A DNA stretch of 64,000 bases from NCBI GenBank assembly GCA_958295805.1, contig OY282373.1:1335001-1399000 (forward strand). Direction: 5' to 3'. Below are positions 1 through 64,000 of the stretch, in pieces. A program made the position numbers and the translations under genes. The DNA is from an uncultured Nitrospirales bacterium (GTDB lineage: Bacteria > Nitrospirota > Nitrospiria > Nitrospirales > UBA8639). How positions within the stretch are numbered: the first letter of the stretch is position 1; each line of letters opens with the position of its first letter. The notes below the pieces were generated by a model. The model did not search any database. It was not told where the DNA came from and saw nothing but the letters and a program-made list of their open reading frames with translations.

Positions 1-73
1 AGATGAGAATGGGAACGATCAGCCATCCGCCGGCGATGAGAATTTCGACAAAAGCCAGTGGTACGTCCATCAT
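1..73 (-). CDS. ExbB/TolQ/MotA-type proton channel subunit, N-terminal fragment
   Basis: The reverse strand opens with two consecutive ATG codons (71-73 and 68-70) and stays open to the window edge, encoding about 24 residues. The visible part is a short polar start followed by a hydrophobic stretch with a Gly-Gly-Trp pair (IAGGWLIVPILI), the usual look of the first membrane helix of ExbB/TolQ/MotA family proteins. Its place directly downstream of a tonB-like gene on the same strand supports ExbB, which would energise TonB with the proton gradient. Only the N-terminus is present, so the family call rests on little sequence plus context. Confidence 0.55.
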   Translation of the reverse strand, partial: MMDVPLAFVEILIAGGWLIVPILI

Positions 74-104
74 GGGAAGCGCGTCCTTGTCTGGTGAAAG
101 ATGA

Positions 105-995
105 TTAGCTTTGTTTGGTGAGTGAAAACTTGATGGGAATTTTGACGATGCTGTGAATCGGAATGTTGCCGTCTTTTGCCGGGGAAAAAGTCCATCGCGT
201 CACCGTGTCAATCGCGGCTTTATCCAATACCTCATGCCCGCTGGTCCGTTCAACGGTAATCTCATCTGCCCTGCCGGACGGCGTCACGGACACGAGAAGG
301 AGCACCGTCCCTTCCCAGCCTTCCTTCCTGGCGATTCGTGGATAGACGAGCGGCGTGCGTCGTCTCAGACTGACGCCCGTCTGAAGAGACCCTTCGGACG
401 TCGGGGCTGACCGGAGAGTCCGTGACCGCCGGGCGGATGAACCGACGCGGGACGAGGCAGGCAACGTCGAGACTTTGGTCGAGATTCCCCGGAGGGTCGC
501 GATGGTCGAAAAGGCCGGGATAGCCATTGCTGAACCGTCCGTCTTGGTTTTGGTGCTTGTCGTGGGGCGGTGGCTGCGGGCTGTTTTCGTGAAATCTTTC
601 AGTTTCAACGTGTCGCTGGCGCGAGAATCTTGAAGGATGCGTCGTTTCAACGGCTGAGGGGATTGGGGGCGGGTCGGTTCGGGTGTGACCTGGGCGACCT
701 GGACCCGTTCAGGAAGCGGGACCGGTTGCTGGGACGGCATCATCCGTTGCGGTTCGACGGCCCGCCGTTGTCGTTGGGTCTGGAGCATCGGAGGAGGCTC
801 CAGTTCCACTTTCTTCGGCTGTGGCTGGGTTTTCACGAGGGAGACCTTGACCACGGGTTTGGGTTTTTCCACGGTGTGAGAAAATTGGAGGATGTTCAAG
901 ATCGCGATGCCCACGACGTGGATCAGAACGGACTGCGTGCCGAATCGCAGAAAAGACGGCGTCGGTTGAGGCATAAGCAAGGCGTCGTTCGTCAT
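105..995 (-). CDS. tonB: TonB-like energy transducer
   Basis: The 296-residue protein has the three-part TonB layout. There is a hydrophobic N-terminal anchor around residues 22-38, then a long Pro/Lys/Glu/Gln-rich periplasmic linker with PKP and PQP runs, then a C-terminal TonB domain from about residue 215 (YPRIARKEGWEG, later WTFSPAKDG and KIPIKF). TonB couples the inner-membrane ExbBD proton channel to outer-membrane receptors. Its start codon overlaps the stop of the upstream TPR gene by 4 bp, so the two are translationally coupled, and the ExbB-like gene follows 31 bp later. The linker is also rich in Ser/Thr/Arg in its second half. The family call is secure; which receptor it serves is inferred from neighbourhood. 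Confidence 0.88.
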   Translation of the reverse strand: MTNDALLMPQPTPSFLRFGTQSVLIHVVGIAILNILQFSHTVEKPKPVVKVSLVKTQPQPKKVELEPPPMLQTQRQRRAVEPQRMMPSQQPVPLPERVQVAQVTPEPTRPQSPQPLKRRILQDSRASDTLKLKDFTKTARSHRPTTSTKTKTDGSAMAIPAFSTIATLRGISTKVSTLPASSRVGSSARRSRTLRSAPTSEGSLQTGVSLRRRTPLVYPRIARKEGWEGTVLLLVSVTPSGRADEITVERTSGHEVLDKAAIDTVTRWTFSPAKDGNIPIHSIVKIPIKFSLTKQS

Positions 996-2044
996 GAGCC
1001 GGTCTTCTCAAGCAGGTTTCGGATTCGTTCGTCTTTCCCGCCAAGCTCAACGTATTTCCGGTACTGCTCTAAGGCGCGAGTCGTGTCTCTGAGGTGAAAC
1101 TCATAAAAGACCCCCAGGTTGTAATACGCTTCCACCAGTTTCGGATTCAACCGGATGGCTTCCTGGTATTCCTTCTCGGCCTGGTCAAGCTTCTCAAGGT
1201 TGGCAAACAACACGCCCAGGTTGAGGTGAGCTTCGGCGTGCTTCGGGTTGAGGCGAATCACGTCCTGGAAGTGGCCCGCGGCTTGTTGCGTCTGGCTTTC
1301 CTCTTGCAACAGAAACCCTAACGCATAATGCGCGTCAAGCAAGTCGGGGTTTGATTTCAAGGCCGTCTGATACGCCTGAACGGCCTCCTTCAGGTCATTG
1401 TCTTTTTCGGCCAACTGAGCCGACAGCAGCCAAGCCTCGGTGTCATCCGGTTTCAGGTTCGTCAACGCCTGCAACTGTTTTCTCGCTTGCGCCGTGTCTC
1501 CCTCGAGATCATAGAGGGCCGCCAGATTATACATGGCGGTCGTTTGTTGGGGAATCAGGTTGATCGTGGCCTCGTAGGCGGTGATTGCTCCCTTCCGGTC
1601 ACCCAGTTGGTCGTAGGCAAGCGCCAGATTCAGTTGGGCCTCACCGAATTTGGGGTAGACGTCCAGGGCCTTTCGGAAAGCGCCTTTCGCCGCTTCCAGG
1701 TCTTTCTGATGTTGATAGACGAACCCCAAATCCAGGTACGCCCGAGCGAGATTGGGGTGCAGGGCCACGGCTTTTTTCAGGTGGGTGACGGCCTGCTGGG
1801 CTTGCTGCAATCCCGTAAAGGAGACGACGCCCAACAGATGGTGCGCGGCCGCAAAGTTGGGAAACACCTTCAAGGCTTTTTGCAGTGATTGGGCCGCTTC
1901 CTTGAACTTTTGCTGGTTGTAGAGGGTTGCCCCCTGGTTATATAGGGTCTGAGCCTCATCCGCCCGGCTTGTGAGAGGAAGGCCGAAGCCCAGGGTAAGA
2001 ATCAGGATGCCGATGGAAATGGGTCGCCACAGTCGTATACGCAT
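992..2044 (-). CDS. Periplasmic TPR-repeat protein
   Basis: The 350-residue protein starts at ATG 2042-2044 with a signal peptide (hydrophobic core ILILTLGFGLPL, likely cleavage after SRA). The rest is about nine to ten tetratricopeptide repeats with the usual A-x-x-x-L-G and P-x-x-A-E spacing (for example HPNLARAYLDLG, NPKHAEAHLNLG). TPR arrays are protein-docking scaffolds. An upstream extension of the open frame to 2281 is only translated repeat DNA, so I reject it. The stop overlaps the tonB start, placing the protein in the TonB operon; TPR proteins beside TonB/ExbB are common in environmental bacteria, but their role is unclear. I cannot name a binding partner. Confidence 0.8.
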   Translation of the reverse strand: MRIRLWRPISIGILILTLGFGLPLTSRADEAQTLYNQGATLYNQQKFKEAAQSLQKALKVFPNFAAAHHLLGVVSFTGLQQAQQAVTHLKKAVALHPNLARAYLDLGFVYQHQKDLEAAKGAFRKALDVYPKFGEAQLNLALAYDQLGDRKGAITAYEATINLIPQQTTAMYNLAALYDLEGDTAQARKQLQALTNLKPDDTEAWLLSAQLAEKDNDLKEAVQAYQTALKSNPDLLDAHYALGFLLQEESQTQQAAGHFQDVIRLNPKHAEAHLNLGVLFANLEKLDQAEKEYQEAIRLNPKLVEAYYNLGVFYEFHLRDTTRALEQYRKYVELGGKDERIRNLLEKTGS

Positions 2045-2721
2045 AACGCCTCTGCTCGTTGAATGGGTGAATAAGGAAATCTCGCGTCTCCTCCCTCTCC
2101 CCCGGAGGGACCATTGCAACATTCTCTTTTCTGTCATTCTGAGGAGCGAAGCGACGCCTGCCCTGAGCCTCGAAGGGAAGAATCTCCAGTACAGTACAAT
2201 CCCACGACGGACCCTGAGATTCTTTGCTTCGCTCAGAATGACATTGTTGCAACGGTCTCCTTGAAGGAGAGGGTTTATCATACAAATGTCTCGGCGGCAT
2301 CGTATGCCGCCCAGGGTACAAAACCTTGACCACGGCTCAAAAGGCCTACCAGGCTCTCCCGTTGCCCCATGTCATTCCTGTGAAGCCTGTCCCCGATGTT
2401 TGGTATTGGGGAGCGGGAATCCAGGGAACAGCCTGTCACGGTCCAAGGGCCGGCCTGTCGGCTGCCTGGGGCCTGCTTCCCCTGGATTCCCGTTTGCACG
2501 GGAATGACAGAGGGGACGCGGGACTGACGAGTGGTGCAACGGTCTCCTTGAGGGAAAGGGTTTATCATACAAATGTCTCGGCGGCATCGTATGCCGCCCA
2601 GGGTACAAAACCTTGACCACGGCTCAAAAGGCATACAAGGCTCTCAGATAATAGAACTGAGATTCTTCGCTTCGCTCAGAATGACATTGTTCCTGCTGAA
2701 ACCTGCGGGAATGACAAAACG
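2045..2721. repeat. Repeat-filled intergenic block with a 110-bp direct repeat
   Basis: No credible gene is present. Two near-identical copies of about 110 bp lie at 2249-2358 and 2536-2645 (offset 287 bp, a handful of mismatches). Each contains a hairpin with stem GGCGGCAT, loop CGT (2293-2311 and 2580-2598). Around them sit family A repeats (2131-2180, 2212-2245, 2657-2690) and family B half-hairpins (2370-2410, 2484-2512). All apparent small reading frames here are translated repeats. The hairpins could end transcription of the receptor gene upstream, but this is inference. Confidence 0.85.
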
Positions 2722-5508
2722 CTAGAAAGCATACAACGCCCTGAAGTAATAGAATCCGCCGTTGAATCCATAGGGAGAAGATTCGGTGTACTGGGCGCCT
2801 ATGGCTCCGTCATGATCCCGTTGTTGCGCGTATGGATTTTTTGTCGGATACGTGTCAAACAGATTTTGCACACCCGCCGCGACCGTCAGCCCCACCTTGA
2901 ACGTATACGAGCCTTCCGCGTCCATGAACCACCGTTTGCCGGCATCTATACGAGCTTTGTCCTGATCCCCAAGGAATTCAACGAATTCGTCGTAGAAGTA
3001 AAGCCTGGTCAACACCCGCCAGGGCCCCCGTTGGTGGTCGGCCGTCAGGGTGAAGCGGAAGTTGGGGAGATTCTCCTCCAACTGAATTCTCCGTTTATGG
3101 TTGATGGTCTCCCTATTGAATTCGGTCACCTCGGTTTGATTCCAATTGCCCGCGAACGTATAGAGGGTGTCCCAGCCGGATATGTCCATGGGGTACGTTG
3201 CCACGACGTCGATTCCTTGCGTCGTGGTGTCCATATCGTTGGCGAAGAACTTCACGTTTTTGAAACTGCTGGCATCCGGGACACCCTCGTTCTCCAACTC
3301 GCGAATATCCTTAGTACTCAATTCCAACTTCTTAGTCTGGGCAATACGGTCCTGTACCTTGATGCGGTAGTAGTCAATGGTCACGGCAAGTTTGCTGAAG
3401 TTGAGCACCGTGCCCGCGGTCAAGTTGAAGGATTTTTCCGGCTTCAGTGACTCGGCTCCCATGAGTTTCGATGCAGGGTGGGTCGGTGGCGCAGTGAGAT
3501 CGTCAGCTAATTTCCCATCGGTGAACGACGTCGTCACGTTGCGAACGTTTGCCTGTCCCACGGTCGGTGCCTGGAATCCGGTGCTGAGCGAACCGCGAAG
3601 TGCCACGTTGGAAGTTGCTTGCCAGCGGGCATCCACCTTGCCGTTCAGCGTGTCTCCGAAGGTTTCATATTCCTCAAACCGCGCAGCTACGCCGACCAGC
3701 ACGTCCTTGACCACGTCGGTTTCCAGGTCAAGGTAAGCGGCGTAGCTGCCCCTGCTGTTCTTACTCGCGGTTGTTTGGGGATGAAAGCCGGGAAACCCAT
3801 TGGACCCGATGCCGAAGCCCTGTTCACCAAGATTACGGCATTCCTCATGACGTGCCGCCCCACGAGAACATTCAGGTCGATGAATAAACCAGGCATTTCT
3901 CTCGCCGGCTTCGATCTCAAACTCTTCCTTTCGATACTCCAAGCCGAGACCGAGGTTCAAGGGGGAAGAGAACACGTTGTTCTCCAGTGCCTTGGAGAGG
4001 TCAAGGTTGAGCACGTGATCTCTCTCCACGTAGGCCCCGGGTTTGTAGTTCGTCGGAATGTTCGTTCTCAGGTGGGCCAGTTGCGGATTGATGGTGTTCG
4101 TCATGAAAAAATCCGTGCTGTGTTGACCGAACACGGCGCTGAGGTCGTAATGCCAGTTGTCCAGCCACACGTTATTGTGAGACAGGTCGCCCCGGATCCC
4201 GACGGCCGCGCTCCAGTCCTTCACAATGCCCCCGAACGTCGGGGTGAATCCGCCAGGGAATCGCTCGTTGAAGGCAAAGCAGTGGTCGGGAAGATTCGCA
4301 ATCTCATCCGAGTAGTCGGCTGCGTCATCTCTCCTAACGACATCGCATTCGCCTTTCGAGGGGTCCAGGTTGACGACCCTTATCGTCTCGGAAAGTTGGG
4401 AAGAATCCAATCCGTTTTTTTCAAATTCTTCTAATTTCCTTTTTTCTCTTAGGTCCTCAACCTTATAGTCCTTTGGATACTTATCATTCTTGTTTTCTAT
4501 GTTGTTCCCGTCTCTGTCTTTGATAGTCATGTTATTTTTATCCACAAGAGGACCGTTGAACACCCCAGGCCGGGTATTGGGATTCCTGAAGAAGAACCCG
4601 CCTTCCACTTTGCGTTGGGCATAGTTCCCGAAGGCGTAGACTTCGCTCTTACCCAGGTCCAGGCCAAGGTTGCCGAAGAGTTTATAGTCATAGTGAAATT
4701 CGGGCGCACCCCATATCTGTGCTGCGGGTTGCCGCACGTCGTCATTACCATTGTCAATCAGACCCTGGGCATCCGGGCGTTGAATGCTACGGCTGGTCGG
4801 GTCGGCCTCTCCGTACTCGAAGCTGAAGTTGGCAAACCCCGACTCCGCGAGCGTCGGGGGGAGCGGCAGAGGCAGGCCGATATTGCCTGCAATACTGTAC
4901 GTGTCGCCGTCTCCCTTGTAGAACTGGCCCCAGCGGGTTTCCACCGTACCGCTGTCCGGTGCGTCCTTCAACACGAAATTCATCACGCCGGCCACGGCGT
5001 CGGACCCGTACTGTGCCGCGGCGCCGTCGCGCAGGACTTCCACGCGCTTGAGGGCGATAGCCGGGATCGGAGCCAGATCGGGTGGGTGCGCTCCGCTTGA
5101 AATGCCGCCGCCCAGGAAGGAGATGACGGACGCCCGATGGCGCCGTTTGCCGTTGACCAGAATCAGGGTGGAGTTCGGCGACAGGCCCCGCAGGTTCGCC
5201 GGACGCACCAGGGTCGCGGCGTCGCTGATGGGTTGTTGGTTGACGTTGTAGGACGGCACGATCTGGGACAACAGCGAGTCCATGTCCCTGGCCCCGTAAT
5301 TTCTGAACGTGGTCCCCTCAATCACGTCCACCGGCACCGGAGAATCATGTGCCGAGCGCCCGGGGACGCGGGACCCCAACACGACCACTGGATCGAGTAC
5401 CGTCACTTCTTCATCCTTTTCCCCTGCTTCCTGCGCACCGCCCGGTGGGACCGGCATGACCAGCAGACTGAGCAGTGCCACGTACGTCAATACTCGCCAC
5501 TTGTTCAT
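2722..5508 (-). CDS. TonB-dependent outer-membrane receptor
   Basis: The 928-residue protein starts with a signal peptide (VLTYVALLSLLVMPVPPGG, cleavage near GAQ). A TonB-box-like segment (VTVLDPVVVLGSR) and a plug domain follow (residues about 45-175, with LRGLSPNSTLILVNG and VEVLRDGAAAQYGSDA). The remainder is a 22-strand-type barrel ending in Tyr-Ala-Phe, the usual aromatic terminus for barrel insertion. It would import a scarce ligand such as a siderophore, metal complex or small organic molecule; the ligand is not readable. A tonB-like gene ends 29 bp upstream, so both are probably one transcript. Residues about 317-376 are oddly rich in Lys, Asp, Asn and Glu and AT-rich, an apparent insertion in an extracellular loop. 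Confidence 0.93.
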   Translation of the reverse strand: MNKWRVLTYVALLSLLVMPVPPGGAQEAGEKDEEVTVLDPVVVLGSRVPGRSAHDSPVPVDVIEGTTFRNYGARDMDSLLSQIVPSYNVNQQPISDAATLVRPANLRGLSPNSTLILVNGKRRHRASVISFLGGGISSGAHPPDLAPIPAIALKRVEVLRDGAAAQYGSDAVAGVMNFVLKDAPDSGTVETRWGQFYKGDGDTYSIAGNIGLPLPLPPTLAESGFANFSFEYGEADPTSRSIQRPDAQGLIDNGNDDVRQPAAQIWGAPEFHYDYKLFGNLGLDLGKSEVYAFGNYAQRKVEGGFFFRNPNTRPGVFNGPLVDKNNMTIKDRDGNNIENKNDKYPKDYKVEDLREKRKLEEFEKNGLDSSQLSETIRVVNLDPSKGECDVVRRDDAADYSDEIANLPDHCFAFNERFPGGFTPTFGGIVKDWSAAVGIRGDLSHNNVWLDNWHYDLSAVFGQHSTDFFMTNTINPQLAHLRTNIPTNYKPGAYVERDHVLNLDLSKALENNVFSSPLNLGLGLEYRKEEFEIEAGERNAWFIHRPECSRGAARHEECRNLGEQGFGIGSNGFPGFHPQTTASKNSRGSYAAYLDLETDVVKDVLVGVAARFEEYETFGDTLNGKVDARWQATSNVALRGSLSTGFQAPTVGQANVRNVTTSFTDGKLADDLTAPPTHPASKLMGAESLKPEKSFNLTAGTVLNFSKLAVTIDYYRIKVQDRIAQTKKLELSTKDIRELENEGVPDASSFKNVKFFANDMDTTTQGIDVVATYPMDISGWDTLYTFAGNWNQTEVTEFNRETINHKRRIQLEENLPNFRFTLTADHQRGPWRVLTRLYFYDEFVEFLGDQDKARIDAGKRWFMDAEGSYTFKVGLTVAAGVQNLFDTYPTKNPYAQQRDHDGAIGAQYTESSPYGFNGGFYYFRALYAF

Positions 5509-5537
5509 TGCTATGTCTCCCTTGCTGAAGATTTGTG

Positions 5538-6311
5538 TTAGCGTTCTCTGTATTCGTCAAGGTCAAATCGAACGGGCAGGTCAACCGTGGCGGGAATTGG
5601 AAATTCCCCATCCGTGGCCGGGGCAAAGCGCCACGATTTCACGGCCTGCATGGCACTCTTGTCAAGTTCGGGAAATCCCGAGCTTTTTTTCGTGTTGACC
5701 GTTTCCACGCTCCCCTTTGTGTTGACGGTCAGCCGCAACGTGACCGTGCCTTCCCACCCCCGCTGGCGAGCGATTTGTGGATATGGGGGCTGGTCGGCTT
5801 TGATCGGTCTCACGGGTTTCCGCACGGCTTTGCGGTCGGCCGTGGAATCCCGCAGCATTTCAAAAGTGGCTGGAGAGGCAGGGTGCGTTCTGGGAATCGG
5901 GGTGGTCGTGGCCCCGTCCGTCATCAGGCCGGTTGACGCCACCAACGGCGTGGTGGCCGGTTCGGGAATGCTGACGTGTCGTTCTGTCCGGGTGCTCAAT
6001 CTGACGGATTGCCACAGTCCTTTCCGGTCCGCAATGGAATCCCGCAGCATTTCGAGAGAAGGTTGAGAGACGGGATGCGTTCTGGGGATCGTGGCGGTCA
6101 TGAGGCCGGTCAACGGCACCAACGGCGTGGTCTCCGGTTCGGTCATCCTGATGTCCCGTTCTTCCTCAATGATCGTGGCGTCAACTTCAATAGCCGTCAG
6201 TGTTTCAACGTCGTCCAACAAATCTTGTGCCGCGGCTGAGGGAAGCCCGCAGCACCATCCCAGCACACATCCGATCAGGAGAACCCTACATATAGGGCCT
6301 ACGGAAGCCAT
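5538..6311 (-). CDS. Secreted TonB C-terminal-domain protein with internal duplication
   Basis: I place the start at ATG 6309-6311, giving about 257 residues. A TTG 57 bp upstream is in frame but has no better ribosome site. The N-terminus (hydrophobic VLLIGCVLGWCCGLP then AAAQ) looks like a cleavable signal peptide rather than the fixed anchor of a normal TonB. The C-terminal third is a TonB domain (YPQIARQRGWEG, WRFAPATDG, DLPVRFDL). Between them is a 64-residue unit present twice (TTPLV..TGLMT..PRTHP..EMLRDS..ADRK), visible as a 192-bp DNA duplication. It sits directly before the receptor gene. It may be a dedicated adaptor or an energisation-deficient TonB relative; the latter is speculative. 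Confidence 0.78.
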   Translation of the reverse strand: MASVGPICRVLLIGCVLGWCCGLPSAAAQDLLDDVETLTAIEVDATIIEEERDIRMTEPETTPLVPLTGLMTATIPRTHPVSQPSLEMLRDSIADRKGLWQSVRLSTRTERHVSIPEPATTPLVASTGLMTDGATTTPIPRTHPASPATFEMLRDSTADRKAVRKPVRPIKADQPPYPQIARQRGWEGTVTLRLTVNTKGSVETVNTKKSSGFPELDKSAMQAVKSWRFAPATDGEFPIPATVDLPVRFDLDEYRER

Positions 6312-6677
6312 TTTAGAGAGTGTTCGCGTCGGTAGTTTGAGAAAAAGCAGTGCAGGGACCGAAAGCAAGAGGAAAATTTATCCCCACACCCGAGGGGTCA
6401 CGTATTGAGTATAAAAAGAGTGAGTTATGAAAAGAAGTTCCACCAGCATGGTACTTGACCACTTCTTGTGGTGAAATGAAGCTATTATTATAGATGATGG
6501 CAAAAGACTGTTTCAACCCTTAATCGACAAGGGATGATCGTGCGGTGAGCACTCGGGAAAGAAAGCATTTTTGAAGTCCACCGTGCGTTCCGGGAACTGA
6601 TTCAGCACGGAGTGTCCGTCATCGGGGTTTGTGGGGTAGAAGGCAGCTTGGAACTAGGAACCCGGTGTATTTTGTGT
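6312..6677. other. Intergenic region upstream of the TonB-receptor operon
   Basis: About 366 bp without a supported gene. It must hold the leader of the leftward TonB-like/receptor operon and the 3' end of the gene at 6678-7295. The stretch from 6400 to 6500 is AT-rich and promoter-like, but I cannot pick out a convincing -35/-10 pair or a Fur-type operator by eye. Confidence 0.5.
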
Positions 6678-7295
6678 TTATCTACCAGATTTGAAAATGA
6701 AGAATTGTTTGGCGTTTTTAGCGGAGTTGGAGGCTATTTTGTCGGTAGGGTCAATGTTATCAACAAATTTCTCATGGTCATCCCTAGAAATAGCGATGAA
6801 GTTAATATCAACGTTAACATCGAATGCCTTCTTTATTTCATTATTGTCTAAAGACAGATTAATAGGAAGTTCTCTGGCCTCATACAGATTCCTAACCTCA
6901 TCCGCTTGTTTCTTCCATAAATCCCATATTCCCTTCCGATCAGCGGGCTTTATCTTTCCAATTCCAAATAATTTTATTTGAGACTTAATTTGAAACTTAT
7001 TTGGCTGTGAGGATTGCTGACTTTTGTGATGAATTTTGATTTTGTTGAGGACATCTGAAAACTCGTCGGGGTTATACGCGTAGACAATTTTCATATTCTG
7101 AAGCTGATTTTCAGGAGATGCAAAGAGCAACTTGTTAGTGAGGGCAAATTTCTGGCTGAACGTGAGTGGAAGAGGGATCGCAGTGGATAATGTGTCATCT
7201 TGAGCCGAGGCGCAAACTGCAACGAGACACAACGCAACTGACAGGAAGCCACTCTCTAAGCCTGAACGCCGCAACTTCTGACGCATCCTTATCAT
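6678..7295 (-). CDS. Secreted protein of unknown function
   Basis: I do not recognise this 205-residue protein. It begins with a charged n-region (RMRQKLRR) and a hydrophobic segment ending in CASAQ, a good Sec signal peptide, so it should be periplasmic or outer-membrane associated. The mature part is rich in Lys, Asn, Ile and Asp, with stretches such as NKIKIHHKSQQSS, and has no motif I can name. Its base composition is clearly more AT-rich than the neighbours, suggesting acquisition. The next gene upstream (7302-7649) ends 6 bp before this start, so the two form a transcript. Confidence 0.6.
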   Translation of the reverse strand: MIRMRQKLRRSGLESGFLSVALCLVAVCASAQDDTLSTAIPLPLTFSQKFALTNKLLFASPENQLQNMKIVYAYNPDEFSDVLNKIKIHHKSQQSSQPNKFQIKSQIKLFGIGKIKPADRKGIWDLWKKQADEVRNLYEARELPINLSLDNNEIKKAFDVNVDINFIAISRDDHEKFVDNIDPTDKIASNSAKNAKQFFIFKSGR

Positions 7296-7301
7296 GTCTT
7301 A

Positions 7302-7649
7302 TTATCTCAATGTAAGTTGTGCAATCGAATATGCGAATGCTGGCAGAGCTACGCCATACGCGAAATGGCGAACGAGTGAACTTTCGGGTTTGCTTACAGC
7401 CACAGTTAAGCCAAATGTTAGTGAATAGATGGGGATTGCTACCAGAAAATAGTAGCCCATTGCCGTAACAAGCGGTCCCAAGGTTTCTGCCCAGATACTG
7501 TCGTTCGATAGACGCAAAAGCAGCGACAAATGGAATACCATGCTACCCCAAAATGCGGCAAGAATCCTTGACCAAAGGGGGTGCGATATCTTTCCTTTTT
7601 CTCTAGCCTTATAAAAGAAATTGAGAATTTCTTCTATGGTTGTGTACAT
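7302..7649 (-). CDS. Small membrane protein of unknown function
   Basis: The 115-residue product has a polar, basic N-terminus (about 28 residues) followed by three hydrophobic segments (around residues 29-47, 58-82 and 93-112), consistent with a three-pass inner-membrane protein. I see no catalytic motif. It is immediately followed by a gene for a secreted protein, and both are AT-richer than the surrounding core genes. The two may work as a membrane/periplasm pair, but no function can be read from sequence. Confidence 0.6.
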   Translation of the reverse strand: MYTTIEEILNFFYKAREKGKISHPLWSRILAAFWGSMVFHLSLLLRLSNDSIWAETLGPLVTAMGYYFLVAIPIYSLTFGLTVAVSKPESSLVRHFAYGVALPAFAYSIAQLTLR

Positions 7650-7854
7650 TTCTGAGCATGATTTGAATTATATTATAATTAAGTAGATAGGTGGTCCAAA
7701 TTTAATTCCCCTTCAGTGAGGTCCCTGCTCCAAGCTTGGAAATACGACCTTTTGAAAGCGATGTCCCTTAATTTCAATTCGGTTGATTCACACCCATTCA
7801 AATATACTAGCAGGGAACTAACAGGAAAACAAATTTGCCTTGAACCGAGCCTCT

Positions 7855-8006
7855 GCTTTAGATTCTTCCCCTTCGGCTCAGAATGACAGCAAGGGAGGGC
7901 GATCAGGAAGACACGTCATGAGGATCCATCAGAAAGACACGCCACAGGGATCCATTAGGAAGATCCAGCATGGGTATCCATCAGGAAGATACAGCAGGAA
8001 GATCCT
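7855..8006. repeat. 26-bp tandem repeat array (4 units) beside a family A repeat
   Basis: Four consecutive 26-bp units occupy 7903-7928, 7929-7954, 7955-7980 and 7981-8006. The shared core reads TYAGRAAGAYMC at the start and GGATCCA (variants GTATCCA, GATCCT) at the end, and a fifth partial unit starts at 8007. A family A element (agattcttcc..tcagaatgacag, 7859-7889) lies just to the left. The array ends 46 bp before secA, so it is probably within the secA leader or promoter region. The rest of 7650-8052 holds no gene. Confidence 0.85.
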
Positions 8007-8052
8007 TTAGGAAAGAGTTTATATTGTTCCCTTTAGAGGTTTTGATCAGCCC

Positions 8053-10779
8053 ATGTTTGTCAGACTTTTAAATCTTCTCTTCGGCAGCAAAAACGATCGT
8101 GAGTTGAAGGCTTTTGGCCCGCTTGTGTTCGCGATCAATGAACTGGAACCCGCCATGCAGTCCCTTTCCGACGAGGCGCTGACGGATAAAACTCAGACGT
8201 TCAAGAAGCGTCTTGAAGCGGGAGAACGCCTGGATGACCTGCTCCCCGAAGCGTTTGCCGTCTGCCGGGAGGCCTCGCGGCGACGGATCGGTATGCGTCA
8301 CTTCGACGTTCAACTCCTCGGAGGCATGGTGCTGCACGCTGGAAAAATTTCAGAAATGAAAACGGGTGAAGGCAAAACCCTGGTCGCCACCCTTCCCACG
8401 TATTTGAACGCGTTGACGGGGAAAGGCGTTCACGTGGTGACGGTCAATGATTACCTGGCGAAACGCGACGCGCAATGGATGGGCTCCGTGTATCATGCCT
8501 TGGGCTGCTCGGTCGGCGTGATTCAACATGAATCCTCGTTTCTCTTCGACCCCGACTATGAGGCGCAGGATAAACGATTGGATCGGCTCCGGCCGTGTAC
8601 GAGGCCCGAAGCCTATCAAGCCGATATCACCTACGGCACCAACAACGAATTCGGGTTCGACTACCTTCGGGATAATCTCGTCGTCAATGAACTGCGCCAA
8701 CGAGTCCAGGGTGATCTGGCTTACGCCATTGTGGACGAAGTGGACAGCATCCTGATTGACGAGGCGCGAACGCCCCTGATTATCTCGGGTCCGGCCGAAC
8801 AGAGTACGGCGTTGTACAATCGGATCAATCGTCTCATTCCGAGGCTCAATGCCGAACGGGACTATACCGTGGAAGAGAAAACCAAGACCGTGGCGTTGAC
8901 TGAAGAAGGCAATCCCCGCGTCGAGAAATTGCTGGCCGGGGACGGCTTGTTGGCCGGCGATAATCTGTATGACCCCCAGAATCTGAACGTCGTCCACCAC
9001 GTCATTAAAGGCTTGCAGGCTCATGCCATTTATAAACGTGACGTTGATTACGTCGTCAAAGACGGAGAAGTTCAGATCGTTGACGAGTTTACGGGGCGGT
9101 TGATGCCGGGCCGGCGGTGGAGTGACGGTTTGCACCAGGCGGTGGAAGCGAAGGAAGGCGTGAAAATCGCCAATGAAAATCAGACGTTGGCGTCCATCAC
9201 GTTTCAGAACTATTTTCGGATGTACGACAAGTTGGCGGGGATGACCGGAACCGCGGACACCGAAGCCGCGGAATTTGCCAAAATCTACAATCTGGACGTC
9301 AACGTCGTTCCGACCAATCAGCCGATGATTCGACGGGACTACGCGGACGTGGTGTATCGAACGGAAAAGGAAAAGTTCGAGGCGATTGCCGAGGAAGTGA
9401 CGGAGTACCACGAACGGGGTCAACCCGTGCTGGTGGGGACGATTTCCATCGAGAAATCCGAGCGTCTGGCCTCGATCCTCAAACGGAACGGCGTGAGGCA
9501 CCATGTCCTGAACGCGAAATTTCATGAAAAAGAAGCGGAGATCATTGCGCAGGCCGGACGAAAGGGAGCCGTGACCTTGGCCACCAACATGGCGGGGCGC
9601 GGCACGGATATCGTGCTGGGCGGCAACTCTGATGCCCTCTATAAGCAGCAGGTGGTGTATCGGGGCGAGAATCTCACGGATGAACAGAAACAAGAAGCGT
9701 TTGAACGGATTCAGGGGCAATGCGAGGCCGAAAAACAGGAAGTCCTCGCGGTGGGCGGCTTGCACATCGTCGGCACCGAGCGTCATGAAAGTCGTCGGAT
9801 CGACAATCAGCTTCGAGGCCGGTCAGGCCGTCAAGGCGATCCCGGGTCGTCCCGATTCTTCTTGTCCCTTGAAGACGATCTGATGCGCATTTTTGCGTCG
9901 GAACGAGTGTCCAACCTGATGTTGAAGCTTGGCATGGAAGAAGGGGTGCCGATTGAACATGGGATGGTCACCAAGTCCATTGAAAACGCCCAGAAGAAGG
10001 TTGAGGCCCATAATTTCGATATCCGCAAACAGATTCTTGAATATGACGACGTGATGAACAAGCAGCGGGAAGTGGTCTATGCCCATCGAAAGGACGTCCT
10101 GACGGGAGACACGATTCAAGAAGACGTGGAGGAGTGGCTCGTTGAAATCGTGGACTCCTTGCTCAATAGCCATTGTCCCGAAGAAGCCTACGCCGAAGCC
10201 TGGAACCTGGAAGGGTTGCGTGAAGCGGTCATCGGACAATTCGGCGTGGAACTCATCACGGTCGCGGACGCGTCGGAAATGGGCCGGGAGGGACTTCGGG
10301 AGGAATTGTTGGAGCGCGTGCAAACGTTTGTTCGGCACAAGCGCGAGGAACGGGACGAGCACGTCGGCCTCGAACTTCGTCAACAGTTGGAGCGGGCCGT
10401 GATCCTGCAAGTGATCGATCATCATTGGAAGGATCACTTGTTGGGAATGGATCAGCTTCGTGACGGCATCGGGCTTCGAGGGTACGGGCAGAAAGATCCG
10501 CTGGCGGAGTATAAACGGGAAGGCTTCGACATGTTTGCCGCCATGATGGATCGCATCAAGTCGGACTCGCTGGAACGATTGGCGAAAGTCCAAGTGGTCA
10601 AGGGTGAACGGCTTCCCCTTGAAGACGAAGACGATGCTCCTCCCCCTCCCATGATCTTCAATCGGGGAGAAGGTCAATCGTCGCCGCGAACGGTCCACCG
10701 GAGTCAAGCCAAAGTCGGCCGGAACGATCCCTGCCCCTGCGGCAGCGGGAAAAAATACAAAAAATGCCACGGGGCGTAA
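8053..10779 (+). CDS. secA: Preprotein translocase ATPase SecA
   Basis: The 908-residue protein matches SecA in length and order. The nucleotide-binding domain 1 has the Walker A motif MKTGEGKT (residues 102-109) and the [15 protein letters not shown] segment. The cross-linking domain, second nucleotide-binding domain ([21 protein letters not shown]), helical scaffold and wing follow. The C-terminal metal-binding tail is intact ([16 protein letters not shown]), which in known SecA binds zinc and SecB or lipid. SecA drives secretory proteins through SecYEG at the inner membrane, consistent with the many signal-peptide proteins here. It is preceded by a 26-bp tandem array and starts at ATG 8053; no SecM-like leader peptide is evident. 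Confidence 0.98.
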
Positions 10780-10833
10780 ACGCGCGAAACGTGTTTCTGA
10801 TTGCCGACTCAAAAATTCCCTGGTTCACCGCCA

Positions 10834-11508
10834 ATGGCCGCTCTGCACGTGGATATTCTTTCCCCGCCGCAACGTCGGTTGTGGGATGAACTAGGTGATG
10901 TCCCGCCACGGTTTACGCTGTATGGTGGAACTGCCGTTGCTTTGTATTTGGGGCACCGAGAATCATTGGATTTTGATTTCTTTGGCTCCGAGCCTTTCAA
11001 TCCCCAGAACCTGTCTATAACTGTCCCGTTTCTGAAAGAAGCCAGAATCATTCAGCAGGCGCCCAATACCCTCACCTGTTTGGTTGATCGGGATGGGACG
11101 GTTCAGGTCTCGTTTTTTGGAGTGCCGGAGATTAAAATGATTCAAAAACCTTTGCAATTTCCGGACAATAGGGTTCGGATTGCGTCACTCATCGACTTGG
11201 CGGGAATGAAAGCCGCGGTGGTACAACAGCGGGCCGAGGCCAAAGATTATCTGGATCTCCATGCCTTAATAAGTGAGAAAGTGGTAGACCTGCCCACGGC
11301 ATTGGCCGCGGCAAGTCGAATCTACCCGGATTCCTTTAATCCCCAACTGACCTTAAAAGCACTGACGTATTTTGGCGACGGTGATTTGCCCACTCTGCCC
11401 GAATCGGTCCGGTCAGGGTTGGTAGAGGCCGTGCGTGCGGTTGATGTCGATCGTTTGCCTGCTCTTGAAGTCAGAGAGAATACGGGTGATCCTGAGAGCC
11501 TTGTATGA
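10834..11508 (+). CDS. AbiEii/AbiGii-family nucleotidyltransferase (putative toxin)
   Basis: The roughly 224-residue protein carries the signature of AbiEii-type nucleotidyltransferases near its start: YGGTAVALYLGHR followed by SLDFDFF, where G-G-T-A-L and D-F-D supply nucleotide and metal binding. Such proteins are the toxins of type IV-like AbiE systems or stand-alone nucleotidyltransferases that modify tRNA. I choose ATG 10834 over an in-frame TTG 33 bp earlier. The downstream small gene overlaps by 4 bp (ATGA), a typical toxin-antitoxin arrangement, but the partner is not a recognisable AbiEi. The toxin role is therefore inferred from family only. Confidence 0.72.
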   Translation: MAALHVDILSPPQRRLWDELGDVPPRFTLYGGTAVALYLGHRESLDFDFFGSEPFNPQNLSITVPFLKEARIIQQAPNTLTCLVDRDGTVQVSFFGVPEIKMIQKPLQFPDNRVRIASLIDLAGMKAAVVQQRAEAKDYLDLHALISEKVVDLPTALAAASRIYPDSFNPQLTLKALTYFGDGDLPTLPESVRSGLVEAVRAVDVDRLPALEVRENTGDPESLV

Positions 11509-11795
11509 AACGATTGCCGCTGACGGACGAACTCACAACGGTTGCGGGCCGGGTCGTCTGGTTTGATCCACCGGAAAAAACCTTATCTAATCCGATTCGA
11601 TTTTTGACGTATGCCATGACCTATGGCACCCATGAGGATATGAACGTGGTGCGGAAGCACGTCTCCGATGAGGAATTGCGAGAAGCGTTGGACCGAGTCC
11701 CGCCAGGAATTTTTGATGAACGGTCCTGGGCGTATTGGAACGTCATGCTCGGCCGGTATCCCACCCCACCGCTGCCCCGAAGACGGCTTGATTGA
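11505..11795 (+). CDS. Small partner of the AbiEii-like gene
   Basis: This 96-residue protein overlaps the nucleotidyltransferase gene by 4 bp and is surely co-translated. It is mildly acidic and predicted helical, with the segment FLTYAMTYGTHEDM and later DEELREALDRVPPGIFD. I recall similar small proteins beside AbiEii-like genes but cannot name a domain. It lacks the winged-helix look of AbiEi antitoxins, so if it neutralises the upstream enzyme it would be a different antitoxin type. A role as antitoxin is an inference from size, overlap and gene order. Confidence 0.6.
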   Translation: MKRLPLTDELTTVAGRVVWFDPPEKTLSNPIRFLTYAMTYGTHEDMNVVRKHVSDEELREALDRVPPGIFDERSWAYWNVMLGRYPTPPLPRRRLD

Positions 11796-11919
11796 CGGCC
11801 TCCCGTCCCTTCTCTTGTCTCTCATGGCCATCCACTCCGTCTCAGACCCGTCTGCCACGGACGCGCTGAAAACATTGCTCCTGCCGTTTCGGGCGTCATT
11901 GCCAAAAGAGGTACTCCAG

Positions 11920-13365
11920 ATGAAACTCTCCGCGTTTTCTCTCACCGTCTTATTCGCAGGGGTGGTGGCAGGGTGTAGCGGTGGCGACGTGAGTGACGTG
12001 AATGAGCGTCCCGACAGGCAATTTCAGGCGTCGTCAGTTGCTCCCCTGGAGTCACGTATTGCCGTGGCCGGGACAATAGACTTGCAGAAGGTGCAGAACG
12101 ACCTTGACAAACTGATACCCGATCCTCTCGTGACGTTTCATGGGGAAAAAGACGACTGTATGACGAAAAAAATCGTGGTGAAAATCCGGATCGGGTGCAA
12201 ATGGAACGGGGAGGTGAAGAAGAAGGGCCCCGTCGCCGTTTCCGGGGCAGATCAAAGGTTGGATTTTTCCCTTCCCCTCCACGCATGGGCCAGCGTACAG
12301 ACCAGAACCTTCAATATTTCCGAGAAGCTTGAAACGGACTTCACCGTGACGGGGCAAATGTCTCTGGCTCTGAATTCAGATTGGTCCCCGGCTCTCAATT
12401 TAGATATGAATCTGCGTTGGGACAGGCGGCCGACCCTTCGTCTCTTCGGCGTCATCCCCGTCACAATCAGCGGGTTGGTCGAACCGAAAATAGAGGGCCA
12501 ACTCGTGAGGATAAAGGAGCAGTTCGAAGCCGAGGTCGGAAGCCAGAACACACGGGCAAAGGCTGTGCAAATCTGGCAGAAGGTCCATGAACCGATCAAG
12601 TTGTCCGGCGACCCGGAAGTGTGGCTGCGCATCGGGCCCAAGGCCGTAAATTTTTCCGGGATTCACGTGCGGAACAACGTTCTTTACGCGGGCATTTCCC
12701 TCCGTGCAGAGGTGGAAACCGTGCTTGGCGAACGTCCCAAGGCGTTTCCGCTCTCTCCCTTACCGGAAATTGGCGATCACGTTGAAGAAGCCGGCAGGTT
12801 TGTTCTGAGGCTCCCGATAACGCTGGAATACGATTTTCTGAAAAAGGAAGTGCAGAAGATTCTCAAGATCAATCAGAAATGGGCACCGATTCAAGGCAAA
12901 CCGGATCATTATCTGACCGTGAACGACGTTGAAATTTATCCGTCTGGAGAAAATCTTGTACTTGGCATAGATTTCATCGCCGATTTGCCGGATGACTGGC
13001 TGGATACCCGCGGCAGGGTGTACTTTCTGGGAAAGCCGGTCGTTGATAACGAGCAACGGATTCTGCGAATCGAGAATCTCGATTTTACAAGAACCCTCGA
13101 CAATTCACTGGTTCAGCTTGCTTCGTTATTTTTTAAATCGCGACTCAAACGCGAGTTGACGTCCGCGGCGACGTATCGGTTTGGGGATACCTACGATGAC
13201 TTCATTGCCGCCGCGAATCGGGAACTCAACAGAGACTTCGGAGACGGCGTGACCAGTCAAGGAACGCTCAATTACGCAAAGGTCGATCACGTGCTATTGC
13301 TTGAAACCGGCGTGTATCTGAGCACGCTCTCGGAGGGAACGTTGCAGGTCACCTTCGGGATGTGA
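11920..13365 (+). CDS. DUF4403-family outer-membrane lipoprotein
   Basis: I choose ATG 11920, preceded by AGAGG about 8 bp upstream. The open frame extends further left but has no signal there. The 481-residue product has a lipoprotein signal with lipobox VAGC at residues 16-19. The body resembles DUF4403 proteins: repeated beta-rich segments, DLNMRWDRRPTLRLFG near the middle, RIGPKAVNFSGIHV, and a C-terminal RLKRELTSAATYRFGD region. DUF4403 has no established function; the fold recalls lipid-binding or tubular BPI/SMP-like domains, which would fit a periplasmic lipid carrier, but that is inference. Confidence 0.75.
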   Translation: MKLSAFSLTVLFAGVVAGCSGGDVSDVNERPDRQFQASSVAPLESRIAVAGTIDLQKVQNDLDKLIPDPLVTFHGEKDDCMTKKIVVKIRIGCKWNGEVKKKGPVAVSGADQRLDFSLPLHAWASVQTRTFNISEKLETDFTVTGQMSLALNSDWSPALNLDMNLRWDRRPTLRLFGVIPVTISGLVEPKIEGQLVRIKEQFEAEVGSQNTRAKAVQIWQKVHEPIKLSGDPEVWLRIGPKAVNFSGIHVRNNVLYAGISLRAEVETVLGERPKAFPLSPLPEIGDHVEEAGRFVLRLPITLEYDFLKKEVQKILKINQKWAPIQGKPDHYLTVNDVEIYPSGENLVLGIDFIADLPDDWLDTRGRVYFLGKPVVDNEQRILRIENLDFTRTLDNSLVQLASLFFKSRLKRELTSAATYRFGDTYDDFIAAANRELNRDFGDGVTSQGTLNYAKVDHVLLLETGVYLSTLSEGTLQVTFGM

Positions 13366-13670
13366 GCGCCGATAAGAGCCCTGTCACCGCTGCTATGTAA
13401 AAATCAAACACCAATGCGATAAAAGTCCGGACACGGCTGGTCCGATTGAACAGAGTAAGACCGAACAGGACTGCGGCGAAACGATGTAAATCGAGCTATC
13501 ACCAGTTCGCATGAAAGGGTCGGCGCTTCCATTATCTGTATCATCGCTGTCCTGCGCGAATAGTTCTGCACCTTCCTTCCCTTGACTAATTCTTGGACTG
13601 AACGCTAGGGTATGCTTCCTTTGGCCCATGGGCGCTTCTACCCTTGGGCCATACGGGTCAATCCGACGTC
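13366..13670. other. Intergenic region without supported gene
   Basis: About 305 bp separate the lipoprotein gene from the methyltransferase gene. I see no repeat family, no clear terminator hairpin and no credible gene. A 78-codon reverse frame exists, but it has no ribosome site and no recognisable features. Any promoter for the methyltransferase-nuo block could lie here. Confidence 0.5.
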
Positions 13671-14852
13671 ATGGACGCACCAACTGCCTCGTTACGAGAA
13701 AAGATTACCACGCTGATACGAGAGTCTGGCCCCATGACCTTTGCGCGTTTTATGGAACTTGCCCTCTATGATGAGCGGGATGGGTATTACACGACGGGGG
13801 GCGGTCGGTCTCGCTCCGCGTCTTCTCCGATTGGCATGGAAGGCGGGGATTTTTTTACGGCTCCGAATCTTTCTCCTCTGCTGGCCAAGTGTCTGGTGCG
13901 CCAGCTTGTTGAAATTGATGAACGGCTTGGCTCTCCCCCGGTGTTCCACCTCGTTGAAATGGGACCAGGTGACGGTGCGTTGTGCAGGGACGTGTTGCAG
14001 GAGTGTGAAAACCGGCATCCCGCCTTTATTGATCGCGTCGCGTGCATTCTGGTTGAACGCAGTCCGGCGTTACGCGAATTGCAGCGGGAAACCTTACGTG
14101 CCTGGAACGTGGAAAATGGCAAGATCCGTTGGGTGAAGGATTTTGAGACGTTTTCAGACGGCACCCTGACCGGCATGGTGTTTTCCAATGAATTCGTTGA
14201 TGCGTTGCCGGTGCATCGCGTCCGGATGGGAGAGGACGGCCTTCGAGAACTTTACGTTACCGGTGACGATGAATTGATGGAAGTGCCGAGCGAGCCTTCC
14301 ACCACTGACTTGCCTTCGTTTTTGAACGACCTCGACGTCGCGTTACCCGTCGGATTTACCACGGAGATCAGCCTGGAAGCCGTGAAGTGGATCGAAGAGG
14401 TTGCAAGGGTCCTTGGTCGGGGAGTGGTGCTCACGATTGATTATGGTCACGCGGCTCAGGATTATTTTGCGTCCGAGCGAAAACACGGGACGTTGTTGGG
14501 CTATTATCGACACACCGTTTCGACGAATCCGTTGACACGCGTTGGAGAGCAGGATTTGACCGCCCACGTGAATTTCTCAAGCCTTGCACGTGCTGGGGAA
14601 CGTGCAGGATTAACCGTCACGGGGTTTACCAATCTGCTCCATTTTCTGATGAGTTTGGGGATTGATGAATTGGTCAATGGGTGCGACCAGGAATCAGCGG
14701 AGGTCAAGGCCGCGGCGCAACTGTTGCGGCCGCATGGCATGGGAACCACCTTTAAGATTCTGATCCAACACAAGGGGCTGGATATTTCAACTCTTCGCGG
14801 CTTACAACGGCGGCCGTTTTTTGATTCGGTGCTGACGGGGGAAGCCCATTGA
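13671..14852 (+). CDS. MidA/NDUFAF7-type SAM-dependent methyltransferase
   Basis: The roughly 393-residue protein shows the family hallmarks: GPMTFARFMELALYDERDGYY near the start, GGDFFTAPNLSPLLAK, the SAM-binding EMGPGDG motif, SNEFVDALPVHR, and LTIDYGHAAQDYF. The eukaryotic homologue NDUFAF7 methylates an arginine of the complex I 49-kDa subunit (NuoD homologue) and is required for complex I assembly. Here the gene lies just 124 bp upstream of nuoA on the same strand, fitting a role in complex I maturation. The start is ATG 13671; a TTG 27 bp upstream is an alternative. Target and reaction in this organism are inferred from homology and position. Confidence 0.83.
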   Translation: MDAPTASLREKITTLIRESGPMTFARFMELALYDERDGYYTTGGGRSRSASSPIGMEGGDFFTAPNLSPLLAKCLVRQLVEIDERLGSPPVFHLVEMGPGDGALCRDVLQECENRHPAFIDRVACILVERSPALRELQRETLRAWNVENGKIRWVKDFETFSDGTLTGMVFSNEFVDALPVHRVRMGEDGLRELYVTGDDELMEVPSEPSTTDLPSFLNDLDVALPVGFTTEISLEAVKWIEEVARVLGRGVVLTIDYGHAAQDYFASERKHGTLLGYYRHTVSTNPLTRVGEQDLTAHVNFSSLARAGERAGLTVTGFTNLLHFLMSLGIDELVNGCDQESAEVKAAAQLLRPHGMGTTFKILIQHKGLDISTLRGLQRRPFFDSVLTGEAH

Positions 14853-14876
14853 ATGAGAAGGCACGACGTTCTTTCT

Positions 14877-14903
14877 GGATTCCCGCTTGCGCGGGAATGA
14901 CGG
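14877..14903. repeat. Family B hairpin repeat upstream of nuoA
   Basis: A perfect 8-bp stem ATTCCCGC / GCGGGAAT with loop TTGC occupies 14879-14898, inside the common frame TCTGGATTCCCG...GAATGACGG. This is one copy of the dispersed family B repeat. It sits between the methyltransferase stop and nuoA and might stabilise or process mRNA. Confidence 0.8.
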
Positions 14904-14976
14904 AGGCGTTACGGGCCTGACGCCCTGACAAAATCATGCGGGGAGTTTTTTCGTGGCGACAGCGGGGTAAACAGGA

Positions 14977-15348
14977 ATGGGTGGCGAGGCTGTTCCGTTA
15001 AACTATATTCCGATTGCCGTGTTTGCCGTCATTGCCCTGGGGTTCGGGCTGGTGTCGCTGGTGGCGGGCTGGTTGGTGCGCCCTAGTCGGCCGTATCGGG
15101 CCAAACTTCTGCCGTATGAGAGCGGCAGCCCGCTCTTCATGGACGCCCGCGTTCAGTTTCCGATGCGCTATTACATCATCGCGATGCTGTTCGTGGTCTT
15201 CGACATTGAAATCGTGTTCATGTTCCCGTGGGCCGTGGTGTTTCACCGGTTGGGACTCCTGGGCCTCATTGAAATGGTGGTCTTCATCGCCATCCTGGTG
15301 GTGGGTTTCTGGTACGTCTGGAAAAAAGGGGCGTTGGAATGGGAGTGA
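14977..15348 (+). CDS. nuoA: NADH-quinone oxidoreductase subunit A
   Basis: The 123-residue protein has three hydrophobic helices and the conserved LPYESGSP motif between helices one and two, then MRYYIIAMLFVVFDIEIVFMFPWA in the second helix, with the conserved Asp/Glu pairs. NuoA is a small membrane subunit near the quinone-access end of complex I and its cytoplasmic loop lines the quinone cavity. It starts the nuo cluster. The next gene, nuoB, is separated by a 134-bp mobile-element-like insert rather than the usual tight junction. Confidence 0.96.
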   Translation: MGGEAVPLNYIPIAVFAVIALGFGLVSLVAGWLVRPSRPYRAKLLPYESGSPLFMDARVQFPMRYYIIAMLFVVFDIEIVFMFPWAVVFHRLGLLGLIEMVVFIAILVVGFWYVWKKGALEWE

Positions 15349-15375
15349 AGAAGGGGAAAGGTTCCTCCCCTTTAT

Positions 15376-15509
15376 AGAGACCTTTGCAAAATGCGCCCTT
15401 CCTCTTCCCTCTCCCCTGGCGGGAGAGGGCTAGGGTGCGGGGGAGGGCGTGTCCCGTATGACGAAACAGACACAAAAATGACAGAAAATGACATTTTGCA
15501 AAGGTCTCT
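15376..15509. mobile_element. 134-bp MITE-like element with perfect 18-bp terminal inverted repeats
   Basis: The left end AGAGACCTTTGCAAAATG (15376-15393) is the exact reverse complement of 15492-15509. The interior contains a family C repeat (about 15403-15447) and no gene. From memory, ends beginning GAGACCTTTGCAAA occur on IS5-family elements such as those of Neisseria, so this could be a non-autonomous derivative. Related half-ends occur at 31790-31822, 51151-51165 and 51400-51415. It lies between nuoA and nuoB. No clear short target duplication was resolved by eye. Confidence 0.75.
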
Positions 15510-15568
15510 TGCGGAGGCAAGGTGGGGTAGAGGAGAGCCGATGACACAATATCCATTGAGTGACAACC

Positions 15569-16048
15569 ATGAGTATGCTCGAACGGCAGTTTGAACCGAA
15601 TATCATTACGACCAATCTGGATTATCTGGTGAGTTGGTGCCGGAAGTCGGCTTTATGGCCGATGACCTTCGGCTTGGCCTGTTGCGCGATTGAAATGATT
15701 GCGTCGGTTTCCTCGCGCTATGACATTGATCGATTCGGCGCGGGCGTCTTTCGGGCCTCTCCCAGGCAATCCGACGTCATGATCGTGGCCGGAACCGTGT
15801 GTCGCAAAATGGCGCCGGTGATCCGGCGCATCTACGATCAAATGGCGGAACCGCGCTACGTCATCTCCATGGGCTCGTGCGCCACGTCGGGCAATCACTA
15901 CAACAGCTACAGCGTGGTCCAGGGCGTGGATCAAATCGTCCCGGTGGATGTCTACGTGGCCGGATGCCCCCCGCGCCCGGAAGCCCTGTTGGACGCCTTG
16001 ATTAAGCTGCAAGAGAAAATTCAGAAGGAAAAGGTGTTTGTGAAGTGA
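15569..16048 (+). CDS. nuoB: NADH-quinone oxidoreductase subunit B
   Basis: The product of about 159 residues carries the N2 cluster ligands in the expected order: tandem Cys in LACCAIEM, Cys in GTVCRK, and Cys in [11 protein letters not shown], with the SMGSCATSG segment. NuoB binds [4Fe-4S] cluster N2, which hands electrons to quinone. The start is ATG 15569 (ATG 15575 is also possible). It is flanked on both sides by repeat DNA, the MITE-like element upstream and a 115-bp tandem array downstream, which is unusual inside a respiratory operon. Confidence 0.96.
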
Positions 16049-16064
16049 GTGCGGACATAATTTT

Positions 16065-16544
16065 GTCATTCCCGCCGGGTTTCTCGGGAATGACAGCAGC
16101 GGCAGGCTGGACAGGCGATTCGTTATGCAAGAACGAGAGAGGGACTGATATCTTTCACGTCGCAACCACAAATAATTCTGTCATTCCCGCAGGGTTTCGC
16201 GGGCATGACAGCGGTGGCAGGCTGGACAGGCGATCCGTTATGTAAGAACGAGAGAGGGAATGCTATCTTTCACGTCGCGACCACGAATAATTCTGTCATT
16301 CCCGCCGGGTGTTCGCGGGAATGACAGTGGTGGCAGGCTGAACAGGCGACCTGTTATGTAAGAACGAGAGAGAGGGAATGCTATCTTTCACGTCGCGACC
16401 ACGAAGAATTTGGTCATTCCCGCCGGGTGTTAGCGGGAATCCGGTTTCCCTGCTCCTGCGGAATATGTTCTGGATTCCCGCTTTCGCGGGAATGACAGCA
16501 GCGGCAGGCTGGACAGGCGACCCGTTATGCAAGAACGAGAACGT
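16065..16544. repeat. 115-bp tandem repeat array inside the nuo operon
   Basis: Units starting with GTCATTCCCGC begin at 16065, 16180, 16295 and 16413 (spacings 115, 115 and 118 bp), and a fifth partial unit covers about 16471-16544. Each unit contains a family B hairpin, then GGCAGGCTGGACAGGCGA, then GTTATGYAAGAACGAGAGA, then CTATCTTTCACGTCGC. Copies differ by scattered substitutions. The array fills the 552-bp nuoB-nuoCD gap; there is no gene in it. It would be transcribed with the operon and could form a series of RNA hairpins. Confidence 0.92.
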
Positions 16545-16600
16545 ATTCAAATTACGTAGAAGTGACAGCACCGGCTTAACCACTCATTTTTTGCCTTTGT

Positions 16601-18352
16601 ATGCACCAAATCCTTGAAACCATACAAGCACGTTTCCCGTCGGCCGTGTTGTCCGTTCGGGAGGACCCGCAACGGGGGGATCTCTCGGCCCAGGTGCGGG
16701 CGGGGGATATTGTGGAGGTGGCGCGGTTTCTTCATGATGATCCCGGGATGGCGTTTGACCATCTGACCGACATCTGTTCGGCTGACTATCCTGATGATCG
16801 TGAACGGTTTGAAGTCATTTATCATTTCCTCTCCCTGCCGCATAACACCCGGATTCGCCTGAAAGCCCGCGTGTCCGAAGAGAATCCCACCATCGACACC
16901 ATTACGTCCATCTGGAAAGGCGCGAATTTTCTCGAACGCGAGGTGTTCGATTTGATGGGCATTACTTTTGACGGGCATCCCGATTTACGACGAATCCTCA
17001 TGCCGGAAGATTATGAGGAAGGCCATCCCCTGCGAAAGGATTTTCCAACTGAAGGTAAGGGCTGGCGGAGTACTTTTGATTTTCTCCCTCGGTTGGATGA
17101 ACCGGAAAGCGAGTGGACCGAACGGGAAGTGCCCGCGGATCAACGGCACGTCTTCATGTCCGGGGAGAAGTCCGATTCCTCCAAGCGAACGACCGAATTG
17201 TTGCTCAACATGGGACCGCAGCATCCCAGCACCCACGGGGTCTTGCGCGTCGTCTTGGAACTGGACGGCGAACGCATTTCCAAGGCCGTTCCCGACATGG
17301 GCTATCTGCACCGCGGGGTGGAGAAACTTGCCGAAGGCCTGCATTACATGCAGGTCATTCCGCATACGGATCGGCTGGATTACGTCTGCGCCATGACGAA
17401 CAACTACGCCTACGTTCGTGCCGTTGAAAAACTGGTCGGCGTGACCGTGCCGGAGCGTGGCGAGTACGTGCGGACGATCGTGGCCGAGGTGCAGCGCATC
17501 GTCGGCCACCTGTTCTGGTTGGGCACGCAAGCCCTGGATATCGGGGCGATGACGGTTTTCTTCTGGACGTTCCGCGAGCGGGAGGTGCTGCTGGACTTTT
17601 TTGAAAAACTTTGTGGTGCCCGGTTGACGCTGAATTATTATCGGATCGGCGGGGTGGACGGCGACCTCACGCCGGCGTTGATTGAAAGCCTCCGTGCGTT
17701 TTTGAAAACGTTCCCTCAGCGTTTGCGTGAATATGACACGTTGCTGCAAAACAATCGGATCTGGGTAGCCAGAACCAAGGGCGTGGCGGTCATTTCCGGG
17801 GAAGACGCCGTGAATTTCGGGCTTACCGGGCCAACGCTTCGCGGGTCGGGTGTGGCCTATGACGTGCGCAAACTCGAACCATACGGCGTCTATGACCGGG
17901 TGGAGTGGGAAGTCCCGCTCGGGAAAGACGGTGATACGTATGATCGGTATTGGATTCGGGTGGAAGAGATGAAGCAGAGTGCCCGTATCATCGAACAATG
18001 CCTGGATCAGTTGCCCGAGGGCCCCATCATGGCGGATATGCCCCAGGTGATTCCTCCGCCCAAACCCGCGGTGATGCGGGACATGGAAAGCTTGATCCAT
18101 CATTTCATCATCTTTACCCAGGGGTTCAAGCCACCCAAGGGCGAAACCTATTGCGGCACCGAGGTACCCAAGGGGGAGTTGGGGTTTTTCTTAATCAGCG
18201 ACGGCAGCCCCCGGCCCTATCGGATGAAAATCCGCTCCCCCTCGTTCGTTCACATGGGAGCCTTTGATTTTATGGCCCGCGGGTATCTGATTTCTGACGT
18301 TATTACCATCTTCGGCACTTATGACATTGTGATGGGGGAGTGTGACCGGTAG
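16601..18352 (+). CDS. nuoCD: NADH-quinone oxidoreductase fused subunit C/D
   Basis: The 583-residue protein joins NuoC (residues 1 to about 165, with HLTDICSADYP, VFDLMGITFDGHPDLRRILMPEDYEEGHPLRKDFP) to NuoD (from about 200, with NMGPQHPSTHGVLR, LHRGVEK, and a C-terminus ending in IMGECDR). The NuoD half forms part of the quinone site and is the homologue of the 49-kDa subunit methylated by NDUFAF7 in mitochondria. C/D fusion occurs in several bacterial lineages. The reading frame overlaps neither neighbour's start codon region except the 3' end, which abuts nuoE. Translation starts at ATG 16601, just after the tandem array. Confidence 0.96.
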   Translation: MHQILETIQARFPSAVLSVREDPQRGDLSAQVRAGDIVEVARFLHDDPGMAFDHLTDICSADYPDDRERFEVIYHFLSLPHNTRIRLKARVSEENPTIDTITSIWKGANFLEREVFDLMGITFDGHPDLRRILMPEDYEEGHPLRKDFPTEGKGWRSTFDFLPRLDEPESEWTEREVPADQRHVFMSGEKSDSSKRTTELLLNMGPQHPSTHGVLRVVLELDGERISKAVPDMGYLHRGVEKLAEGLHYMQVIPHTDRLDYVCAMTNNYAYVRAVEKLVGVTVPERGEYVRTIVAEVQRIVGHLFWLGTQALDIGAMTVFFWTFREREVLLDFFEKLCGARLTLNYYRIGGVDGDLTPALIESLRAFLKTFPQRLREYDTLLQNNRIWVARTKGVAVISGEDAVNFGLTGPTLRGSGVAYDVRKLEPYGVYDRVEWEVPLGKDGDTYDRYWIRVEEMKQSARIIEQCLDQLPEGPIMADMPQVIPPPKPAVMRDMESLIHHFIIFTQGFKPPKGETYCGTEVPKGELGFFLISDGSPRPYRMKIRSPSFVHMGAFDFMARGYLISDVITIFGTYDIVMGECDR

Positions 18353-18362
18353 GCAGGACGCG

Positions 18363-18869
18363 ATGCTGCGGGCAAAATATCAAAACGTCATCGATGATCT
18401 GTTAAGCCGCTATCCGGTGAAACAATCGGCGTTGTTGCCCTTGTTGAATCTGGCGCAAAAGGAAGAGGGGTACGTGAGTCAGGCCGCGATGAAGGAAATT
18501 GCCGGCATTCTGGATCTCACCCCTCCTCAAGTGTTTGAGACGGTCACGTTTTATACGATGCTCAGTCTCAAACCCATCGGGAAATTCCACGTCCAGGTGT
18601 GCCGGTCGTTAATGTGCGCGTTGGTGGGAGCCGACAACCTGCTCGGATGGTTGCAGAAACATTTGGGAATTGGAGTTGGGCAAACCACTCAGGATAAGAT
18701 GTTCACCCTCAGTGCGGTAGAATGTCTGGGGTCCTGCGGCACCGGGCCGATGTTTCAGATCAACGACGACTATTACGAGCGGCTCACGGAAGAAAAAGTC
18801 GGGCGGATTCTCGAAGACTTGAGACAAACCGGCGACTGCGCCATGAAAAGCGGACCGTTTTTATTGTAG
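18363..18869 (+). CDS. nuoE: NADH-quinone oxidoreductase subunit E
   Basis: The protein of about 168 residues has the NuoE thioredoxin-like [2Fe-2S] motif: VCRSLMC (Cys-x4-Cys) then VECLGSCGTGP (Cys-x3-Cys), after an N-terminal helical region with LLNLAQKEEGYVS. It binds cluster N1a beside the NADH site on NuoF. I choose ATG 18363, with AGGA 4-5 bp upstream, over the in-frame GTG 18342 that overlaps nuoCD. A family B hairpin with GAAA loop lies between this gene and nuoF. Confidence 0.95.
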   Translation: MLRAKYQNVIDDLLSRYPVKQSALLPLLNLAQKEEGYVSQAAMKEIAGILDLTPPQVFETVTFYTMLSLKPIGKFHVQVCRSLMCALVGADNLLGWLQKHLGIGVGQTTQDKMFTLSAVECLGSCGTGPMFQINDDYYERLTEEKVGRILEDLRQTGDCAMKSGPFLL

Positions 18870-18882
18870 CCGTTTGAATTGC

Positions 18883-18909
18883 CGTCATTCCCGCGAAAGC
18901 GGGAATCCA
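18883..18909. repeat. Family B hairpin with GAAA tetraloop between nuoE and nuoF
   Basis: Stem ATTCCCGC (18887-18894), loop GAAA, stem GCGGGAAT (18899-18906). A GNRA loop on an 8-bp G+C-rich stem would make a very stable RNA hairpin in the nuo mRNA. It is part of the dispersed family B repeat and creates a false N-terminal extension if nuoF is called from an earlier codon. Confidence 0.85.
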
Positions 18910-18930
18910 GAATTTGAAGGTATCCTCACG

Positions 18931-20247
18931 ATGAAGACGTTTGATCCCATTCTTTTGAAAAACATGCAGCAACCCGGGTACACGGGGTCTCTTGCGGAGT
19001 ATGAACGGGCCGGAGGGTATCAGGCGTTGAAACAGGTCCTGGCGGGCGTCCCGCCGGATGACGTGATCGACCTGGTGAAAAAATCCGGCCTGCGCGGTCG
19101 GGGAGGCGCGGGATTTCCGACCGGGGTGAAATGGGGCTTCATCCCCAAGGATCATCCCGGGCCGAAATATCTGTGTTGTAACGCCGATGAAAGCGAGCCC
19201 GGGACGTTCAAAGACCGTCAGTTGATGGAACGCGACCCCCACCAGGTGCTCGAAGGCATTGCCATTGCCTGTTATGCGATTGGTGCGCAGACGGCCTACA
19301 TCTACATCAGGGGTGAATTCCGGCTTGGGGCGAAAATCCTGGAGCGTGCCATTGCGGAAGCACGAGAAGCCGGGCACGTGGGCGCCGATGTGTACGGCAG
19401 CGGCGTGACCATTCAGATTTACGTCCACGCCGGGGCCGGAGCGTATATCTGCGGTGAGGAAACTGCGTTGTTGGAATCCTTGGAAGGCAAGCGAGGCAAG
19501 CCGCGGACCAAGCCGCCCTTCCCCGCCACGCACGGACTCTACCAGAAACCCACGGTCGTCAATAACGTCGAGACGCTGGCCAACGTTCCGCACATCGTGA
19601 AGCGCGGGAGCGACTGGTTTGCCTCAATCGGGTCCCCGCCGAAGAGCACGGGCACGCGGATCTTCTGTTTGAGCGGCCACGTTTGCCGTCCCGGCAATTA
19701 TGAACTGCCCGTGAACGCGACGTTCCGGGATCTCATTTATGAGCTTGGCGGAGGAATGCGGTCCGACAAACCGCTCAAAGCCTTTATTCCGGGCGGGGCA
19801 TCCGCGCCGTTTTTGACCCCGGACCACGTGGACGTGCAACTGGACTTTGAATCGGTGGCCTTGGCCGGGTCCATGTCGGGGTCCGGTGGGGTGACCGCGA
19901 TGGAAGAAGGCACGAGCATGGTGTGGGCGGCCCTTCGGCTGATGGAATTTTTCTATCATGAATCGTGTGGAAAGTGTACGCCGTGTCGTGAAGGCAGTGC
20001 GTGGATCGTGCAGATTTTACAACGAATTCAGAACAAACAAGGACGACGGGAAGATTTAGGAACACTCACGGACGTTTGCGGAAACATCGGCGGACGGACC
20101 GTGTGCGCGTTCGGCGACGCGGAAATCGCCCCGGTCCTGAGTACGCTGAAATATTGGCGGCACGAATATGAGGCGTTGATTGAGGAGGCGGAGACCCTCA
20201 ACGCCGGCAGGAAAGCGAAAGACATTCCGGTGCTCAGTGTGTCGTAA
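18931..20247 (+). CDS. nuoF: NADH-quinone oxidoreductase subunit F (FMN/NADH-binding)
   Basis: Starting at ATG 18931 the protein has about 438 residues, normal for NuoF. It shows the FMN/NADH binding elements (LRGRGGAGFPTGVKWG, CNADESEPGTFKDR, GAGAYICGEETALLESLEG) and the N3 [4Fe-4S] ligands ESCGKCTPCREG with a fourth Cys in TVCAFGDAE. NuoF accepts hydride from NADH and feeds the iron-sulfur chain. GAAGG lies about 11 bp before the chosen start; an upstream in-frame extension is only a translated family B repeat. Confidence 0.96.
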   Translation: MKTFDPILLKNMQQPGYTGSLAEYERAGGYQALKQVLAGVPPDDVIDLVKKSGLRGRGGAGFPTGVKWGFIPKDHPGPKYLCCNADESEPGTFKDRQLMERDPHQVLEGIAIACYAIGAQTAYIYIRGEFRLGAKILERAIAEAREAGHVGADVYGSGVTIQIYVHAGAGAYICGEETALLESLEGKRGKPRTKPPFPATHGLYQKPTVVNNVETLANVPHIVKRGSDWFASIGSPPKSTGTRIFCLSGHVCRPGNYELPVNATFRDLIYELGGGMRSDKPLKAFIPGGASAPFLTPDHVDVQLDFESVALAGSMSGSGGVTAMEEGTSMVWAALRLMEFFYHESCGKCTPCREGSAWIVQILQRIQNKQGRREDLGTLTDVCGNIGGRTVCAFGDAEIAPVLSTLKYWRHEYEALIEEAETLNAGRKAKDIPVLSVS

Positions 20248-20256
20248 GAACGGGTC

Positions 20257-22977
20257 ATGACCATGCCACAGACGCAAAAAACGTTGACGGTGACGATTGA
20301 CGGAATCAGGACGCAGGTGCCGGACGGCACGCTCGTGATCGAGGCGGCCCGACGCGTGGGCGTCATGGTGCCGCATTTCTGTTACCACCCGAAGTTGAAG
20401 CCCGACGCGAATTGCCGAATGTGCCTGGTGGAGATTGAAAAGATTCCCAAACTCCAGACCTCGTGCAGCACCCGCGTGGCCGACGGCATGGTCGTGCGAT
20501 CCTCGGTGCCGCACGTCGAGGCTGCACGGAAATCCGTGCTGGAATTGTTGTTGGGCAACCATCCACTGGATTGTCCGGTGTGCGATCAAGGCGGCCGCTG
20601 TGACCTGCAAGATTTTTCGCACGAATACACGCCCACCGTCAGCCGGTTCAAGGAACTGAAGCGCGTGTTTCCGAAACAATACCTTGGCTCGGTCATTGAG
20701 ACGCAAATGAATCGGTGCGTGTCGTGTATGCGCTGCGTGCGGTATTGCGACGAAGTGATGGACGCAAAGGCACTGGCCGCCGTCGGACGGGGCACGTTGA
20801 CTCAGATTACGCACTGGAGCGGCAACGAACTCGAGTGCGACATGTGCGGCGGCTGCATTCAGATTTGTCCGGTCGGGGCCATCACCAGCCGGTTGTCGAT
20901 GTACGACTATCGTCCGTGGATGCTGAAACGAACGGAGACCATCTGTTCGTTTTGCGGGGACGGGTGCCAGATCACGGTCCAACGAAAGGACGATCAATTG
21001 ATCGAAGTGAACTCGGCGCTCGGCGCCGGGCGGAACAACGGCGATCTCTGCGCGCGCGGATATTTCGGTTATCACGCTGGCGCCCATCCTGATCGCGTGC
21101 AACACCCGCTGATTCGTCAACCCGATGGCTCCTTTGCCGCAGTCACCTGGGAGGACGCCTTGGAGCACGTCGCCCGGAAGTTACTGACGCTGAAGTCGGC
21201 CTATGGGTCCGATGCGATTGCCGGGCTGATGACGGCCCGGTGTACGAATGAAGACATGTACGTGTTTCAGAAATTCATGCGACTCGTGGTCGGGACGAAT
21301 CAGATCGACAGCAGCGCGCGGTACGGCTACGTCAACGGGGTGCGGGCGCTTCGGCGCGTGCAAGGCACCCATCGATGGACGGTGCGCTATGAGGACGTCC
21401 TGCAAGCAGATGGGATCATGCTGATCGGTACGAACGTCCATGAGACAAATCCCATTACGGCGTTACAGGTGAAGCAAGCCGTAAAGCGCAACGGTGCCAC
21501 GCTGATGACGCTGGAATCTCTGCTTCCGGTCCGCTCGACCGTGAGTAATATTACGACGCTGTCCCGGCATCATCTGACGGTACGGAACGGCCGGTTTGAC
21601 GCTGCGATTGTGGGACTCCTCAAGGCGGTGTGCGAATTGCAACTGGTCAACGCGGAGGTCGCCGAACGGGCCCCGGAGTTCGTGCAGACGATTCAGGCCA
21701 AAGTCGCCGGGGTGTCGTGGCAGACCATCCACGAGCAATCCGGCCTTCTGCAACGGGACGTGGAGGCCGCGGCGCGCGCGTATGGGCAGTCCCGTCGGGC
21801 CGTCACGTTGGTTGGGCAAGACGTCCTTCGTGCCGTTGGCGGAGAAGCCATGGTGACCAATCTCCTGGACGTGCAGATCCTCACCGGTCATCTTCAACGC
21901 GAAGGCTCGGGGTTGGGGTGTCTGGCTGAAGAAAATAATGAGCAGGGAGCCATAGAAATGGGGGTCACGGCTGAATATCTGCCGGGTCCGTCGCCTCTCG
22001 ATGAGACGGGGAGCACGGCCGCGTTCGCGCAAGCCTGGGGCCAGGCCCTGCCGACGGGAGCCTCGGCCACCCTCATGCACGTGTTGCGTCGAGCCAAAGC
22101 CGGTGACGTTAAAGCGTTGTTCATCGTTGGGGAAAATCCCGTGGCATCGCTGCCGCCTGACGCCGCGGTGACGGACGCCCTGGATGCCTTGGACTTTCTG
22201 GTCTGTCAGGAACTGTTTTTAACGGAAACCGCGAAGCGTGCCCACGTGGTGTTGCCGGCCTGCTCGGCCATGGAAAAAGACGGCACGTTTACGAATACCG
22301 AAGGACACGTCCAGCCCGTGCGTCAAGCGGTTGAGCCCGTGGGTGAGAGTCGGCCGGATTGGGAAATGTTTTCGGCCCTGTCCGTGTTGATGGAACACCC
22401 GATTGAATACGGCGACGTCAAAGACGTCTTCAAGGAAATACGTCGAATCATTCCCGGGTATGGGCTGTTGGGTCCGGCTTCCACGCCGCAGCCCGTCAAC
22501 GCCGATGTGGTGGCCCGCTACGTGGACGGGGGGTTCAAAGAAGACGTTGACCGGCGGTATACGCTGAATCAGCCGACTCCGGAGTCACAAGGGGGCATGA
22601 CGTTGAAGTTGCTCCAATCCGTCTATCATTCAGGAAAATACAGCACGCGCGCGAAAGGGTTGATGGAAGTGCAAGGGGAGGGACTGCTGCAAATCAACGC
22701 TTCCGAGGCGACCCGATTGGGCGTTAAGGAAGGCGACGCAGTGTGCCTCTCCAACGAGCACGGACGGGCCACGGTTTCCGTCACGCTGAATGACCGCGTG
22801 CCCGACGCCGTGGCGTGGTTTCCCGAACACTTCGACGAACCCGTGCGGCCGCTGTTCTCGTTGACGGTTGATCCGCAGACGCACGTGCCCGTTTGGAAGA
22901 CGACCCACGTGACGATCACGAACGTGAATGACCGCCCCGCAGGTGAAGGAGAAATCCATGACGTGATGTCATTCTGA
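20257..22977 (+). CDS. nuoG: NADH-quinone oxidoreductase subunit G
   Basis: The 906-residue protein opens with a [2Fe-2S] ferredoxin domain (HFCYH, NCRMCLVE, TSCSTRV), then the His-Cys3 region (HPLDCPVCDQGGRCDLQ) and two [4Fe-4S] motifs (CVSCMRCVRYC, CDMCGGCIQICPVGA). A molybdopterin-oxidoreductase-like body begins with CSFCGDGC plus a distal Cys (DLCARG), the ligand set of the extra N7 cluster. It continues to a C-terminal MopB-binding-like domain. This is the electron-wire subunit of complex I. The stop codon TGA at 22975-22977 lies inside a family A repeat (GTCATTCTGAGC), so the last residues may derive from it. Confidence 0.95.
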   Translation: MTMPQTQKTLTVTIDGIRTQVPDGTLVIEAARRVGVMVPHFCYHPKLKPDANCRMCLVEIEKIPKLQTSCSTRVADGMVVRSSVPHVEAARKSVLELLLGNHPLDCPVCDQGGRCDLQDFSHEYTPTVSRFKELKRVFPKQYLGSVIETQMNRCVSCMRCVRYCDEVMDAKALAAVGRGTLTQITHWSGNELECDMCGGCIQICPVGAITSRLSMYDYRPWMLKRTETICSFCGDGCQITVQRKDDQLIEVNSALGAGRNNGDLCARGYFGYHAGAHPDRVQHPLIRQPDGSFAAVTWEDALEHVARKLLTLKSAYGSDAIAGLMTARCTNEDMYVFQKFMRLVVGTNQIDSSARYGYVNGVRALRRVQGTHRWTVRYEDVLQADGIMLIGTNVHETNPITALQVKQAVKRNGATLMTLESLLPVRSTVSNITTLSRHHLTVRNGRFDAAIVGLLKAVCELQLVNAEVAERAPEFVQTIQAKVAGVSWQTIHEQSGLLQRDVEAAARAYGQSRRAVTLVGQDVLRAVGGEAMVTNLLDVQILTGHLQREGSGLGCLAEENNEQGAIEMGVTAEYLPGPSPLDETGSTAAFAQAWGQALPTGASATLMHVLRRAKAGDVKALFIVGENPVASLPPDAAVTDALDALDFLVCQELFLTETAKRAHVVLPACSAMEKDGTFTNTEGHVQPVRQAVEPVGESRPDWEMFSALSVLMEHPIEYGDVKDVFKEIRRIIPGYGLLGPASTPQPVNADVVARYVDGGFKEDVDRRYTLNQPTPESQGGMTLKLLQSVYHSGKYSTRAKGLMEVQGEGLLQINASEATRLGVKEGDAVCLSNEHGRATVSVTLNDRVPDAVAWFPEHFDEPVRPLFSLTVDPQTHVPVWKTTHVTITNVNDRPAGEGEIHDVMSF

Positions 22978-23042
22978 GCCGTAGGCGAAGAATCTGGGGC
23001 TAGGGCTGAGATTCTTCGTCGCTTCGCTCCTCAGAATGACAG
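22968..23042. repeat. Inverted pair of family A repeats overlapping the nuoG stop
   Basis: GTCATTCTGAGCCGTAGGCG then AAGAATCT on the left is mirrored by GAGATTCTTCG..CTCAGAATGACAG on the right, forming a long imperfect hairpin. The left arm contains the nuoG stop codon. A 24-codon frame at 23064-23135 between here and nuoH is open, but I have no evidence it is translated. Confidence 0.75.
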
Positions 23043-23159
23043 GGGAGGGTGACAGAGAATGAAATGGTGTCTGAACCGACGTCGTCCGCAGTATTGGCTG
23101 AACAGACTCTCATTCAGGTTTATGTGTATCCATGACAATTCACATCAAGGAGATTCTCC

Positions 23160-24224
23160 GTGTTTGATGCCGGCATTAAACTCGCTTTGACCTTATCGCA
23201 AATCGGGGTGGTGATGGGCGTGGTCCTGCTGACCGTGGCCGCGCTCACCTTATTGGAACGCAAGGTGCTGAGTTGGATGCAGGACCGGATGGGCCCCATG
23301 GAAGTTGGGCCGTATGGCGTCTTGCAGCCGGTGGCGGATGGGCTGAAATTGTTTTTCAAGGAAGACATCATTCCGGCCGGCGCCAACAGGATCATGTTCA
23401 GTCTGGCCCCGATTCTCGTGTTGGTGCCGGCGTTGATCGGGTTTGCCGTCATTCCATTCGGCCCGGATTGGACGGTTGAAGTCCTGGGTGTGGAATTCAA
23501 GCCCTTCGTCATCAGCGATATCAACGTCGGCGTCCTGTACGTGCTGGCGTTTGCCTCCATTGGGGCATACGGCATCATCCTCGGCGGATGGTCGTCCAAC
23601 AGCAAATATTCATTGTTGGGCGGATTGCGATCCGCCGCCCAGTTGATCAGCTATGAATTGAACGTGGGGCTTGCCATTGTCGGAGTCCTGTTGTTGTCGG
23701 GCAGTCTGAGTCTGGTCACCATCAGCGAAGCGCAAGCGGGCGGTTTCTGGCATTGGTATGCGTTCGATCCCTTGCCGTTTCCACAATTCGTCGCCTTTGT
23801 CGTGTTTTTGATTGCCTCGGTCGCCGAAACCAATCGCGTGCCCTTCGACCTTCCCGAAGCGGAAAGCGAATTGGTGGCGGGCTTCTTCACGGAATACAGC
23901 GGCATGAGGTTCGCCTTCTTCTTTCTGGCGGAATACGCGAACATGATCCTGGTGTCGTGCATGTCCACCGTGTTGTTCTTCGGGGGATGGCATGCTCCGG
24001 TTCCGTTTTTGCAAGCCCCCGGGGATTTTGCCTGGATCACGGGAATTTTCTGGTTTACCGTGAAAGTCTACGGTTTCTTGTTTTTATTCTTCTGGTTGCG
24101 TGCCACGTTGCCGCGATTGCGCTATGACCAGTTGATGCGGTTCGGGTGGAAGGTGCTGTTGCCCATTGCCTTGGGGAACGTGGTGGTCACGTCGATTCTG
24201 GCGTATATTTTCCCGAATTCATAA
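23160..24224 (+). CDS. nuoH: NADH-quinone oxidoreductase subunit H
   Basis: The 354-residue membrane protein has about eight hydrophobic helices and NuoH signatures: LLERKVLSWMQDRMGPMEVGP, the ADGLKLFFKEDIIP segment, and ETNRVPFDLPEAESELVAGF with the acidic residues of the E-channel. NuoH sits between the peripheral arm and the antiporter-like subunits and lines the quinone chamber. The start is GTG 23160, decided by a strong AAGGAG site 7 bp upstream. Confidence 0.96.
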   Translation: MFDAGIKLALTLSQIGVVMGVVLLTVAALTLLERKVLSWMQDRMGPMEVGPYGVLQPVADGLKLFFKEDIIPAGANRIMFSLAPILVLVPALIGFAVIPFGPDWTVEVLGVEFKPFVISDINVGVLYVLAFASIGAYGIILGGWSSNSKYSLLGGLRSAAQLISYELNVGLAIVGVLLLSGSLSLVTISEAQAGGFWHWYAFDPLPFPQFVAFVVFLIASVAETNRVPFDLPEAESELVAGFFTEYSGMRFAFFFLAEYANMILVSCMSTVLFFGGWHAPVPFLQAPGDFAWITGIFWFTVKVYGFLFLFFWLRATLPRLRYDQLMRFGWKVLLPIALGNVVVTSILAYIFPNS

Positions 24225-24243
24225 CGACAGGGCAGGGAAAGCG

Positions 24244-24783
24244 ATGACATTCAAGAAGTGGATCAAGTCTCTCATCTTTTTCGAAATCCTCATGGGGATG
24301 AAAGAGACGATGAAGCATTTTCTGAACTATCGTCCCATCACGTTGGAGTATCCTCACGTCAAAAAATCCCTGCCTGACAATTATCGCGGGATGTTGGGCT
24401 TGCTCCGCTATGACGACGGGACGGAGAAATGCGTGGGCTGTGATTTATGTGAAGCGGCCTGTCCTTCTCGCGTGATTCGCGTGGTGAGTGCCGAGGTGCC
24501 GGGGGAACCCACGAAGCGATACGCCAAAGACTACGACATGGACATGACGCGCTGTCTGTTCTGCGGGTTGTGCGTCCAGGCGTGTCCGGTGGACGCCTTG
24601 GGGATGTCGCAGGAATTTGAGTGGGCCGTCTACGATAAACGTCATTTACAGTTGAACAAACAACAACTCCTGGCCATTGGAGATCGAGCATTTCCTGAAC
24701 GGGAAAAACGCTTGGAATTTCAACATCCCAACGTTGCCTATTTTAACGTCTCCTTCAAGGATATTCCTGAAAAGGAGTGTTAG
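24244..24783 (+). CDS. nuoI: NADH-quinone oxidoreductase subunit I
   Basis: The 179-residue protein has an amphipathic N-terminal segment and two classical [4Fe-4S] ferredoxin motifs, CVGCDLCEAACP and CLFCGLCVQACP, that bind clusters N6a and N6b. I use ATG 24244, just downstream of an AGGGAAAG sequence and 19 bp after nuoH; the frame remains open further upstream into nuoH but that extension is not plausible. NuoI passes electrons toward N2 on NuoB. Confidence 0.95.
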   Translation: MTFKKWIKSLIFFEILMGMKETMKHFLNYRPITLEYPHVKKSLPDNYRGMLGLLRYDDGTEKCVGCDLCEAACPSRVIRVVSAEVPGEPTKRYAKDYDMDMTRCLFCGLCVQACPVDALGMSQEFEWAVYDKRHLQLNKQQLLAIGDRAFPEREKRLEFQHPNVAYFNVSFKDIPEKEC

Positions 24784-24857
24784 GGGCAATCGATTTGCCT
24801 GCCGATGGTCGTCTTCTTGTCCAACCCATGCGCCGGTAGCGGTAGAAACGTGTAACC

Positions 24858-25376
24858 GTGGCAACGCTTGTTTTTGTGTATTTTTCCGGGATCATTCTTC
24901 TGACCGCCTTGCTCGTGGTGGTGCTGCGCAACCCCATCCATAGCGCCCTGTCCTTGCTGGTCATGTTTTTTCACGTGGCCGGACTCTACGTCACGCTACA
25001 CGCCGAGTTTTTAGCCGCCGTTCAAATCATCGTGTATGCGGGGGCGATCCTGGTGCTCTATCTGTTTGTCGTGATGTTACTGAACGTGAAACGCGAAGAG
25101 CAGTACAGTCGTCAGGGAGTCGTGGCCTTGTTTCTTGGCGTGGTGTTGTTGACGGAAGCCGGTTTGCTGGTCGTAAGCCGAGGCTTGACCGTGGCACCTC
25201 CGATACCCGAAGGGGAGGGCACCAAGATCGTGGGGAACACGGAATCCATCGGAGAAGTCTTGTATTCCACCTATTTATTCCCGTTCGAGATTGCCTCGCT
25301 CATTTTGCTGGTCGCCATGATCGGGGCGGTCATCCTGACCAAGAAAGGCGTGCTGGAGTCCAAGTCCTCTCTCTGA
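24858..25376 (+). CDS. nuoJ: NADH-quinone oxidoreductase subunit J
   Basis: The 172-residue protein has five hydrophobic helices and the NuoJ signature HAEFLAAVQIIVYAGAILVLYLFVVMLLN (the conserved pi-bulge helix region, split here for brevity: AAVQIIVYAGA and LFVVMLLN). Start GTG 24858. It lies 74 bp after nuoI. Instead of being followed directly by nuoK, as in nearly all nuo operons, it is followed by an unrelated DNA methyltransferase gene. Confidence 0.94.
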   Translation: MATLVFVYFSGIILLTALLVVVLRNPIHSALSLLVMFFHVAGLYVTLHAEFLAAVQIIVYAGAILVLYLFVVMLLNVKREEQYSRQGVVALFLGVVLLTEAGLLVVSRGLTVAPPIPEGEGTKIVGNTESIGEVLYSTYLFPFEIASLILLVAMIGAVILTKKGVLESKSSL

Positions 25377-25453
25377 GGAATTTGGTCAAACCGATCAAGC
25401 ACCACGTTTCATCAGATAGCTGAAAGATTCAAGAATGATCTGATTATGAAACC

Positions 25454-26428
25454 ATGAAACACAAATCTCCAAGAAACCAAACGCTGATGTGTCACAAAGA
25501 AGAAATTGACCGGCTGTCAGGTCATATTCGTTACGTCGATAATCTGGTCGGCATGAAGGATATTCGTGAGAAAATAATTTGCGGCGACACGTTTGACGTG
25601 GCAAAAAACTTGCCCAGGGGTTTTGTCGATCTCCTTATTTTAGACCCACCCTATAATCTCGCCAAAGACTATAACGGCCGACTCTTCAAAGAAAAAGAGA
25701 AGACGGATTATCAGCAATGGTTTCAGCGTACCGTTGAAGTCTTGATGCCGACTCTCAAGTCAACGGCAACGGTGTACGTGTGCTCCGATTGGAAAACGTC
25801 CGTTCTTATTGCTCCGATTCTTGAAGCGTCTTTCCACGTTCGCAACCGGATTACCTGGGAAAGGGAAAAAGGACGCGGTGCGCAATTAAATTGGAAGAAT
25901 AATACGGAGGACGTGTGGTTCTGTACCGTTTCTGATGACTACGACTTTGACGTGGATGCCGTGAAAGTAAAACGAAAGGTCATCGCGCCGTATAAGATAA
26001 ATGGAAAGCCGAAGGATTGGAACCAGGAAGACGGTGGAAACTATCGCTTCACTCATCCATCCAACGTCTGGACTGATATAACCATTCCATTTTGGTCCAT
26101 GCCGGAAAATACCGATCATCCAACACAGAAACCTGAAAAACTGATGGCAAAACTTATTCTGGCGAGTTCGAAGAAAAACGGGTTTGTGTTTGATCCTTTC
26201 CTGGGTAGCGGGACGACCGTCGTCGTCGCGGCAAAGTTGGGGAGGAATTTTTGTGGTATAGACCTGAATAAGGAATATTGTTGCTGGGCTCTGAAACGCT
26301 TGGAGATGGTCGCTTCTGATTCAACCATTCAGGGATATACGGACGGTGTGTTCTGGGAACGCAATTCTCTCAATAATCAGCCCGTCAGCAAATTCCAATC
26401 CTTCAAACAGGAAGATCTTCAGTTATGA
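25454..26428 (+). CDS. Beta-class DNA methyltransferase (probably N6-adenine), orphan
   Basis: The 324-residue protein carries catalytic motif IV DPPYNL near residue 67 and the SAM-binding motif I DPFLGSGTT in the C-terminal third, preceded by HPTQKPEKLMAKLI. This IV-then-I order defines beta-class amino-methyltransferases such as M.HinfI and CcrM; DPPY favours N6-adenine. No restriction endonuclease gene is adjacent, so it looks like an orphan that may act in gene regulation, replication timing or protection. It is inserted between nuoJ and nuoK in the same orientation and so is likely co-transcribed with complex I. Its codon-pair habit (NAC before GTN) resembles the core genes, suggesting long residence. 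The start may also be ATG 25487. Confidence 0.88.
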   Translation: MKHKSPRNQTLMCHKEEIDRLSGHIRYVDNLVGMKDIREKIICGDTFDVAKNLPRGFVDLLILDPPYNLAKDYNGRLFKEKEKTDYQQWFQRTVEVLMPTLKSTATVYVCSDWKTSVLIAPILEASFHVRNRITWEREKGRGAQLNWKNNTEDVWFCTVSDDYDFDVDAVKVKRKVIAPYKINGKPKDWNQEDGGNYRFTHPSNVWTDITIPFWSMPENTDHPTQKPEKLMAKLILASSKKNGFVFDPFLGSGTTVVVAAKLGRNFCGIDLNKEYCCWALKRLEMVASDSTIQGYTDGVFWERNSLNNQPVSKFQSFKQEDLQL

Positions 26429-26506
26429 AGTCTTCTTTCTACTCTGACGGCTGGGTTTTTGCGTTATGAAAATAAGCACAATCGAAATATTCGATGAGGC
26501 GGTCTC

Positions 26507-26812
26507 ATGACCGTACCCGTGGAGTATTATCTGGTGCTGAGCGGGCTGGTGTTCCTTATTGGGCTCGTGGGCGTGCTGGTTCGGAAAAACCTGATTGTCA
26601 TCCTGTTGTCCATTGAGCTGATGCTCAATGCCACGAACATCAATTTTGTGGCCTTTTCCGCCCACCTGGGGAGTTCGGCCGGGCAAGTTTTTGTGTTCTT
26701 CGCGTTGACGGTGGCTGCCGCGGAAGTGGCCGTGGGCCTTGCCATCATCATTGCCCTGTACCGCCATCATTCCAGTATCAACGTCGACGAGTTCCATTTA
26801 TTGAAATGGTAG
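26507..26812 (+). CDS. nuoK: NADH-quinone oxidoreductase subunit K
   Basis: The 101-residue, three-helix protein has the NuoK features: YLVLSGLVFLIGLVGVLVRKN, IELMLNATNINFVAF with the conserved membrane Glu, and TVAAAEVAVGLAII with the second conserved Glu. NuoK is the smallest antiporter-like (MrpC-type) subunit. It is separated from nuoJ by the methyltransferase gene and lies 4 bp upstream of nuoL. Confidence 0.95.
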   Translation: MTVPVEYYLVLSGLVFLIGLVGVLVRKNLIVILLSIELMLNATNINFVAFSAHLGSSAGQVFVFFALTVAAAEVAVGLAIIIALYRHHSSINVDEFHLLKW

Positions 26813-26816
26813 CGTC

Positions 26817-28712
26817 ATGCTGTATGCCTTGATTCCCATCCTGCCCTTGGCGGCGTTCATTGTGCTCAGCTTGGCCGGACACGTCATCCGGGACAGGGCG
26901 CATCTGCTCGCGGTGCCTGCCGTGGGATTCTCCTTTCTCCTGTCGGTCTTGGCTTTTGCTGAAGTCGCCGGCGGCCACGTGCTGGAAATTCCCCTCTACA
27001 CCTGGGCGGCGTCCGGTGATCTCACCATTCGCCTGGGGTTCTACGTGGATCAGTTGACCGCGGCCATGTTGTTGCTGGTGACCATCGTCAGCGGATTGGT
27101 CCACGTCTATACCATCGGGTACATGCACGGGGAACCGGGTTACGCGAGATTTTTCGCCAATATCGCGTTGTTTACCTTCTCCATGCTGATGTTGGTCATG
27201 TCTGATAATTTCCTCCAACTCTTCGTCTTCTGGGAAGCGGTCGGGTTGTGTTCGTATTTGCTGATCGGGCATTGGTATGACCGCCATTCTGCACGAGCGG
27301 CGGCCACAAAGGCCTTTATCGTCAATCGAGTCGGCGACTTCGGATTTCTGTTGGGCATCCTGTTGGTGTTTGTCGTCTTTGGGACGTTGCAGTACCAGCC
27401 GGTCTTTGCCGAAGCCGCCGGACAAGTCGGCACCACCATCGATCTTCTTGGAACGGTGGGCGGCGGATGGGAAGTTTCCGTGATGACCGTGATTTGCCTG
27501 CTGCTGTTCGTCGGTGCGGTCGGCAAGTCCGCGCAAGTTCCCCTGCACGTGTGGTTGCCGGACGCCATGGAAGGCCCGACGCCAATCTCCGCCTTGATTC
27601 ACGCGGCGACGATGGTCACGGCGGGGGTGTTCATGGTGGCGCGGCTCGCCCCGCTGTATAACGTGTCCCCCGTGGCGATGACGGTCGTGGCCGTCGTGGG
27701 AGGGCTGACCATGTTGGTCGGCGCCACGATTGCCCTGACCCAATACGACATTAAGCGGATCGTGGCCTACTCCACCTTGAGCCAACTGGGGTACATGATG
27801 ATGGCCTGTGGGTTGGGCGGGTACGTGGCGGGTCTGTATCACTTGCTGACGCACGGCGCCTTTAAGGCCTTACTGTTTCTGGGATGCGGGTCCGTCATTC
27901 TGGCGGTTCATCATGAACAGGACATGCGGCGCATGGGCGGCTTGAAAGAGAGAATGCCCATTACGTATTGGACCTTTGTGATCGGCTCGTTGGCCTTAGC
28001 CGGCTTTCCCTTGACCGCGGGCTTTTTCAGTAAAGACGCCTTGTTGTTGGCTGCGTGGAACGCCGGAACGTTGGGCCAAATTCTCACGGTACTGGGTATC
28101 CTGACCGCGGGTTTGACCGCGTTTTACAGTTTCCGCTTGGTGTTCGTGGCGTTCTGGGGAGAGTCTCGCGCTGATCCGCGTGACGCGGACCACGTGCATG
28201 AACAACCCTTCGTCGTGACGGCGCCACTGGTGGTGCTGGCCGTGCTCAGTATCCTGACCGGGTATCTGGGCATTCCGGAATTTTTGCAGCACGCCTTCCC
28301 GGGCAGTGCCGGCGAAGGGCATCATGGTGCCGCGGCCACGGGCATCATGGCGGTGGCAACGGTTGCCGGCCTGCTGGGCATTGCCGCGGCCTATATCCTG
28401 TACGTGAAATCGCCGGATCTTCCCGACCGTCTGATGCGTCGATGGCACACGTTCTATCAAGCCTCATTCAACAAATGGTACGTGGATGAGGCGTATGAAA
28501 AGGCGTTTGTGAATCCCACGTTTTCCTTCGCCGATCGCCTGTGGAAAAAAATCGACGTGGCCGTCATTGACAACGCGGTCAACGGCGTGGCTCGCGGGTT
28601 TGCCTGGTGGGGCTGGATGGCCCGTTTGATTCAGACCGGCGAAACCCAGAATTATGCGCTGGGCATGACGGTAGGGGCCGTCCTCATATTAACCGCCTAT
28701 GTCTTGTTCTGA
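26817..28712 (+). CDS. nuoL: NADH-quinone oxidoreductase subunit L
   Basis: The 631-residue antiporter-like subunit has about 14 core helices and the signatures FFANIALFTFSMLMLVMSDNF, FWEAVGLCSYLLIG, AQVPLHVWLPDAMEGPTP and LIHAATMVTAGVFM. The C-terminal part carries the long lateral helix and a final transmembrane segment that anchors it. It pumps protons at the distal end of the membrane arm. The length is typical. Confidence 0.96.
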   Translation: MLYALIPILPLAAFIVLSLAGHVIRDRAHLLAVPAVGFSFLLSVLAFAEVAGGHVLEIPLYTWAASGDLTIRLGFYVDQLTAAMLLLVTIVSGLVHVYTIGYMHGEPGYARFFANIALFTFSMLMLVMSDNFLQLFVFWEAVGLCSYLLIGHWYDRHSARAAATKAFIVNRVGDFGFLLGILLVFVVFGTLQYQPVFAEAAGQVGTTIDLLGTVGGGWEVSVMTVICLLLFVGAVGKSAQVPLHVWLPDAMEGPTPISALIHAATMVTAGVFMVARLAPLYNVSPVAMTVVAVVGGLTMLVGATIALTQYDIKRIVAYSTLSQLGYMMMACGLGGYVAGLYHLLTHGAFKALLFLGCGSVILAVHHEQDMRRMGGLKERMPITYWTFVIGSLALAGFPLTAGFFSKDALLLAAWNAGTLGQILTVLGILTAGLTAFYSFRLVFVAFWGESRADPRDADHVHEQPFVVTAPLVVLAVLSILTGYLGIPEFLQHAFPGSAGEGHHGAAATGIMAVATVAGLLGIAAAYILYVKSPDLPDRLMRRWHTFYQASFNKWYVDEAYEKAFVNPTFSFADRLWKKIDVAVIDNAVNGVARGFAWWGWMARLIQTGETQNYALGMTVGAVLILTAYVLF

Positions 28713-28730
28713 TGAGGAGCGTTGACTGAC

Positions 28731-30296
28731 GTGGCCGTTCCGTCCGGCGGATTCCCGTGGATCACCTTGATCGTCTTGCTTCCACTCGTCGGAGTGGCGG
28801 GCATTCTCGCGGCGAAAGAAGAAATGGCGAAATGGGTGACCTTCGGCGTCTCATCGCTGGTGTTCCTTGTGTCGCTTCCCCTGTGGGCCATGTTCGATGA
28901 CGCGACGCCGGCCATGCAGTTCGTGGAAAAACATCACTGGATTGCGTCGCCGTCCATCAATTACGCCGTGGGCGTGGACGGCATCAGTCTGCCCCTGGTG
29001 TTGATGACCACTTTCTTGACGCCGCTCTGCGTCCTGGTGTCCTGGACCGCGGTCGAGACGCGGGTCAAAGAATTCATGATCAGTCTGCTCGTGATGGAAA
29101 CCGCCACGGTCGGCGTGTTTGTGGCGTTGGACTTCGTGCTGTTCTACGTGTTCTGGGAAACCATGCTGATTCCCATGTATTTGCTGATTGGAGTCTGGGG
29201 AGGACCCAATCGCGTCTACGCGGCCATGAAGTTTTTTTTGTATACCTTGGCCGGCAGCGTCCTGCTGCTGGTGGCGATTATCGTCCTGTACGTCTACGCG
29301 GGTGAACGTTCGTTCGACGTGCTCACGTTGAGCCACGCCGTGTATTCGCCGTCGCTCCAGGCGTGGGTGTTCTGGGCGTTCTTTGTCGCCTTTGCCGTCA
29401 AGGTCCCGATGTTTCCCTTTCACACGTGGTTGCCGGATGCACACGTGGAAGCGCCCACCGCCGGCAGCGTCGTCCTGGCGAGCGTGTTGCTGAAACTGGG
29501 CACCTATGGGTTTTTACGTTTCTCCCTGCCCATGTTGCCCGACGCCACCCAGCGATTTACCACGGTGGTGATGGTCCTATCGGTGGTGGCCATCATCTAC
29601 GGGGCCTACATGGCTTTTGCTCAGGCCGACCTGAAAAGGTTGATTGCCTATTCCAGCGTGAGCCACATGGGATTCGTCACGTTGGGAATCTTTGCGTTGA
29701 ACGCGCAGGGGATTGAAGGCGCCATCCTGCAAATGGTCAATCACGGCATCACCACCGGCGCGCTCTTTTTGTGCGTGGGGATGATTTATGAGCGGACGCA
29801 CAGTCGGGAGATCGTCGATAATTCCGGATTAGCCAAACCCATGCCGATCTATGCCACGTTCCTCGTGATCTTCGGCTTGTCATCCGTGGGATTGCCGGGC
29901 ATGAACGGCTTCGTCGGCGAATTCTTCGTGCTGGTCGGGACGTTCACGTGGAGCAAGGTGGCCGCGACCTTGGCGGCCTTAGGAGTCATTCTCGCGGCCG
30001 TGTACATTTTATGGATGTTACAGCGCGTGGTGTATGGCGTTCCGGCCCAACACGTGGCCTCGAAGCTGTATGACCTGAACTGGCGTGAAATCGGCACGTT
30101 GGTGCCGCTGGTGGTTCTGGTGTTCTGGATCGGGCTCTATCCCAAGCCGTTTATGGACGTGATGCACGCGAGCGTCGAGAAGCTCATTCACCAGGACGTC
30201 AAGGTGATGCTGGTGGAGGCTGAACCCTCATCCTTCCCGCCAACGCCCGTGACCCCCGACGTCATTGCCTCTGCCGCGGAGGCTGAAACGCGATGA
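28731..30296 (+). CDS. nuoM: NADH-quinone oxidoreductase subunit M
   Basis: The product of about 521 residues is an antiporter-like subunit with DFVLFYVFWETMLIPMYLLIG, KVPMFPFHTWLPDAHVEAPT and SVSHMGFVTLG. I prefer GTG 28731 because GAGGAG (28714-28719) is 11 bp away; the in-frame TTG 28722 would leave only 2 bp. The 3' end overlaps nuoN by 4 bp (GATGA context), implying coupled translation. Confidence 0.95.
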   Translation: MAVPSGGFPWITLIVLLPLVGVAGILAAKEEMAKWVTFGVSSLVFLVSLPLWAMFDDATPAMQFVEKHHWIASPSINYAVGVDGISLPLVLMTTFLTPLCVLVSWTAVETRVKEFMISLLVMETATVGVFVALDFVLFYVFWETMLIPMYLLIGVWGGPNRVYAAMKFFLYTLAGSVLLLVAIIVLYVYAGERSFDVLTLSHAVYSPSLQAWVFWAFFVAFAVKVPMFPFHTWLPDAHVEAPTAGSVVLASVLLKLGTYGFLRFSLPMLPDATQRFTTVVMVLSVVAIIYGAYMAFAQADLKRLIAYSSVSHMGFVTLGIFALNAQGIEGAILQMVNHGITTGALFLCVGMIYERTHSREIVDNSGLAKPMPIYATFLVIFGLSSVGLPGMNGFVGEFFVLVGTFTWSKVAATLAALGVILAAVYILWMLQRVVYGVPAQHVASKLYDLNWREIGTLVPLVVLVFWIGLYPKPFMDVMHASVEKLIHQDVKVMLVEAEPSSFPPTPVTPDVIASAAEAETR

Positions 30297-31768
30297 CGAT
30301 ACCTCTTGCCGACCTGGTCGTGATTCTACCGGAGTTGATCGTCGTCGGTGCGGCCTGCCTGTTGTTGGCGTTGGCTCCCATCACCCCGTCAACCAAGAAA
30401 GATTGGTTGGCGTGGATGAGCGTGGCGACCCTCGTGGTCTGTTTCATCGTCACGATGAACGGCATGGGTGAGCGCGTGTACGCGTTCAGCGAACTCGTGG
30501 TGGTGGATGGATATGCTTCGTTCTGGAAATTGTTGCTCTACGTCGTGAGCGGCATGATCGTGTTGCTCTCCATCGGCTATCTCAAGGAAGAACGGATTGA
30601 CTTGGCCGAATTCTACGGGTTTGTGCTGCTCTCCTTGACCGGCATGATGATTATGGTGTCCGGGGCGGACCTGTTGGTCGTGTACCTCGGCATCGAGTTG
30701 ATGTCGATCTCGCTCTACGTCATGGCCGGGTTTAAACGGTTTGAAGCCAAGTCCATGGAATCCTCGGCCAAGTATTTTATTCTGGGCGCGTTTTCCTCAG
30801 GAATCCTGCTCTACGGCATTTCGCTCATTTTCGGAGCGGCCGGCAGCACGCGGCTGGTTGAGATTGCCGCCGCGGTCAATGCGCGCGGCCTGAACGATTC
30901 GTTGGTGCTCATGGCCCTGATGCTGTTGATCGTCGGATTCGGATTCAAAATCGCGGCCGTGCCGTTTCACATGTGGACCCCGGACGTGTACCAAGGCGCG
31001 CCCACGTCCGTGACCGCGTTTATGGCCGTGGCCTCCAAAGCCGCCAGCTTCGGGGCGTTTCTGCGGGTGATGCTCGAAGGCTTCGGAGGCGTGAAACCGA
31101 ATTGGACCGGCCTGATTCTGGGCTTGTGTATCCTGACGTTGATCCTGGGCAATCTCGTGGCGATTGTGCAAACAAACGTCAAGCGGATGCTAGCGTATTC
31201 GAGTATCGCCCACGCCGGGTACGCGTTGATCGGCGTGGTCGTGGCGGGCTGGATCGGGACTGAAGCCGGAGCATCGTCACAAGGCGTCGCCAGCATGATG
31301 TTGTACTTGGCGATTTATTCCTTCATGACCCTGGGGGCCTTCTCCATCGTGGCGATTCTTCGACGAGGCGGGCTGGAAGGAGAAGACCTGGACGACTTTA
31401 CGGGGTTGGCCAAGCGCCATAAGGTCGTGGCGTTTGTCATGCTGCTCTTCATGGTCTCGTTGGCGGGCATTCCGCCCACTGCCGGATTCATCGGAAAATT
31501 CTATCTGTTCATGGCCGCGGTCAACGCCGGCCTGACCTGGCTGGCCGTGGTCGGCCTGATCTTTGCCGCAGTATCCGCGTTCTACTATCTACGAGTCGTG
31601 ATGGTCATGTACATGCGCGAACCCACGTCCGACCAGGAACTCGAAACGCGCCTCGCCTTGTCCCCCGCCGCCACGGTCGTGCTCGCCTGCGCCGTAGCCG
31701 GAGTCGTCATCCTCGGACTGTACCCCGGCCCCCTGGTCTCCTTCACCTCTTCCGCGGCACTGCCGTAA
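30293..31768 (+). CDS. nuoN: NADH-quinone oxidoreductase subunit N
   Basis: The 491-residue antiporter-like subunit has the signature SGADLLVVYLGIELMSISLYVM, KIAAVPFHMWTPDVYQGAPT and NVKRMLAYSSIAHAGYAL. It completes the membrane arm and is the last nuo gene; together with the upstream genes all 14 subunits (C and D fused) are present. The following 190 bp are repeats rather than a recognisable terminator. Confidence 0.96.
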   Translation: MTIPLADLVVILPELIVVGAACLLLALAPITPSTKKDWLAWMSVATLVVCFIVTMNGMGERVYAFSELVVVDGYASFWKLLLYVVSGMIVLLSIGYLKEERIDLAEFYGFVLLSLTGMMIMVSGADLLVVYLGIELMSISLYVMAGFKRFEAKSMESSAKYFILGAFSSGILLYGISLIFGAAGSTRLVEIAAAVNARGLNDSLVLMALMLLIVGFGFKIAAVPFHMWTPDVYQGAPTSVTAFMAVASKAASFGAFLRVMLEGFGGVKPNWTGLILGLCILTLILGNLVAIVQTNVKRMLAYSSIAHAGYALIGVVVAGWIGTEAGASSQGVASMMLYLAIYSFMTLGAFSIVAILRRGGLEGEDLDDFTGLAKRHKVVAFVMLLFMVSLAGIPPTAGFIGKFYLFMAAVNAGLTWLAVVGLIFAAVSAFYYLRVVMVMYMREPTSDQELETRLALSPAATVVLACAVAGVVILGLYPGPLVSFTSSAALP

Positions 31769-31788
31769 AAAACAAGCGTGCTCCATAA

Positions 31789-31926
31789 AGAGACTTTTGC
31801 AAAATGTGACTTTTGCAAAATGTCATCCCGAGCCAAAAATGTCACCCAGAGACCAAAATGTCATTCTGAAACCAAAATGTTATCCTGAGCCCAAAATGTC
31901 ATTCTGAGCGAAGCGAAGAATCTCCA
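31789..31926. repeat. 19-bp tandem array ending in a family A repeat, after nuoN
   Basis: Units beginning AAAATGTCAT occur at 31817, 31836, 31855, 31874 and 31893, each exactly 19 bp apart, with the pattern AAAATGTYAYYCWGARNCC. The last unit merges into a standard family A element (attctgagcgaagcgaagaatctcc). On the left, AGAGACTTTTGCAAAATG at 31791-31808 resembles the end of the MITE-like element between nuoA and nuoB, and TTTTGCAAAATG is repeated at 31811. Confidence 0.88.
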
Positions 31927-31965
31927 GGTTACGTCGTGTTGAAGTCTGGCCGGAGTGCAACGCCG

Positions 31966-32394
31966 TTAGCGGTGCTTGGTCACCGGCTTGAAAGGGTTCA
32001 CGTGACGCACTCCCGTCGGCGCGATATGTTTCACGTTGCGTGTCACGACGACAAGGTCGTGGACAAGCGCGGTGGCGGCGATGAGTCCATCGACGTCCGG
32101 AAGAGAATCGGGAATGCCAAGACGGCCCCATTGCTCTGCGACGGCTTGATCGACGTCCAGAATACGATCCTGAAACCGATCCAGAATCCGATCTAACCAC
32201 GTGCCAATAATGCGGGCGGTCTTCGGGTCGCGGCGGTGAATGCGTTCGACGCCGCGCCGCAGTTCGCCCAGGGTCAGGACGCTCAGGAACACTTCCTGTG
32301 GCTTGTGTCTCTGGAACCAATCCAAAACGAGGGGATGCGCACGCTCACGCTTGCGGAGTTCAGACAACACGTTGGTGTCAATGAGGTAGTTCAC
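31966..32394 (-). CDS. vapC: VapC-type PIN-domain toxin
   Basis: The 142-residue protein is a PIN-domain ribonuclease. It has the N-terminal IDTNVLSELRK (first catalytic Asp), a middle acidic residue in TLGELRRG, and a C-terminal DVDGLIAATALVHDLVVVTRN block with further catalytic acids. VapC toxins cleave tRNA or rRNA. The start overlaps the stop of the upstream gene by 4 bp, the standard antitoxin-toxin coupling. The upstream partner is however not a simple VapB but a longer protein with an added winged-helix region. Confidence 0.9.
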   Translation of the reverse strand: MNYLIDTNVLSELRKRERAHPLVLDWFQRHKPQEVFLSVLTLGELRRGVERIHRRDPKTARIIGTWLDRILDRFQDRILDVDQAVAEQWGRLGIPDSLPDVDGLIAATALVHDLVVVTRNVKHIAPTGVRHVNPFKPVTKHR

Positions 32395-32957
32395 ATCTCT
32401 ACCCCACGTGGGCCTGAACGTGATCGTTTGAAATCAGCATCGTCGCCGGCGTTCGGCATCGCGAGCAGGTGGTCAATAAAGTTCTCAGGTCCCTCCGCGA
32501 GCGATTTCGCAACGTAGCTGGCTCCTTTCTCGGAGAGTTTCCACACGCCACGTTTGGAGTCGCCTCGAAGATAGCCCTCCTCTTTCAGCCTGTTTCGCTC
32601 CCAGCAAGTCGCACTCCACCACCGTGGTTGGCCCGTCGAAACGGGCACGAAGTCGTCGGGAAGTAACTTGGGCGCCATGCGCTTTTCCATGATCGGCCGC
32701 AACTTTTCCACCTGTGCGGTCCCGCCCATCTCGTAGATGACCTCCAAAAGTGGACGGCGAAACTCTTCCTGCGGCAGTTTCTCTTGGGCACTCCGTCGCC
32801 TCGGTTGCCTGCCGACCACGGTTTTTTTCGGTGTCACACGTTCGCGCTCCGCCGCGTCCAGCACCTTGACGAAGGCCGATTCCGCCGTGTCTTCAAGCGG
32901 TTTTGCCCACTTTTTAAGGCGATTCATCGTCTCTTCTGAAATCCGAATGACCGGCAT
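32391..32957 (-). CDS. RHH plus Mrr_N-like fusion, putative antitoxin of VapC
   Basis: Starting at ATG 32957, behind a strong AGAAGGAGG site, the 188-residue protein has two parts. Residues 1-40 (PVIRISEETMNRLKKWAKPL) look like a ribbon-helix-helix DNA-binding antitoxin head. Residues about 75-165 (LLEVIYEMGGTAQVEKL, QPRWWSATCWERNRLKEEGYL, GVWKLSEKGASYVA) resemble the N-terminal winged-helix domain of Mrr restriction proteins (Mrr_N). Between them is a basic linker. It overlaps vapC by 4 bp and would be the antitoxin and autorepressor. Such a composite antitoxin is unusual to me. The Mrr_N assignment is by pattern recall, not search. Confidence 0.72.
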   Translation of the reverse strand: MPVIRISEETMNRLKKWAKPLEDTAESAFVKVLDAAERERVTPKKTVVGRQPRRRSAQEKLPQEEFRRPLLEVIYEMGGTAQVEKLRPIMEKRMAPKLLPDDFVPVSTGQPRWWSATCWERNRLKEEGYLRGDSKRGVWKLSEKGASYVAKSLAEGPENFIDHLLAMPNAGDDADFKRSRSGPRGVEM

Positions 32958-33234
32958 GATGCCTCCTTCTGTATTTGTAGACAACTGTTACTTTGAAACA
33001 ATGTTTTTACTCAATCACCAAGCTCCCGTCAAGTGGAAAATCATGTTCTTGGCCTGTAAGCTTGGATAGGATATAACGACGAAACGAAGAGTGAACCGGG
33101 AAGCCCATGAATGAAACTGCCGCACGTATACAAATCAACAAGCAAGAGAGTGCTGGCACGCACGCTCGCCTGAATGATGGCGTCGCGTGACAAGGAGCAG
33201 GACACCTTCAAGGTAAGCCGTTAAGGAAACTGAC

Positions 33235-36200
33235 GTGCCTGAACAGCTTTTCACTCATTACTTTCTCTCCTACGGCATAAGGGCGACAACCGAGTGGAAG
33301 GCTTCAGTCGCCAAGCCGGAGGCATTTGCCGCCTTCAGGGACGGCATCTGTTCCCGTTACGAAGCCTTCGCCACGTTTCATGATCCTAATGAAGCCGTCA
33401 CCGAGCAAGAATTGATCCGGCCGGTTTTGGAGCTATTGGGATGGATGGATTACCTGCCGCAGCAAGGCATGATTCGCAACGAGGACGTTCCCGATCTTCT
33501 GCTGTTCTCCGACCCCGAGGCCAAAGAGCGCGCCGCCAAAAAACACAAGCCCAATGAACGTTACTGTGACGCCGCGGTTGTCGAAGAGAGCAAACGATTC
33601 CGATTGCCGTTGGACTCCCGTGGCGGAGACAACGGTACGCAGTCCAGAACGCCGCACGGCCAGATTCTCGGATATCTTTCGACGGCCGAGATTGTTTCAG
33701 ACGGCCGAATTCGATGGGGCATCCTGACAAACGGCGGTACGTGGCGACTCTACGATTGCCGTTGCCGACCCCGGGCCAGCGGGTACTTTGAAGCCGACCT
33801 GGGAGAACTGATTCAACCCGACCGCGAAGACGACCTGCGCGTGTTCTATCTCCTGTTCCGCCGAGACTCCTTTATTCCGGAGCATGGGGCCACGACCAGC
33901 TTCCTGGAAGCGGCGTTGATCGAGGGGCGCCGCTATGAGGATCAGGTTGCCCAAGACCTTTCGTGCGTGGTCTTCGATCGCGTGTTCCCCAGTCTCGTCC
34001 AGGCGATGGCCGACGCCACGGGCCTGTCTGCGTGCCCCGCACAGGCAGGCGAGAGTCTCGCACAAATCCGGGAGGCAGCCCTGATTTTTTTGTATCGACT
34101 GCTCTTCGTGCTGTACGCCGAGGACAGGGGACTCCTACCGGTCAACGACTCGCGTTACGACGACTACGGGTTGCGAAAACGAGTACGTGACGACGTTGCG
34201 CGGAGGACAACCGACGGAGACACGTTCTCAAGCCACGCCACCAGCTACTATGACCATCTGATGACGCTCTTCGGGCTTATTGACAAGGGCGATGCGTCCA
34301 TCGGCCTGCCGCCGTACAACGGCGGTCTGTTCGCGTCCGAGACCGCTGCGTTGCTGGAAAGCATTCGCTTGGCCGATGCGAAGATCGCTCCGATCATCGA
34401 CGACCTGAGCCACTCGAAAGACCTGAACCAGGAACGCCGCTTTGTCAATTACCGCGACATGTCCGTCCAGCAACTCGGCTCAATCTACGAACGGCTTCTG
34501 GAGCGCGAGCCGGTCCGCGATGGGAACGGAAACATCGTCATACGACCAAACCCATACGCCCGAAAGGACAGCGGCAGCTTCTTTACGCCCCAGGAACTTG
34601 TCGATCTGATCGTTGACCGGACGTTAAAACCGCTGGCGGAGGAGCGTCTCAAAGCGTTTAAAGCCAAGGCCGTTGAACTGAAACGCGACCGTCGTCCAAA
34701 GGACGCACGACGAGCCGACCTGCTCAAGCTCGACCCGGCTGAGGCCATCCTGAACTTGAAAGTCCTGGACCCGGCCATGGGAAGCGGCCACTTCCTGGTC
34801 ACCGCGGTGGACTTTCTGTCCGACTACGTCGCCCACCTGATCGAATCCACGCCGGCGGTGCCCGAATGGCTCAATGGCGAGTACGTGTCGCCGCTGGTTC
34901 AGCGCGTGGAGACGATTCGCAGAGACATCCTGCAACGGGCAAAGGAAGCCAACTGGGTGATGGATGAGACCCAACTGACCGACCAGGCTATTATCCGCCG
35001 AATGGTCCTGAAACGCTGCATCTACGGCGTAGACAAAAATCCCCTGACGGTGGAACTGGCGAAAGTGTCGTTGTGGCTGCACAGTTTCACCGTCGGCGCG
35101 CCGTTGTCTTTCTTGGACCACCACCTGCGTTATGGCGATTCCCTGGTCGGCTTGCGGGTGTCGGAGGCAACCGAAGACTTACGGAACATCGCCGAGCTCT
35201 TTCTCTCAAGTGCCATTGCCGGAGCCGAGGCCGCCACTGAAGGGATGCAGCGCATTGAGGAATTGTCCGATGCCGACATCGCCGAAGTCCGGGAGTCGGC
35301 AAGGCTGTTCGATGGCGTCGATACGACGACCGCGGAGTTGCGTGGCTTGCTCGACTTTCTCTGCGGTTTCCGGTGGCTGACCGCGGGCATGAAAAGGGGA
35401 GACCGCGATGCGTTCAAGAAGCAGCACCTGTCGGAACCGATCGGGCGGTTTCCAGCGAAAATCTATGAACTTCTCGCCAATGGTCCGAGCGTCATCACCG
35501 CCGAGTCGTCAGAAGAAGGGGAGGCTCTGTTGTCGAAGTTTGCCGAATTGTGGGATCGAGCCAGAGACGTTGCCGACCGGGAAGGCTTTCTGCACTGGGA
35601 GGCGGCCTTTCCTGGGGTGTGGCGCCATTGGCAAAACGTCCGCCCGGAGGGAGGCTTTGACGCGGTGATCGGCAACCCGCCTTGGGACCGCATCAAACTT
35701 CAGGAAGTGGAATGGTTTGCGACTCGTGACCCGGAACTTGCGTTCGCTCCGACTGCCGCGGCGAGGAAGGCGGCCGTTCAGCGGGTACGAGAGCAGGGGG
35801 CGTTGATTGCAGACCAGTTTGACGCGGCCAAGGAACAAGCCGAGAGCCTGAGCCGGATGGTTCGGTCGTCTGGCCATTACCCCTTGCTCAGCGGCGGCGA
35901 TATCAACCTGTACTCGCTGTTCGTGGAGCGGGCCATGAATCTGCTCAAACCCGACGGTTTGGTAGGCCTGCTCACGCCGTCGGGTATCTACGCCGACAAG
36001 ACTGCCGCCAAATTTTTCAAGTCCGTTTCCACCAGCGGACGCATCGGTGGCCTGTTTGACTTCGAGAATCGCCGCCTTGGAACAGAACTGCCGCCTTTTT
36101 TCCCAGACGTGGACTCGAGGTTCAAGTTCTGCGCCCTCATCTTCGGTGGAGAGAATCGACGGTTCGATGAAACCACGTGTGCCTTCTTCCTGCACGACAC

Positions 36201-37311
36201 GCGCACGGTTGACGACCCTGACCGCTGCTTCTCACTGACGCCGGACGACTTTGCCCGTGTCAATCCGAACACCTGCACCGCGCCCGTGTTCCGTACCCGC
36301 CGAGACGCCGAGATCACCCGCCGCATCTACGAGCACCATCCGGTCCTGGTGGACCGTTCAAGGGGTAAAGAAACTTGGCCGATTAGATACCGGACCATGT
36401 TCCACATGGCCAACGACTCTCACCTCTTTCGGACGTCGTTACAGCTTGAAGCTGAGGGCTTCTACCCGGTCGAAGGCAATCGATGGAGGAAGGGGGCTGA
36501 TGTGCATGTAGCTCTGTACGAGGGCAAGATGGTGCAGGCGTTTGATCACCGTGCGGCCAGTATCGTCAACAGGGACGGCAACCTGTTCCGACCCGGGCAA
36601 CCGGACAGAACCCTTGACGAAGAGCATCATGATCCGGCTTTCTCACCTCGTCCTCGCTATTGGGTCAATCAGCAAGATAGTGCGGCTGCCAAGAGATTTG
36701 ATTGGTTCCTGGCTTTTAAAGACATTACGGCCTCAACCAACGTCCGCACCATGATTGCTGGTATCGTTCCACAAGTCGGATGTGGACACACGCTGCCTGT
36801 CCTGATTCCGGCCGAAGACGGCTTTGATGGTGCAAGCACGGCCTGTCTCCTGGCCAACCTCAACAGCTTCTGTTTCGATTACGTTGCACGTCAGAAAGTC
36901 CAAGGCACTCACCTCACTTGGTACACCGTCGAACAACTCCCCGTCATTGCGCCCGACGACTACAAGCGGCAATTCGGAAACACAACGGCCCGTGAACTCG
37001 TCCGCAATCACGTGCTCCGCCTGACCTACACGGCCCACGACGTGGCCCCCTTCGCCCGCGACCTCGGCTACACCGGCCCGCCCTTCATCTGGGACGAAGA
37101 AGAACGCCGACACCTGCGGGCACGGCTCGACGCCCTCTACTTCCACCTCTACGGAATCACCCGGGATGACGCCGCGTACATCCTGAGCACCTTCCCCATC
37201 GTCCAACGCGAAGACCACACCCGATTCGGCACCTACCGCACCCGCAACCTCATCCTGGCCTACATGAACGCCCTAACCGCCGGCGACACCGACACGGTCG
37301 TCGCCGTGTAG
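33235..37311 (+). CDS. Type IIG-like (Eco57I-class) restriction-modification protein
   Basis: The 1358-residue protein combines nuclease and methylase. The N-terminal part has a PD...ExK...Q pattern (Asp87, Glu118-Ser-Lys120, Gln143) typical of Type I/IIG nucleases. The methylase part has motif I DPAMGSGHF (residue about 512) and motif IV NPPWD (about 814), separated by a helical insert of some 300 residues. The C-terminal 400 residues would hold target recognition. Start GTG 33235 is set by AAGGAA 6 bp upstream. Standalone proteins of this type cut and methylate unaided; the similar BREX methylase PglX is an alternative, but no BREX partner genes are present. The gene opens the defence island. 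Confidence 0.87.
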   Translation: MPEQLFTHYFLSYGIRATTEWKASVAKPEAFAAFRDGICSRYEAFATFHDPNEAVTEQELIRPVLELLGWMDYLPQQGMIRNEDVPDLLLFSDPEAKERAAKKHKPNERYCDAAVVEESKRFRLPLDSRGGDNGTQSRTPHGQILGYLSTAEIVSDGRIRWGILTNGGTWRLYDCRCRPRASGYFEADLGELIQPDREDDLRVFYLLFRRDSFIPEHGATTSFLEAALIEGRRYEDQVAQDLSCVVFDRVFPSLVQAMADATGLSACPAQAGESLAQIREAALIFLYRLLFVLYAEDRGLLPVNDSRYDDYGLRKRVRDDVARRTTDGDTFSSHATSYYDHLMTLFGLIDKGDASIGLPPYNGGLFASETAALLESIRLADAKIAPIIDDLSHSKDLNQERRFVNYRDMSVQQLGSIYERLLEREPVRDGNGNIVIRPNPYARKDSGSFFTPQELVDLIVDRTLKPLAEERLKAFKAKAVELKRDRRPKDARRADLLKLDPAEAILNLKVLDPAMGSGHFLVTAVDFLSDYVAHLIESTPAVPEWLNGEYVSPLVQRVETIRRDILQRAKEANWVMDETQLTDQAIIRRMVLKRCIYGVDKNPLTVELAKVSLWLHSFTVGAPLSFLDHHLRYGDSLVGLRVSEATEDLRNIAELFLSSAIAGAEAATEGMQRIEELSDADIAEVRESARLFDGVDTTTAELRGLLDFLCGFRWLTAGMKRGDRDAFKKQHLSEPIGRFPAKIYELLANGPSVITAESSEEGEALLSKFAELWDRARDVADREGFLHWEAAFPGVWRHWQNVRPEGGFDAVIGNPPWDRIKLQEVEWFATRDPELAFAPTAAARKAAVQRVREQGALIADQFDAAKEQAESLSRMVRSSGHYPLLSGGDINLYSLFVERAMNLLKPDGLVGLLTPSGIYADKTAAKFFKSVSTSGRIGGLFDFENRRLGTELPPFFPDVDSRFKFCALIFGGENRRFDETTCAFFLHDTRTVDDPDRCFSLTPDDFARVNPNTCTAPVFRTRRDAEITRRIYEHHPVLVDRSRGKETWPIRYRTMFHMANDSHLFRTSLQLEAEGFYPVEGNRWRKGADVHVALYEGKMVQAFDHRAASIVNRDGNLFRPGQPDRTLDEEHHDPAFSPRPRYWVNQQDSAAAKRFDWFLAFKDITASTNVRTMIAGIVPQVGCGHTLPVLIPAEDGFDGASTACLLANLNSFCFDYVARQKVQGTHLTWYTVEQLPVIAPDDYKRQFGNTTARELVRNHVLRLTYTAHDVAPFARDLGYTGPPFIWDEEERRHLRARLDALYFHLYGITRDDAAYILSTFPIVQREDHTRFGTYRTRNLILAYMNALTAGDTDTVVAV

Positions 37312-37701
37312 CTCTTCTTTATCTGATGAAGAAATAAGTGTGGCTGTATCAGCCCGAAGTCTGGGAAGAAGGATTAGTCGAGAAAAAAACAGTGAATAAA
37401 CTTCATTTAAGCCATAATATTCACGCGTGTTTTGTATAATTCCGTGAATTTTCCGACTTGAGGGCATTAAGGGTAGAAGTGAAGCAAGAAGATGATTACG
37501 TCTACCGGCCTAAGATGAATAGATTCAATTACCAGAACACTTCAGACGAATTCTCAGAAGGATGTGTAGATGGTAGCCCTATGGCGGATTATGTTACACT
37601 AATCCGACCTACAGGCTGAGTTGCTTGTTATATCTGCTTGCAGATGAGATATATTGTATTTCGGTCAGGCTTTGGTTAAGTGAAAAAAGGAACAAACGCA
37701 T
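37312..37701. promoter_or_regulatory. Leader of the TIR gene, with a family D repeat and a palindrome
   Basis: This AT-rich 390-bp gap has no gene. An inverted repeat CGGATTA (37585-37591) / TAATCCG (37600-37606) is a dispersed element, with a relative at 39571-39596. A palindrome ATCTGC-TT-GCAGAT lies at 37632-37645, about 56 bp before the TIR start, and could be an operator. AAGGA precedes ATG 37702 at a suitable distance. Promoter boxes are not certain. Confidence 0.45.
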
Positions 37702-38622
37702 ATGAGTGACCCGAAGGCCTTTATTTCATATTCATGGGATGATGATCAGCATAAAGAGTGGGTCGCAGAGTTAGCCACTGACCTTCGAAATGACGGCGTC
37801 GAAACAATTCTTGATCAGTGGCACGCCGTGCCTGGAGATCAACTACCAGAGTTTATGGAGAAACATATCCGCGAAAACGACTATGTACTGATTATTTGTA
37901 CTCCCAACTATCGATTTAAGTCCGATGAGCGCAAAGGCGGCGTTGGATATGAAGGAGGCATAATGACAGCAGAGGTTCACACCTCACGTAATCACAGAAA
38001 ATTCATTCCAATCCTCGCTCGAGGAACGTGGGAAAATGCTGCTCCCTCGTGGTTGAAGGGTAAGTACTACATTGATCTGTCCTCGCTTGATAAACACAAA
38101 GAGAACTATTCAGACTTACCAGCCACATTGCTAGGACAGAATCCAGTTGCTCCACCTTTACGAAGTTCTTCGCAAATCAGCTCAAGGTTGCAGACGAAGA
38201 AATCTTCTTCGAATGATCCACTCAAGATTGTTGGTGTCATTGTTGATGAGGTTACGGAGCCGACTATGGATGGCACCCCGGGATCTGCGCTATACACCGT
38301 ACCTTTTCGTCTGAACAGACAACCTTCTTCACTTTGGTCTGATATTTTTGTGCGGACATGGAACTCACCGCCAAGTTTTAGTTCAATGCATAGACCAGGG
38401 ATTGCAAGAGTAATCGGTTCGAAAATTATCTTGGATGGCACTGCGATTGACGAAGTGAAGAAGTATCATAAGGAAACTCTGATTTTGTGCGTTAATGAAG
38501 CTAACGAGAAAGAAGCTAGAATTCTAGACAATAAGCGACAAGAGAAAGAGCGACAACGCCAGCGGACAGAGAAACACAGAGAGATAGTCAAGAATATTGC
38601 CGACGATCTTAAATTTGATTAA
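37702..38622 (+). CDS. TIR/SEFIR-domain protein with unassigned C-terminal domain
   Basis: The 306-residue protein starts with a TIR/SEFIR-type domain (residues 1 to about 150): KAFISYSWDDDQHKEWVAEL, ILDQWHAVPGDQLPEFMEK, VLIICTPNY, and KFIPIL. Bacterial TIR domains often cleave NAD or make cyclic-ADP-ribose signals in anti-phage defence; the SEFIR subgroup has been linked to NAD depletion. Residues about 175-265 form a second globular region (IVGVIVDEVTEP, LWSDIFVRTWN, LILCVNEAN) I cannot assign, ending in a charged coiled coil (NKRQEKERQRQRTEKH). The C-terminal region may sense the trigger or oligomerise. Base composition is AT-rich relative to the core genes, fitting transfer. Confidence 0.83.
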   Translation: MSDPKAFISYSWDDDQHKEWVAELATDLRNDGVETILDQWHAVPGDQLPEFMEKHIRENDYVLIICTPNYRFKSDERKGGVGYEGGIMTAEVHTSRNHRKFIPILARGTWENAAPSWLKGKYYIDLSSLDKHKENYSDLPATLLGQNPVAPPLRSSSQISSRLQTKKSSSNDPLKIVGVIVDEVTEPTMDGTPGSALYTVPFRLNRQPSSLWSDIFVRTWNSPPSFSSMHRPGIARVIGSKIILDGTAIDEVKKYHKETLILCVNEANEKEARILDNKRQEKERQRQRTEKHREIVKNIADDLKFD

Positions 38623-38683
38623 CAGACATCCGTAGTGATTGACCATGTCGGGAAAAAATCCGTAGGTTAGATTAACGTCTGTC

Positions 38684-38800
38684 TTAGCGAAACCTTTGCA
38701 AAAGTTGAATGCCTGCGGTCTGACGCTTGTCGATCGGAAACGTCAAGTATGACTTCTGGATTCCCGTCTGCGCGAGAATGACGGTTTTGCAAATATTCCG
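38684..38800. repeat. Family B repeat copy with a TTTGCAAA fragment
   Basis: TCTGGATTCCCGTCTGCGCG then AGAATGACGG (38756-38784) is a family B copy with an imperfect hairpin. GAAACCTTTGCAAAAG at 38689-38704 resembles the end of the MITE-like element between nuoA and nuoB. No gene lies in 38623-38843. Confidence 0.65.
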
Positions 38801-38843
38801 TATTTGGGGATGAGGCCTGAGCAATGATCCCCAAAGGATTTGA

Positions 38844-39113
38844 ATGCCTGAAATTTGTCGATTTTTCGGCATCATCATACGAATGTACGCTGAGCCTGTC
38901 GGTCCTCATCACCGACCTCATTTCCACGCTTATTACCAAGATGACGTTGGTGTCTATGCCATTGATCCCATTGAATTGATCGCTGGTGCATTGCCTAGGC
39001 GACAACAGCGTCTGGTCGAGGCTTGGGCAGAGTTGCATCATGAAGAATTACTGGAAGATTGGGAACGATTACAATCGGGGTACTCGCTTTTCAAAATCGC
39101 TCCTCTTCAATAA
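38844..39113 (+). CDS. DUF4160 protein, putative toxin-antitoxin component
   Basis: The 89-residue protein matches DUF4160 in size and motifs: PEICRFFGIIIRMYAEPVGPHHRPHFHAYY (read in parts: GIIIRMY, HHRPHFHA) followed by a WAELHHEELLEDW helix. ATG 38844 follows AAAGGA. DUF4160 genes are regularly paired with DUF2442 genes, as here (gap 11 bp), and the pair is thought to be a toxin-antitoxin-like module, though I know of no firm mechanism. Confidence 0.8.
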   Translation: MPEICRFFGIIIRMYAEPVGPHHRPHFHAYYQDDVGVYAIDPIELIAGALPRRQQRLVEAWAELHHEELLEDWERLQSGYSLFKIAPLQ

Positions 39114-39124
39114 AGGAGAACGGT

Positions 39125-39427
39125 ATGCGTCATCCCATATATCGCGTAGTTTCTGTTGAAAGACAGGCACCTTACACGCTTCGGGTTTGTTTCGACGATG
39201 GTACGGAACAGGTTATTGATTTCCATGCCATACTCGAAGGCGAATTATTCGGTCCACTTCGTGATCCCTCCTTATTTGACCAAGTTCGGATTGATCCTGA
39301 AGTTCATACTTTGGTCTGGCCGAACGGGGCTGATTTTGATCCTGCTACCTTGCACGATTGGCCTGAACATCTTCCTGAACTTACGAGAATGGCCAGGCGC
39401 TGGTCTCTTGCCGAATCGAAGTCTTGA
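39125..39427 (+). CDS. DUF2442 protein, partner of DUF4160
   Basis: The 100-residue protein is a DUF2442 member: PYTLRVCFDDGTEQVIDF, LEGELFGPLRDPSLFDQV, LVWPNGADFDPATLHDWP. The final WPNGADFDP.TLHDW motif is diagnostic. It starts at ATG 39125, behind AAAGGAGAA. A truncated, slightly diverged copy of the region from codon 19 onward reappears at 43968-44263 beside another defence module, showing local duplication. Confidence 0.85.
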   Translation: MRHPIYRVVSVERQAPYTLRVCFDDGTEQVIDFHAILEGELFGPLRDPSLFDQVRIDPEVHTLVWPNGADFDPATLHDWPEHLPELTRMARRWSLAESKS

Positions 39428-39570
39428 CCTACATTTGAACTTTTTACTGATACGTTCTGGTTGATCCTGTGTGGCCTGCACCGTTTGATACTGTCGTGTA
39501 ACTTCTATCTGTACGGGGTGAGGTCTACGCCAAAGTCCGTCCTTGAGGCAGAGAAGCCTCAGCGATATGT

Positions 39571-39596
39571 CGGATTACGCTTTGCTAACCCGACCT
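39571..39596. repeat. Family D inverted repeat, second copy
   Basis: CGGATTA-CGCTTTGC-TAACCCG forms an imperfect hairpin, related to the copy at 37585-37606. The two copies flank the TIR and DUF4160/DUF2442 genes. Similar GGATTACGC..GCTAATCC elements are widespread in bacterial genomes. Nothing else is visible in 39428-39637. Confidence 0.6.
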
Positions 39597-39637
39597 GCTG
39601 GCCTTTGAGGTATTGTTTGCAATATGCCGATAGGGAG

Positions 39638-40348
39638 TCACCAGATAAGGCTTACCATCATTGAGACTACAAGTGAGACCACAAAGGTGATTATGATTCC
39701 CCAATGGACCTTCTCTCTTATTTCATAACGGTGTTCTCCTTGACCAAATGCGAAATAGCCTACAGGGAAAAGCCACGATTGCAGCTTGTCCAATCCCTTC
39801 GCTACATACACGATAATGATACCTCCGATAATACCTAGCTCAATATTAGTTATCGACGTTTTCGATAATCTATCCAAACTGACATGGGTCTTCACAGCCA
39901 AATATGTCAATAGAATGCATAGAAAAAGAGAAAGGAGAGAAAGGGGAGAACGGAAATCTACTCGCGCTAGGAAAGAGTACCACGGTTTAGTTCCGTCCAA
40001 AATATCGAAAATTTTATCTTTGACCTCTGAGCACACTTGCTCCGGTGCTTCGACCAAAATTCGGATACTACTCTTGCTCCATTGATCATCCGAGAAGTCA
40101 ACTTTTGTGGACTTGCTCCAATTCGTAGATCGTGAGCTAATCGAGAGCTTAATAATCTCCTTCGCAGGCGGATTATCATACGAGGCTAGTTCCTTCCAGG
40201 CGTCGAATTTTCTCTCTATATCATCCGAACATTCCGCCGATGCCTCAGCGGTGCCAATACGATCCTCTAGCAATTCCCAGAGTTTCTGAAGATCGGGTAA
40301 CCGAACAACGAAGGCATGTTCGCGTCTTGTCCTAATGGTCGTCTTCAA
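39638..40348 (-). CDS. Membrane protein of unknown function in the defence island
   Basis: I do not recognise this 236-residue protein. The N-terminal about 125 residues are soluble and mixed charged (DDIERKFDAWKELASYDN, SIRILVEAPEQVCSEVKDKI). The C-terminal part has three hydrophobic segments (about 132-152, 166-184 and 213-234) and a short amphipathic stretch (YFAFGQGEHRYEIREK) between the last two. A soluble sensor with a multi-helix membrane part is common among abortive-infection effectors, and it sits between toxin-antitoxin and TIR genes, but function is only a guess. It is divergent from its neighbours and AT-rich. Confidence 0.55.
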   Translation of the reverse strand: MKTTIRTRREHAFVVRLPDLQKLWELLEDRIGTAEASAECSDDIERKFDAWKELASYDNPPAKEIIKLSISSRSTNWSKSTKVDFSDDQWSKSSIRILVEAPEQVCSEVKDKIFDILDGTKPWYSFLARVDFRSPLSLLSLFLCILLTYLAVKTHVSLDRLSKTSITNIELGIIGGIIIVYVAKGLDKLQSWLFPVGYFAFGQGEHRYEIREKVHWGIIITFVVSLVVSMMVSLIW

Positions 40349-40476
40349 TTCTAATCCTTGATATTCGTCAACAAGTAACTGTCATATCTCTGTCATTACC
40401 CAGATATCACTGCCAACTGCAACTAGAGTGGTCGGTTGGGTTACCTGTCTGCGTCAGTAGATATGGATCATTTGCG

Positions 40477-40671
40477 TTGGTTGTCGCCAATTTCAAAGTC
40501 AAACTCGTTTTTCTTGAACTAATCAATCCACTATTAAACCGTGTCTTGGCAGAAGATCGCGAGGTACGAAGGTACGATGTGTTGCGGCCCTTGGTAAAAG
40601 CGAAAGATACGGCTCTTGAGCGCCTTGATCGAGTTCTTGGCCTCTCTCAAGCGAAAGAGCTTTTTGTATAG
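40477..40671 (+). CDS. Short open frame, possibly a gene remnant
   Basis: A 64-codon frame encodes a helical-looking peptide (LVFLELINPLLNRVLAEDREV, ERLDRVLGLSQAKELF). It has no clear ribosome site and I recognise no domain. It may be the tail of a decayed gene. The surrounding stretch 40349-40794 otherwise shows nothing except the leader of the next gene. Confidence 0.25.
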   Translation: MVVANFKVKLVFLELINPLLNRVLAEDREVRRYDVLRPLVKAKDTALERLDRVLGLSQAKELFV

Positions 40672-40794
40672 ATATTTTACACAGTTCTTGAAAAGAAAAT
40701 ATACATCACTTATACTAAAAAGCGTTCACTTCATCAAGAAACAAAAGCATTGACACATTCACGCGGATAGCAAAAGGCGAAGTAAGATATCTCT

Positions 40795-41562
40795 ATGCTT
40801 GGAAATTTTATTCAAAGGCAACGGAGCAAGCGCAACATGACACAAGAGTATCTTGCGTCAGAGCTTGATTTGTCTCGTCCGACCTATATACAGATTGAGC
40901 GCGGTGGACGGGAACTGACAATCGTCGAAGCCAAAAAGCTTGCGGGGATTTTTGATGTGTCGCTGGAAGATTTTTTGGCTGGCCGCGAGACGAAGCATAC
41001 TGTGAAACTCACCAAACCGTCTGCGCGAAAAACCGACGCCCTCCAGATTCGCGTTACAGAAAAAAATCTTGATACGTTCAGGCAGGTTCTGCTTTATGTC
41101 TTGAACAAGGTCGGCGGTAAGCCGAACGTGGGTGAGACCGTGCTCCATAAACTGCTGTATTTCATCGATTTCGATTATTACGAGAAATTCGAGGAGAACT
41201 TAATGGGCGCGACGTACATTAAAAATCGTCATGGCCCGACGTCGGTTGAATTGGGTTCGATTCTGAAGGATATGCAGGAGAGTGGAGACATTGAGGCAGT
41301 TAGAAGTCAATATTTTAAGTATGGTCAGAAAAAATATCTTCCACTCAAGCGTCCCAATCTTGATGCGCTTTCTGCTCGCGACGTGGAACATATTGATGGG
41401 GTGTTGGCCCGTCTCTCTGATAAAAATGCGAAGGAGATAGAACAGTATTCCCACGAAGATATTCCCTGGAAATCCGCGCAAGATGGCGAGCCGCTTTCGT
41501 ATGAGAGCGTCTTTTACCGTGACGAGCGGTACTCCGTGCGAAACTATGACGATGAACTTTGA
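40795..41562 (+). CDS. HTH plus Panacea (DUF4065) antitoxin
   Basis: The 255-residue protein begins with an XRE-type helix-turn-helix (FIQRQRSKRNMTQEYLASEL, then SRPTYIQIERGGRELT). After a linker, residues about 95-235 resemble the Panacea/SocA-like DUF4065 domain (NVGETVLHKLLYFIDFDYYEK, GATYIKNRHGPTSVELGSIL). Panacea is a promiscuous antitoxin domain known to neutralise many toxin types. The HTH would give autorepression. The downstream RelE-like gene overlaps its 3' end, confirming a two-gene module. Confidence 0.85.
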   Translation: MLGNFIQRQRSKRNMTQEYLASELDLSRPTYIQIERGGRELTIVEAKKLAGIFDVSLEDFLAGRETKHTVKLTKPSARKTDALQIRVTEKNLDTFRQVLLYVLNKVGGKPNVGETVLHKLLYFIDFDYYEKFEENLMGATYIKNRHGPTSVELGSILKDMQESGDIEAVRSQYFKYGQKKYLPLKRPNLDALSARDVEHIDGVLARLSDKNAKEIEQYSHEDIPWKSAQDGEPLSYESVFYRDERYSVRNYDDEL

Positions 41563-41890
41563 TGAACTGCCGGAATTTCAAAAAGAACGGAAGCGTTTTG
41601 CCAGGAAATATCAATCACTTTCCGAGGATCTCCAGGAGTTTCAGAACGTTGTTTCCGTTGTTCCGCTTGGGAAGCGTAAACATTTTACCGTCATCGCCCA
41701 GGACGAAATGTTGCGTATTATTAAAGCGCGGTTGTTTTGCCGATATTTCAAAGGATCATCACTTCGCGTCATTTACTCCTACTTTGAACAGGAACAGCGA
41801 ATTGAATGTATTGAGATTTATGACAAAGGAAACCAGAAAAACGAAGATCGTGAGAGAGTGAGAGCGTATTTGACCAGGCATCAAAAATAA
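41546..41890 (+). CDS. RelE/ParE-superfamily-like toxin paired with Panacea antitoxin
   Basis: The protein of about 114 residues (ATG 41546 or 41552, both inside the antitoxin's last codons) has DELPEFQKERKRFARKYQSL followed by RIIKARLFCRYFKGSSLRVIYSY and IECIEIYDKGNQ. That is the helical-hairpin then beta-sheet plan and the basic KARLFCRY/LRVIY strands of RelE-type toxins, which cut mRNA on the ribosome. The family call is by pattern only. The last 41 codons are duplicated as a fragment at 44373-44496. Confidence 0.75.
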   Translation: MTMNFDELPEFQKERKRFARKYQSLSEDLQEFQNVVSVVPLGKRKHFTVIAQDEMLRIIKARLFCRYFKGSSLRVIYSYFEQEQRIECIEIYDKGNQKNEDRERVRAYLTRHQK

Positions 41891-42036
41891 TTCCCACAAT
41901 CGTTTAGAAAACCGAAGTCGCCCAAACCCTCGTCGCTACCAAGCACGAGATGGTGGAAGCGATGCAGAGTAAGATGGCCTTTGGTTGTTGGCCAGGTAGA
42001 TGGGGAAAATGATAGGTGTTCCAGAGGAGACAGATT

Positions 42037-42717
42037 CTACGCGAACAGTTTCTTAAGCCAAGCTAAAAAAATTTGGCAGAGGTCACCGTCAACGTTCAAA
42101 TCGTGCGAGCCAATGGCTGAACCCATTTGCCTGGGATTTTCTCTGGCTGCGAGCCACGCATAAAGTTCAGCCCGCCGTGTCTTAACCTCTGGAAACTTTC
42201 TGTCGGCTTTCGAAATCTCTTCGATATATTGTTTGGCCAGCGGCCATACGGAGTCGCCTTCGGGAATCATTCGCATGACGAAATCTTCAAGTTCGCCGGT
42301 TGACGCATTGTCGGGCATGAGCCAGATACCGACGCGGGGTTGGCCATCTATGATTGTCCCTGTTCGTTGGGGTGACGGGGGTGCTTGGATGTTCGCCTTC
42401 CGAAGGCGATTGGTTACATCGTTCCAACGTGCGTCTATATCGTTGTTTGCATCCACGAGAATGCCGACGGCCTTCCGGCCTGGCGTTTTGATTTCGAGAC
42501 TAATCGCATCAAGCAATTGGTTGATGCCGCCCTTGTCTAAAATGGAAAAGGCTGATGTCGGTTGAGATGGATAAAGCCGAACAACAGGCTCATTCTTTGA
42601 TGATTCTGCATCGGAAAAGGATGGACAGCGATTACAGAGGTGCAGAACGACATGTTTGTCGTCCGGTCCTTCGACTAAAAGAACGCCATCCGATGACGGC
42701 GAAGTCGGGCCGGGCAT
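42037..42717 (-). CDS. DUF3226 TOPRIM-like protein, partner of the AAA ATPase
   Basis: The 226-residue protein resembles DUF3226: LLVEGPDDKHVVLHL at the N-terminus supplies the TOPRIM glutamate, and AVGILVDANNDIDARW plus GIWLMPDNASTGELEDF supply the D-x-D-like acidic motifs. TOPRIM domains of OLD-family and PARIS effectors are metal-dependent nucleases, so this may be the effector. It starts 3 bp after the stop of the ATPase gene, so it is translated from the same message. The C-terminus (IGSHDLNVDGDLCQIFLAWL) is helical. The nuclease role is inferred from family. Confidence 0.78.
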   Translation of the reverse strand: MPGPTSPSSDGVLLVEGPDDKHVVLHLCNRCPSFSDAESSKNEPVVRLYPSQPTSAFSILDKGGINQLLDAISLEIKTPGRKAVGILVDANNDIDARWNDVTNRLRKANIQAPPSPQRTGTIIDGQPRVGIWLMPDNASTGELEDFVMRMIPEGDSVWPLAKQYIEEISKADRKFPEVKTRRAELYAWLAARENPRQMGSAIGSHDLNVDGDLCQIFLAWLKKLFA

Positions 42718-42720
42718 ACG

Positions 42721-43830
42721 CTATCTGACCTCAATGCCTTGTTTGGCCGCGACTTGGAGTTCTTCTTCGGAATACTCAACGACGCGGATTCCATCGTCGT
42801 TTCTCTCAAGACGAATGAGAACCCCGTCCACTTCCTCTAAATTTATTGCTGCTTGCGCAAAACCTGTCACGCAATCCCAGCTATGAGTCGTAGCAAGAAC
42901 CTGGACGTTGTTTTCATGCGCCGTTTTTATCACCATCTTCCAAAAATCGGGTTGGACTGAGTGATGGATACCGTTTTCCGCTTCATCGATAACAAAAAAT
43001 CCGTCTTGACTGTTGGCGAGTGCCAAGGCAACACCGAACAACCGCGTTGCTCCATCACCGAGGCTTTTCAAAGGAACGGGATGATCTTGCCCTTCTATCT
43101 TGACTAACGCCCGGCGACGATGGAACGCACGACGTTCCTCATCCCCAACCATTGCAACACGGACGACTTCGCCGCCATAGATCAATCGCAACGCCTGTAC
43201 CGCTTGGGTTTCATAATCTGTAAGTGCTACGTTATCCCAAAACCTCGCCATGCTTGTATTGTCTATTATGCTTGGTCCTGAAGATTCACATCGGATTGGA
43301 GGTGGAAGCTCGGATTCAGTAGGCCGCAGTCCGCGATTTCGGAAACGAGATGAATGCAAGAAAGAACGCATCGAGATTACTTGTGTTTTATCCTGACACT
43401 CGATTGCAAATAAAGGTTCGTCGCCAGCGGAAAAATCCTCAAGGAAAGACAGATTCTGTTGCAGATTTGGGCTAACTCTGATGTTAAGTCGCTTTGTATG
43501 GTTTGCCGGACCTATTGATATGAAAGAATCTGACGAGGGGTTCCGGCCATAGAAGAGAGCCTCAAAATCAGGCACCAACATCGCATCGCCGTCCTCGTCA
43601 CTAGAAGCCGTAAGTTCCTCTCGGCTCTGCAATACGTTCATGAGTTCGGGATAGCCGCGTGCGGCATAGATGCGGACGGCATCAAGGAGAGTGGTCTTGC
43701 CGACGCCGTTTTTCCCTGCAATCAGCGTGACGCGACCTAGCCGTGGAATCGAGATGTCGGCGATTCCACGAAATCCCTTGATCGATAGTTCAGGAAGATG
43801 GAGGTCTGTTTTAGATGGTTTTGTGTCCAT
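42721..43830 (-). CDS. AAA ATPase of the OLD/RecF/SMC type (AAA_21-like)
   Basis: Starting at ATG 43830, the 369-residue protein begins with LSIKGFRGIADISIPRLG and Walker A AGKNGVGKTTLLDAV. It has a long insert, an ABC-type signature region (PLKSLGDGATRLFGVALAL), Walker B FFVIDEAENGIHHS and the switch His in LATTHS. This is the ABC-type ATPase of OLD nucleases, GajA and the PARIS AriA subunit, which sense phage proteins or DNA ends. Here the nuclease-like domain is on a separate gene 3 bp downstream. A leftward extension to 43995 is open but lacks a good start. A broken DUF2442 copy overlaps its promoter region. Confidence 0.85.
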   Translation of the reverse strand: MDTKPSKTDLHLPELSIKGFRGIADISIPRLGRVTLIAGKNGVGKTTLLDAVRIYAARGYPELMNVLQSREELTASSDEDGDAMLVPDFEALFYGRNPSSDSFISIGPANHTKRLNIRVSPNLQQNLSFLEDFSAGDEPLFAIECQDKTQVISMRSFLHSSRFRNRGLRPTESELPPPIRCESSGPSIIDNTSMARFWDNVALTDYETQAVQALRLIYGGEVVRVAMVGDEERRAFHRRRALVKIEGQDHPVPLKSLGDGATRLFGVALALANSQDGFFVIDEAENGIHHSVQPDFWKMVIKTAHENNVQVLATTHSWDCVTGFAQAAINLEEVDGVLIRLERNDDGIRVVEYSEEELQVAAKQGIEVR

Positions 43831-43923
43831 AAACTGCTCTTTCTCATGTCGGTCATTTCGTAGATGTTTGTTACTCCATCTTTGTTCAGTCACCAAACCA
43901 GTGGTGTTGTCGCGTTCTCCATT

Positions 43924-44263
43924 ATGGGGGATTCCGGTGAAAATGCAAGTAATGAGAAAGATATTCGGGTTTGTTTCGACGATGGTACGGAACAAGTTAT
44001 TGATTTTTGGGCTATCTTAGAGGGTGAAGTCTTCGGTCCACTTCGTGATACCTCCTTATTCGGCCAAGTTCGGATTGATCCTGAAGTTCATACTTTGGTC
44101 TGGCCGAACGGGGCTGATTTTGATCCTGCTACCTTGCACGACTGGCCTGAACATCTTCCTGAACTTACGAGAATGGCCAGGCGCTGGTCTCTTGTGGAGT
44201 CGAAGCCTTAACTTGCCTTTGAACTTCTTGCCGATACGGTCTGGTTAATCCTGTGCGGCCTGC
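43924..44263 (+). pseudogene. Truncated DUF2442 copy
   Basis: From 43968 to 44263 the DNA matches 39181-39480 closely, covering DUF2442 codons from RVCFDDG to the stop plus about 50 bp of downstream DNA. The N-terminal strand (MRHPIYRVVSVERQAPYTL region) is missing; an in-frame ATG at 43924 would add unrelated residues. No DUF4160 partner accompanies it. Probably non-functional debris from duplication, placed at the 5' side of the ATPase gene. Confidence 0.75.
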
Positions 44264-44372
44264 ACGCTTGGCCCTTTGGGCAATGTTCCTCCGCTTTCCT
44301 GCAAGCAAATTTTTTAACCCACAACCGGCAAGCGTCTGAGACGAAGACGGAACGGTTCGATGAAGTTTGAAG

Positions 44373-44496
44373 GGATCATCACTTCGCGTCATTTACTCCT
44401 ACTTTGAGCAGGAACAGCGAATTGAATGTATTGAGATTTATGACAAAGGAAACCAGGAAAACGAAGATCGTGAGAGAGTGAGAGCGTATTTGACCA
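44373..44496 (+). pseudogene. C-terminal fragment of the RelE-like toxin
   Basis: The 124 bp match 41753-41876 with few changes (constant offset of 2620 bp), encoding GSSLRVIYSYFEQEQRIECI and following residues. The N-terminal two thirds of the toxin and its antitoxin are absent, and the frame then runs into unrelated sequence. This is a duplicated remnant. Confidence 0.8.
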
Positions 44497-44550
44497 AGTC
44501 GAGATCAAGAATCACGAGTACGACGATGTTGCCTTCTATGCCCAAGACGA

Positions 44551-44982
44551 TCAGAGTGTCTCAGGAAGAATGGTAAATCCTTCTCGATAGCCCACGTCAC
44601 GCAGGTGTCGGTCGAACGTAACAAAGCCTTGTCTCGTTGTGAGTCCCTGGCACCACTGGATGGCTGCGGCGAGTTGTAACGCGTCCGCTGTTCGTAATGG
44701 ATGCACGGTCAGGAGCCGTTCGGCCGTGCTGCGTAACGCTTCGCTGGGTTGCATTTCCACCCAGGTTTGCATCAGGGTCTGCAAGACGTGCCTGGCCATG
44801 CGTTCGTCCGTGGATGTCAACCCGCCTTCCCGTACCCGTCGCATCAGTGCAGAAATACACTCGGTGCGCGTGCCCCACCACACGACCATAGACGATTCTT
44901 CGATGAGAATTTCTCGCACGGTAGCCGAGTGAGGTTCCTGCACACAGAGGGGCACAATGGCCGACGTATCCCAGAATTTCAT
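44551..44982 (-). CDS. PIN-domain toxin (VapC family)
   Basis: The 143-residue protein has the PIN fold markers MKFWDTSAIVPL (first Asp), TRTECISALMRR (Glu), LRTADALQLAAA (Asp) and FVTFDRHL (Asp). It would be an RNase toxin. Its start overlaps the stop of the upstream Phd/YefM-type antitoxin gene by 4 bp. It is only distantly similar to the VapC at 31966-32394. Confidence 0.9.
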   Translation of the reverse strand: MKFWDTSAIVPLCVQEPHSATVREILIEESSMVVWWGTRTECISALMRRVREGGLTSTDERMARHVLQTLMQTWVEMQPSEALRSTAERLLTVHPLRTADALQLAAAIQWCQGLTTRQGFVTFDRHLRDVGYREGFTILPETL

Positions 44983-45269
44983 CGGCCTTCTTTTCTCTCA
45001 CGCAAAACTGTCGAACGCACTGTCGCTTGGGGGTCTGCTGGACGCGGCAGGTTCCAAAAATCCACTGGCAAGGGCTTCTCTCCGCGCTTGAGGAGACCCT
45101 TTTTTTCCATGTCTTTGACGTGTTCAGGTAGGGACATGGGATTGGTGATGGGAAGCAAACGCGCAATGGGACGGCCATGATCGGTAATGAGCACCTCTTC
45201 ACCGGATTTGACCTGACGTAAGTATGCACTTAATGACGTTTTGAGCTGAGACACAGTGGTCGTTTTCAT
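44979..45269 (-). CDS. Phd/YefM-type antitoxin
   Basis: The 96-residue protein has the antitoxin fold signature at its N-terminus: TTTVSQLKTSLSAYLRQVKS, then GEEVLITDHGRPIARLLPI. The C-terminal half, which would wrap the PIN toxin, is basic and proline-rich. It is directly coupled to the downstream toxin gene and should autorepress the operon. Confidence 0.9.
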   Translation of the reverse strand: MKTTTVSQLKTSLSAYLRQVKSGEEVLITDHGRPIARLLPITNPMSLPEHVKDMEKKGLLKRGEKPLPVDFWNLPRPADPQATVRSTVLRERKEGR

Positions 45270-45321
45270 TGTGTGACCATTTTGGTTAAGAGTTTCACGC
45301 CAGTATAGTCAGGAGAGTATT

Positions 45322-45435
45322 ATGAAGCAAATGATCGCGGCCATTGCGTTGGTGAGGAATCTCACCATCGTTACGGCCAATATCCGACACTTCCAACGGG
45401 TTCCCGGGCTCCCTGTAGAGAATTGGTTATTGTAA
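45322..45435 (+). pseudogene. C-terminal fragment of a vapC gene
   Basis: A 37-codon frame encodes IAAIALVRNLTIVTANIRHF followed by a PGLPVENWL ending, the typical last third of VapC toxins with the final catalytic Asp/Asn strand. The N-terminal two thirds are absent. It is a remnant of a third PIN toxin in this stretch. Neither fragment end shows an obvious insertion element. Confidence 0.75.
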
Positions 45436-45631
45436 GCCACAGGGTCGAAGGGAAGAATCTTCCACTGAACAGTTTATTACAAGTTAAGAGCAGATCCTTC
45501 ACTTCGTTCAGGATGACAGGAGGGAGAACAGGGTGACAGGAGGGAGAATAGGGTGACGGGCGGGAGAATAGGGTGACGGGCGGGAGGCAGGCGGGTAGGG
45601 GAATGACGCTTGGGTCCCACACAATCTCTCA
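45436..45631. repeat. Family A remnants and a 20-bp tandem array
   Basis: Family A pieces (gtcgaagggaagaatctt; ccttcacttcgttcaggatgacagg) run into four exact-period 20-bp units at 45511-45530, 45531-45550, 45551-45570 and 45571-45590 (core GGGTGACRGGMGGGAGAAYA). No gene is supported in this stretch. Confidence 0.85.
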
Positions 45632-46372
45632 TCAAGAGAGCGGAACGTCTTCGTTGAATAGTTGCGGGTTGGAGGTTGTCAGCTTGTCTAAGAGAATCGG
45701 GTCCAGGGTTGCTTGGGCGAGAGTTCGGGTTTTGGCGAGTTGCTCGGGCTGAAGGTGTTGCGCGTCTTCCATATTCGTGCGTGCCAAGTTGGTCTGGATG
45801 AACGAGGTGTTTTGGAAAGAGGCGTGGCGAAGATTTGACTGGGCGAGCGAGGCATGGGCCAGATCTGCATGATCCAGGAGTGCGTGTTCTACGTGTGCGT
45901 TCGTGATGGAGGCTTCTCGTAGTTTTGCATGTCTGATATCCGCTGCATTGAGGGTGCTCCGTTCTAGATTGGCCAAGTGGAAATTTGCATGGGCAAGATT
46001 CGCGTGGGAGAGGTCTGTCCCTGACAGATCTGCCTTCAAGAACGTGGCGTGGCTGAAGTCGGCCTTGCTGAGATCAGCGTGACTCAGGTCGGCTTCATTC
46101 AGGTTGGTATCGTTTCCTTTGGCTCCCGTGACCGTTGCATGGAGAAGATTGGCTTCCCCTAAATTGGCTCCTTCAAGCTGCGCATACGACAGGTCGGCTT
46201 GCGTCAGGTTCACATCGTGCAAATTGGCGCCCGTCAGGTCGGCTTCCGCTAAGTTCCATCCCGACAGATTCGCACTTGAGAGGTCGGGACGAATGGAGGG
46301 ATTGGTTGCTCTAAAGGCATTCCATCGGCTTGCCCCGTGTTTGAGCAGTTTGATGTGTTCAGGGTTGGCCAT
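45632..46372 (-). CDS. Pentapeptide-repeat protein
   Basis: The 246-residue protein is built from about 30 A(D/N)LXX pentapeptide units from residue 28 to 205 (ANLSGWNLAEADLTGANL and onward), which fold as a right-handed quadrilateral beta-helix. It has no signal peptide or membrane helix. Some members mimic DNA and protect gyrase (Qnr, MfpA), but most have no known role. Several repeats have His at the third position (ADLSHADLSKADFSHA), a compositional quirk. Function unassigned. Confidence 0.88.
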   Translation of the reverse strand: MANPEHIKLLKHGASRWNAFRATNPSIRPDLSSANLSGWNLAEADLTGANLHDVNLTQADLSYAQLEGANLGEANLLHATVTGAKGNDTNLNEADLSHADLSKADFSHATFLKADLSGTDLSHANLAHANFHLANLERSTLNAADIRHAKLREASITNAHVEHALLDHADLAHASLAQSNLRHASFQNTSFIQTNLARTNMEDAQHLQPEQLAKTRTLAQATLDPILLDKLTTSNPQLFNEDVPLS

Positions 46373-46464
46373 GGGCGCCCGGCAGTCTGCTGCTATAAGA
46401 GAAGTGCCGAATGGTTTCGTCCGGTCGAAGCCGAACGATTGTGGACTGCTTCAATACGGGTTGC

Positions 46465-47376
46465 TTAATACGTTTGGCGTTTCACGATCGGTTTGATCGT
46501 CGCTTCCCCAAGCAGTTCCATGCCGAAGCGGGTGCCTTCACTGACTTCATTTGCATAAAGACGACCTTTCGGCGCATCAATGGCGATGGGCAATTCCGTC
46601 GTCTGATTGGGGGTGATGGTCACGGTATAGTCTTTGTTCACCATGGGATGCCAGACCTGGACGGTATAGGTCCCCGGCGGGACGTTGGCAATAGCATAGG
46701 AGCCGTCTTTGGCACTCAGCGCGTAGTAGGGGTTTTCGACGGCAAATCCCCAACTTTCCATATATGCGTGAAATCCGCACTGCATCACGAACAGGTTGCG
46801 TTTTTTCCCCATTGTGATGGGTTGAGTCAGCACCTGACCGGCTCGATTTTTGACGGTCTTACCGTCCAGGAGGTCTTGTTTTCGGAGATTGTTGCTCATC
46901 GGCAGGGGGACGTTGAAGAGCACGCGCGCGCCGAATTTTGACGTTTCGTAGCCTTGAATGTCGTGCAAGACCGGGTCCATGTTCACCACTTTGATGTCCT
47001 GCCGGTCTCGCACGATGGTAATGTAAGGTTCAAACGTGCAGTCGATCGCCTGAATTTGCGGAGGCTCATACGCGAAGGGTTTCCCCTCTTTGATTTCTTC
47101 CAGGTAGATGACCACGTTTTTGAATCCACCGTCGGGTCCAATGACGAAGGGTTGCAGCAGGCGCCATCCGGTTCCGGTTGAGATTCGGCCGCAATACACG
47201 GCGTCGGGCAGGGTCACGAGGTTGTAGCCCTTGGGTTTGGGAACGTCGCCGACCAACGTGACCACCCCCGCGAGGGTGCCTCCATTGGACACGGGGATTT
47301 CTTCATATCCCCAACTCGGCATCGTGCCCAAGCCGACGATGAAGACGACGCAGAGGATGAATACGACGGATTTCAT
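46465..47376 (-). CDS. Secreted cupredoxin/carboxypeptidase-regulatory-like protein
   Basis: The 303-residue protein has a signal peptide (VVFILCVVFIVGLGTMPSWG). The N-terminal part contains GGTLAGVVTLVGDVPKPK, a CarboxypepD_reg-like strand set. The C-terminal part has possible copper ligands arranged as in blue-copper-like domains: His in DPVLHDIQGYE, Cys-His in MQCGFHAYM and a Met nearby, followed by SYAIANVPPGTYTVQVWHP. Similar proteins occur near respiratory chains in nitrifiers and in methylamine-type clusters, so a periplasmic electron-transfer or metal-binding role is possible; this is inference. Confidence 0.68.
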   Translation of the reverse strand: MKSVVFILCVVFIVGLGTMPSWGYEEIPVSNGGTLAGVVTLVGDVPKPKGYNLVTLPDAVYCGRISTGTGWRLLQPFVIGPDGGFKNVVIYLEEIKEGKPFAYEPPQIQAIDCTFEPYITIVRDRQDIKVVNMDPVLHDIQGYETSKFGARVLFNVPLPMSNNLRKQDLLDGKTVKNRAGQVLTQPITMGKKRNLFVMQCGFHAYMESWGFAVENPYYALSAKDGSYAIANVPPGTYTVQVWHPMVNKDYTVTITPNQTTELPIAIDAPKGRLYANEVSEGTRFGMELLGEATIKPIVKRQTY

Positions 47377-47549
47377 ACAGTCCTCCTTTTTCAGAGAATC
47401 GTCACGAAACAGGAATGCCCCGATTGTACCATTGACCGGCGGTGGATGAAAGAACGGTTATTCAAGTGCCCCTTCCCCTTGACCCACTTATGGAGAACCC
47501 ACTAGATTAAAAGAGGTTCGTCGTTTTTTTCTTGAGAAGGAGAGGGTGC

Positions 47550-48356
47550 ATGATTATTGGAATGACTCGGATCATCGCAGGGTGGAGCATCATTTTCTGC
47601 GCGTCACTGACCGTTGCGGAAACCGGAGGCAATCCCGTCCTGCCTGACTATCGCATTCCTGTCCAAATTCCGTATGACGCTCCACCTGAGCCGGAATTTC
47701 CCGACGTTGAGCGCGCGACTCCGTCTCCGGATGCCCTTTCTGAACAAGAATTGAAACGGGCTGAAGCGTTGCTGCCGTTACTGGAAGGACGCCAGGAACT
47801 GTATATCATCGGGGAATTCGTCCATTTGGGCAAACCAGTGGTGCCCGTGTTGGTCAAAGCCCTGAAAATGCCGGGAACCCGTCTTCGCTATAACGCGATT
47901 GAAACGATGTCGATTATCAAAGATCCGCGCGCCGTGCCCTATTTACTTGAGGCGTCCAAGGATACGAGTGACGTCACGCGAGTGCGGGCTCATGCCCTGC
48001 GGGTGGCGGTCCGGCTGGCTCCGATGGAGGTGATTCCCGCGTTCCGGGAGTTAGCGAAAGACGCGCACGAGACGATCCGTCGAGCCGTGGCGTTTGAGGC
48101 TCGCCACGTCAGACGGCCGGAAGTGATGCCGATTCTGATTGAATTGTTGGCCGACGGGAAAACCTACGTCTCCGTCACGGCTCGTGACTCGTTTTGGCGG
48201 TTAACCCGATGGGCCGGACCGCCGCACGATTGGCAAGGGTCGACCCATGAGCAACGCAAGGCATGGGCACAGGAATGGAAGGCGTGGTGGGAGGAGGCTT
48301 TGAAAAATCGTGGGGCGGCACCAAAGAAACCTCAACAATCTGAACCAGCGTCCTGA
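47550..48356 (+). CDS. Secreted HEAT-repeat protein
   Basis: From ATG 47550, after AAGGAGAGG, the 268-residue protein has a signal peptide (MTRIIAGWSIIFCASLTVAE) and a proline-rich linker. At least four HEAT/PBS-lyase-type helical repeats follow (VVPVLVKALKMPGTRLRYNA, AVPYLLEASKD, EVIPAFRELAKD, EVMPILIELLADG). The tail is Trp and Lys rich. HEAT arrays bind partner proteins; no catalytic site is visible. Confidence 0.75.
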   Translation: MIIGMTRIIAGWSIIFCASLTVAETGGNPVLPDYRIPVQIPYDAPPEPEFPDVERATPSPDALSEQELKRAEALLPLLEGRQELYIIGEFVHLGKPVVPVLVKALKMPGTRLRYNAIETMSIIKDPRAVPYLLEASKDTSDVTRVRAHALRVAVRLAPMEVIPAFRELAKDAHETIRRAVAFEARHVRRPEVMPILIELLADGKTYVSVTARDSFWRLTRWAGPPHDWQGSTHEQRKAWAQEWKAWWEEALKNRGAAPKKPQQSEPAS

Positions 48357-48361
48357 TCGTG

Positions 48362-48400
48362 CCCCCTCACCCTGACCCTCTCCCGCGAGGGGAGAGGGAA
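48362..48400. repeat. Family C repeat
   Basis: The motif CCCTCTCCC..GGGAGAGGG occurs in CACCCTGACCCTCTCCCGCG then AGGGGAGAGGGAA. It is one of about eight copies of this dispersed hairpin in the window (others at about 15405-15447, 51064-51100, 51320-51350, 51470-51505, 55680-55715 and 55740-55780). Confidence 0.75.
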
Positions 48401-48416
48401 ATTGAGAAAGGAAAAC

Positions 48417-48950
48417 ATGATGGCAATCTTGCCCATCGCCAAAGTCGGCAACCCCGTCTTGCGGAAAATCGCCGAACCGGTGGCGCCTGAGGTGATCCCC
48501 ACGCGGGACTACCAGCAATTTATCGACGATATGTTTGAAACGATGATCGAACATGAGGGAATTGGGTTGGCGGCCCCTCAAGTCTCGCGGTCCGAACAAC
48601 TGGTGGTGATGGGATGTGAAGGCGAGAATGCCTTTCCCCGTACCGTCCTGCTCAATCCAAGGATCGTGTTTTATGGACCCGCTCAGGTCGAAATGTGGGA
48701 AGGGTGTTTAAGTGTGGATGGGTTGCGCGGAAAAGTCACCCGCCCATCTTCTATTCGGGTCCAGGCTTTGGACCGGCAGGGGCAACCGTTAGATTTTGAC
48801 GCCTCGGGGTTGTTCGCGGTGTGTATCCAACATGAAATGGACCATTTGATCGGACAACTCTTTCTGGACAGAATGTCCGATCTCTCGACGTTGACTCAGT
48901 TGAAGGAATTCGACGCCTACTGGAAACAAGAGCCTGCAACGGTTATTTAG
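48417..48950 (+). CDS. def: Peptide deformylase
   Basis: The 177-residue protein has all three deformylase motifs: GIGLAAPQV (GxGxAAxQ), EGCLSV with the metal-binding Cys, and QHEMDHL with two His ligands and the catalytic Glu. It removes the formyl group from nascent proteins. ATG 48417 follows AAAGGA; a TTG 15 bp upstream is unlikely. It is not linked to fmt here, unlike in many genomes. Confidence 0.96.
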   Translation: MMAILPIAKVGNPVLRKIAEPVAPEVIPTRDYQQFIDDMFETMIEHEGIGLAAPQVSRSEQLVVMGCEGENAFPRTVLLNPRIVFYGPAQVEMWEGCLSVDGLRGKVTRPSSIRVQALDRQGQPLDFDASGLFAVCIQHEMDHLIGQLFLDRMSDLSTLTQLKEFDAYWKQEPATVI

Positions 48951-49034
48951 CCGCTTTTCTCCCGTCTTGTTTCGATTTGATTGTTCCCGTCTTCCTGAAC
49001 GACGTGCCGTATCCTGGATTTCTCAAGTGTCACT

Positions 49035-50825
49035 TTGAGTGAAGCCGCTCGTTGTGAAGAAAGTTCAGGTCATGCGTTTTCAACCATCGTGGTGGCTTCC
49101 GTGAGTACCCTTCCGCGGATCATCGGATATTTTCGGCCCCATCGCTCCCTGGTTCTTGCCACGTTGTCCTTCGCGGCACTGACGACGCTCTTTGACCTTG
49201 TGCCCCCCTGGCTGGTGAAGGTAATTATTGACGACGTCATTGAGGAGAACCAACTCTCCTTGCTGCCGTGGGTGTTGACCGGATTAGTCGTGGCTTACGG
49301 TCTGAAGAATCTCGTCAACTCTCTGCGCATTCGCTGCAATAACATCCTGGAACAACGGGTGATTGTTCACCTTCGTCAACAGGTGTTTCACGCTCTTCAG
49401 CGGCTGTCAATCAATTTTTATGAGAATCGCTCCACCGGGGAAATCATGTCGCGGATCATGAACGACACCGAACACGTGGAACGTATCTTTATCGATGGGT
49501 TGGAGGGAATGTTGACGGCCTCCCTGACTCTGATCGGCATTACGATCGTACTTTTTGTGGTTAATTGGAAACTGGCGCTCCTGGCCCTGGTGCCGATTCC
49601 CGTTCTGGCGGTATCGGCCGTGAAATTTTCCCGTCGGGTCCACGGGTATTACCATGAAATCCGCAAACACACGGCCGATCTGAGCGGATATCTTCAAGAC
49701 GCCCTTTCCGGCGTTCGGGAAACCATGGCGTTTCATCGACACGCGTATGAACGGGAACGATTCGACGGCATCAGCCGCAAGGTCAGTCAGAGCAATTTGA
49801 AGGCCATGTTTCTTTGGTCCATCTATTCGCCGGCAATGATTTTTCTCGGCACCATGGGGACTGTCCTCATCCTGTGGGTTGGTGCGACCGAAGTGGCGCA
49901 CGGGCATCTCAAAGTGGGAGAACTGGTGATGTTCGTGTCGTATCTGGCGCTGTTTTACGTTCCCGTCAATCAAATCCATTCCGTCAACCACATGCTTCAA
50001 CACGCCCTGGCCGCGAGCGAACGCATCTTTGACGTACTCGATATGAAACCCGAGGTGGAGGATCGTCCCGGGGTCACGGCTCCCGCCACGCGCTTTCAAG
50101 GGCGCGTACAGTTCGAAAACGTGGACTTTGCGTATCGATCGGACGTTCCCGTCTTGCGCGGCGTTTCCGTGACCGTCAATCAGGGAGAGTGCGTGGCGTT
50201 AGTCGGACCGAGCGGAGCGGGCAAGAGTACGCTGATCAAACTTCTCATGAGATTTTACGACGTGACGAGAGGCACGATTGCGTTAGACGGCGTTGACGTT
50301 CGTGATATGCCGCTGGCCTTTTTGCGCTCGCAGATCGGATTGGTGCAACAGGAGCCGTTTCTCTTTAACGGGACGGTTCGAGACAATATCGTCTATGGCA
50401 ATCTCGACGCCACCGAGCAAGACGTTGAACGGGTGGCCGTCGCGGCTCGCGCTCATGACTTTATCACGGAACTCCCGGAACAATACGACACCTGGATTGG
50501 GGAACGAGGGGTCAAACTGTCGGTCGGGCAGAAACAACGAGTGGCCATTGCCCGGGTGTTGTTGAAAAATCCACCGATTGTGATCTTCGACGAGGCCACG
50601 TCAAACATTGACACGGAAACCGAGGTCAAAATCCGTGAAGCCTTGGCCGTGCTCATCCAGGGTCGTACCACGATGATTATTGCTCATCGCCTGACGACGT
50701 TGCAGCAAGTTGATCGGCTCCTTGTGCTGGAACAGGGACGGCTCGTTGAAGAGGGAACCCACGCGGAATTACTTGCCGCAAAGGGGCTCTATGCCAAGTT
50801 GTACGAGGCTCAGTTCCACGTTTGA
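49035..50825 (+). CDS. ABC exporter of the MsbA/half-transporter type
   Basis: The protein of about 596 residues has an N-terminal six-helix transmembrane domain and a C-terminal ATPase. The ATPase has Walker A GPSGAGKST (about residue 391), Q-loop QQEP, signature LSVGQKQR (a Val for the usual second Gly), Walker B IVIFDEATS and the switch His in IIAHR. It resembles MsbA-type lipid or multidrug exporters. The start is uncertain: TTG 49035 gives the longest frame, but no good ribosome site is visible and a GTG around 49089 could serve. Confidence 0.9.
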   Translation: MSEAARCEESSGHAFSTIVVASVSTLPRIIGYFRPHRSLVLATLSFAALTTLFDLVPPWLVKVIIDDVIEENQLSLLPWVLTGLVVAYGLKNLVNSLRIRCNNILEQRVIVHLRQQVFHALQRLSINFYENRSTGEIMSRIMNDTEHVERIFIDGLEGMLTASLTLIGITIVLFVVNWKLALLALVPIPVLAVSAVKFSRRVHGYYHEIRKHTADLSGYLQDALSGVRETMAFHRHAYERERFDGISRKVSQSNLKAMFLWSIYSPAMIFLGTMGTVLILWVGATEVAHGHLKVGELVMFVSYLALFYVPVNQIHSVNHMLQHALAASERIFDVLDMKPEVEDRPGVTAPATRFQGRVQFENVDFAYRSDVPVLRGVSVTVNQGECVALVGPSGAGKSTLIKLLMRFYDVTRGTIALDGVDVRDMPLAFLRSQIGLVQQEPFLFNGTVRDNIVYGNLDATEQDVERVAVAARAHDFITELPEQYDTWIGERGVKLSVGQKQRVAIARVLLKNPPIVIFDEATSNIDTETEVKIREALAVLIQGRTTMIIAHRLTTLQQVDRLLVLEQGRLVEEGTHAELLAAKGLYAKLYEAQFHV

Positions 50826-50854
50826 TTCACGCGTTCGACGCGGCCGGTTTCATG

Positions 50855-51060
50855 GGTGGTGGACTCATTCTTTTCTCCTTCTCCCTCGACTTTGTCTGCT
50901 TTGAGAATCGACTTGTGCTGGAACTGGATGGAGGGCATCAGGACCAGTCCGAGTACGACGCTCAGCGAACCACGCGGCTGGAGTCTCAAGGCTTCCGCAT
51001 CCTCCGGTTCTGGAATCACCAAGTCTTGACGGAGCCGGATGGCGTGCCGGAAGCCTCATT
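50855..51060 (+). pseudogene. Remnant of a DUF559 nuclease-like gene
   Basis: The frame encodes NRLVLELDGGHQDQSEYDAQ, then RLESQGFRILRFWNHQVL, the second half of DUF559 (Vsr-like PD-(D/E)xK) proteins, which carries the conserved ELDG.H and RFWN motifs. The N-terminal half is lacking and the 3' end runs into family C repeats. The final 60 bp are duplicated at about 51247-51310. Confidence 0.7.
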
Positions 51061-51470
51061 CCCCCTCACCCCCACCCTCTCCCGCCAGGGGAGAGGGGAA
51101 AGGGAGGAATGAGAAAAGGGAGTCCCCGCCTTGTTCCTTCTCCCCTGGTGAGACCTTTGCAACATGCGCCCCGTCGTTCGTAGCTGCGCGATCCCTGCTC
51201 GGCAGCAGGGATGTGCCTTATCGTGCCCCCGGCCGGACAGCCGTCAAGGCGTCCGCGTCCTCCGGTTCTGGAATCACCAAGTCTTGATGGAGCTGGATGG
51301 CGTGCCGGAAGCCTCATTCCCCCTCACCCTGGCCCTCTCCCGCCAGGGGAAAGGGAGGAATGAGAAAAGGGAGTCCCCGCCTTGTTCCTTCTCCCCTGGT
51401 GAGACCTTTGCAACATGCGCCCTGTCGTTCGTAGCTGCGCGGTCCCTGCTCGGCAGCAGGACGTGCCTTT
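50991..51470. repeat. Tandem direct repeat of about 225 bp
   Basis: Copy one (about 50991-51220) and copy two (about 51249-51470) share the DUF559 tail, a family C hairpin, CTCCCCTGGTGAGACCTTTG with the following AACATGCG, and CTGCTCGGCAGCAGG. Small length differences occur in the hairpin. GAGACCTTTGCAA matches the end of the nuoA-nuoB element. No gene lies in 51061-51648 outside these pieces. Confidence 0.8.
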
Positions 51471-51663
51471 TCTCCCTCTCCCCTGGCGGGAGAGGGTGGG
51501 GGTGAGGGGGGAAGATCGGTGCCAGTTCGGGCCATGAGCTCTAGTCGAAGGGGGTTCCGGCCGCGGCCGCTCTACCTCCCCTTTGTAGAGCCCTTTTCCG
51601 CTTCTCCCTTCCACTCTTCGGGACCAGCTCCGAGTGTCAAAGGTGGTGGACCCATACACGATC

Positions 51664-53483
51664 TGTCAACCCAAAGCCAAGATGTCCCCTTTGAGCAAAG
51701 CGAAGATGTCCCCTTGGGAGGTTTTGGAATGGGAGGTTGGTGCTCCAAGGGCGTCGTGGGGTGGCCTGTGGACAACCCCGTCGCCGCCTCCCCCCGACCG
51801 CCGGTTGCCCACAGGCTTCACGCGCTCGCGCGAAGGGGGGCAGGAACGGTCAAGACAAGACAGGGGGAGGGTGTCGAGGAGATACCCCTGGAGGGGCCCG
51901 GTTCGGCTTGGGCCGGGTGATGATCGCTGCGGTGAGTGGCTGGAGGCTGACCCACCCCCAGGGGGCTGTGGATGATCAGGCGCAGGGCCTGGGCGGGTTT
52001 GAGGCAGCGCAGAGTTGCAACCGCTCACGCGGTTGCCGTCCCCCTCCCTTGGCTGCGGCGCCGGAAGCCCCTGAGGCCAACCCTTCCGCTCCGAGGGGCG
52101 GGGGGTTAGCGGGGAGGGTGCGAGACAGGAGAGGAGGGGGGGTCTCCAGCGGTTCCAGGGGTGGTCTGGGGAGGGTTTGTACTTGGGGCGTTTGCGTTGG
52201 AGCCCACGGGCGGTGTCGACGGTTCGGTGGAGGCTCTTCTCGTCGTCCACCGGGATGGGAGTTGGGCCTTGGGCGAGGATGCGGTAGTCGAGGGTCTGGC
52301 CCTGACATAACAGGGTGACGCGACCGTCGAAGTCCTCGCACACGGTGACGGGGCTTGAGCGCAGGCGGTAGCCCCTGCCTTGGTTCAAGACTTGGTATTC
52401 CCTGTTGCGGTATCTCAGGGTGAGGTTGCGGCTCAGCTTGCGGGTGGAGTGGCAGCTCACGATGAGGTTGAGGGAATCGGGGTCGTGCAGCACTGGGCGG
52501 TGGGCGTCGTGGGGGTTGTGGGGCGGGCGGGCGAAGCGGCGGTTGTGGTCAGCCATGTACTTGGGCACGAAGGCATTGGCCTCGTCGATGGAGTGGATGC
52601 CGCAAAGGCGCAACTCCTTGACCAAGCGGTCCTGGAGGGTCTCGTTGGCCCGTTCCACCCGGCCCTTGGCCTGGGGGGTGTTGGCGTGGATGGGTTGGAT
52701 GTCCAGGGTTTGAAGCGCCCGGGTGAACTGAGTCCGTTCGCCCTCGCGGTCCTGTTGAGTGACCCGGAAGATGCTGTGCTTGTCCGAATAGATGGCCACC
52801 GGACGACCGTACTGGTCCAGATACCCGCGCAGGGTCCTCATGTAGGCTTCGGTGGTCTCGGCCTCGACGAAACGCAGGGCCATGAGCCGGCTGGTGGCGT
52901 CGTTGATGAACACGATCAGGGTGCACGACGGCCCCCGCTCCTCGAACCATCGGTGCGGCGAGCCGTCGATCTGCACCAACTCGCCCACGGCCTGTCGCCG
53001 GGGACGGCTGTGATGCACCCGCATCCCCCGGCGCTTCTTCGACCGCCACAGCCCCGCTGCCGCCATCCACTTGCGCAAGGTCTCCACCGACACCCGGTAG
53101 CCATGCACCTCCCACAGCTTCTCCCAGGCCAGGGTCGGTGAAAAATCTTCGTAGCGCTCCCGCACCACCGCCAAGATCTCTGCCCGAACCTCCGGCGCTA
53201 TCGCGTTGCTCGCCTTGCGCCCCCGATGCCCCGAAATCAGCCCCTTCGCCCCCAACTCCCGGTAGCGCCGCACCAGCCGCTTCACTTGCCGCACACTCAG
53301 CCTCAACCGCTCCCCCGCTTCCCGTTGCACCAGCCGCTTCCCCACGACCTCCCGGATCACTTCCAGCCGGTCCACCTCGCGCATGGTCATCCCCTCTTCT
53401 GGCTTCGCCATCCCTTGTCCCCCTTCCTCAAAGGGGACATCTTAGCTTTGCTCATTAGGGGACATTATCGCTTTGCTCTAACA
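51664..53483 (-). mobile_element. ISNCY-like insertion sequence with 15-bp target duplication
   Basis: The element is bracketed by the direct repeat GACCCATACACGATC at 51649-51663 and 53484-53498. The ends are inverted and share TGT, then CAAAGC and ATGTCCCC at the same spacing. A second inner copy of GAGCAAAGC..ATGTCCCC occurs on each side. One transposase gene on the reverse strand fills it. Intact ends and target duplication imply a fairly recent insertion. The flanking target lies in a non-coding repeat-rich area, so no gene seems broken. Confidence 0.85.
51666..53411 (-). CDS. ISNCY-family (ISDol1-like) transposase, with a long read-through tail
   Basis: The 581-residue protein has N-terminal helix-turn-helix repeats (ERLRLSVRQVKRLVRRYREL, then GHRGRKASN) and an rve/DDE core. 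Its acidic triad would be Asp in VQIDGSPHRWF, Asp in YSDKHSIFR and Glu in KGRVERANETLQDRL. Transposases of this type usually end near RPKYKPSPDHPW (about residue 430). Here the frame continues some 145 residues of Pro/Ser/Arg-rich low-complexity sequence into the terminal inverted repeat, so the last residues (GDIFALLKGDILALG) are encoded by the repeat. ATG 53411 follows AAGGGGG at suitable distance. Confidence 0.87.
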   Translation of the reverse strand: MAKPEEGMTMREVDRLEVIREVVGKRLVQREAGERLRLSVRQVKRLVRRYRELGAKGLISGHRGRKASNAIAPEVRAEILAVVRERYEDFSPTLAWEKLWEVHGYRVSVETLRKWMAAAGLWRSKKRRGMRVHHSRPRRQAVGELVQIDGSPHRWFEERGPSCTLIVFINDATSRLMALRFVEAETTEAYMRTLRGYLDQYGRPVAIYSDKHSIFRVTQQDREGERTQFTRALQTLDIQPIHANTPQAKGRVERANETLQDRLVKELRLCGIHSIDEANAFVPKYMADHNRRFARPPHNPHDAHRPVLHDPDSLNLIVSCHSTRKLSRNLTLRYRNREYQVLNQGRGYRLRSSPVTVCEDFDGRVTLLCQGQTLDYRILAQGPTPIPVDDEKSLHRTVDTARGLQRKRPKYKPSPDHPWNRWRPPLLSCLAPSPLTPRPSERKGWPQGLPAPQPREGDGNRVSGCNSALPQTRPGPAPDHPQPPGGGSASSHSPQRSSPGPSRTGPLQGYLLDTLPLSCLDRSCPPSRERVKPVGNRRSGGGGDGVVHRPPHDALGAPTSHSKTSQGDIFALLKGDILALG

Positions 53484-53582
53484 GACCCATACACGATCTT
53501 GTCGTCGCGTGGGGGGGTATGATACGTTGGCACGCGCCGATGTTTGTATCTGAGAACCTACCAGGATTTTGAGGGAATCACC

Positions 53583-54509
53583 GTGATCGGAATCCGCCGT
53601 CAACGCCGCAGTCGAGGGATGAAGCTTGCACTGGTCCTGGTTATGGTGGCGGGTGGAGGAAGTGACGGAACGGCAACGGCGGCAACGCCAACGGTGATCC
53701 ACGATGCCGGCTCCTATTTCCCGGATCAGACGGGCAATGAATGGCGGTATCGGGGGCGGATGACCAAAGGGACCGTGAATCAAATTGCTGATACCACTTT
53801 CGTGAACGTCTCGACGGTCACGGGCAAAACGCGGAAAGACGGGGTGCTGGTCACGGTGATTCATGATACCAATCCGGGAGACCAAGGGCCGACGGATAGT
53901 TACTATCTCCGCGATGCCGCCGGCATTCGTTATTATGGGTCCAAACCCGGGACCAAATTGGAACAGCAGTTGATTCCCTATCAGATCGTGCGCTTTCCTC
54001 TTGAACTGCCCAGTTCCTTTCAGCAATTAGACCGGGACAACCTCAATTTGGGGTTGGACATTGACCATGACGGCCGGGCGGAAACGGTCGACGTACAGGC
54101 GACGGTGACCGTCCAGGGTGAGGAACCCGTGACCGTGCCGTTCGGGACGTATGAACGTGCGATTCGTCTCGAATCGCGCATGAACCTGCTCGTGCATTTA
54201 TCACGTGATGGAACGCAGGTACATGGGTTCGACACCATGACGGTGTGGCTGGTGAAAGGCGTGGGGTTGGTCAAATATACCGAACGTCAGTTGGTCCCGA
54301 TGGTACGCGCCGGGAAGGAACGGCTAATTGAAATCACCGAAGAGTTGGAAGACGCGACGTTACACGGTGGGACCGAATTATTGAGTCGGCACAAACCCTC
54401 AACGCATGGTGTATTCACCGGTCACCCGTTGGACCATACATTGCGAGAGCCGGAAACCCTGAGGACAAAAGGCGGTGAACTGCAGATTCTTCGCTTACGC
54501 TCAGAATGA
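53583..54509 (+). CDS. Secreted protein of unknown function
   Basis: GTG 53583 has GAGGGA 6 bp upstream and yields 308 residues. The N-terminus is a signal peptide (basic IRRQRRSRGMK, core LALVLVMVAGGG, cleavage near TATAA). The mature part is beta-rich (YFPDQTGNEWRYRGRM, ETVDVQATVTVQGEEPVTVP, MTVWLVKGVGLVKYTERQL), a pattern seen in uncharacterised exported proteins. The last residues ELQILRLRSE and the stop codon come from a family A repeat, so the native C-terminus may have been replaced. Confidence 0.65.
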   Translation: MIGIRRQRRSRGMKLALVLVMVAGGGSDGTATAATPTVIHDAGSYFPDQTGNEWRYRGRMTKGTVNQIADTTFVNVSTVTGKTRKDGVLVTVIHDTNPGDQGPTDSYYLRDAAGIRYYGSKPGTKLEQQLIPYQIVRFPLELPSSFQQLDRDNLNLGLDIDHDGRAETVDVQATVTVQGEEPVTVPFGTYERAIRLESRMNLLVHLSRDGTQVHGFDTMTVWLVKGVGLVKYTERQLVPMVRAGKERLIEITEELEDATLHGGTELLSRHKPSTHGVFTGHPLDHTLREPETLRTKGGELQILRLRSE

Positions 54510-54610
54510 CAGGGAAGGGCTCAGAATGACAGGGGAAGGAACAGAAGGACAGAGGAGTTTTCCCGGAAGGACAGGGAGCTTTCCCAGAATGATGGGGAGC
54601 TTTTACAAGA
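54478..54610. repeat. Family A repeat and about 20-bp degenerate tandem copies
   Basis: After CAGATTCTTCG..CTCAGAATGACAGG, the unit CAGAATGACAGGGGAAGG recurs in decaying form (CTCAGAATGACAGGGAAGGG, AGAAGGACAGAGGAG, AAGGACAGGGAGC, AGAATGATGGGGAGC) at about 20-26 bp intervals. It overlaps the 3' end of the preceding gene. Confidence 0.7.
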
Positions 54611-54636
54611 AGATTACCACGGGAAGGTTGATGAAC

Positions 54637-55452
54637 TTACGCGGGCAATTGCTTTTTGAGGAAGGAAATCGTGGTGTCCCAAGCCTGGGCGGCCATTGAC
54701 TCCTGATACAGGTCGGGCTGGAATTTGTCGCAGAATCCGGTGCTGGTGCCGGGATAGTGACGCACATCCACGGTTTTGCCGGATTCCTGAGCGACGTTCT
54801 CTAATTGTTCAAGGTCCTCCACCGCGACCCGGTCATTCCTTTCCGGTGCATGATACAGGAACGGGCAATACAGATTCCTGACGGCATCAATGGGATCGGG
54901 CAGTTTGCCGTAGAAGGAGACGGCCGCTCGTAGCCGTTTTCGTTTGAGGGCAAAAAGAACGGCTAAGGTTCCACCCAGCCCCAACCCCACCGCGGCATGG
55001 GCGTTCCGTACCGTGAACTCCATGTTCGGATCTTCAGGCAGGTTGGCGTTCAAAAATTCACAGGAGGCGTTGATGTCCTGAAGGACGGCGTTGAGGTCGA
55101 CCCGTTCATACAGCGCATCGGCAACTTCCGCATTGGCCGTGATCATTCCTCCTTGTCTGCCGTACAAGTTGGGGATGATCACCACGTAGCCTTCACAGGC
55201 CAGCCGCGTGGCCAATTCCTGTGAATCCGGCGTTAATCCCCATTTGTCGTGAAGCAGCACAACGGAGGGAAATTTGCCTTTTTCTTGCGGCCAATATTGA
55301 AAGCCTTGGACCTGGTGTTCTTTGGGAATCCTGGTGGCCGCGTAGGGGTCAACCATTTGGTCTTTATGGGTATCAAAGACCCCTTTGCTGGAAAAGCGAA
55401 CGGCCTTAAACCCGACTTGATTGGGCGTGAAGGGCGTCACGTGATCGGCCAT
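54637..55452 (-). CDS. Dienelactone-hydrolase-like alpha/beta protein, probably lacking the catalytic triad
   Basis: From ATG 55452 the protein has 271 residues, with the DLH fold order: FPSVVLLHDKWGLTPD (oxyanion region), LACEGYVVIIPNLYGR, the nucleophile-elbow region, AAVSFYGKLPDP, and a C-terminal region before the last helix. The elbow reads VGLGLGGTLA where active members have G-x-C-x-G-G, so the Cys is Gly. At the His position the motif is YPGTSTGF instead of the usual x-H-x-F. Enzymatic activity as a hydrolase is therefore doubtful. A leftward extension to 55656 is open but spans repeat-like DNA. Confidence 0.8.
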   Translation of the reverse strand: MADHVTPFTPNQVGFKAVRFSSKGVFDTHKDQMVDPYAATRIPKEHQVQGFQYWPQEKGKFPSVVLLHDKWGLTPDSQELATRLACEGYVVIIPNLYGRQGGMITANAEVADALYERVDLNAVLQDINASCEFLNANLPEDPNMEFTVRNAHAAVGLGLGGTLAVLFALKRKRLRAAVSFYGKLPDPIDAVRNLYCPFLYHAPERNDRVAVEDLEQLENVAQESGKTVDVRHYPGTSTGFCDKFQPDLYQESMAAQAWDTTISFLKKQLPA

Positions 55453-55832
55453 GCCGTTGTGCCACTTTCTTTTTGAATGGATGAATGAATGAGAGACGGG
55501 TTTCGAAAATCGAGGCGTACTATAGCGACCGCGTGAAAGTTCTGTCAATGAACTGTATGGGGCCACCACCTTTGGCACTCGGAGAGCCGTTGGAGAAGGA
55601 AGGATCCCGGAGAGTGTATGCGCCCGCAACGCAGTCAGGCGGGCAGCCCGCTTCACCTGGTACTGGGAGCGTCCGCCCCCCTCACCCCGACCCTCTCCCG
55701 CCAGGGGAGAGGGAGAAGTAGGGACACTCTCCTTTTTCTTTTCCCCTCTCCCTTGACGGGAGAGGGCGAGGGTGAGGGTGGTTCTGAGGAGGAACTTGCA
55801 GGAGTGCCGGATACTGAGGACATCCTCAATGG
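55453..55832. repeat. Intergenic region with two family C hairpins
   Basis: Between the hydrolase-like gene and thiI, family C copies lie at about 55678-55716 and 55740-55782, with CCCTCTCCCGCCAGGGGAGA and its inverse forming hairpins. TGTATGGGGCCACCACCTTT at 55554-55573 resembles, in reverse complement, the flank of the insertion sequence (51636-51655). No gene is supported. Confidence 0.65.
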
Positions 55833-57014
55833 TTATGCAGCGTGCAAGGAAAACTCGGCGAGTTCAGCGGACGTGATGCCTTCCTGGATCATTGATTGGA
55901 TCGGCAACGAGCGTTCGGCTTGTTCGACGTCGGGAAGACGACAACGAGTATTCGGATGACGCGGAACAAACAACGTGCAACAATCCTGGTCCGGTTCAAT
56001 CGACGTGTCAAAGGTCCCGATCCGTTGCGCCTCATTGATGATTTCGAGTTTGTCCATCCCGATCAGCGGTCGAAGAATGGGCAAGGACGCCGCATTGCTG
56101 ACGGTCTGAAGGTTTTCCGGGGTTTGGGAGGCGACTTGCCCAAGGCTATCGCCGGTGACTAATCCCCAACACCGCTCGGTTTTTGCTATCTCCTCGGCAA
56201 TCCGCATCATCATCCGTCGATACAGGATGACTCGACTGGGAGCCGGAGTATTGACGACGACGTTGCGTTGAATGTCTCCGAACGGTACGAGATAGAGCCG
56301 GGCCGTAAGCTGGTAGCGCGTGAAATGAGAGACGAGGTCGCGGACTTTTTCTTCGGAGGCTCGGGAAAGATAGGGCCGGCCATGAAAGTGGACGAATATC
56401 ACCTTACAGCCCCGCTTCATCATTCGATAGGCCGCCACGGGTGAGTCAATGCCTCCTGAGATGAGACACAACACGGTGTGACTGATGCCGGTGGGGAGCC
56501 CTCCCGGTCCCGGGTATTTGACAAGCGAGAAGTAGGCCGTCCCATCCACGATTTCGACGCCAATCGTCACGTCGGCTGCATTCAGGCTCACCCGTTTGCC
56601 GGTGGTGGCGCACAGGTACTCGCCGATCTCCCGGTTCAATTCAATCGAGGTTTTCGAAAAACGTTTGTCGGCCCGTTTAGTGGTGACCCGAAAGGTCTGA
56701 AACGTTTTCGATTGCAGCGCGGTCGCCATGGCTTCACAGAGGGGTTGGAGGTCGGGCGCGTCATAATTGATGGGCTGAGAATGAGCCAGGGAGTAATTCG
56801 CCACGCCGAAGGTATGACGAAGGCGATCCTGCACGTCGTCCCATGATGTCTCACTCTGAAAGGTGACGCGAATGCGGCCGGGCAGGGAGCGGACGTCGGT
56901 GACGCCCGTGTTCTTCAACGCGCGTTGGAGATGTTGAATCAGGCGTTGTTCAAAAAATCCACGGTTTCGTCCCTTAAGGGCTAACTCATGATAATGCACC
57001 AACGCGTACGGCAT
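55833..57014 (-). CDS. thiI: tRNA 4-thiouridine synthetase / thiamine sulfur-transfer protein ThiI
   Basis: The 393-residue protein has an N-terminal ferredoxin-like and THUMP region (LVHYHELALKGRNRGFFEQRL, then RADKRFSKTSIELNREIGEYL), then the PP-loop SGGIDSPVA near residue 185. It has the conserved Cys-Cys in DQDCCTLFVPRHP. There is no C-terminal rhodanese domain, so it is the short form as in Bacillus. It makes s4U8 in tRNA and may donate sulfur for thiamine. Its start overlaps the trxB stop by one base. Confidence 0.94.
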   Translation of the reverse strand: MPYALVHYHELALKGRNRGFFEQRLIQHLQRALKNTGVTDVRSLPGRIRVTFQSETSWDDVQDRLRHTFGVANYSLAHSQPINYDAPDLQPLCEAMATALQSKTFQTFRVTTKRADKRFSKTSIELNREIGEYLCATTGKRVSLNAADVTIGVEIVDGTAYFSLVKYPGPGGLPTGISHTVLCLISGGIDSPVAAYRMMKRGCKVIFVHFHGRPYLSRASEEKVRDLVSHFTRYQLTARLYLVPFGDIQRNVVVNTPAPSRVILYRRMMMRIAEEIAKTERCWGLVTGDSLGQVASQTPENLQTVSNAASLPILRPLIGMDKLEIINEAQRIGTFDTSIEPDQDCCTLFVPRHPNTRCRLPDVEQAERSLPIQSMIQEGITSAELAEFSLHAA

Positions 57015-57931
57015 CAGCCCGCGGTCTCTAAAAACCGTTCGGCGTCGATGGCGGCCATGCAGCCGGTACCGGCGGCCGTAATGGCCTGTCGATAGTGAGG
57101 GTCTTGCACGTCGCCGGCGGCGAACACGCCGGGCACGCTGGTTGCCGTGCCGTGGGAGGTTTGGATGTACCCGTTAGGATCCATCGCCAGTTGTCCCTTG
57201 AAGACGTGCGTGTTCGGCGTGTGTCCGATGGCCACGAATACCCCTTTGCACGGCAGCGTCTCGGTGTGTTTGGTGAGGGTATCCTGCATGCGAAGTCCGG
57301 TGACGACCTCATCGCCCAACACTTCCTCAATCACGGCGTTCCACCGGAACGAAATCTTTTCATTGTTCATGGCCTTATCTTGCATGATCTTGGACGCGCG
57401 AAGTTTGTCGCGACGGTGGATGATGGTCACGTGGGTGGCGAATTTCGTCAAAAACGTGGCTTCCTCCATGGCGCTGTCACCCCCGCCGATGACGGCAATC
57501 GGCTGGCCTCGAAAGAAAAATCCGTCACAGGTGGCGCACGTCGAAACCCCGTGCCCAAGGAGCCGGCTTTCGGACGAGAGGCCCAAGAGATTGGCCGAGG
57601 CTCCGGTGGAAATAATCAGTGATCGGGTTTGAATCGTTTCTTCATCATTGATCGTGAGGGTAAAGGGACGGCGGCTGAGGTCGACCGTGGTCACGTCGGC
57701 CGCCTGGAAGGTGGTGCCGAACCGTTCTGCCTGGGCGCGCATGTCCTGAATCAACTGCGGCCCCATGATGCCCTGAGGGAAGCCGGGATAATTTTCGACG
57801 TCGGTCGTCAGCGTTAATTGCCCGCCGGCTTGCGAGCCTTCAATCATCAGTGGAGCAAGATTGGCGCGAGCGGTGTAGAGCGCAGCGGTCAGTCCGGCGG
57901 GACCGGATCCTACAATAACAACATTGTGCAT
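57014..57931 (-). CDS. trxB: Thioredoxin reductase
   Basis: From ATG 57931 (GGAAG just upstream) the 305-residue flavoprotein has FAD-binding VIVGSGPAGLTAALY, the redox pair CATCD (Cys132, Cys135), NADPH-binding IGGGDSAMEEA and a C-terminal FAD segment GVFAAGDVQDPHYRQ. It reduces thioredoxin with NADPH. The gene is between coaE and thiI in an apparent operon; trxB and thiI both support sulfur and redox chemistry. Confidence 0.97.
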   Translation of the reverse strand: MHNVVIVGSGPAGLTAALYTARANLAPLMIEGSQAGGQLTLTTDVENYPGFPQGIMGPQLIQDMRAQAERFGTTFQAADVTTVDLSRRPFTLTINDEETIQTRSLIISTGASANLLGLSSESRLLGHGVSTCATCDGFFFRGQPIAVIGGGDSAMEEATFLTKFATHVTIIHRRDKLRASKIMQDKAMNNEKISFRWNAVIEEVLGDEVVTGLRMQDTLTKHTETLPCKGVFVAIGHTPNTHVFKGQLAMDPNGYIQTSHGTATSVPGVFAAGDVQDPHYRQAITAAGTGCMAAIDAERFLETAG

Positions 57932-57965
57932 CGCTTCCATCCTTTGTGAGAACGAGAATACGTGG

Positions 57966-58610
57966 TTATGCGTGACGTTTCGGGCTTGGGTTTGTCCGGG
58001 TGCGCAAGGCCGCGTCGTGACGCAGCTCCTGATAGAGTCGTCGTATCCGTGGTCGAAGCTGATTGACCGGTAGCGTTCCGTCAATCAGATAATCGGCCAC
58101 GCGACGCTTAGCGTGCAAGGGCAATTGCCCACGAATGCGTCCCAAGGCTTCCTTTCTCGTCAACCCGTCTCGTTGCCGAGCCCGTTGAATTTGCGTGGCT
58201 TGATTGGCGGTGATCACGATGACCCGATCCATTCGGGTATGGGCCTGCGCCTCAATCAACAGGGCCGCATCGTAGATGATGACGGCATCCGGATGTCGGC
58301 GAGCCAAGGCCCTGGTCTGCCGGGTTTGCTCTCGCGCAATGCGTGGATGCACCATGCGATTCAGGACCAGCAGTTTTTCTGGTTCGTGAAACACGACGGC
58401 GGCCAAGGCTCCGCGATCAATCGTACGATCCGGTTTGAGCATTCGGGTTCCAAACGTGGCGACGATATCCTTCCATGCGGCTTTCCCCGGTTCCACCACC
58501 GTGCGAGCGAGTTGATCCGCGTGCATGACCCATGCGCCGCATTCCTGAAACAAGCTGGCCACGGTCGTCGTTCCCGAAGCAAGCCCGCCTGTCAAGCCTA
58601 CCAGTAACAT
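57966..58610 (-). CDS. coaE: Dephospho-CoA kinase with altered P-loop
   Basis: The 214-residue protein aligns with CoaE throughout: GLTGGLASG near the N-terminus, HADQLAR, VHPRIAREQ, YDAALLIEA and QRDGLTRKEALGRI. It would add the 3'-phosphate in the last step of CoA synthesis. The Walker A motif reads GGLASGTTT where GGxxSGKST is expected, so Lys14 is Thr (codon ACG at 58569-58571, one base from AAG). All other motifs are intact. Either the enzyme is impaired, the base is an error, or a second copy exists. Confidence 0.9.
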   Translation of the reverse strand: MLLVGLTGGLASGTTTVASLFQECGAWVMHADQLARTVVEPGKAAWKDIVATFGTRMLKPDRTIDRGALAAVVFHEPEKLLVLNRMVHPRIAREQTRQTRALARRHPDAVIIYDAALLIEAQAHTRMDRVIVITANQATQIQRARQRDGLTRKEALGRIRGQLPLHAKRRVADYLIDGTLPVNQLRPRIRRLYQELRHDAALRTRTNPSPKRHA

Positions 58611-58768
58611 CGTATCGTCCAGTATAGGGCATTCGACCGAAGCCCGAAAGTCTCACCCTTGAACGTCGTAGTGACTCGTGGATGGGCGACGAACGCCACT
58701 CTCGACCTTGACCGTGAAATTGCACTTCCTGTATGTGCCAATGAACAATGAATAGTGAAAGACACGCA

Positions 58769-59830
58769 ATGAAGTCAATGCCGCGACGAATCATGATGCC
58801 GCGCTCTTGGGTATACGCCGTTCTTTCCGTGGGGGCGTGGTGTGCCTGGTTTGGGATAGCGACGGCTCAAGATCTCAATGGGTCCGGTGATACCGATTCA
58901 GGGTCCGGCACCACTTGGCACGTGGCGTTGGATGGGTCAGGCGACTTTGTGTCCATTCAAGAAGCCATTGATCAGGCACGGGATGGGGACACCATTCTGA
59001 TTCATGCCGGACGCTATACCGAGGACGTGACGGTACACAGCAAAGAGCGTCTCAGGGTGTTGGGAGAAGACCGCGATCAAGTCCACGTTGCAGGCCTGAA
59101 TCGGGTGGGGACGTTGCACATCGGGAAATGGCCGTATGGAGCCACCAACGTGGAAATCAGCGGCTTGACCGTTCAGCAACACGGAGGATTAGGCGTCGGT
59201 ATCTTTAACGGTCAAGGAGTGATTCTCAAGAATCTCCGGATCAACGGCTTTGTCTTCGGGCAACAGGTACAGCAGGTACGAATCGAGGACTGCGTGGTGG
59301 GAGGCAGTGAAACCACGGGCTTGGCGTTTGCCGACTCGCAAGCCACGCTCATCGGCAACGTTATTCACGATAACGATCACGGCGTGGCCGTTGGTGGAAC
59401 GTCGACCGTGCATCTGGAACGGAACGTCGTGACGCGAAGTCTGTTTGAAGCCGTCGTCGTGGCGGATCACGGACAAGCCACGCTGCTGAGGAACACGTTT
59501 GTGAAGAACGGAGGGGGCATCACGTTTCAGGACGATGCAGCTGGCCGGGTGGAAGGCAATATTATCGACGGGGCTCAAGCAGGAATCACGTGGTCGTCAA
59601 AGAACGCGGTCAGCATTGCCCATAATGGGCTGCATAACACGACCGTCCCGTATCGTCTGGACGACAACCCCTTGGGCTCACAGTCGGTTCCCAATCCCTT
59701 TTCAGACCTCTATGCACCGCCACGATTCGTCGCGCCGACTCGCGGCGATTACCGACTCCAACCCGACTCTCCGTTCATCCATGTCGGCGACTTCCCCTAC
59801 CTCGGAGCCTTGGCTCCCGTGCAAGAGTAA
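58769..59830 (+). CDS. Secreted right-handed beta-helix protein
   Basis: I prefer ATG 58769, preceded by GAAAG at fair spacing; ATG 58748 is also in frame. A signal peptide (WVYAVLSVGAWCAWFGIATA, then Q) leads into a pectin-lyase-like fold: VALDGSGDFVSIQEAIDQAR at the start, as in NosD or pectin methylesterase-like proteins. Repeated strands follow with G-x-x-x-x-N turns (GVILKNLRINGF, VRIEDCVVGG, GNVIHDNDHGV, NVVTRSLFEAVV). No catalytic residues are evident; it may bind or modify glycans, but the role is unknown. Confidence 0.78.
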   Translation: MKSMPRRIMMPRSWVYAVLSVGAWCAWFGIATAQDLNGSGDTDSGSGTTWHVALDGSGDFVSIQEAIDQARDGDTILIHAGRYTEDVTVHSKERLRVLGEDRDQVHVAGLNRVGTLHIGKWPYGATNVEISGLTVQQHGGLGVGIFNGQGVILKNLRINGFVFGQQVQQVRIEDCVVGGSETTGLAFADSQATLIGNVIHDNDHGVAVGGTSTVHLERNVVTRSLFEAVVVADHGQATLLRNTFVKNGGGITFQDDAAGRVEGNIIDGAQAGITWSSKNAVSIAHNGLHNTTVPYRLDDNPLGSQSVPNPFSDLYAPPRFVAPTRGDYRLQPDSPFIHVGDFPYLGALAPVQE

Positions 59831-59858
59831 ATGAGAGCAGGTCTGTCCAAGTGCATCG

Positions 59859-60527
59859 TCAGACGGGCCACTGTTCTTCGCGCCACGCCATGTCCCAGAA
59901 CATCCATTCATACCGGGAACTTGTCAGAAAGGCGTCAATCATTCGCTCTTTTTCTACCGTGCCGGCCCGTTTGGCTTCTTTGTCAATCAGGGCGCGCATC
60001 CATTGGGTGACCTCGGCAAATTCCGGCGATCCATATAACACCAGCCAATCTTTGTACGGATGTCGGGCGGAAGGCTTTCCCTTTCGCAATAGATGTTGAC
60101 CGACGACGCAATAGATCCACGCGCAGGGGAGGGCGACGACCGTGAGTTCGGCCAGGGTGCCGGTCTGGGCTACGCTTCGCATGTGTCGGCAGTAGGCGTA
60201 ATTGGTCGGTGCGAGGGGCGTGTTCCGCATGGCAGAAGCCGTGAGTTTCCATTGCTTCCCGTAGGTTTCGTGTAGCCCGCGTTCGACCACAATGGTTTCT
60301 TCAACAAGCTTGGCAAAGCGAAGGGCCGTCTGAGGGTCCTGGGCTCGCTGGGCTCCCATGGCGAAGACGCGAGCAAGTTCTTCAAGATAGCGGGCGTCTT
60401 GCAAGATGTAATACCGGAACTTTCTTTGGGGGAGGGTGCCCTTCCCAAGGGCGACGACAAAGGGATGCTTCAACTGGGCGTCCCAAATCGGTTTGGCTAA
60501 CTTCCGCATGTGTTTCGTGAAACTCAT
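59859..60527 (-). CDS. tenA: TenA-type thiaminase II / aminopyrimidine aminohydrolase
   Basis: The 222-residue protein has the TenA catalytic set in the expected places: Asp44 in YILQDARY, Cys135 in ALPCAWIY, and Glu207 in SRYEWMFWDMAW. TenA hydrolyses degraded thiamine or its pyrimidine moiety for salvage. It is a stand-alone gene here. Length matches TenA family members of the single-domain class. Confidence 0.93.
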   Translation of the reverse strand: MSFTKHMRKLAKPIWDAQLKHPFVVALGKGTLPQRKFRYYILQDARYLEELARVFAMGAQRAQDPQTALRFAKLVEETIVVERGLHETYGKQWKLTASAMRNTPLAPTNYAYCRHMRSVAQTGTLAELTVVALPCAWIYCVVGQHLLRKGKPSARHPYKDWLVLYGSPEFAEVTQWMRALIDKEAKRAGTVEKERMIDAFLTSSRYEWMFWDMAWREEQWPV

Positions 60528-60548
60528 GGAGTGCCTCTCTTGCCGTCT

Positions 60549-60608
60549 GCCCTGAGCCTCGAAGGGCTTGCCCTGAGCTTCGAAGGGCTTGCCCTGAGCT
60601 TCGAAGGG
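60549..60608. repeat. 21-bp tandem repeat between tenA and pycB
   Basis: CTTGCCCTGAGCTTCGAAGGG occurs twice, preceded by a variant CCCTGAGCCTCGAAGGG, with exact 21-bp periodicity. It is made of the CCCTGAGC..CGAAGGG portion of a family A element. No gene is present in 60528-60633. Confidence 0.85.
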
Positions 60609-60633
60609 TCGGTCGGCTGCTGGAATTGTCGGG

Positions 60634-62592
60634 TTATTCCAGTTGGATCAGGGTTTCGTCGGAATTTACGGAATCGCCTTCTTTGACGTGGATGGCCTTC
60701 ACCGTGCCGTCAATCGGCGCAGTCACGCGGTTTTCCATTTTCATGGCTTCGATGACCAGCACCGGGTCGCCGGCGGCGACGTGGATGCCTTCCGTCACGA
60801 GGACTTTGACCACGCGACCCGGGACCGGCGTGGTGACGTCTCCCGGACCGCCGGGTTTGGGACGTCCGCCTTTAGCCGTGCCGGTCGAGAGGGGGGCCTC
60901 CGGCCCACTGGCCAACACTTCTTGGAGGGGTTCCAGATAGACTTCTTCGAGCTTGTCGTCGACTTTGATGTAATAGGGTTTTTTTCCATCAATGGTTTGC
61001 CCTGAGCCTGAAACCCGCACGTGATAGGATTCACCATGGAGGGTCACGTTGAATTCTATGGGCGCGAGGTGTAAATCACCGGCCGGCTGAGAGGCAGGGC
61101 CTCCTTCGGCGGGTGGTTCAAGGACTTCGGGCTTCAGTTCTCCTCGTTCGCGTTCATCAATGTACTGAAGCGTGACGGAAGGGAACAGCGCATATGACAG
61201 CACGTCTTCTTCGGTCACGGTGTGGTCGCTCAATTCTTTCTTGGCTGCGTCCAATTCCGGGTCAAGGTTGTCAGCCGGTCTGTTGGAGATGGGGACGTCG
61301 CCGGCGGAGGCCTTGCGTTTCGTCGTGGGATTCAAGGTTCCCGGCGGTTTGCCGTAGAATCCTAAAAAGTAGTTTTTGGTTTCGTTGGTCATGACTTTAT
61401 AGCGGTTGCCGGTCATGACGTTGAGCGTGGCCTGGGTGCCGACGATTTGACTGGTGGGAGTCACCAACGGCGGGTATCCCATGTCTTTGCGAACGCGAGG
61501 GATTTCTTCCAGTACTTCTTTCATTTTCTCGATGGCGTTTTGCTCCGATAATTGGGATGCCAGGTTTGAGATCATGCCGCCCGGCACTTGTGACAGCAGG
61601 ACGTCCGTATCCACGCCGGTAAACTCACTCTCAAAGAGATGATACTTTTTTCTCGCGGCGCGAAGGTGTTCGGAAACGGACGTGAGTCGAGACAACTCTA
61701 ACCCGGTGTCGTACGCGGTATCGCGCAGCGCGGCGATCATGGTTTCCGTGGGGGGGTGTGAGGTGCCTCCTGAAAGCGGAGCCATGGCCGTATCCAGAAT
61801 GTCAAGCCCTCCCAGAATCGCCATGAGCGACGACATTGACGCCATGCCCGACGTGTAGTGGGTGTGCAGATGAATCGGAACGCGCACGGCTGCCTTCATC
61901 CGTTTCATGAGTTCATACGCTTCGAACGGGGGTAACAGCCCGGCCATGTCTTTGATGCAGATGGTATCGGTCCCGAGATCTTCCAGTTGTTTGGCTTGTT
62001 CCACAAAGTGATGAAGGCTGTGAACGGGACTGACGGTATAGCAAATCGTGGCTTCGACGTGTTTATTGCATTGCTGGACCATCTTTATGGCGCCCTGAAT
62101 ATTTCGAAAATCATTCAGGGCGTCGAAAATCCGAAACACGTCGATGCCGTGTTCCGCTGATTTGACGATGAATTGTTCGAGCACGTCGTCGGCGTAATGC
62201 CGATAGCCGACCAGGTTTTGTCCGCGAAGGAGCATTTGCAAGCGGGTGTTGGGTGCCGCCTGACGAAAGGCTTTTAATCGCTCCCACGGGTCTTCTTTGA
62301 GGAATCGCAAACATGCGTCGAACGTGGCACCGCCCCAGACTTCAAGCGACCAGAATCCGACGGTATCCAGTTGTTTTGCGGCCGGAATCAGGTCTTCCGT
62401 TCTCATACGTGTGGCCAGGATTGACTGGTGCCCGTCGCGTAACGCCACGTCCGTCAGGTGCAGTTTTCGGCTTTGTGATGCCTCCAACTCAAACGTGTCG
62501 GGTCGTTTGGTCGGAGACGGTTTCTTCGTGCGGGCTTTCTTGAATGACGTCGTCTTGATTCGGGGTGATGTGTTTTTTGCCATTTTTGCCAT
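60634..62592 (-). CDS. Carboxyltransferase plus biotin-carrier subunit of a 2-oxoacid carboxylase
   Basis: From ATG 62592 the roughly 652-residue protein starts with a Lys-rich extension. The HMGL-like carboxyltransferase domain follows (LRDGHQSILATRMRTEDL, EVWGGATFDACLRFL, RIFDALND, CIKDMAGLLPPFEAY, LHTHYTSGMA). A PYC/OADA central domain and, after a Gly/Pro linker, a biotinyl domain with VIEAMKMENRV at the C-terminus complete it. It forms a two-subunit pyruvate carboxylase or the homologous 2-oxoglutarate carboxylase (CfiA) with the next gene. No beta or gamma Na+-pump subunit is seen, so oxaloacetate decarboxylase is less likely. Confidence 0.9.
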   Translation of the reverse strand: MAKMAKNTSPRIKTTSFKKARTKKPSPTKRPDTFELEASQSRKLHLTDVALRDGHQSILATRMRTEDLIPAAKQLDTVGFWSLEVWGGATFDACLRFLKEDPWERLKAFRQAAPNTRLQMLLRGQNLVGYRHYADDVLEQFIVKSAEHGIDVFRIFDALNDFRNIQGAIKMVQQCNKHVEATICYTVSPVHSLHHFVEQAKQLEDLGTDTICIKDMAGLLPPFEAYELMKRMKAAVRVPIHLHTHYTSGMASMSSLMAILGGLDILDTAMAPLSGGTSHPPTETMIAALRDTAYDTGLELSRLTSVSEHLRAARKKYHLFESEFTGVDTDVLLSQVPGGMISNLASQLSEQNAIEKMKEVLEEIPRVRKDMGYPPLVTPTSQIVGTQATLNVMTGNRYKVMTNETKNYFLGFYGKPPGTLNPTTKRKASAGDVPISNRPADNLDPELDAAKKELSDHTVTEEDVLSYALFPSVTLQYIDERERGELKPEVLEPPAEGGPASQPAGDLHLAPIEFNVTLHGESYHVRVSGSGQTIDGKKPYYIKVDDKLEEVYLEPLQEVLASGPEAPLSTGTAKGGRPKPGGPGDVTTPVPGRVVKVLVTEGIHVAAGDPVLVIEAMKMENRVTAPIDGTVKAIHVKEGDSVNSDETLIQLE

Positions 62593-62634
62593 CGTGGTGC
62601 CCTTGCGTGAAAACAATCGTTGCCGAATGAGAGG

Positions 62635-64000
62635 TTACAACCCTTCGTATGCCGCAATCGTTGCGGAGAGGGCGACAACCAGATCTTCTGCTCCCAATTC
62701 GTGTTCGTATTCATACAATTCGGGATGCGTGTCCAGGTACGACGTATCAAAGCGTCCCGCTCGAAAGTCGGGTTCCGCCATGATTTTCATCATGAACGGA
62801 ATCGTGGTTTTGACGCCTCTGAGCAAAAACTCTTCCAAGGATCGATGGGTTCGCCGGACGGTTTCGTCCCAGGTTCGGCCTTGAACGGTCATTTTGGTCA
62901 ACAGCGCGTCGTAATAGGGGGGGACCGTATAGTCTTTATACACCACGCCGTCGATCCGCACCCCAATGCCGCCGGGTGACAGGTACGCCGTGATTTTTCC
63001 CGTAGACGGACGAAACCCATTTTGCGGATCTTCTGCGTTGATGCGACATTGAATGGCATATCCTTGCAGATTGACTTCATGTTGTCCAAACACGAGTGGC
63101 CGTCCCGCGGCAATCCATATCTGACTTTGCACGATGTCGATCGTGGTAATCTGTTCGGTCACCGTATGCTCGACCTGAATCCGGGGATTCATTTCGATGA
63201 AATAGTATTGTCCTTCTTGATCGACCAGGAATTCTATGGTTCCCGCGTTATGAAACTTGGCCGCCCGGGCCAGGGAAATGGCGATTTCTCCCATTTGGGC
63301 CCTGAGTCGTGGGGTCAGGATTAACGAAGGAGCAATTTCGATGATTTTCTGATGCCGCCGCTGGATGGAACAATCGCGTTCGCCCAGATGGACGACGTAG
63401 CCATCCTTGTCCGCAAGCAGTTGAAATTCGACGTGGTGTGGTCGCTCAATGTATTTTTCAATAAACAGGTCGGCGTTTCCAAAAGCCGCGAGTGCTTCCC
63501 GTGCTCCGGATTCCATGGCCTCGTGCAGATCTTCATCGGAATGGACCACGCGAAGCCCGCGCCCGCCCCCGCCTGCGCTGGCTTTGACGATGACCGGATA
63601 TCCGACGGATCGAGAAAATTTCAGTCCTTCTTCCAGAGTTTGGACGGGACCGTCCGTCCCCGGCACCACCGGGACGCCTATCGTTTTCGCTAATTTTCTC
63701 GCTTGCACTTTGTTGCCCAGCAGTTCCAATGCTTCGGGAGTCGGTCCGATAAACGTGATGCCCGTTTCACGACACAAATGAGCGAACTCAGCGTTTTCCG
63801 AAAGAAACCCGTAGCCCGGATGAATGGCATCGGCCCCGACGCGTCTGGCGACGTTGACGATTTGCCTTGCGTCTAAGAAGCCTTCGACCGGACCGGGGCC
63901 GACGAGATACGCTTCATTGGCTTTTTTGACGTAAATCGCCGTGGCGTCGCATTCAGCATAGATCGCGACCGTGGCGATGTTGAGTTCGCGGCAGGCTCGA
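62635..64000 (-). CDS. Biotin carboxylase subunit, N-terminus beyond the window
   Basis: The frame runs from the stop at 62635 to the right edge and is read on the reverse strand. It covers the ATP-grasp core and C-terminus: IHPGYGFLSENAEFA, VIVKASAGGGGRGLRVV, FIEKYIERPHHVEFQLLADK, ERDCSIQRRHQKIIEIAPS, FIEMNPRIQVEHTVTE, and FDTSYLDTHPEL. Apart from the missing first 20-odd residues (the Rossmann start) the protein looks complete. It carboxylates biotin on the partner protein with ATP and bicarbonate, and the 42-bp gap to the partner gene indicates an operon. Pyruvate is the likelier final substrate. Confidence 0.92.
   Translation of the reverse strand, partial: RACRELNIATVAIYAECDATAIYVKKANEAYLVGPGPVEGFLDARQIVNVARRVGADAIHPGYGFLSENAEFAHLCRETGITFIGPTPEALELLGNKVQARKLAKTIGVPVVPGTDGPVQTLEEGLKFSRSVGYPVIVKASAGGGGRGLRVVHSDEDLHEAMESGAREALAAFGNADLFIEKYIERPHHVEFQLLADKDGYVVHLGERDCSIQRRHQKIIEIAPSLILTPRLRAQMGEIAISLARAAKFHNAGTIEFLVDQEGQYYFIEMNPRIQVEHTVTEQITTIDIVQSQIWIAAGRPLVFGQHEVNLQGYAIQCRINAEDPQNGFRPSTGKITAYLSPGGIGVRIDGVVYKDYTVPPYYDALLTKMTVQGRTWDETVRRTHRSLEEFLLRGVKTTIPFMMKIMAEPDFRAGRFDTSYLDTHPELYEYEHELGAEDLVVALSATIAAYEGL

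Follow-up and report, generated by a model that had tools for sequence, protein, structure and literature searches.

In DNA methyltransferases of the beta class the catalytic DPPY motif comes first and the SAM-binding motif after it. It is disputed whether solitary methyltransferases originate by decay of a restriction-modification pair or by arrival alone, and the evidence brought to bear is usually statistical. Oliveira et al. (2014; PMC4176335) surveyed 43 pan-genomes and inferred that degradation of a system seldom gives rise to a solitary gene. For the solitary gene described here, the solved relatives found by sequence matches to the PDB are 8urk (E 3e-36), MboIIA (1g60, 5e-22), DpnA (5hek) and RsrI (1eg2). 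With RsrI, MboIIA, DpnA and YhdJ it shares the PF01555 domain and a DPPY motif ahead of DPFxGSGTT. YhdJ, which we take to be its best-scoring NCBIfam model, nevertheless has a cut-off of 292 bits against 142.6 for our gene, about half, and the score against CcrM also falls far under the NCBIfam cut-off. Judged by these scores, the methyltransferase is of a subfamily separate from YhdJ and CcrM.

The gene lies among the nuo genes of an uncultured Nitrospirales bacterium (G000), in a window of 64,000 nucleotides, by which we mean the whole stretch of DNA that was analysed. The features concerned are the following.

16601-31765: the nuo genes of the window.
24858..25376, + strand: nuoJ, the 5' neighbour of the methyltransferase gene (Pfam Oxidored_q3, 147.6 bits).
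25377..25453: spacer of 77 nt between nuoJ and the methyltransferase gene, with no terminator match and no detectable similarity to its counterpart in the congener G008.
25454..26428, + strand: intact beta-class N6/N4 DNA methyltransferase gene, 324 aa, ATG start (ORF list, Pfam PF01555).
26425..26469, + strand: stub of a deleted restriction endonuclease (family A, see below), reading MKSSFYSDGWVFAL and then a stop, its ATG overlapping the methyltransferase stop.
26450..26506: spacer left after the proposed deletion, similar to the G008 sequence between an endonuclease remnant and nuoK.
26507..26812, + strand: nuoK, the 3' neighbour (Pfam Oxidored_q2, 107.9 bits).

The methyltransferase matches PF01555 (N6_N4_Mtase) at 142.6 bits against a curated cut-off of 26.7 and carries DPPYNL at residues 64-69 and DPFLGSGTT at residues 247-255, so that DPPY stands N-terminal of the SAM-binding FxGxG motif, the order of the beta class. 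A sequence-only reading of this DNA had named a beta-class enzyme with these two motifs between nuoJ and nuoK, and the ORF, Pfam and motif evidence all agree with it. The enzyme is probably active, because it retains the residue at every one of the 113 columns conserved to 95% or more in an alignment of 79 full-length homologues. From its family membership we would expect it to methylate DNA, probably at adenine N6 within the site of its lost endonuclease. The source genome has 20 PF01555 matches in total.

Around the insertion the nuo genes run nuoCD, E, F, G, H, I, J, K, L, M, N (nuoCD was assigned by Pfam, and E, F, G, H, I, L, M and N are ORFs with congener homologues in order), which upholds the earlier statement that the operon is in standard order and intact on both sides. 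The methyltransferase gene ends 78 nt before nuoK and shares the strand of nuoJ and nuoK. It is the only gene between them in the ORF list, with no adjoining transposase or integrase, and no direct repeats were found across the two insertion ends beyond a possible 3-bp CTC; the locus thus lacks the marks of an insertion with a long target duplication or of carriage by an insertion sequence. A promoter scan of the methyltransferase region gave 3 matches, where 2.2 +/- 1.6 are expected, none of which stands out, and neither of the gaps that separate the gene from nuoJ and nuoK contains a terminator match. Co-transcription with the nuo genes is plausible on these grounds, and read-through from nuo would be the simplest source of a methyltransferase transcript. 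As nuoK overlaps nuoJ in most other genomes, the insertion would also have broken a probable translational coupling between them. Just past nuoN there is a PIN-domain gene (31966-32394, - strand), presumably VapC-like by eye, and further on a gene for a type IIG-like restriction-methylase (Eco57I) of 1358 aa (33235-37311, + strand).

A single scan of GTDB genomes yielded 110 relatives of the methyltransferase, of which the best 80, with 58-77% identity to the window copy, were kept; they come from Gammaproteobacteria, Chlorobiota, Nitrospinota, Binatia, Poribacteria, Cyanobacteria, Planctomycetota, Chloroflexota and others. Neighbour clustering and profile scans identified two unrelated endonuclease families directly 3' of these homologues. 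Counted with a profile built on 22 checked family-A copies, an intact endonuclease follows the methyltransferase in 45 of these best 80 loci (25 family A, 20 family B), while family A is broken in 13 (one with a short flank), family B is broken in three (among them the marginal L130, whose E 9e-3 match overlaps the methyltransferase end and is to be counted as none) and family B is cut by the contig end in one. No endonuclease was found in 14 loci whose flank measures 1.3 kb or more, nor in four with a shorter flank. Crude gene calls, which counted an antisense ORF as the window's own downstream neighbour, put the neighbours of the homologues on the same strand in 50 of 74 cases upstream and 43 of 72 downstream; this is nothing striking, and a family preference for insertion inside operons was rejected. 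Phage and plasmid records held no close copy of the methyltransferase (best 55.3% and 51.5%). Close copies are carried by three viral contigs (60, 61 and 49%); one of the three has a complete family-B endonuclease, and on another, viral contig L183, only the first 24 residues of family B remain (E 4e-4).

Family B, of about 386 aa, is recognised by the PADLOC model REase_II (E about 1e-150). Family A, of about 222 aa, often has a start codon that shares the letters ATGA with the methyltransferase stop, and an alignment of 22 proteins has MKSxFYYxG at the N-terminus and an invariant D-x-K-T-H. By sequence alone there is a faint hint of HincII (Pfam E 0.047; PDB E 0.2). The structure predicted from 22 sequences (pLDDT 90.9) matches R.SwaI with Z 19.1 and an rmsd of 3.3 over 211 residues at 11% identity, a match also made by Foldseek, and matches HincII and EcoRV with Z about 14 and about 13. 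According to this model, family A is an endonuclease of SwaI/HincII-like fold. It differs from SwaI and HincII in having only 10-17% sequence identity to them, so that their recognition site cannot be carried over, and the window copy differs further in being cut down to a stub.

That stub begins MKSSFYSDG, and these first 9 codons fit the family-A N-terminus except for an S at Y7, which is invariant in the alignment of 22 family-A proteins. We scored it with a position-specific N-terminal profile made from 22 family-A endonucleases. Its first 10 residues reach 23.6 bits, the highest of 1,911 ATG-started 10-mers in the window (the next has 6.9), and true members of the family score 23.6-38.6. 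A search with the family-A profile HMM did not report the 9-codon stub, whose assignment draws on the position-specific score together with its location. As this score is far above that of the other 10-mers in the window, it indicates that an endonuclease was once present and was deleted from about codon 10. The sequence-only reading had stated that the methyltransferase has no nuclease partner; it was right that no nuclease gene adjoins, but a stub of one does. With its cognate endonuclease reduced to a stub, the locus is not a complete type II restriction-modification system. It has instead what a solitary methyltransferase derived from such a pair would have, namely an intact gene and, beside it, a partner remnant in the usual place and frame.

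A profile search for family A in G000 and 58 relatives found no full-length endonuclease and only a C-terminal fragment in G000; a 21-residue remnant in G008, described below, lies under the reach of this search and was visible only in a local scan. The fragment in G000 (C1:440194-440370; L138 4195-4353, minus strand) encodes the end of a second family-A endonuclease, its C-terminal 60 residues. It has no methyltransferase nearby and is another relic of family A in this genome.

Comparison of the nuo operons of related genomes had been put forward as a check on the sequence-only reading, and its outcome was unfavourable to it. The insertion is absent from 12 of 13 congeners, in which nuoJ and nuoK overlap or abut and the junction is empty, and the junction is likewise empty at every one of the 18 loci sampled from other genera; an intact methyltransferase thus occupies the junction in one of the 14 genomes of the genus. 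In the wider taxonomic family, where 30 of 36 genomes gave a nuoJ/nuoK locus, the gap between the two genes is -16 to +2 in 28 of the 30, the exceptions being G000 (1133) and G008 (693). This is not the conserved locus across genus or family that would be expected of a housekeeping orphan methyltransferase of the Dam or CcrM type. At the G008 junction (L030) a methyltransferase of this family survives as its first 69 residues at 2085-2291 (64% identity), followed by three tandem copies of a repeat of about 70 bp at 2296-2520, inside the broken gene, and by the C-terminal 21 residues of a family-A endonuclease at 2551-2613 (E 4e-5), after which comes nuoK. From its sequence, this junction is the wreck of the same kind of restriction-modification pair. 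In the species tree G008 and G002 are sisters (support 100) and both group with G000 (82), and the nuoJ/nuoK junction of G002 is clean and empty.

Taken together, the intact gene, the in-frame stub, the pairing in relatives, the empty junctions of congeners and the wreck in G008 make it very likely that a type II pair entered the nuoJ/nuoK junction and subsequently lost its endonuclease by deletion, the methyltransferase being the relic half. A methyltransferase and a SwaI/HincII-like endonuclease, joined by an ATGA overlap, would have been inserted between nuoJ and nuoK in the G000 lineage, and a deletion running from about endonuclease codon 10 into the 3' spacer would then have left the methyltransferase frame whole. 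The counterpoint is that G002 is empty though it is the sister of G008, so that a single old insertion needs a later loss or recombination.

The empty junction of G002 also favours two independent insertions at this one position, in G000 and in G008, by members of a single restriction-modification family, to which we would give a chance not far short of even. The G008 fragment is equally close to L058 (44/69) and to the window (44/69), the window copy is as near to L057, L058 and L059 as to G008, and the upstream spacers of the window and G008 are dissimilar (17/80, none beyond chance). Against this, the junction and the orientation are exactly identical in the two genomes and the 3' spacers resemble each other beyond all shuffles: the anchored alignment of the window spacer with that of G008 scores 37.5, a value that none of 2000 dinucleotide shuffles attained, and without the last 8 nt 1 of 2000 attains the score. 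The 3' spacer of G008 is also like that of L058 (score 36), which makes it a possible part of the element itself. Either history may account for these data, a single shared insertion that G002 later lost or two separate entries at this junction.

A different possibility is that the methyltransferase was solitary before it arrived, deletion of the endonuclease having taken place in the donor and the stub having travelled with the gene. The three closest copies in the methyltransferase tree (L057, L058 and L064) have no intact endonuclease, and L057 is solitary, its stop overlapping purC; but L058 retains the C-terminal half of the endonuclease, which is a different deletion, and G008 keeps a C-terminal remnant at the same junction, implying that a pair entered there complete or nearly so. 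We regard a solitary arrival as unlikely. The copy in L057 (L057:5700-7200, from a gammaproteobacterium) is the closest relative among the best 80 of 110 homologues, at 77%; by eye, we take its neighbours to be a glnS-like gene on one side and purC, whose ATG the methyltransferase stop overlaps, on the other.

In G008 and G002 a DUF4268 gene lies between nuoI and nuoJ (L030:399-1385 and L037:2173-3156), which scores as the PADLOC candidate defence gene PDC-S11. This clade would thus have two defence-type insertions flanking nuoJ, as the DUF4268 gene sits on its other side. The DUF4268 gene was considered as a split partner of the methyltransferase and rejected; it is near none of the loci of the best 80 of 110 homologues, and it scores as PDC-S11.

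The methyltransferase gene differs from its surroundings in composition. Its GC is 0.458 and its GC3 0.522, against 0.509-0.601 and 0.636-0.792 in the nuo genes, and its codon fit of -1.212 is the worst of the set (nuo genes, -0.992 to -1.106). Low GC is weak evidence alone, since the whole gene family tends that way: among the best 80 of 110 homologues, 74 of 80 are likewise AT-richer than their own surroundings. A further property is the choice of NAC over NAT codons before valine. In the nuo genes the NAC/NAT counts are 74/3 before GTN and 226/238 elsewhere, and in the methyltransferase they are 7/0 and 19/35 (Fisher P 0.0015), so the claim that it shares the core-gene preference is confirmed (7 of 7 against 74 of 77). 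Homologues in other genomes (best 80 of 110) have 76/168 before GTN and 1780/2219 elsewhere. Sampled stretches of G000 (C1, L192-L196) give 502/55 before GT and 2631/2482 elsewhere; the habit is specific to the genus, being marked in most congeners, reduced in the nuo genes of G002 (35/9) and missing both from G008 (10/14) and from 18 loci in other genera of the family (66/133 versus 591/1291). It looks like codon context. A repair-driven cause, with ACGT enriched as DNA, was rejected, ACG over ACA before T being barely raised (243/22 versus 996/140). Since the gene has acquired or shared this habit, it would either have long resided in such a genome or have come from a congener. The earlier conclusion that it is "not a recent arrival" survives in part: the shared NAC habit speaks against a brand-new gene, but the gene is confined to its lineage, and 12 of 13 congeners have nothing at the junction.

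These results bear on the proposal that the gene has been domesticated as an epigenetic regulator and is under selection in the nuo operon because it makes methylation track respiratory gene expression. The gene is intact, without departures at the 113 conserved columns, it lies on the same strand as its neighbours with both gaps free of a terminator match, and it shares the host codon context. It is nonetheless intact in only one of 14 genomes of the genus, and the conserved residues are kept equally in copies that have an endonuclease. Intactness does not in any case prove selection: with the stub still legible, the deletion could be a recent event. We consider a regulatory role very improbable, and the earlier tie between methylation and respiration finds no support, as the gene is lineage-specific, has lower GC and a poorer codon fit, and carries a stub; no link was found. 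Its present use, if any, may be passive protection against endonucleases of the same specificity circulating in other bacteria. An apparent regulator in a respiratory operon would become a genomic accident, in which a pair landed and its toxic half was lost.

Loss of the endonuclease recurs in this family. A large endonuclease deletion beside a full methyltransferase is found in 7 of the best 80 of 110 loci (L058, L059, L095, L099, L112, L115 and L125), and the same type of deletion is present in the window and on viral contig L183. The methyltransferase tree contains at most 25 clades without an intact endonuclease, an upper figure inflated by the midpoint root, by MAG frameshifts and by loci without any remnant. 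Because the methyltransferase was the starting point of the survey, solitary endonucleases would have escaped it, and MAG errors inflate the frameshifts. Titles and abstract openings in the literature on methyltransferases in nuo operons and on decayed or mobile systems gave no match to this case.

Against the inference of Oliveira et al. (PMC4176335), this methyltransferase/endonuclease family looks like an exception in which decay has been repeated. A broader reading, which we hold tentatively and think somewhat doubtful, is that the endonuclease is repeatedly shed in place while the methyltransferase is kept as protection, in many phyla and even on a viral contig. Most solitary copies of this family would then be products of local decay, contrary to the general inference drawn in the pan-genome study. 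The locus is of moderate relevance to how orphan methyltransferases are made: the remnant is legible beside an intact gene, and relatives show many stages of the same decay. Compared with solitary methyltransferases known from endonuclease loss, the window, with its stub and its intact gene, appears to catch the process part-way; it is a clear and well-documented member of an already known kind, the decayed type II restriction-modification pair.

Follow-up and report, generated by a model that had tools for sequence, protein, structure and literature searches.

PIN-domain toxins are well documented to occur with many types of antitoxins. The solved structure nearest to the toxin described here is that of FitB (E 1.7e-14), the PIN toxin of the VapBC-type system FitAB of Neisseria gonorrhoeae (PDB 2H1O, 2BSQ). 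Its antitoxin, FitA, has ~77 residues, with a ribbon-helix-helix (RHH) head of the FitA type and an arginine-bearing C-terminal tail, and the operon is autoregulated (PMC3384007). In FitAB and in Shigella VapBC, the tail arginine of the antitoxin enters and blocks the active site of the PIN domain (PMC3384007). A longer arrangement, in which a COG2442 antitoxin is fused to a winged helix, was described in 2009 for the Rv2018–Rv2019 pair of Mycobacterium tuberculosis (PMC2701414).

Here, we describe a vapC–antitoxin pair found in the window (i.e. the entire 64,000-nucleotide stretch of DNA analysed, from an uncultured Nitrospirales bacterium). The pair resembles FitAB in its toxin, in the RHH head of the antitoxin, and in the arginine-bearing tail, but the antitoxin has 188 residues and combines a SeqA_N-like head with an Mrr_N domain, whereas FitA is without a winged helix. 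Phd/YefM–VapC modules, including those that sister genomes carry at the same site by nuoN, have a VapC related to that of the window, and two Phd antitoxins encoded on plasmids carry the tail motif of the window antitoxin; however, the DNA-binding domain of these antitoxins has the Phd fold, where the window antitoxin has an RHH head and a winged helix. Rv2018 is, like the window antitoxin, long, associated with a PIN toxin, and extended by a winged-helix domain, but COG2442 is a winged-HTH rather than an RHH antitoxin, and Mrr is not reported in PMC2701414. Mrr restriction endonucleases share the Mrr_N winged helix, but their catalytic (PD-(D/E)XK) domain has no Pfam match in the 188-residue protein. 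Finally, SeqA_N-headed proteins (NF047386, ‘SepA family’, and others) have the same type of N-terminal head, but their C-terminal parts differ and no vapC adjoins those examined. No description of Mrr_N or SeqA_N in an antitoxin was found in the literature searched, which covered few subscription papers; what is new is the particular composite antitoxin and its operator, as fusion of a winged helix to a VapB has a published precedent in Rv2018.

The gene pair and the parts of its antitoxin

The features of the pair and its surroundings are collected in Table 1.

Table 1. Features of the vapC–antitoxin pair and neighbouring genes, in window positions
Feature	Position	Strand	Basis or remark
vapC, predicted PIN-domain toxin of FitB/VapC type, 142 aa	31966..32394	(-)	GTG start; PIN 52.3 bits
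Composite antitoxin gene, 188 aa	32391..32957	(-)	ATG start; 4-bp overlap with intact vapC (GTGA)
Putative toxin-binding tail, residues 157–188 (PENFIDHLLAMPNAGDDADFKRSRSGPRGVEM), ~30 residues	32394..32489	(-)	Tail profile matches
Mrr_N winged-helix domain, residues 65–149	32511..32765	(-)	PF14338, 33.3 bits; model
SeqA_N-like RHH head, residues 1–39	32841..32957	(-)	NF047386; SeqA_N relatives; model helices
Ribosome-binding site of antitoxin gene, AAGGAGG	32962..32968	(-)	Read from sequence
Candidate operator, TGTTTCAAAGTAACA	32986..33000	(-)	TGTTAC-N3-GTAACA motif; 28 bp before antitoxin start codon
Type IIG-like restriction-methylase gene, divergent	33235..37311	(+)	PADLOC: REase_MTase_IIG E 4.5e-78, DrmMI E 2.3e-86
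TIR/SEFIR protein	37702–38622		Region after nuoN
XRE plus SocA/Panacea protein	40795–41562		Region after nuoN
AAA ATPase with DUF3226	42037–43995		Region after nuoN
Pentapeptide repeat protein	45632–46372		Region after nuoN

The acidic residues expected of a PIN active site (D6, E44, and D102) are invariant in an alignment of seven VapC homologues, and the antitoxin gene lies directly upstream of vapC, co-oriented and overlapping, an arrangement kept in seven loci. A first-pass annotation, made from the sequence alone, had given the antitoxin about 188 residues and a 4-bp overlap with vapC; both are correct, the overlap falling at the GTG start of vapC. Third codon positions carry an excess of differences in pairwise comparisons (e.g. 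46, 34, and 91 differences at codon positions 1, 2, and 3 between the window antitoxin and that of L061), as is indicative of purifying selection. Canonical VapB/FitA antitoxins are short (~75–90 residues), and their FitA-type RHH domain is followed directly by the tail; the window protein departs from this layout in that the Mrr_N domain is inserted between head and tail.

The RHH-like head that had been proposed for the protein is upheld through relatives and a model; the window head (MPVIRISEETMNRLKKWAKPLEDT) has no match of its own to an RHH profile. Residues 1–50 match the N-terminal start of NCBIfam NF047386, the canonical head of one relative (L069) weakly matches SeqA_N (PF17206, 14 bits), and further relatives of the head, with different C-terminal parts, exceed the SeqA_N cut-off (up to 30.9 versus 23 bits), whereas the IRI-type heads of the composite antitoxin family itself score below it. 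Helices are modelled at residues 8–17 and 25–39 in an AlphaFold2 monomer, with low confidence. Judging from these matches and the model, the head is of the SeqA_N type of RHH.

An Mrr_N-like segment had likewise been proposed, and the fold is detected: the PF14338 score exceeds the gathering cut-off of 29.5 bits, and AlphaFold2 places a winged helix at residues 63–154 (pLDDT near 90 or above). The composite of RHH and Mrr_N is further supported by the seven conserved gene pairs. The winged helix itself aligns best with PadR/MarR-type regulators (Z 9–10) and a Hel308 helicase domain (Z 11); DpnI is absent from the structural matches listed. Foldseek with the whole antitoxin model gave no match at E ≤ 0.001, and searching PDB sequences, whether with the antitoxin itself or with the profile of its family, brought up no convincing match.

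The tail, which is largely disordered with one helix in the AlphaFold2 model, links the protein to known antitoxins. When a profile was built from the seven tails, it matched, at 9–27 bits overall (18.8–26.9 bits, best domain, for the FitA-type five), the C-terminal ends of seven short antitoxins whose genes adjoin related vapC genes (five FitA-type, two Phd-type); the best score among 2100 shuffled control proteins was 6.4. When 7.3 Gb of plasmids were searched with a 34-residue tail query, five weak matches were obtained, three of which end directly at a vapC (two of these on related Sagittula plasmids). The tail arginine R184 is invariant among the seven composite antitoxins, in agreement with the arginine mechanism of FitAB and VapBC, though not as proof of it. 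Because the tail is homologous to those of FitA- and Phd-type antitoxins, the composite protein is, on this comparison, a modular VapB, in which the toxin-binding tail is shared and the DNA-binding part has been swapped.

Distribution of the pair and its upstream palindrome

Among 84,980 species genomes scanned, 14 loci were found, including six further tail-bearing pairs, four in Binatia (L060–L063) and two in Dadabacteria (L064–L065), with antitoxins 52–64% and VapCs 61–78% identical to those of the window. The 4-bp overlap recurs in each, so that, with the window, seven such loci are known and the pair is a real two-gene module of sporadic distribution. The composite antitoxin family is rare: the tail-bearing form occurs in 1 of 247 sampled genomes of the Binatia phylum, in 2 of 57 from the phylum of Dadabacteria, and, among 395 genomes of the window's own phylum, only in the genome that the window comes from. 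Protein searches brought up no full-length relative in these collections: there was no match among viruses or phages and only partial matches among plasmids.

Every tail-bearing member is followed by vapC, and the members that are without vapC (L066, L067, and L068–L072) are also without the tail; the tail thus goes with the toxin, and the part that binds DNA can be exchanged. Among the latter members, the L067 protein stops after the winged helix, and its gene lies near terminase genes. L066 (positions 839–1666, Bradyrhizobium sp. Ai1a-2) encodes an RHH head and Mrr_N followed by the C-terminal domain of RNA polymerase alpha (71.6 bits); the protein seems to bind DNA and to bring its own contact to the polymerase, and no full-length relative of this fusion was found in the plasmid collection. 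Additionally, a separate headless family (L034, L035, L059, L123, and L127) has a conserved N-terminal NEV..AFEILLEEIE followed by Mrr_N; the gene of L059 adjoins a methylase-like gene and that of L127 lies near an HsdS-like gene (type I specificity). On an Allochromatium vinosum plasmid (L128, positions 489–1126), a vapC and a small upstream partner lie between genes for a DNA methyltransferase and a restriction specificity subunit.

The palindrome TGTTAC-N3-GTAACA begins 29–47 bp upstream of the start codon in most head-bearing genes, including relatives without vapC. Of 13 upstream stretches of 70 bp, 12 contain GTTAC/GTAAC, a count to be set against the 300 shuffled sets, in which no 5-mer exceeded 9, and the summed palindrome score is 132 (shuffled mean 92, maximum 103). 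L155 has only half-sites, and L070–L072 have no clear palindrome. The motif is found upstream of L073, which has the same type of head and in which Mrr_N was not detected, and is absent upstream of the headless Mrr_N genes examined; this suggests, for a small sample, that the operator is read by the head. (A search of Chloroflexota for more head genes without Mrr_N yielded too few to assign the operator-reading domain.) SeqA_N-type heads with an IEI strand (L044, L045, L046, and L058) have a different upstream motif, by eye AAGTACTT-like, IRI heads having the GTTAC type; the operator sequence therefore seems to follow the strand residues of the head. The window palindrome is unique in the 2.9-Mb genome, but we do not count this as evidence because about one match per genome is expected by chance. 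No sigma-70 promoter passed in a scan of the window.

Proposed mechanism and competing readings

The domain matches, the conservation of the pair and of its palindrome, and the homology of the tail are shown directly. On these grounds, with a predicted DNA-binding antitoxin and a palindrome before the operon, the locus very likely belongs to the VapBC/FitAB type II toxin–antitoxin modules, its antitoxin being composite, modular, and autoregulating. In the mechanism that we infer, VapC would act as a PIN ribonuclease, and the C-terminal tail of the antitoxin would wrap around and block it, as in FitA and VapB. The SeqA_N-like head would dimerize and bind TGTTAC-N3-GTAACA; since this palindrome lies just upstream of the antitoxin's own gene, the antitoxin–VapC complex would repress its own operon, and the conserved palindrome indeed points to autoregulation, probably via the head. 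The Mrr_N winged helix would most likely make a further contact with DNA, so that binding becomes tighter or cooperative.

The first-pass annotation had instead suggested that such an antitoxin, with its restriction-type reader of sequence and a Type IIG gene beside it, could couple the release of the toxin to the methylation state of the DNA; PADLOC does identify the neighbour as Type IIG-like. Under such a reading, the winged helix would sense modified or unmodified DNA; upon a change in methylation or in invading DNA, the antitoxin would be drawn off and VapC released, so that the module would guard the restriction system or respond to phage. Mrr_N takes its name from a modification-dependent restriction enzyme, the prokaryotic winged helices of DpnI and HhiV4I read 6mA (PMC11037411), the surroundings are defence-rich, and some related VapBCs lie within or next to defence operons. 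However, no homologue of the Type IIG gene was found around the six other pairs. A Pfam and PADLOC scan of their neighbourhoods (complete ORFs of at least 180 aa, up to 5 kb on each side; the L060 contig has 4.3 kb) showed no family of restriction enzymes or methyltransferases in the full PADLOC tally or among the first 25 of 40 Pfam families; the clearest defence protein was a Cas7 protein near one locus. Moreover, the conserved operator is without GATC, the DpnI-type 6mA-reading winged-helix family has no Pfam match in the protein at E up to 10 (weak homology would escape such a search), and the structures closest in fold belong to ordinary PadR/MarR regulators. A methylation linkage is thus not supported and was rejected as the main explanation; we regard it as improbable that Mrr_N senses the state of DNA and thereby makes the pair an abortive-infection or restriction-guarding device.

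The proximity of the Type IIG gene is explained by a variable defence/toxin–antitoxin hotspot downstream of nuoN. Positions 31769–46400 of the window, downstream of nuoN, are defence-rich; Phd-type VapBC modules lie 0.7–3.3 kb downstream of nuoN in sisters of the same genus (G003, G030, G035, G049, G054, and G062), and other sister species have, by eye, a PIN gene or a restriction-like ORF at this site; the toxin–antitoxin modules found at the hotspot differ between species. Since the window VapC is only ~44% identical to the Phd-linked VapCs of sister species, versus 78% to those of Binatia, the module was probably gained horizontally at the hotspot. A controller protein acting on the Type IIG gene would agree with the divergent layout across a common 277-bp intergenic stretch that contains the palindrome and with the headless Mrr_N proteins that adjoin restriction genes at two loci (L059 and L127). 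Yet this layout is not found at the six other pairs, linkage to restriction-modification genes thus not being conserved, and the palindrome lies close to the antitoxin start, ~235 bp from that of the Type IIG gene; such a role is very improbable, and we judge the Type IIG gene not to be part of the vapC–antitoxin module. Least probable of all is an independent regulator that adjoins vapC by chance: the same head and winged helix do occur without vapC (e.g. in L067, near terminase genes, and L066, with its RNA polymerase alpha tail), but the tail always comes with vapC and the same overlap, vapC-less members have no tail, and the tail shares homology with toxin-binding tails already known.

Significance

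As a modular composite VapB, the window antitoxin places a VapC-binding tail on a third type of DNA-binding part, after the FitA-type RHH and Phd. Its relatives without vapC, one of them with an RNA polymerase alpha C-terminal domain, indicate a two-domain DNA reader that is combined with other tails. The module comes with a defined operator that is open to direct testing and may thereby provide a simple system in which to ask what a second DNA-binding domain gives an antitoxin.
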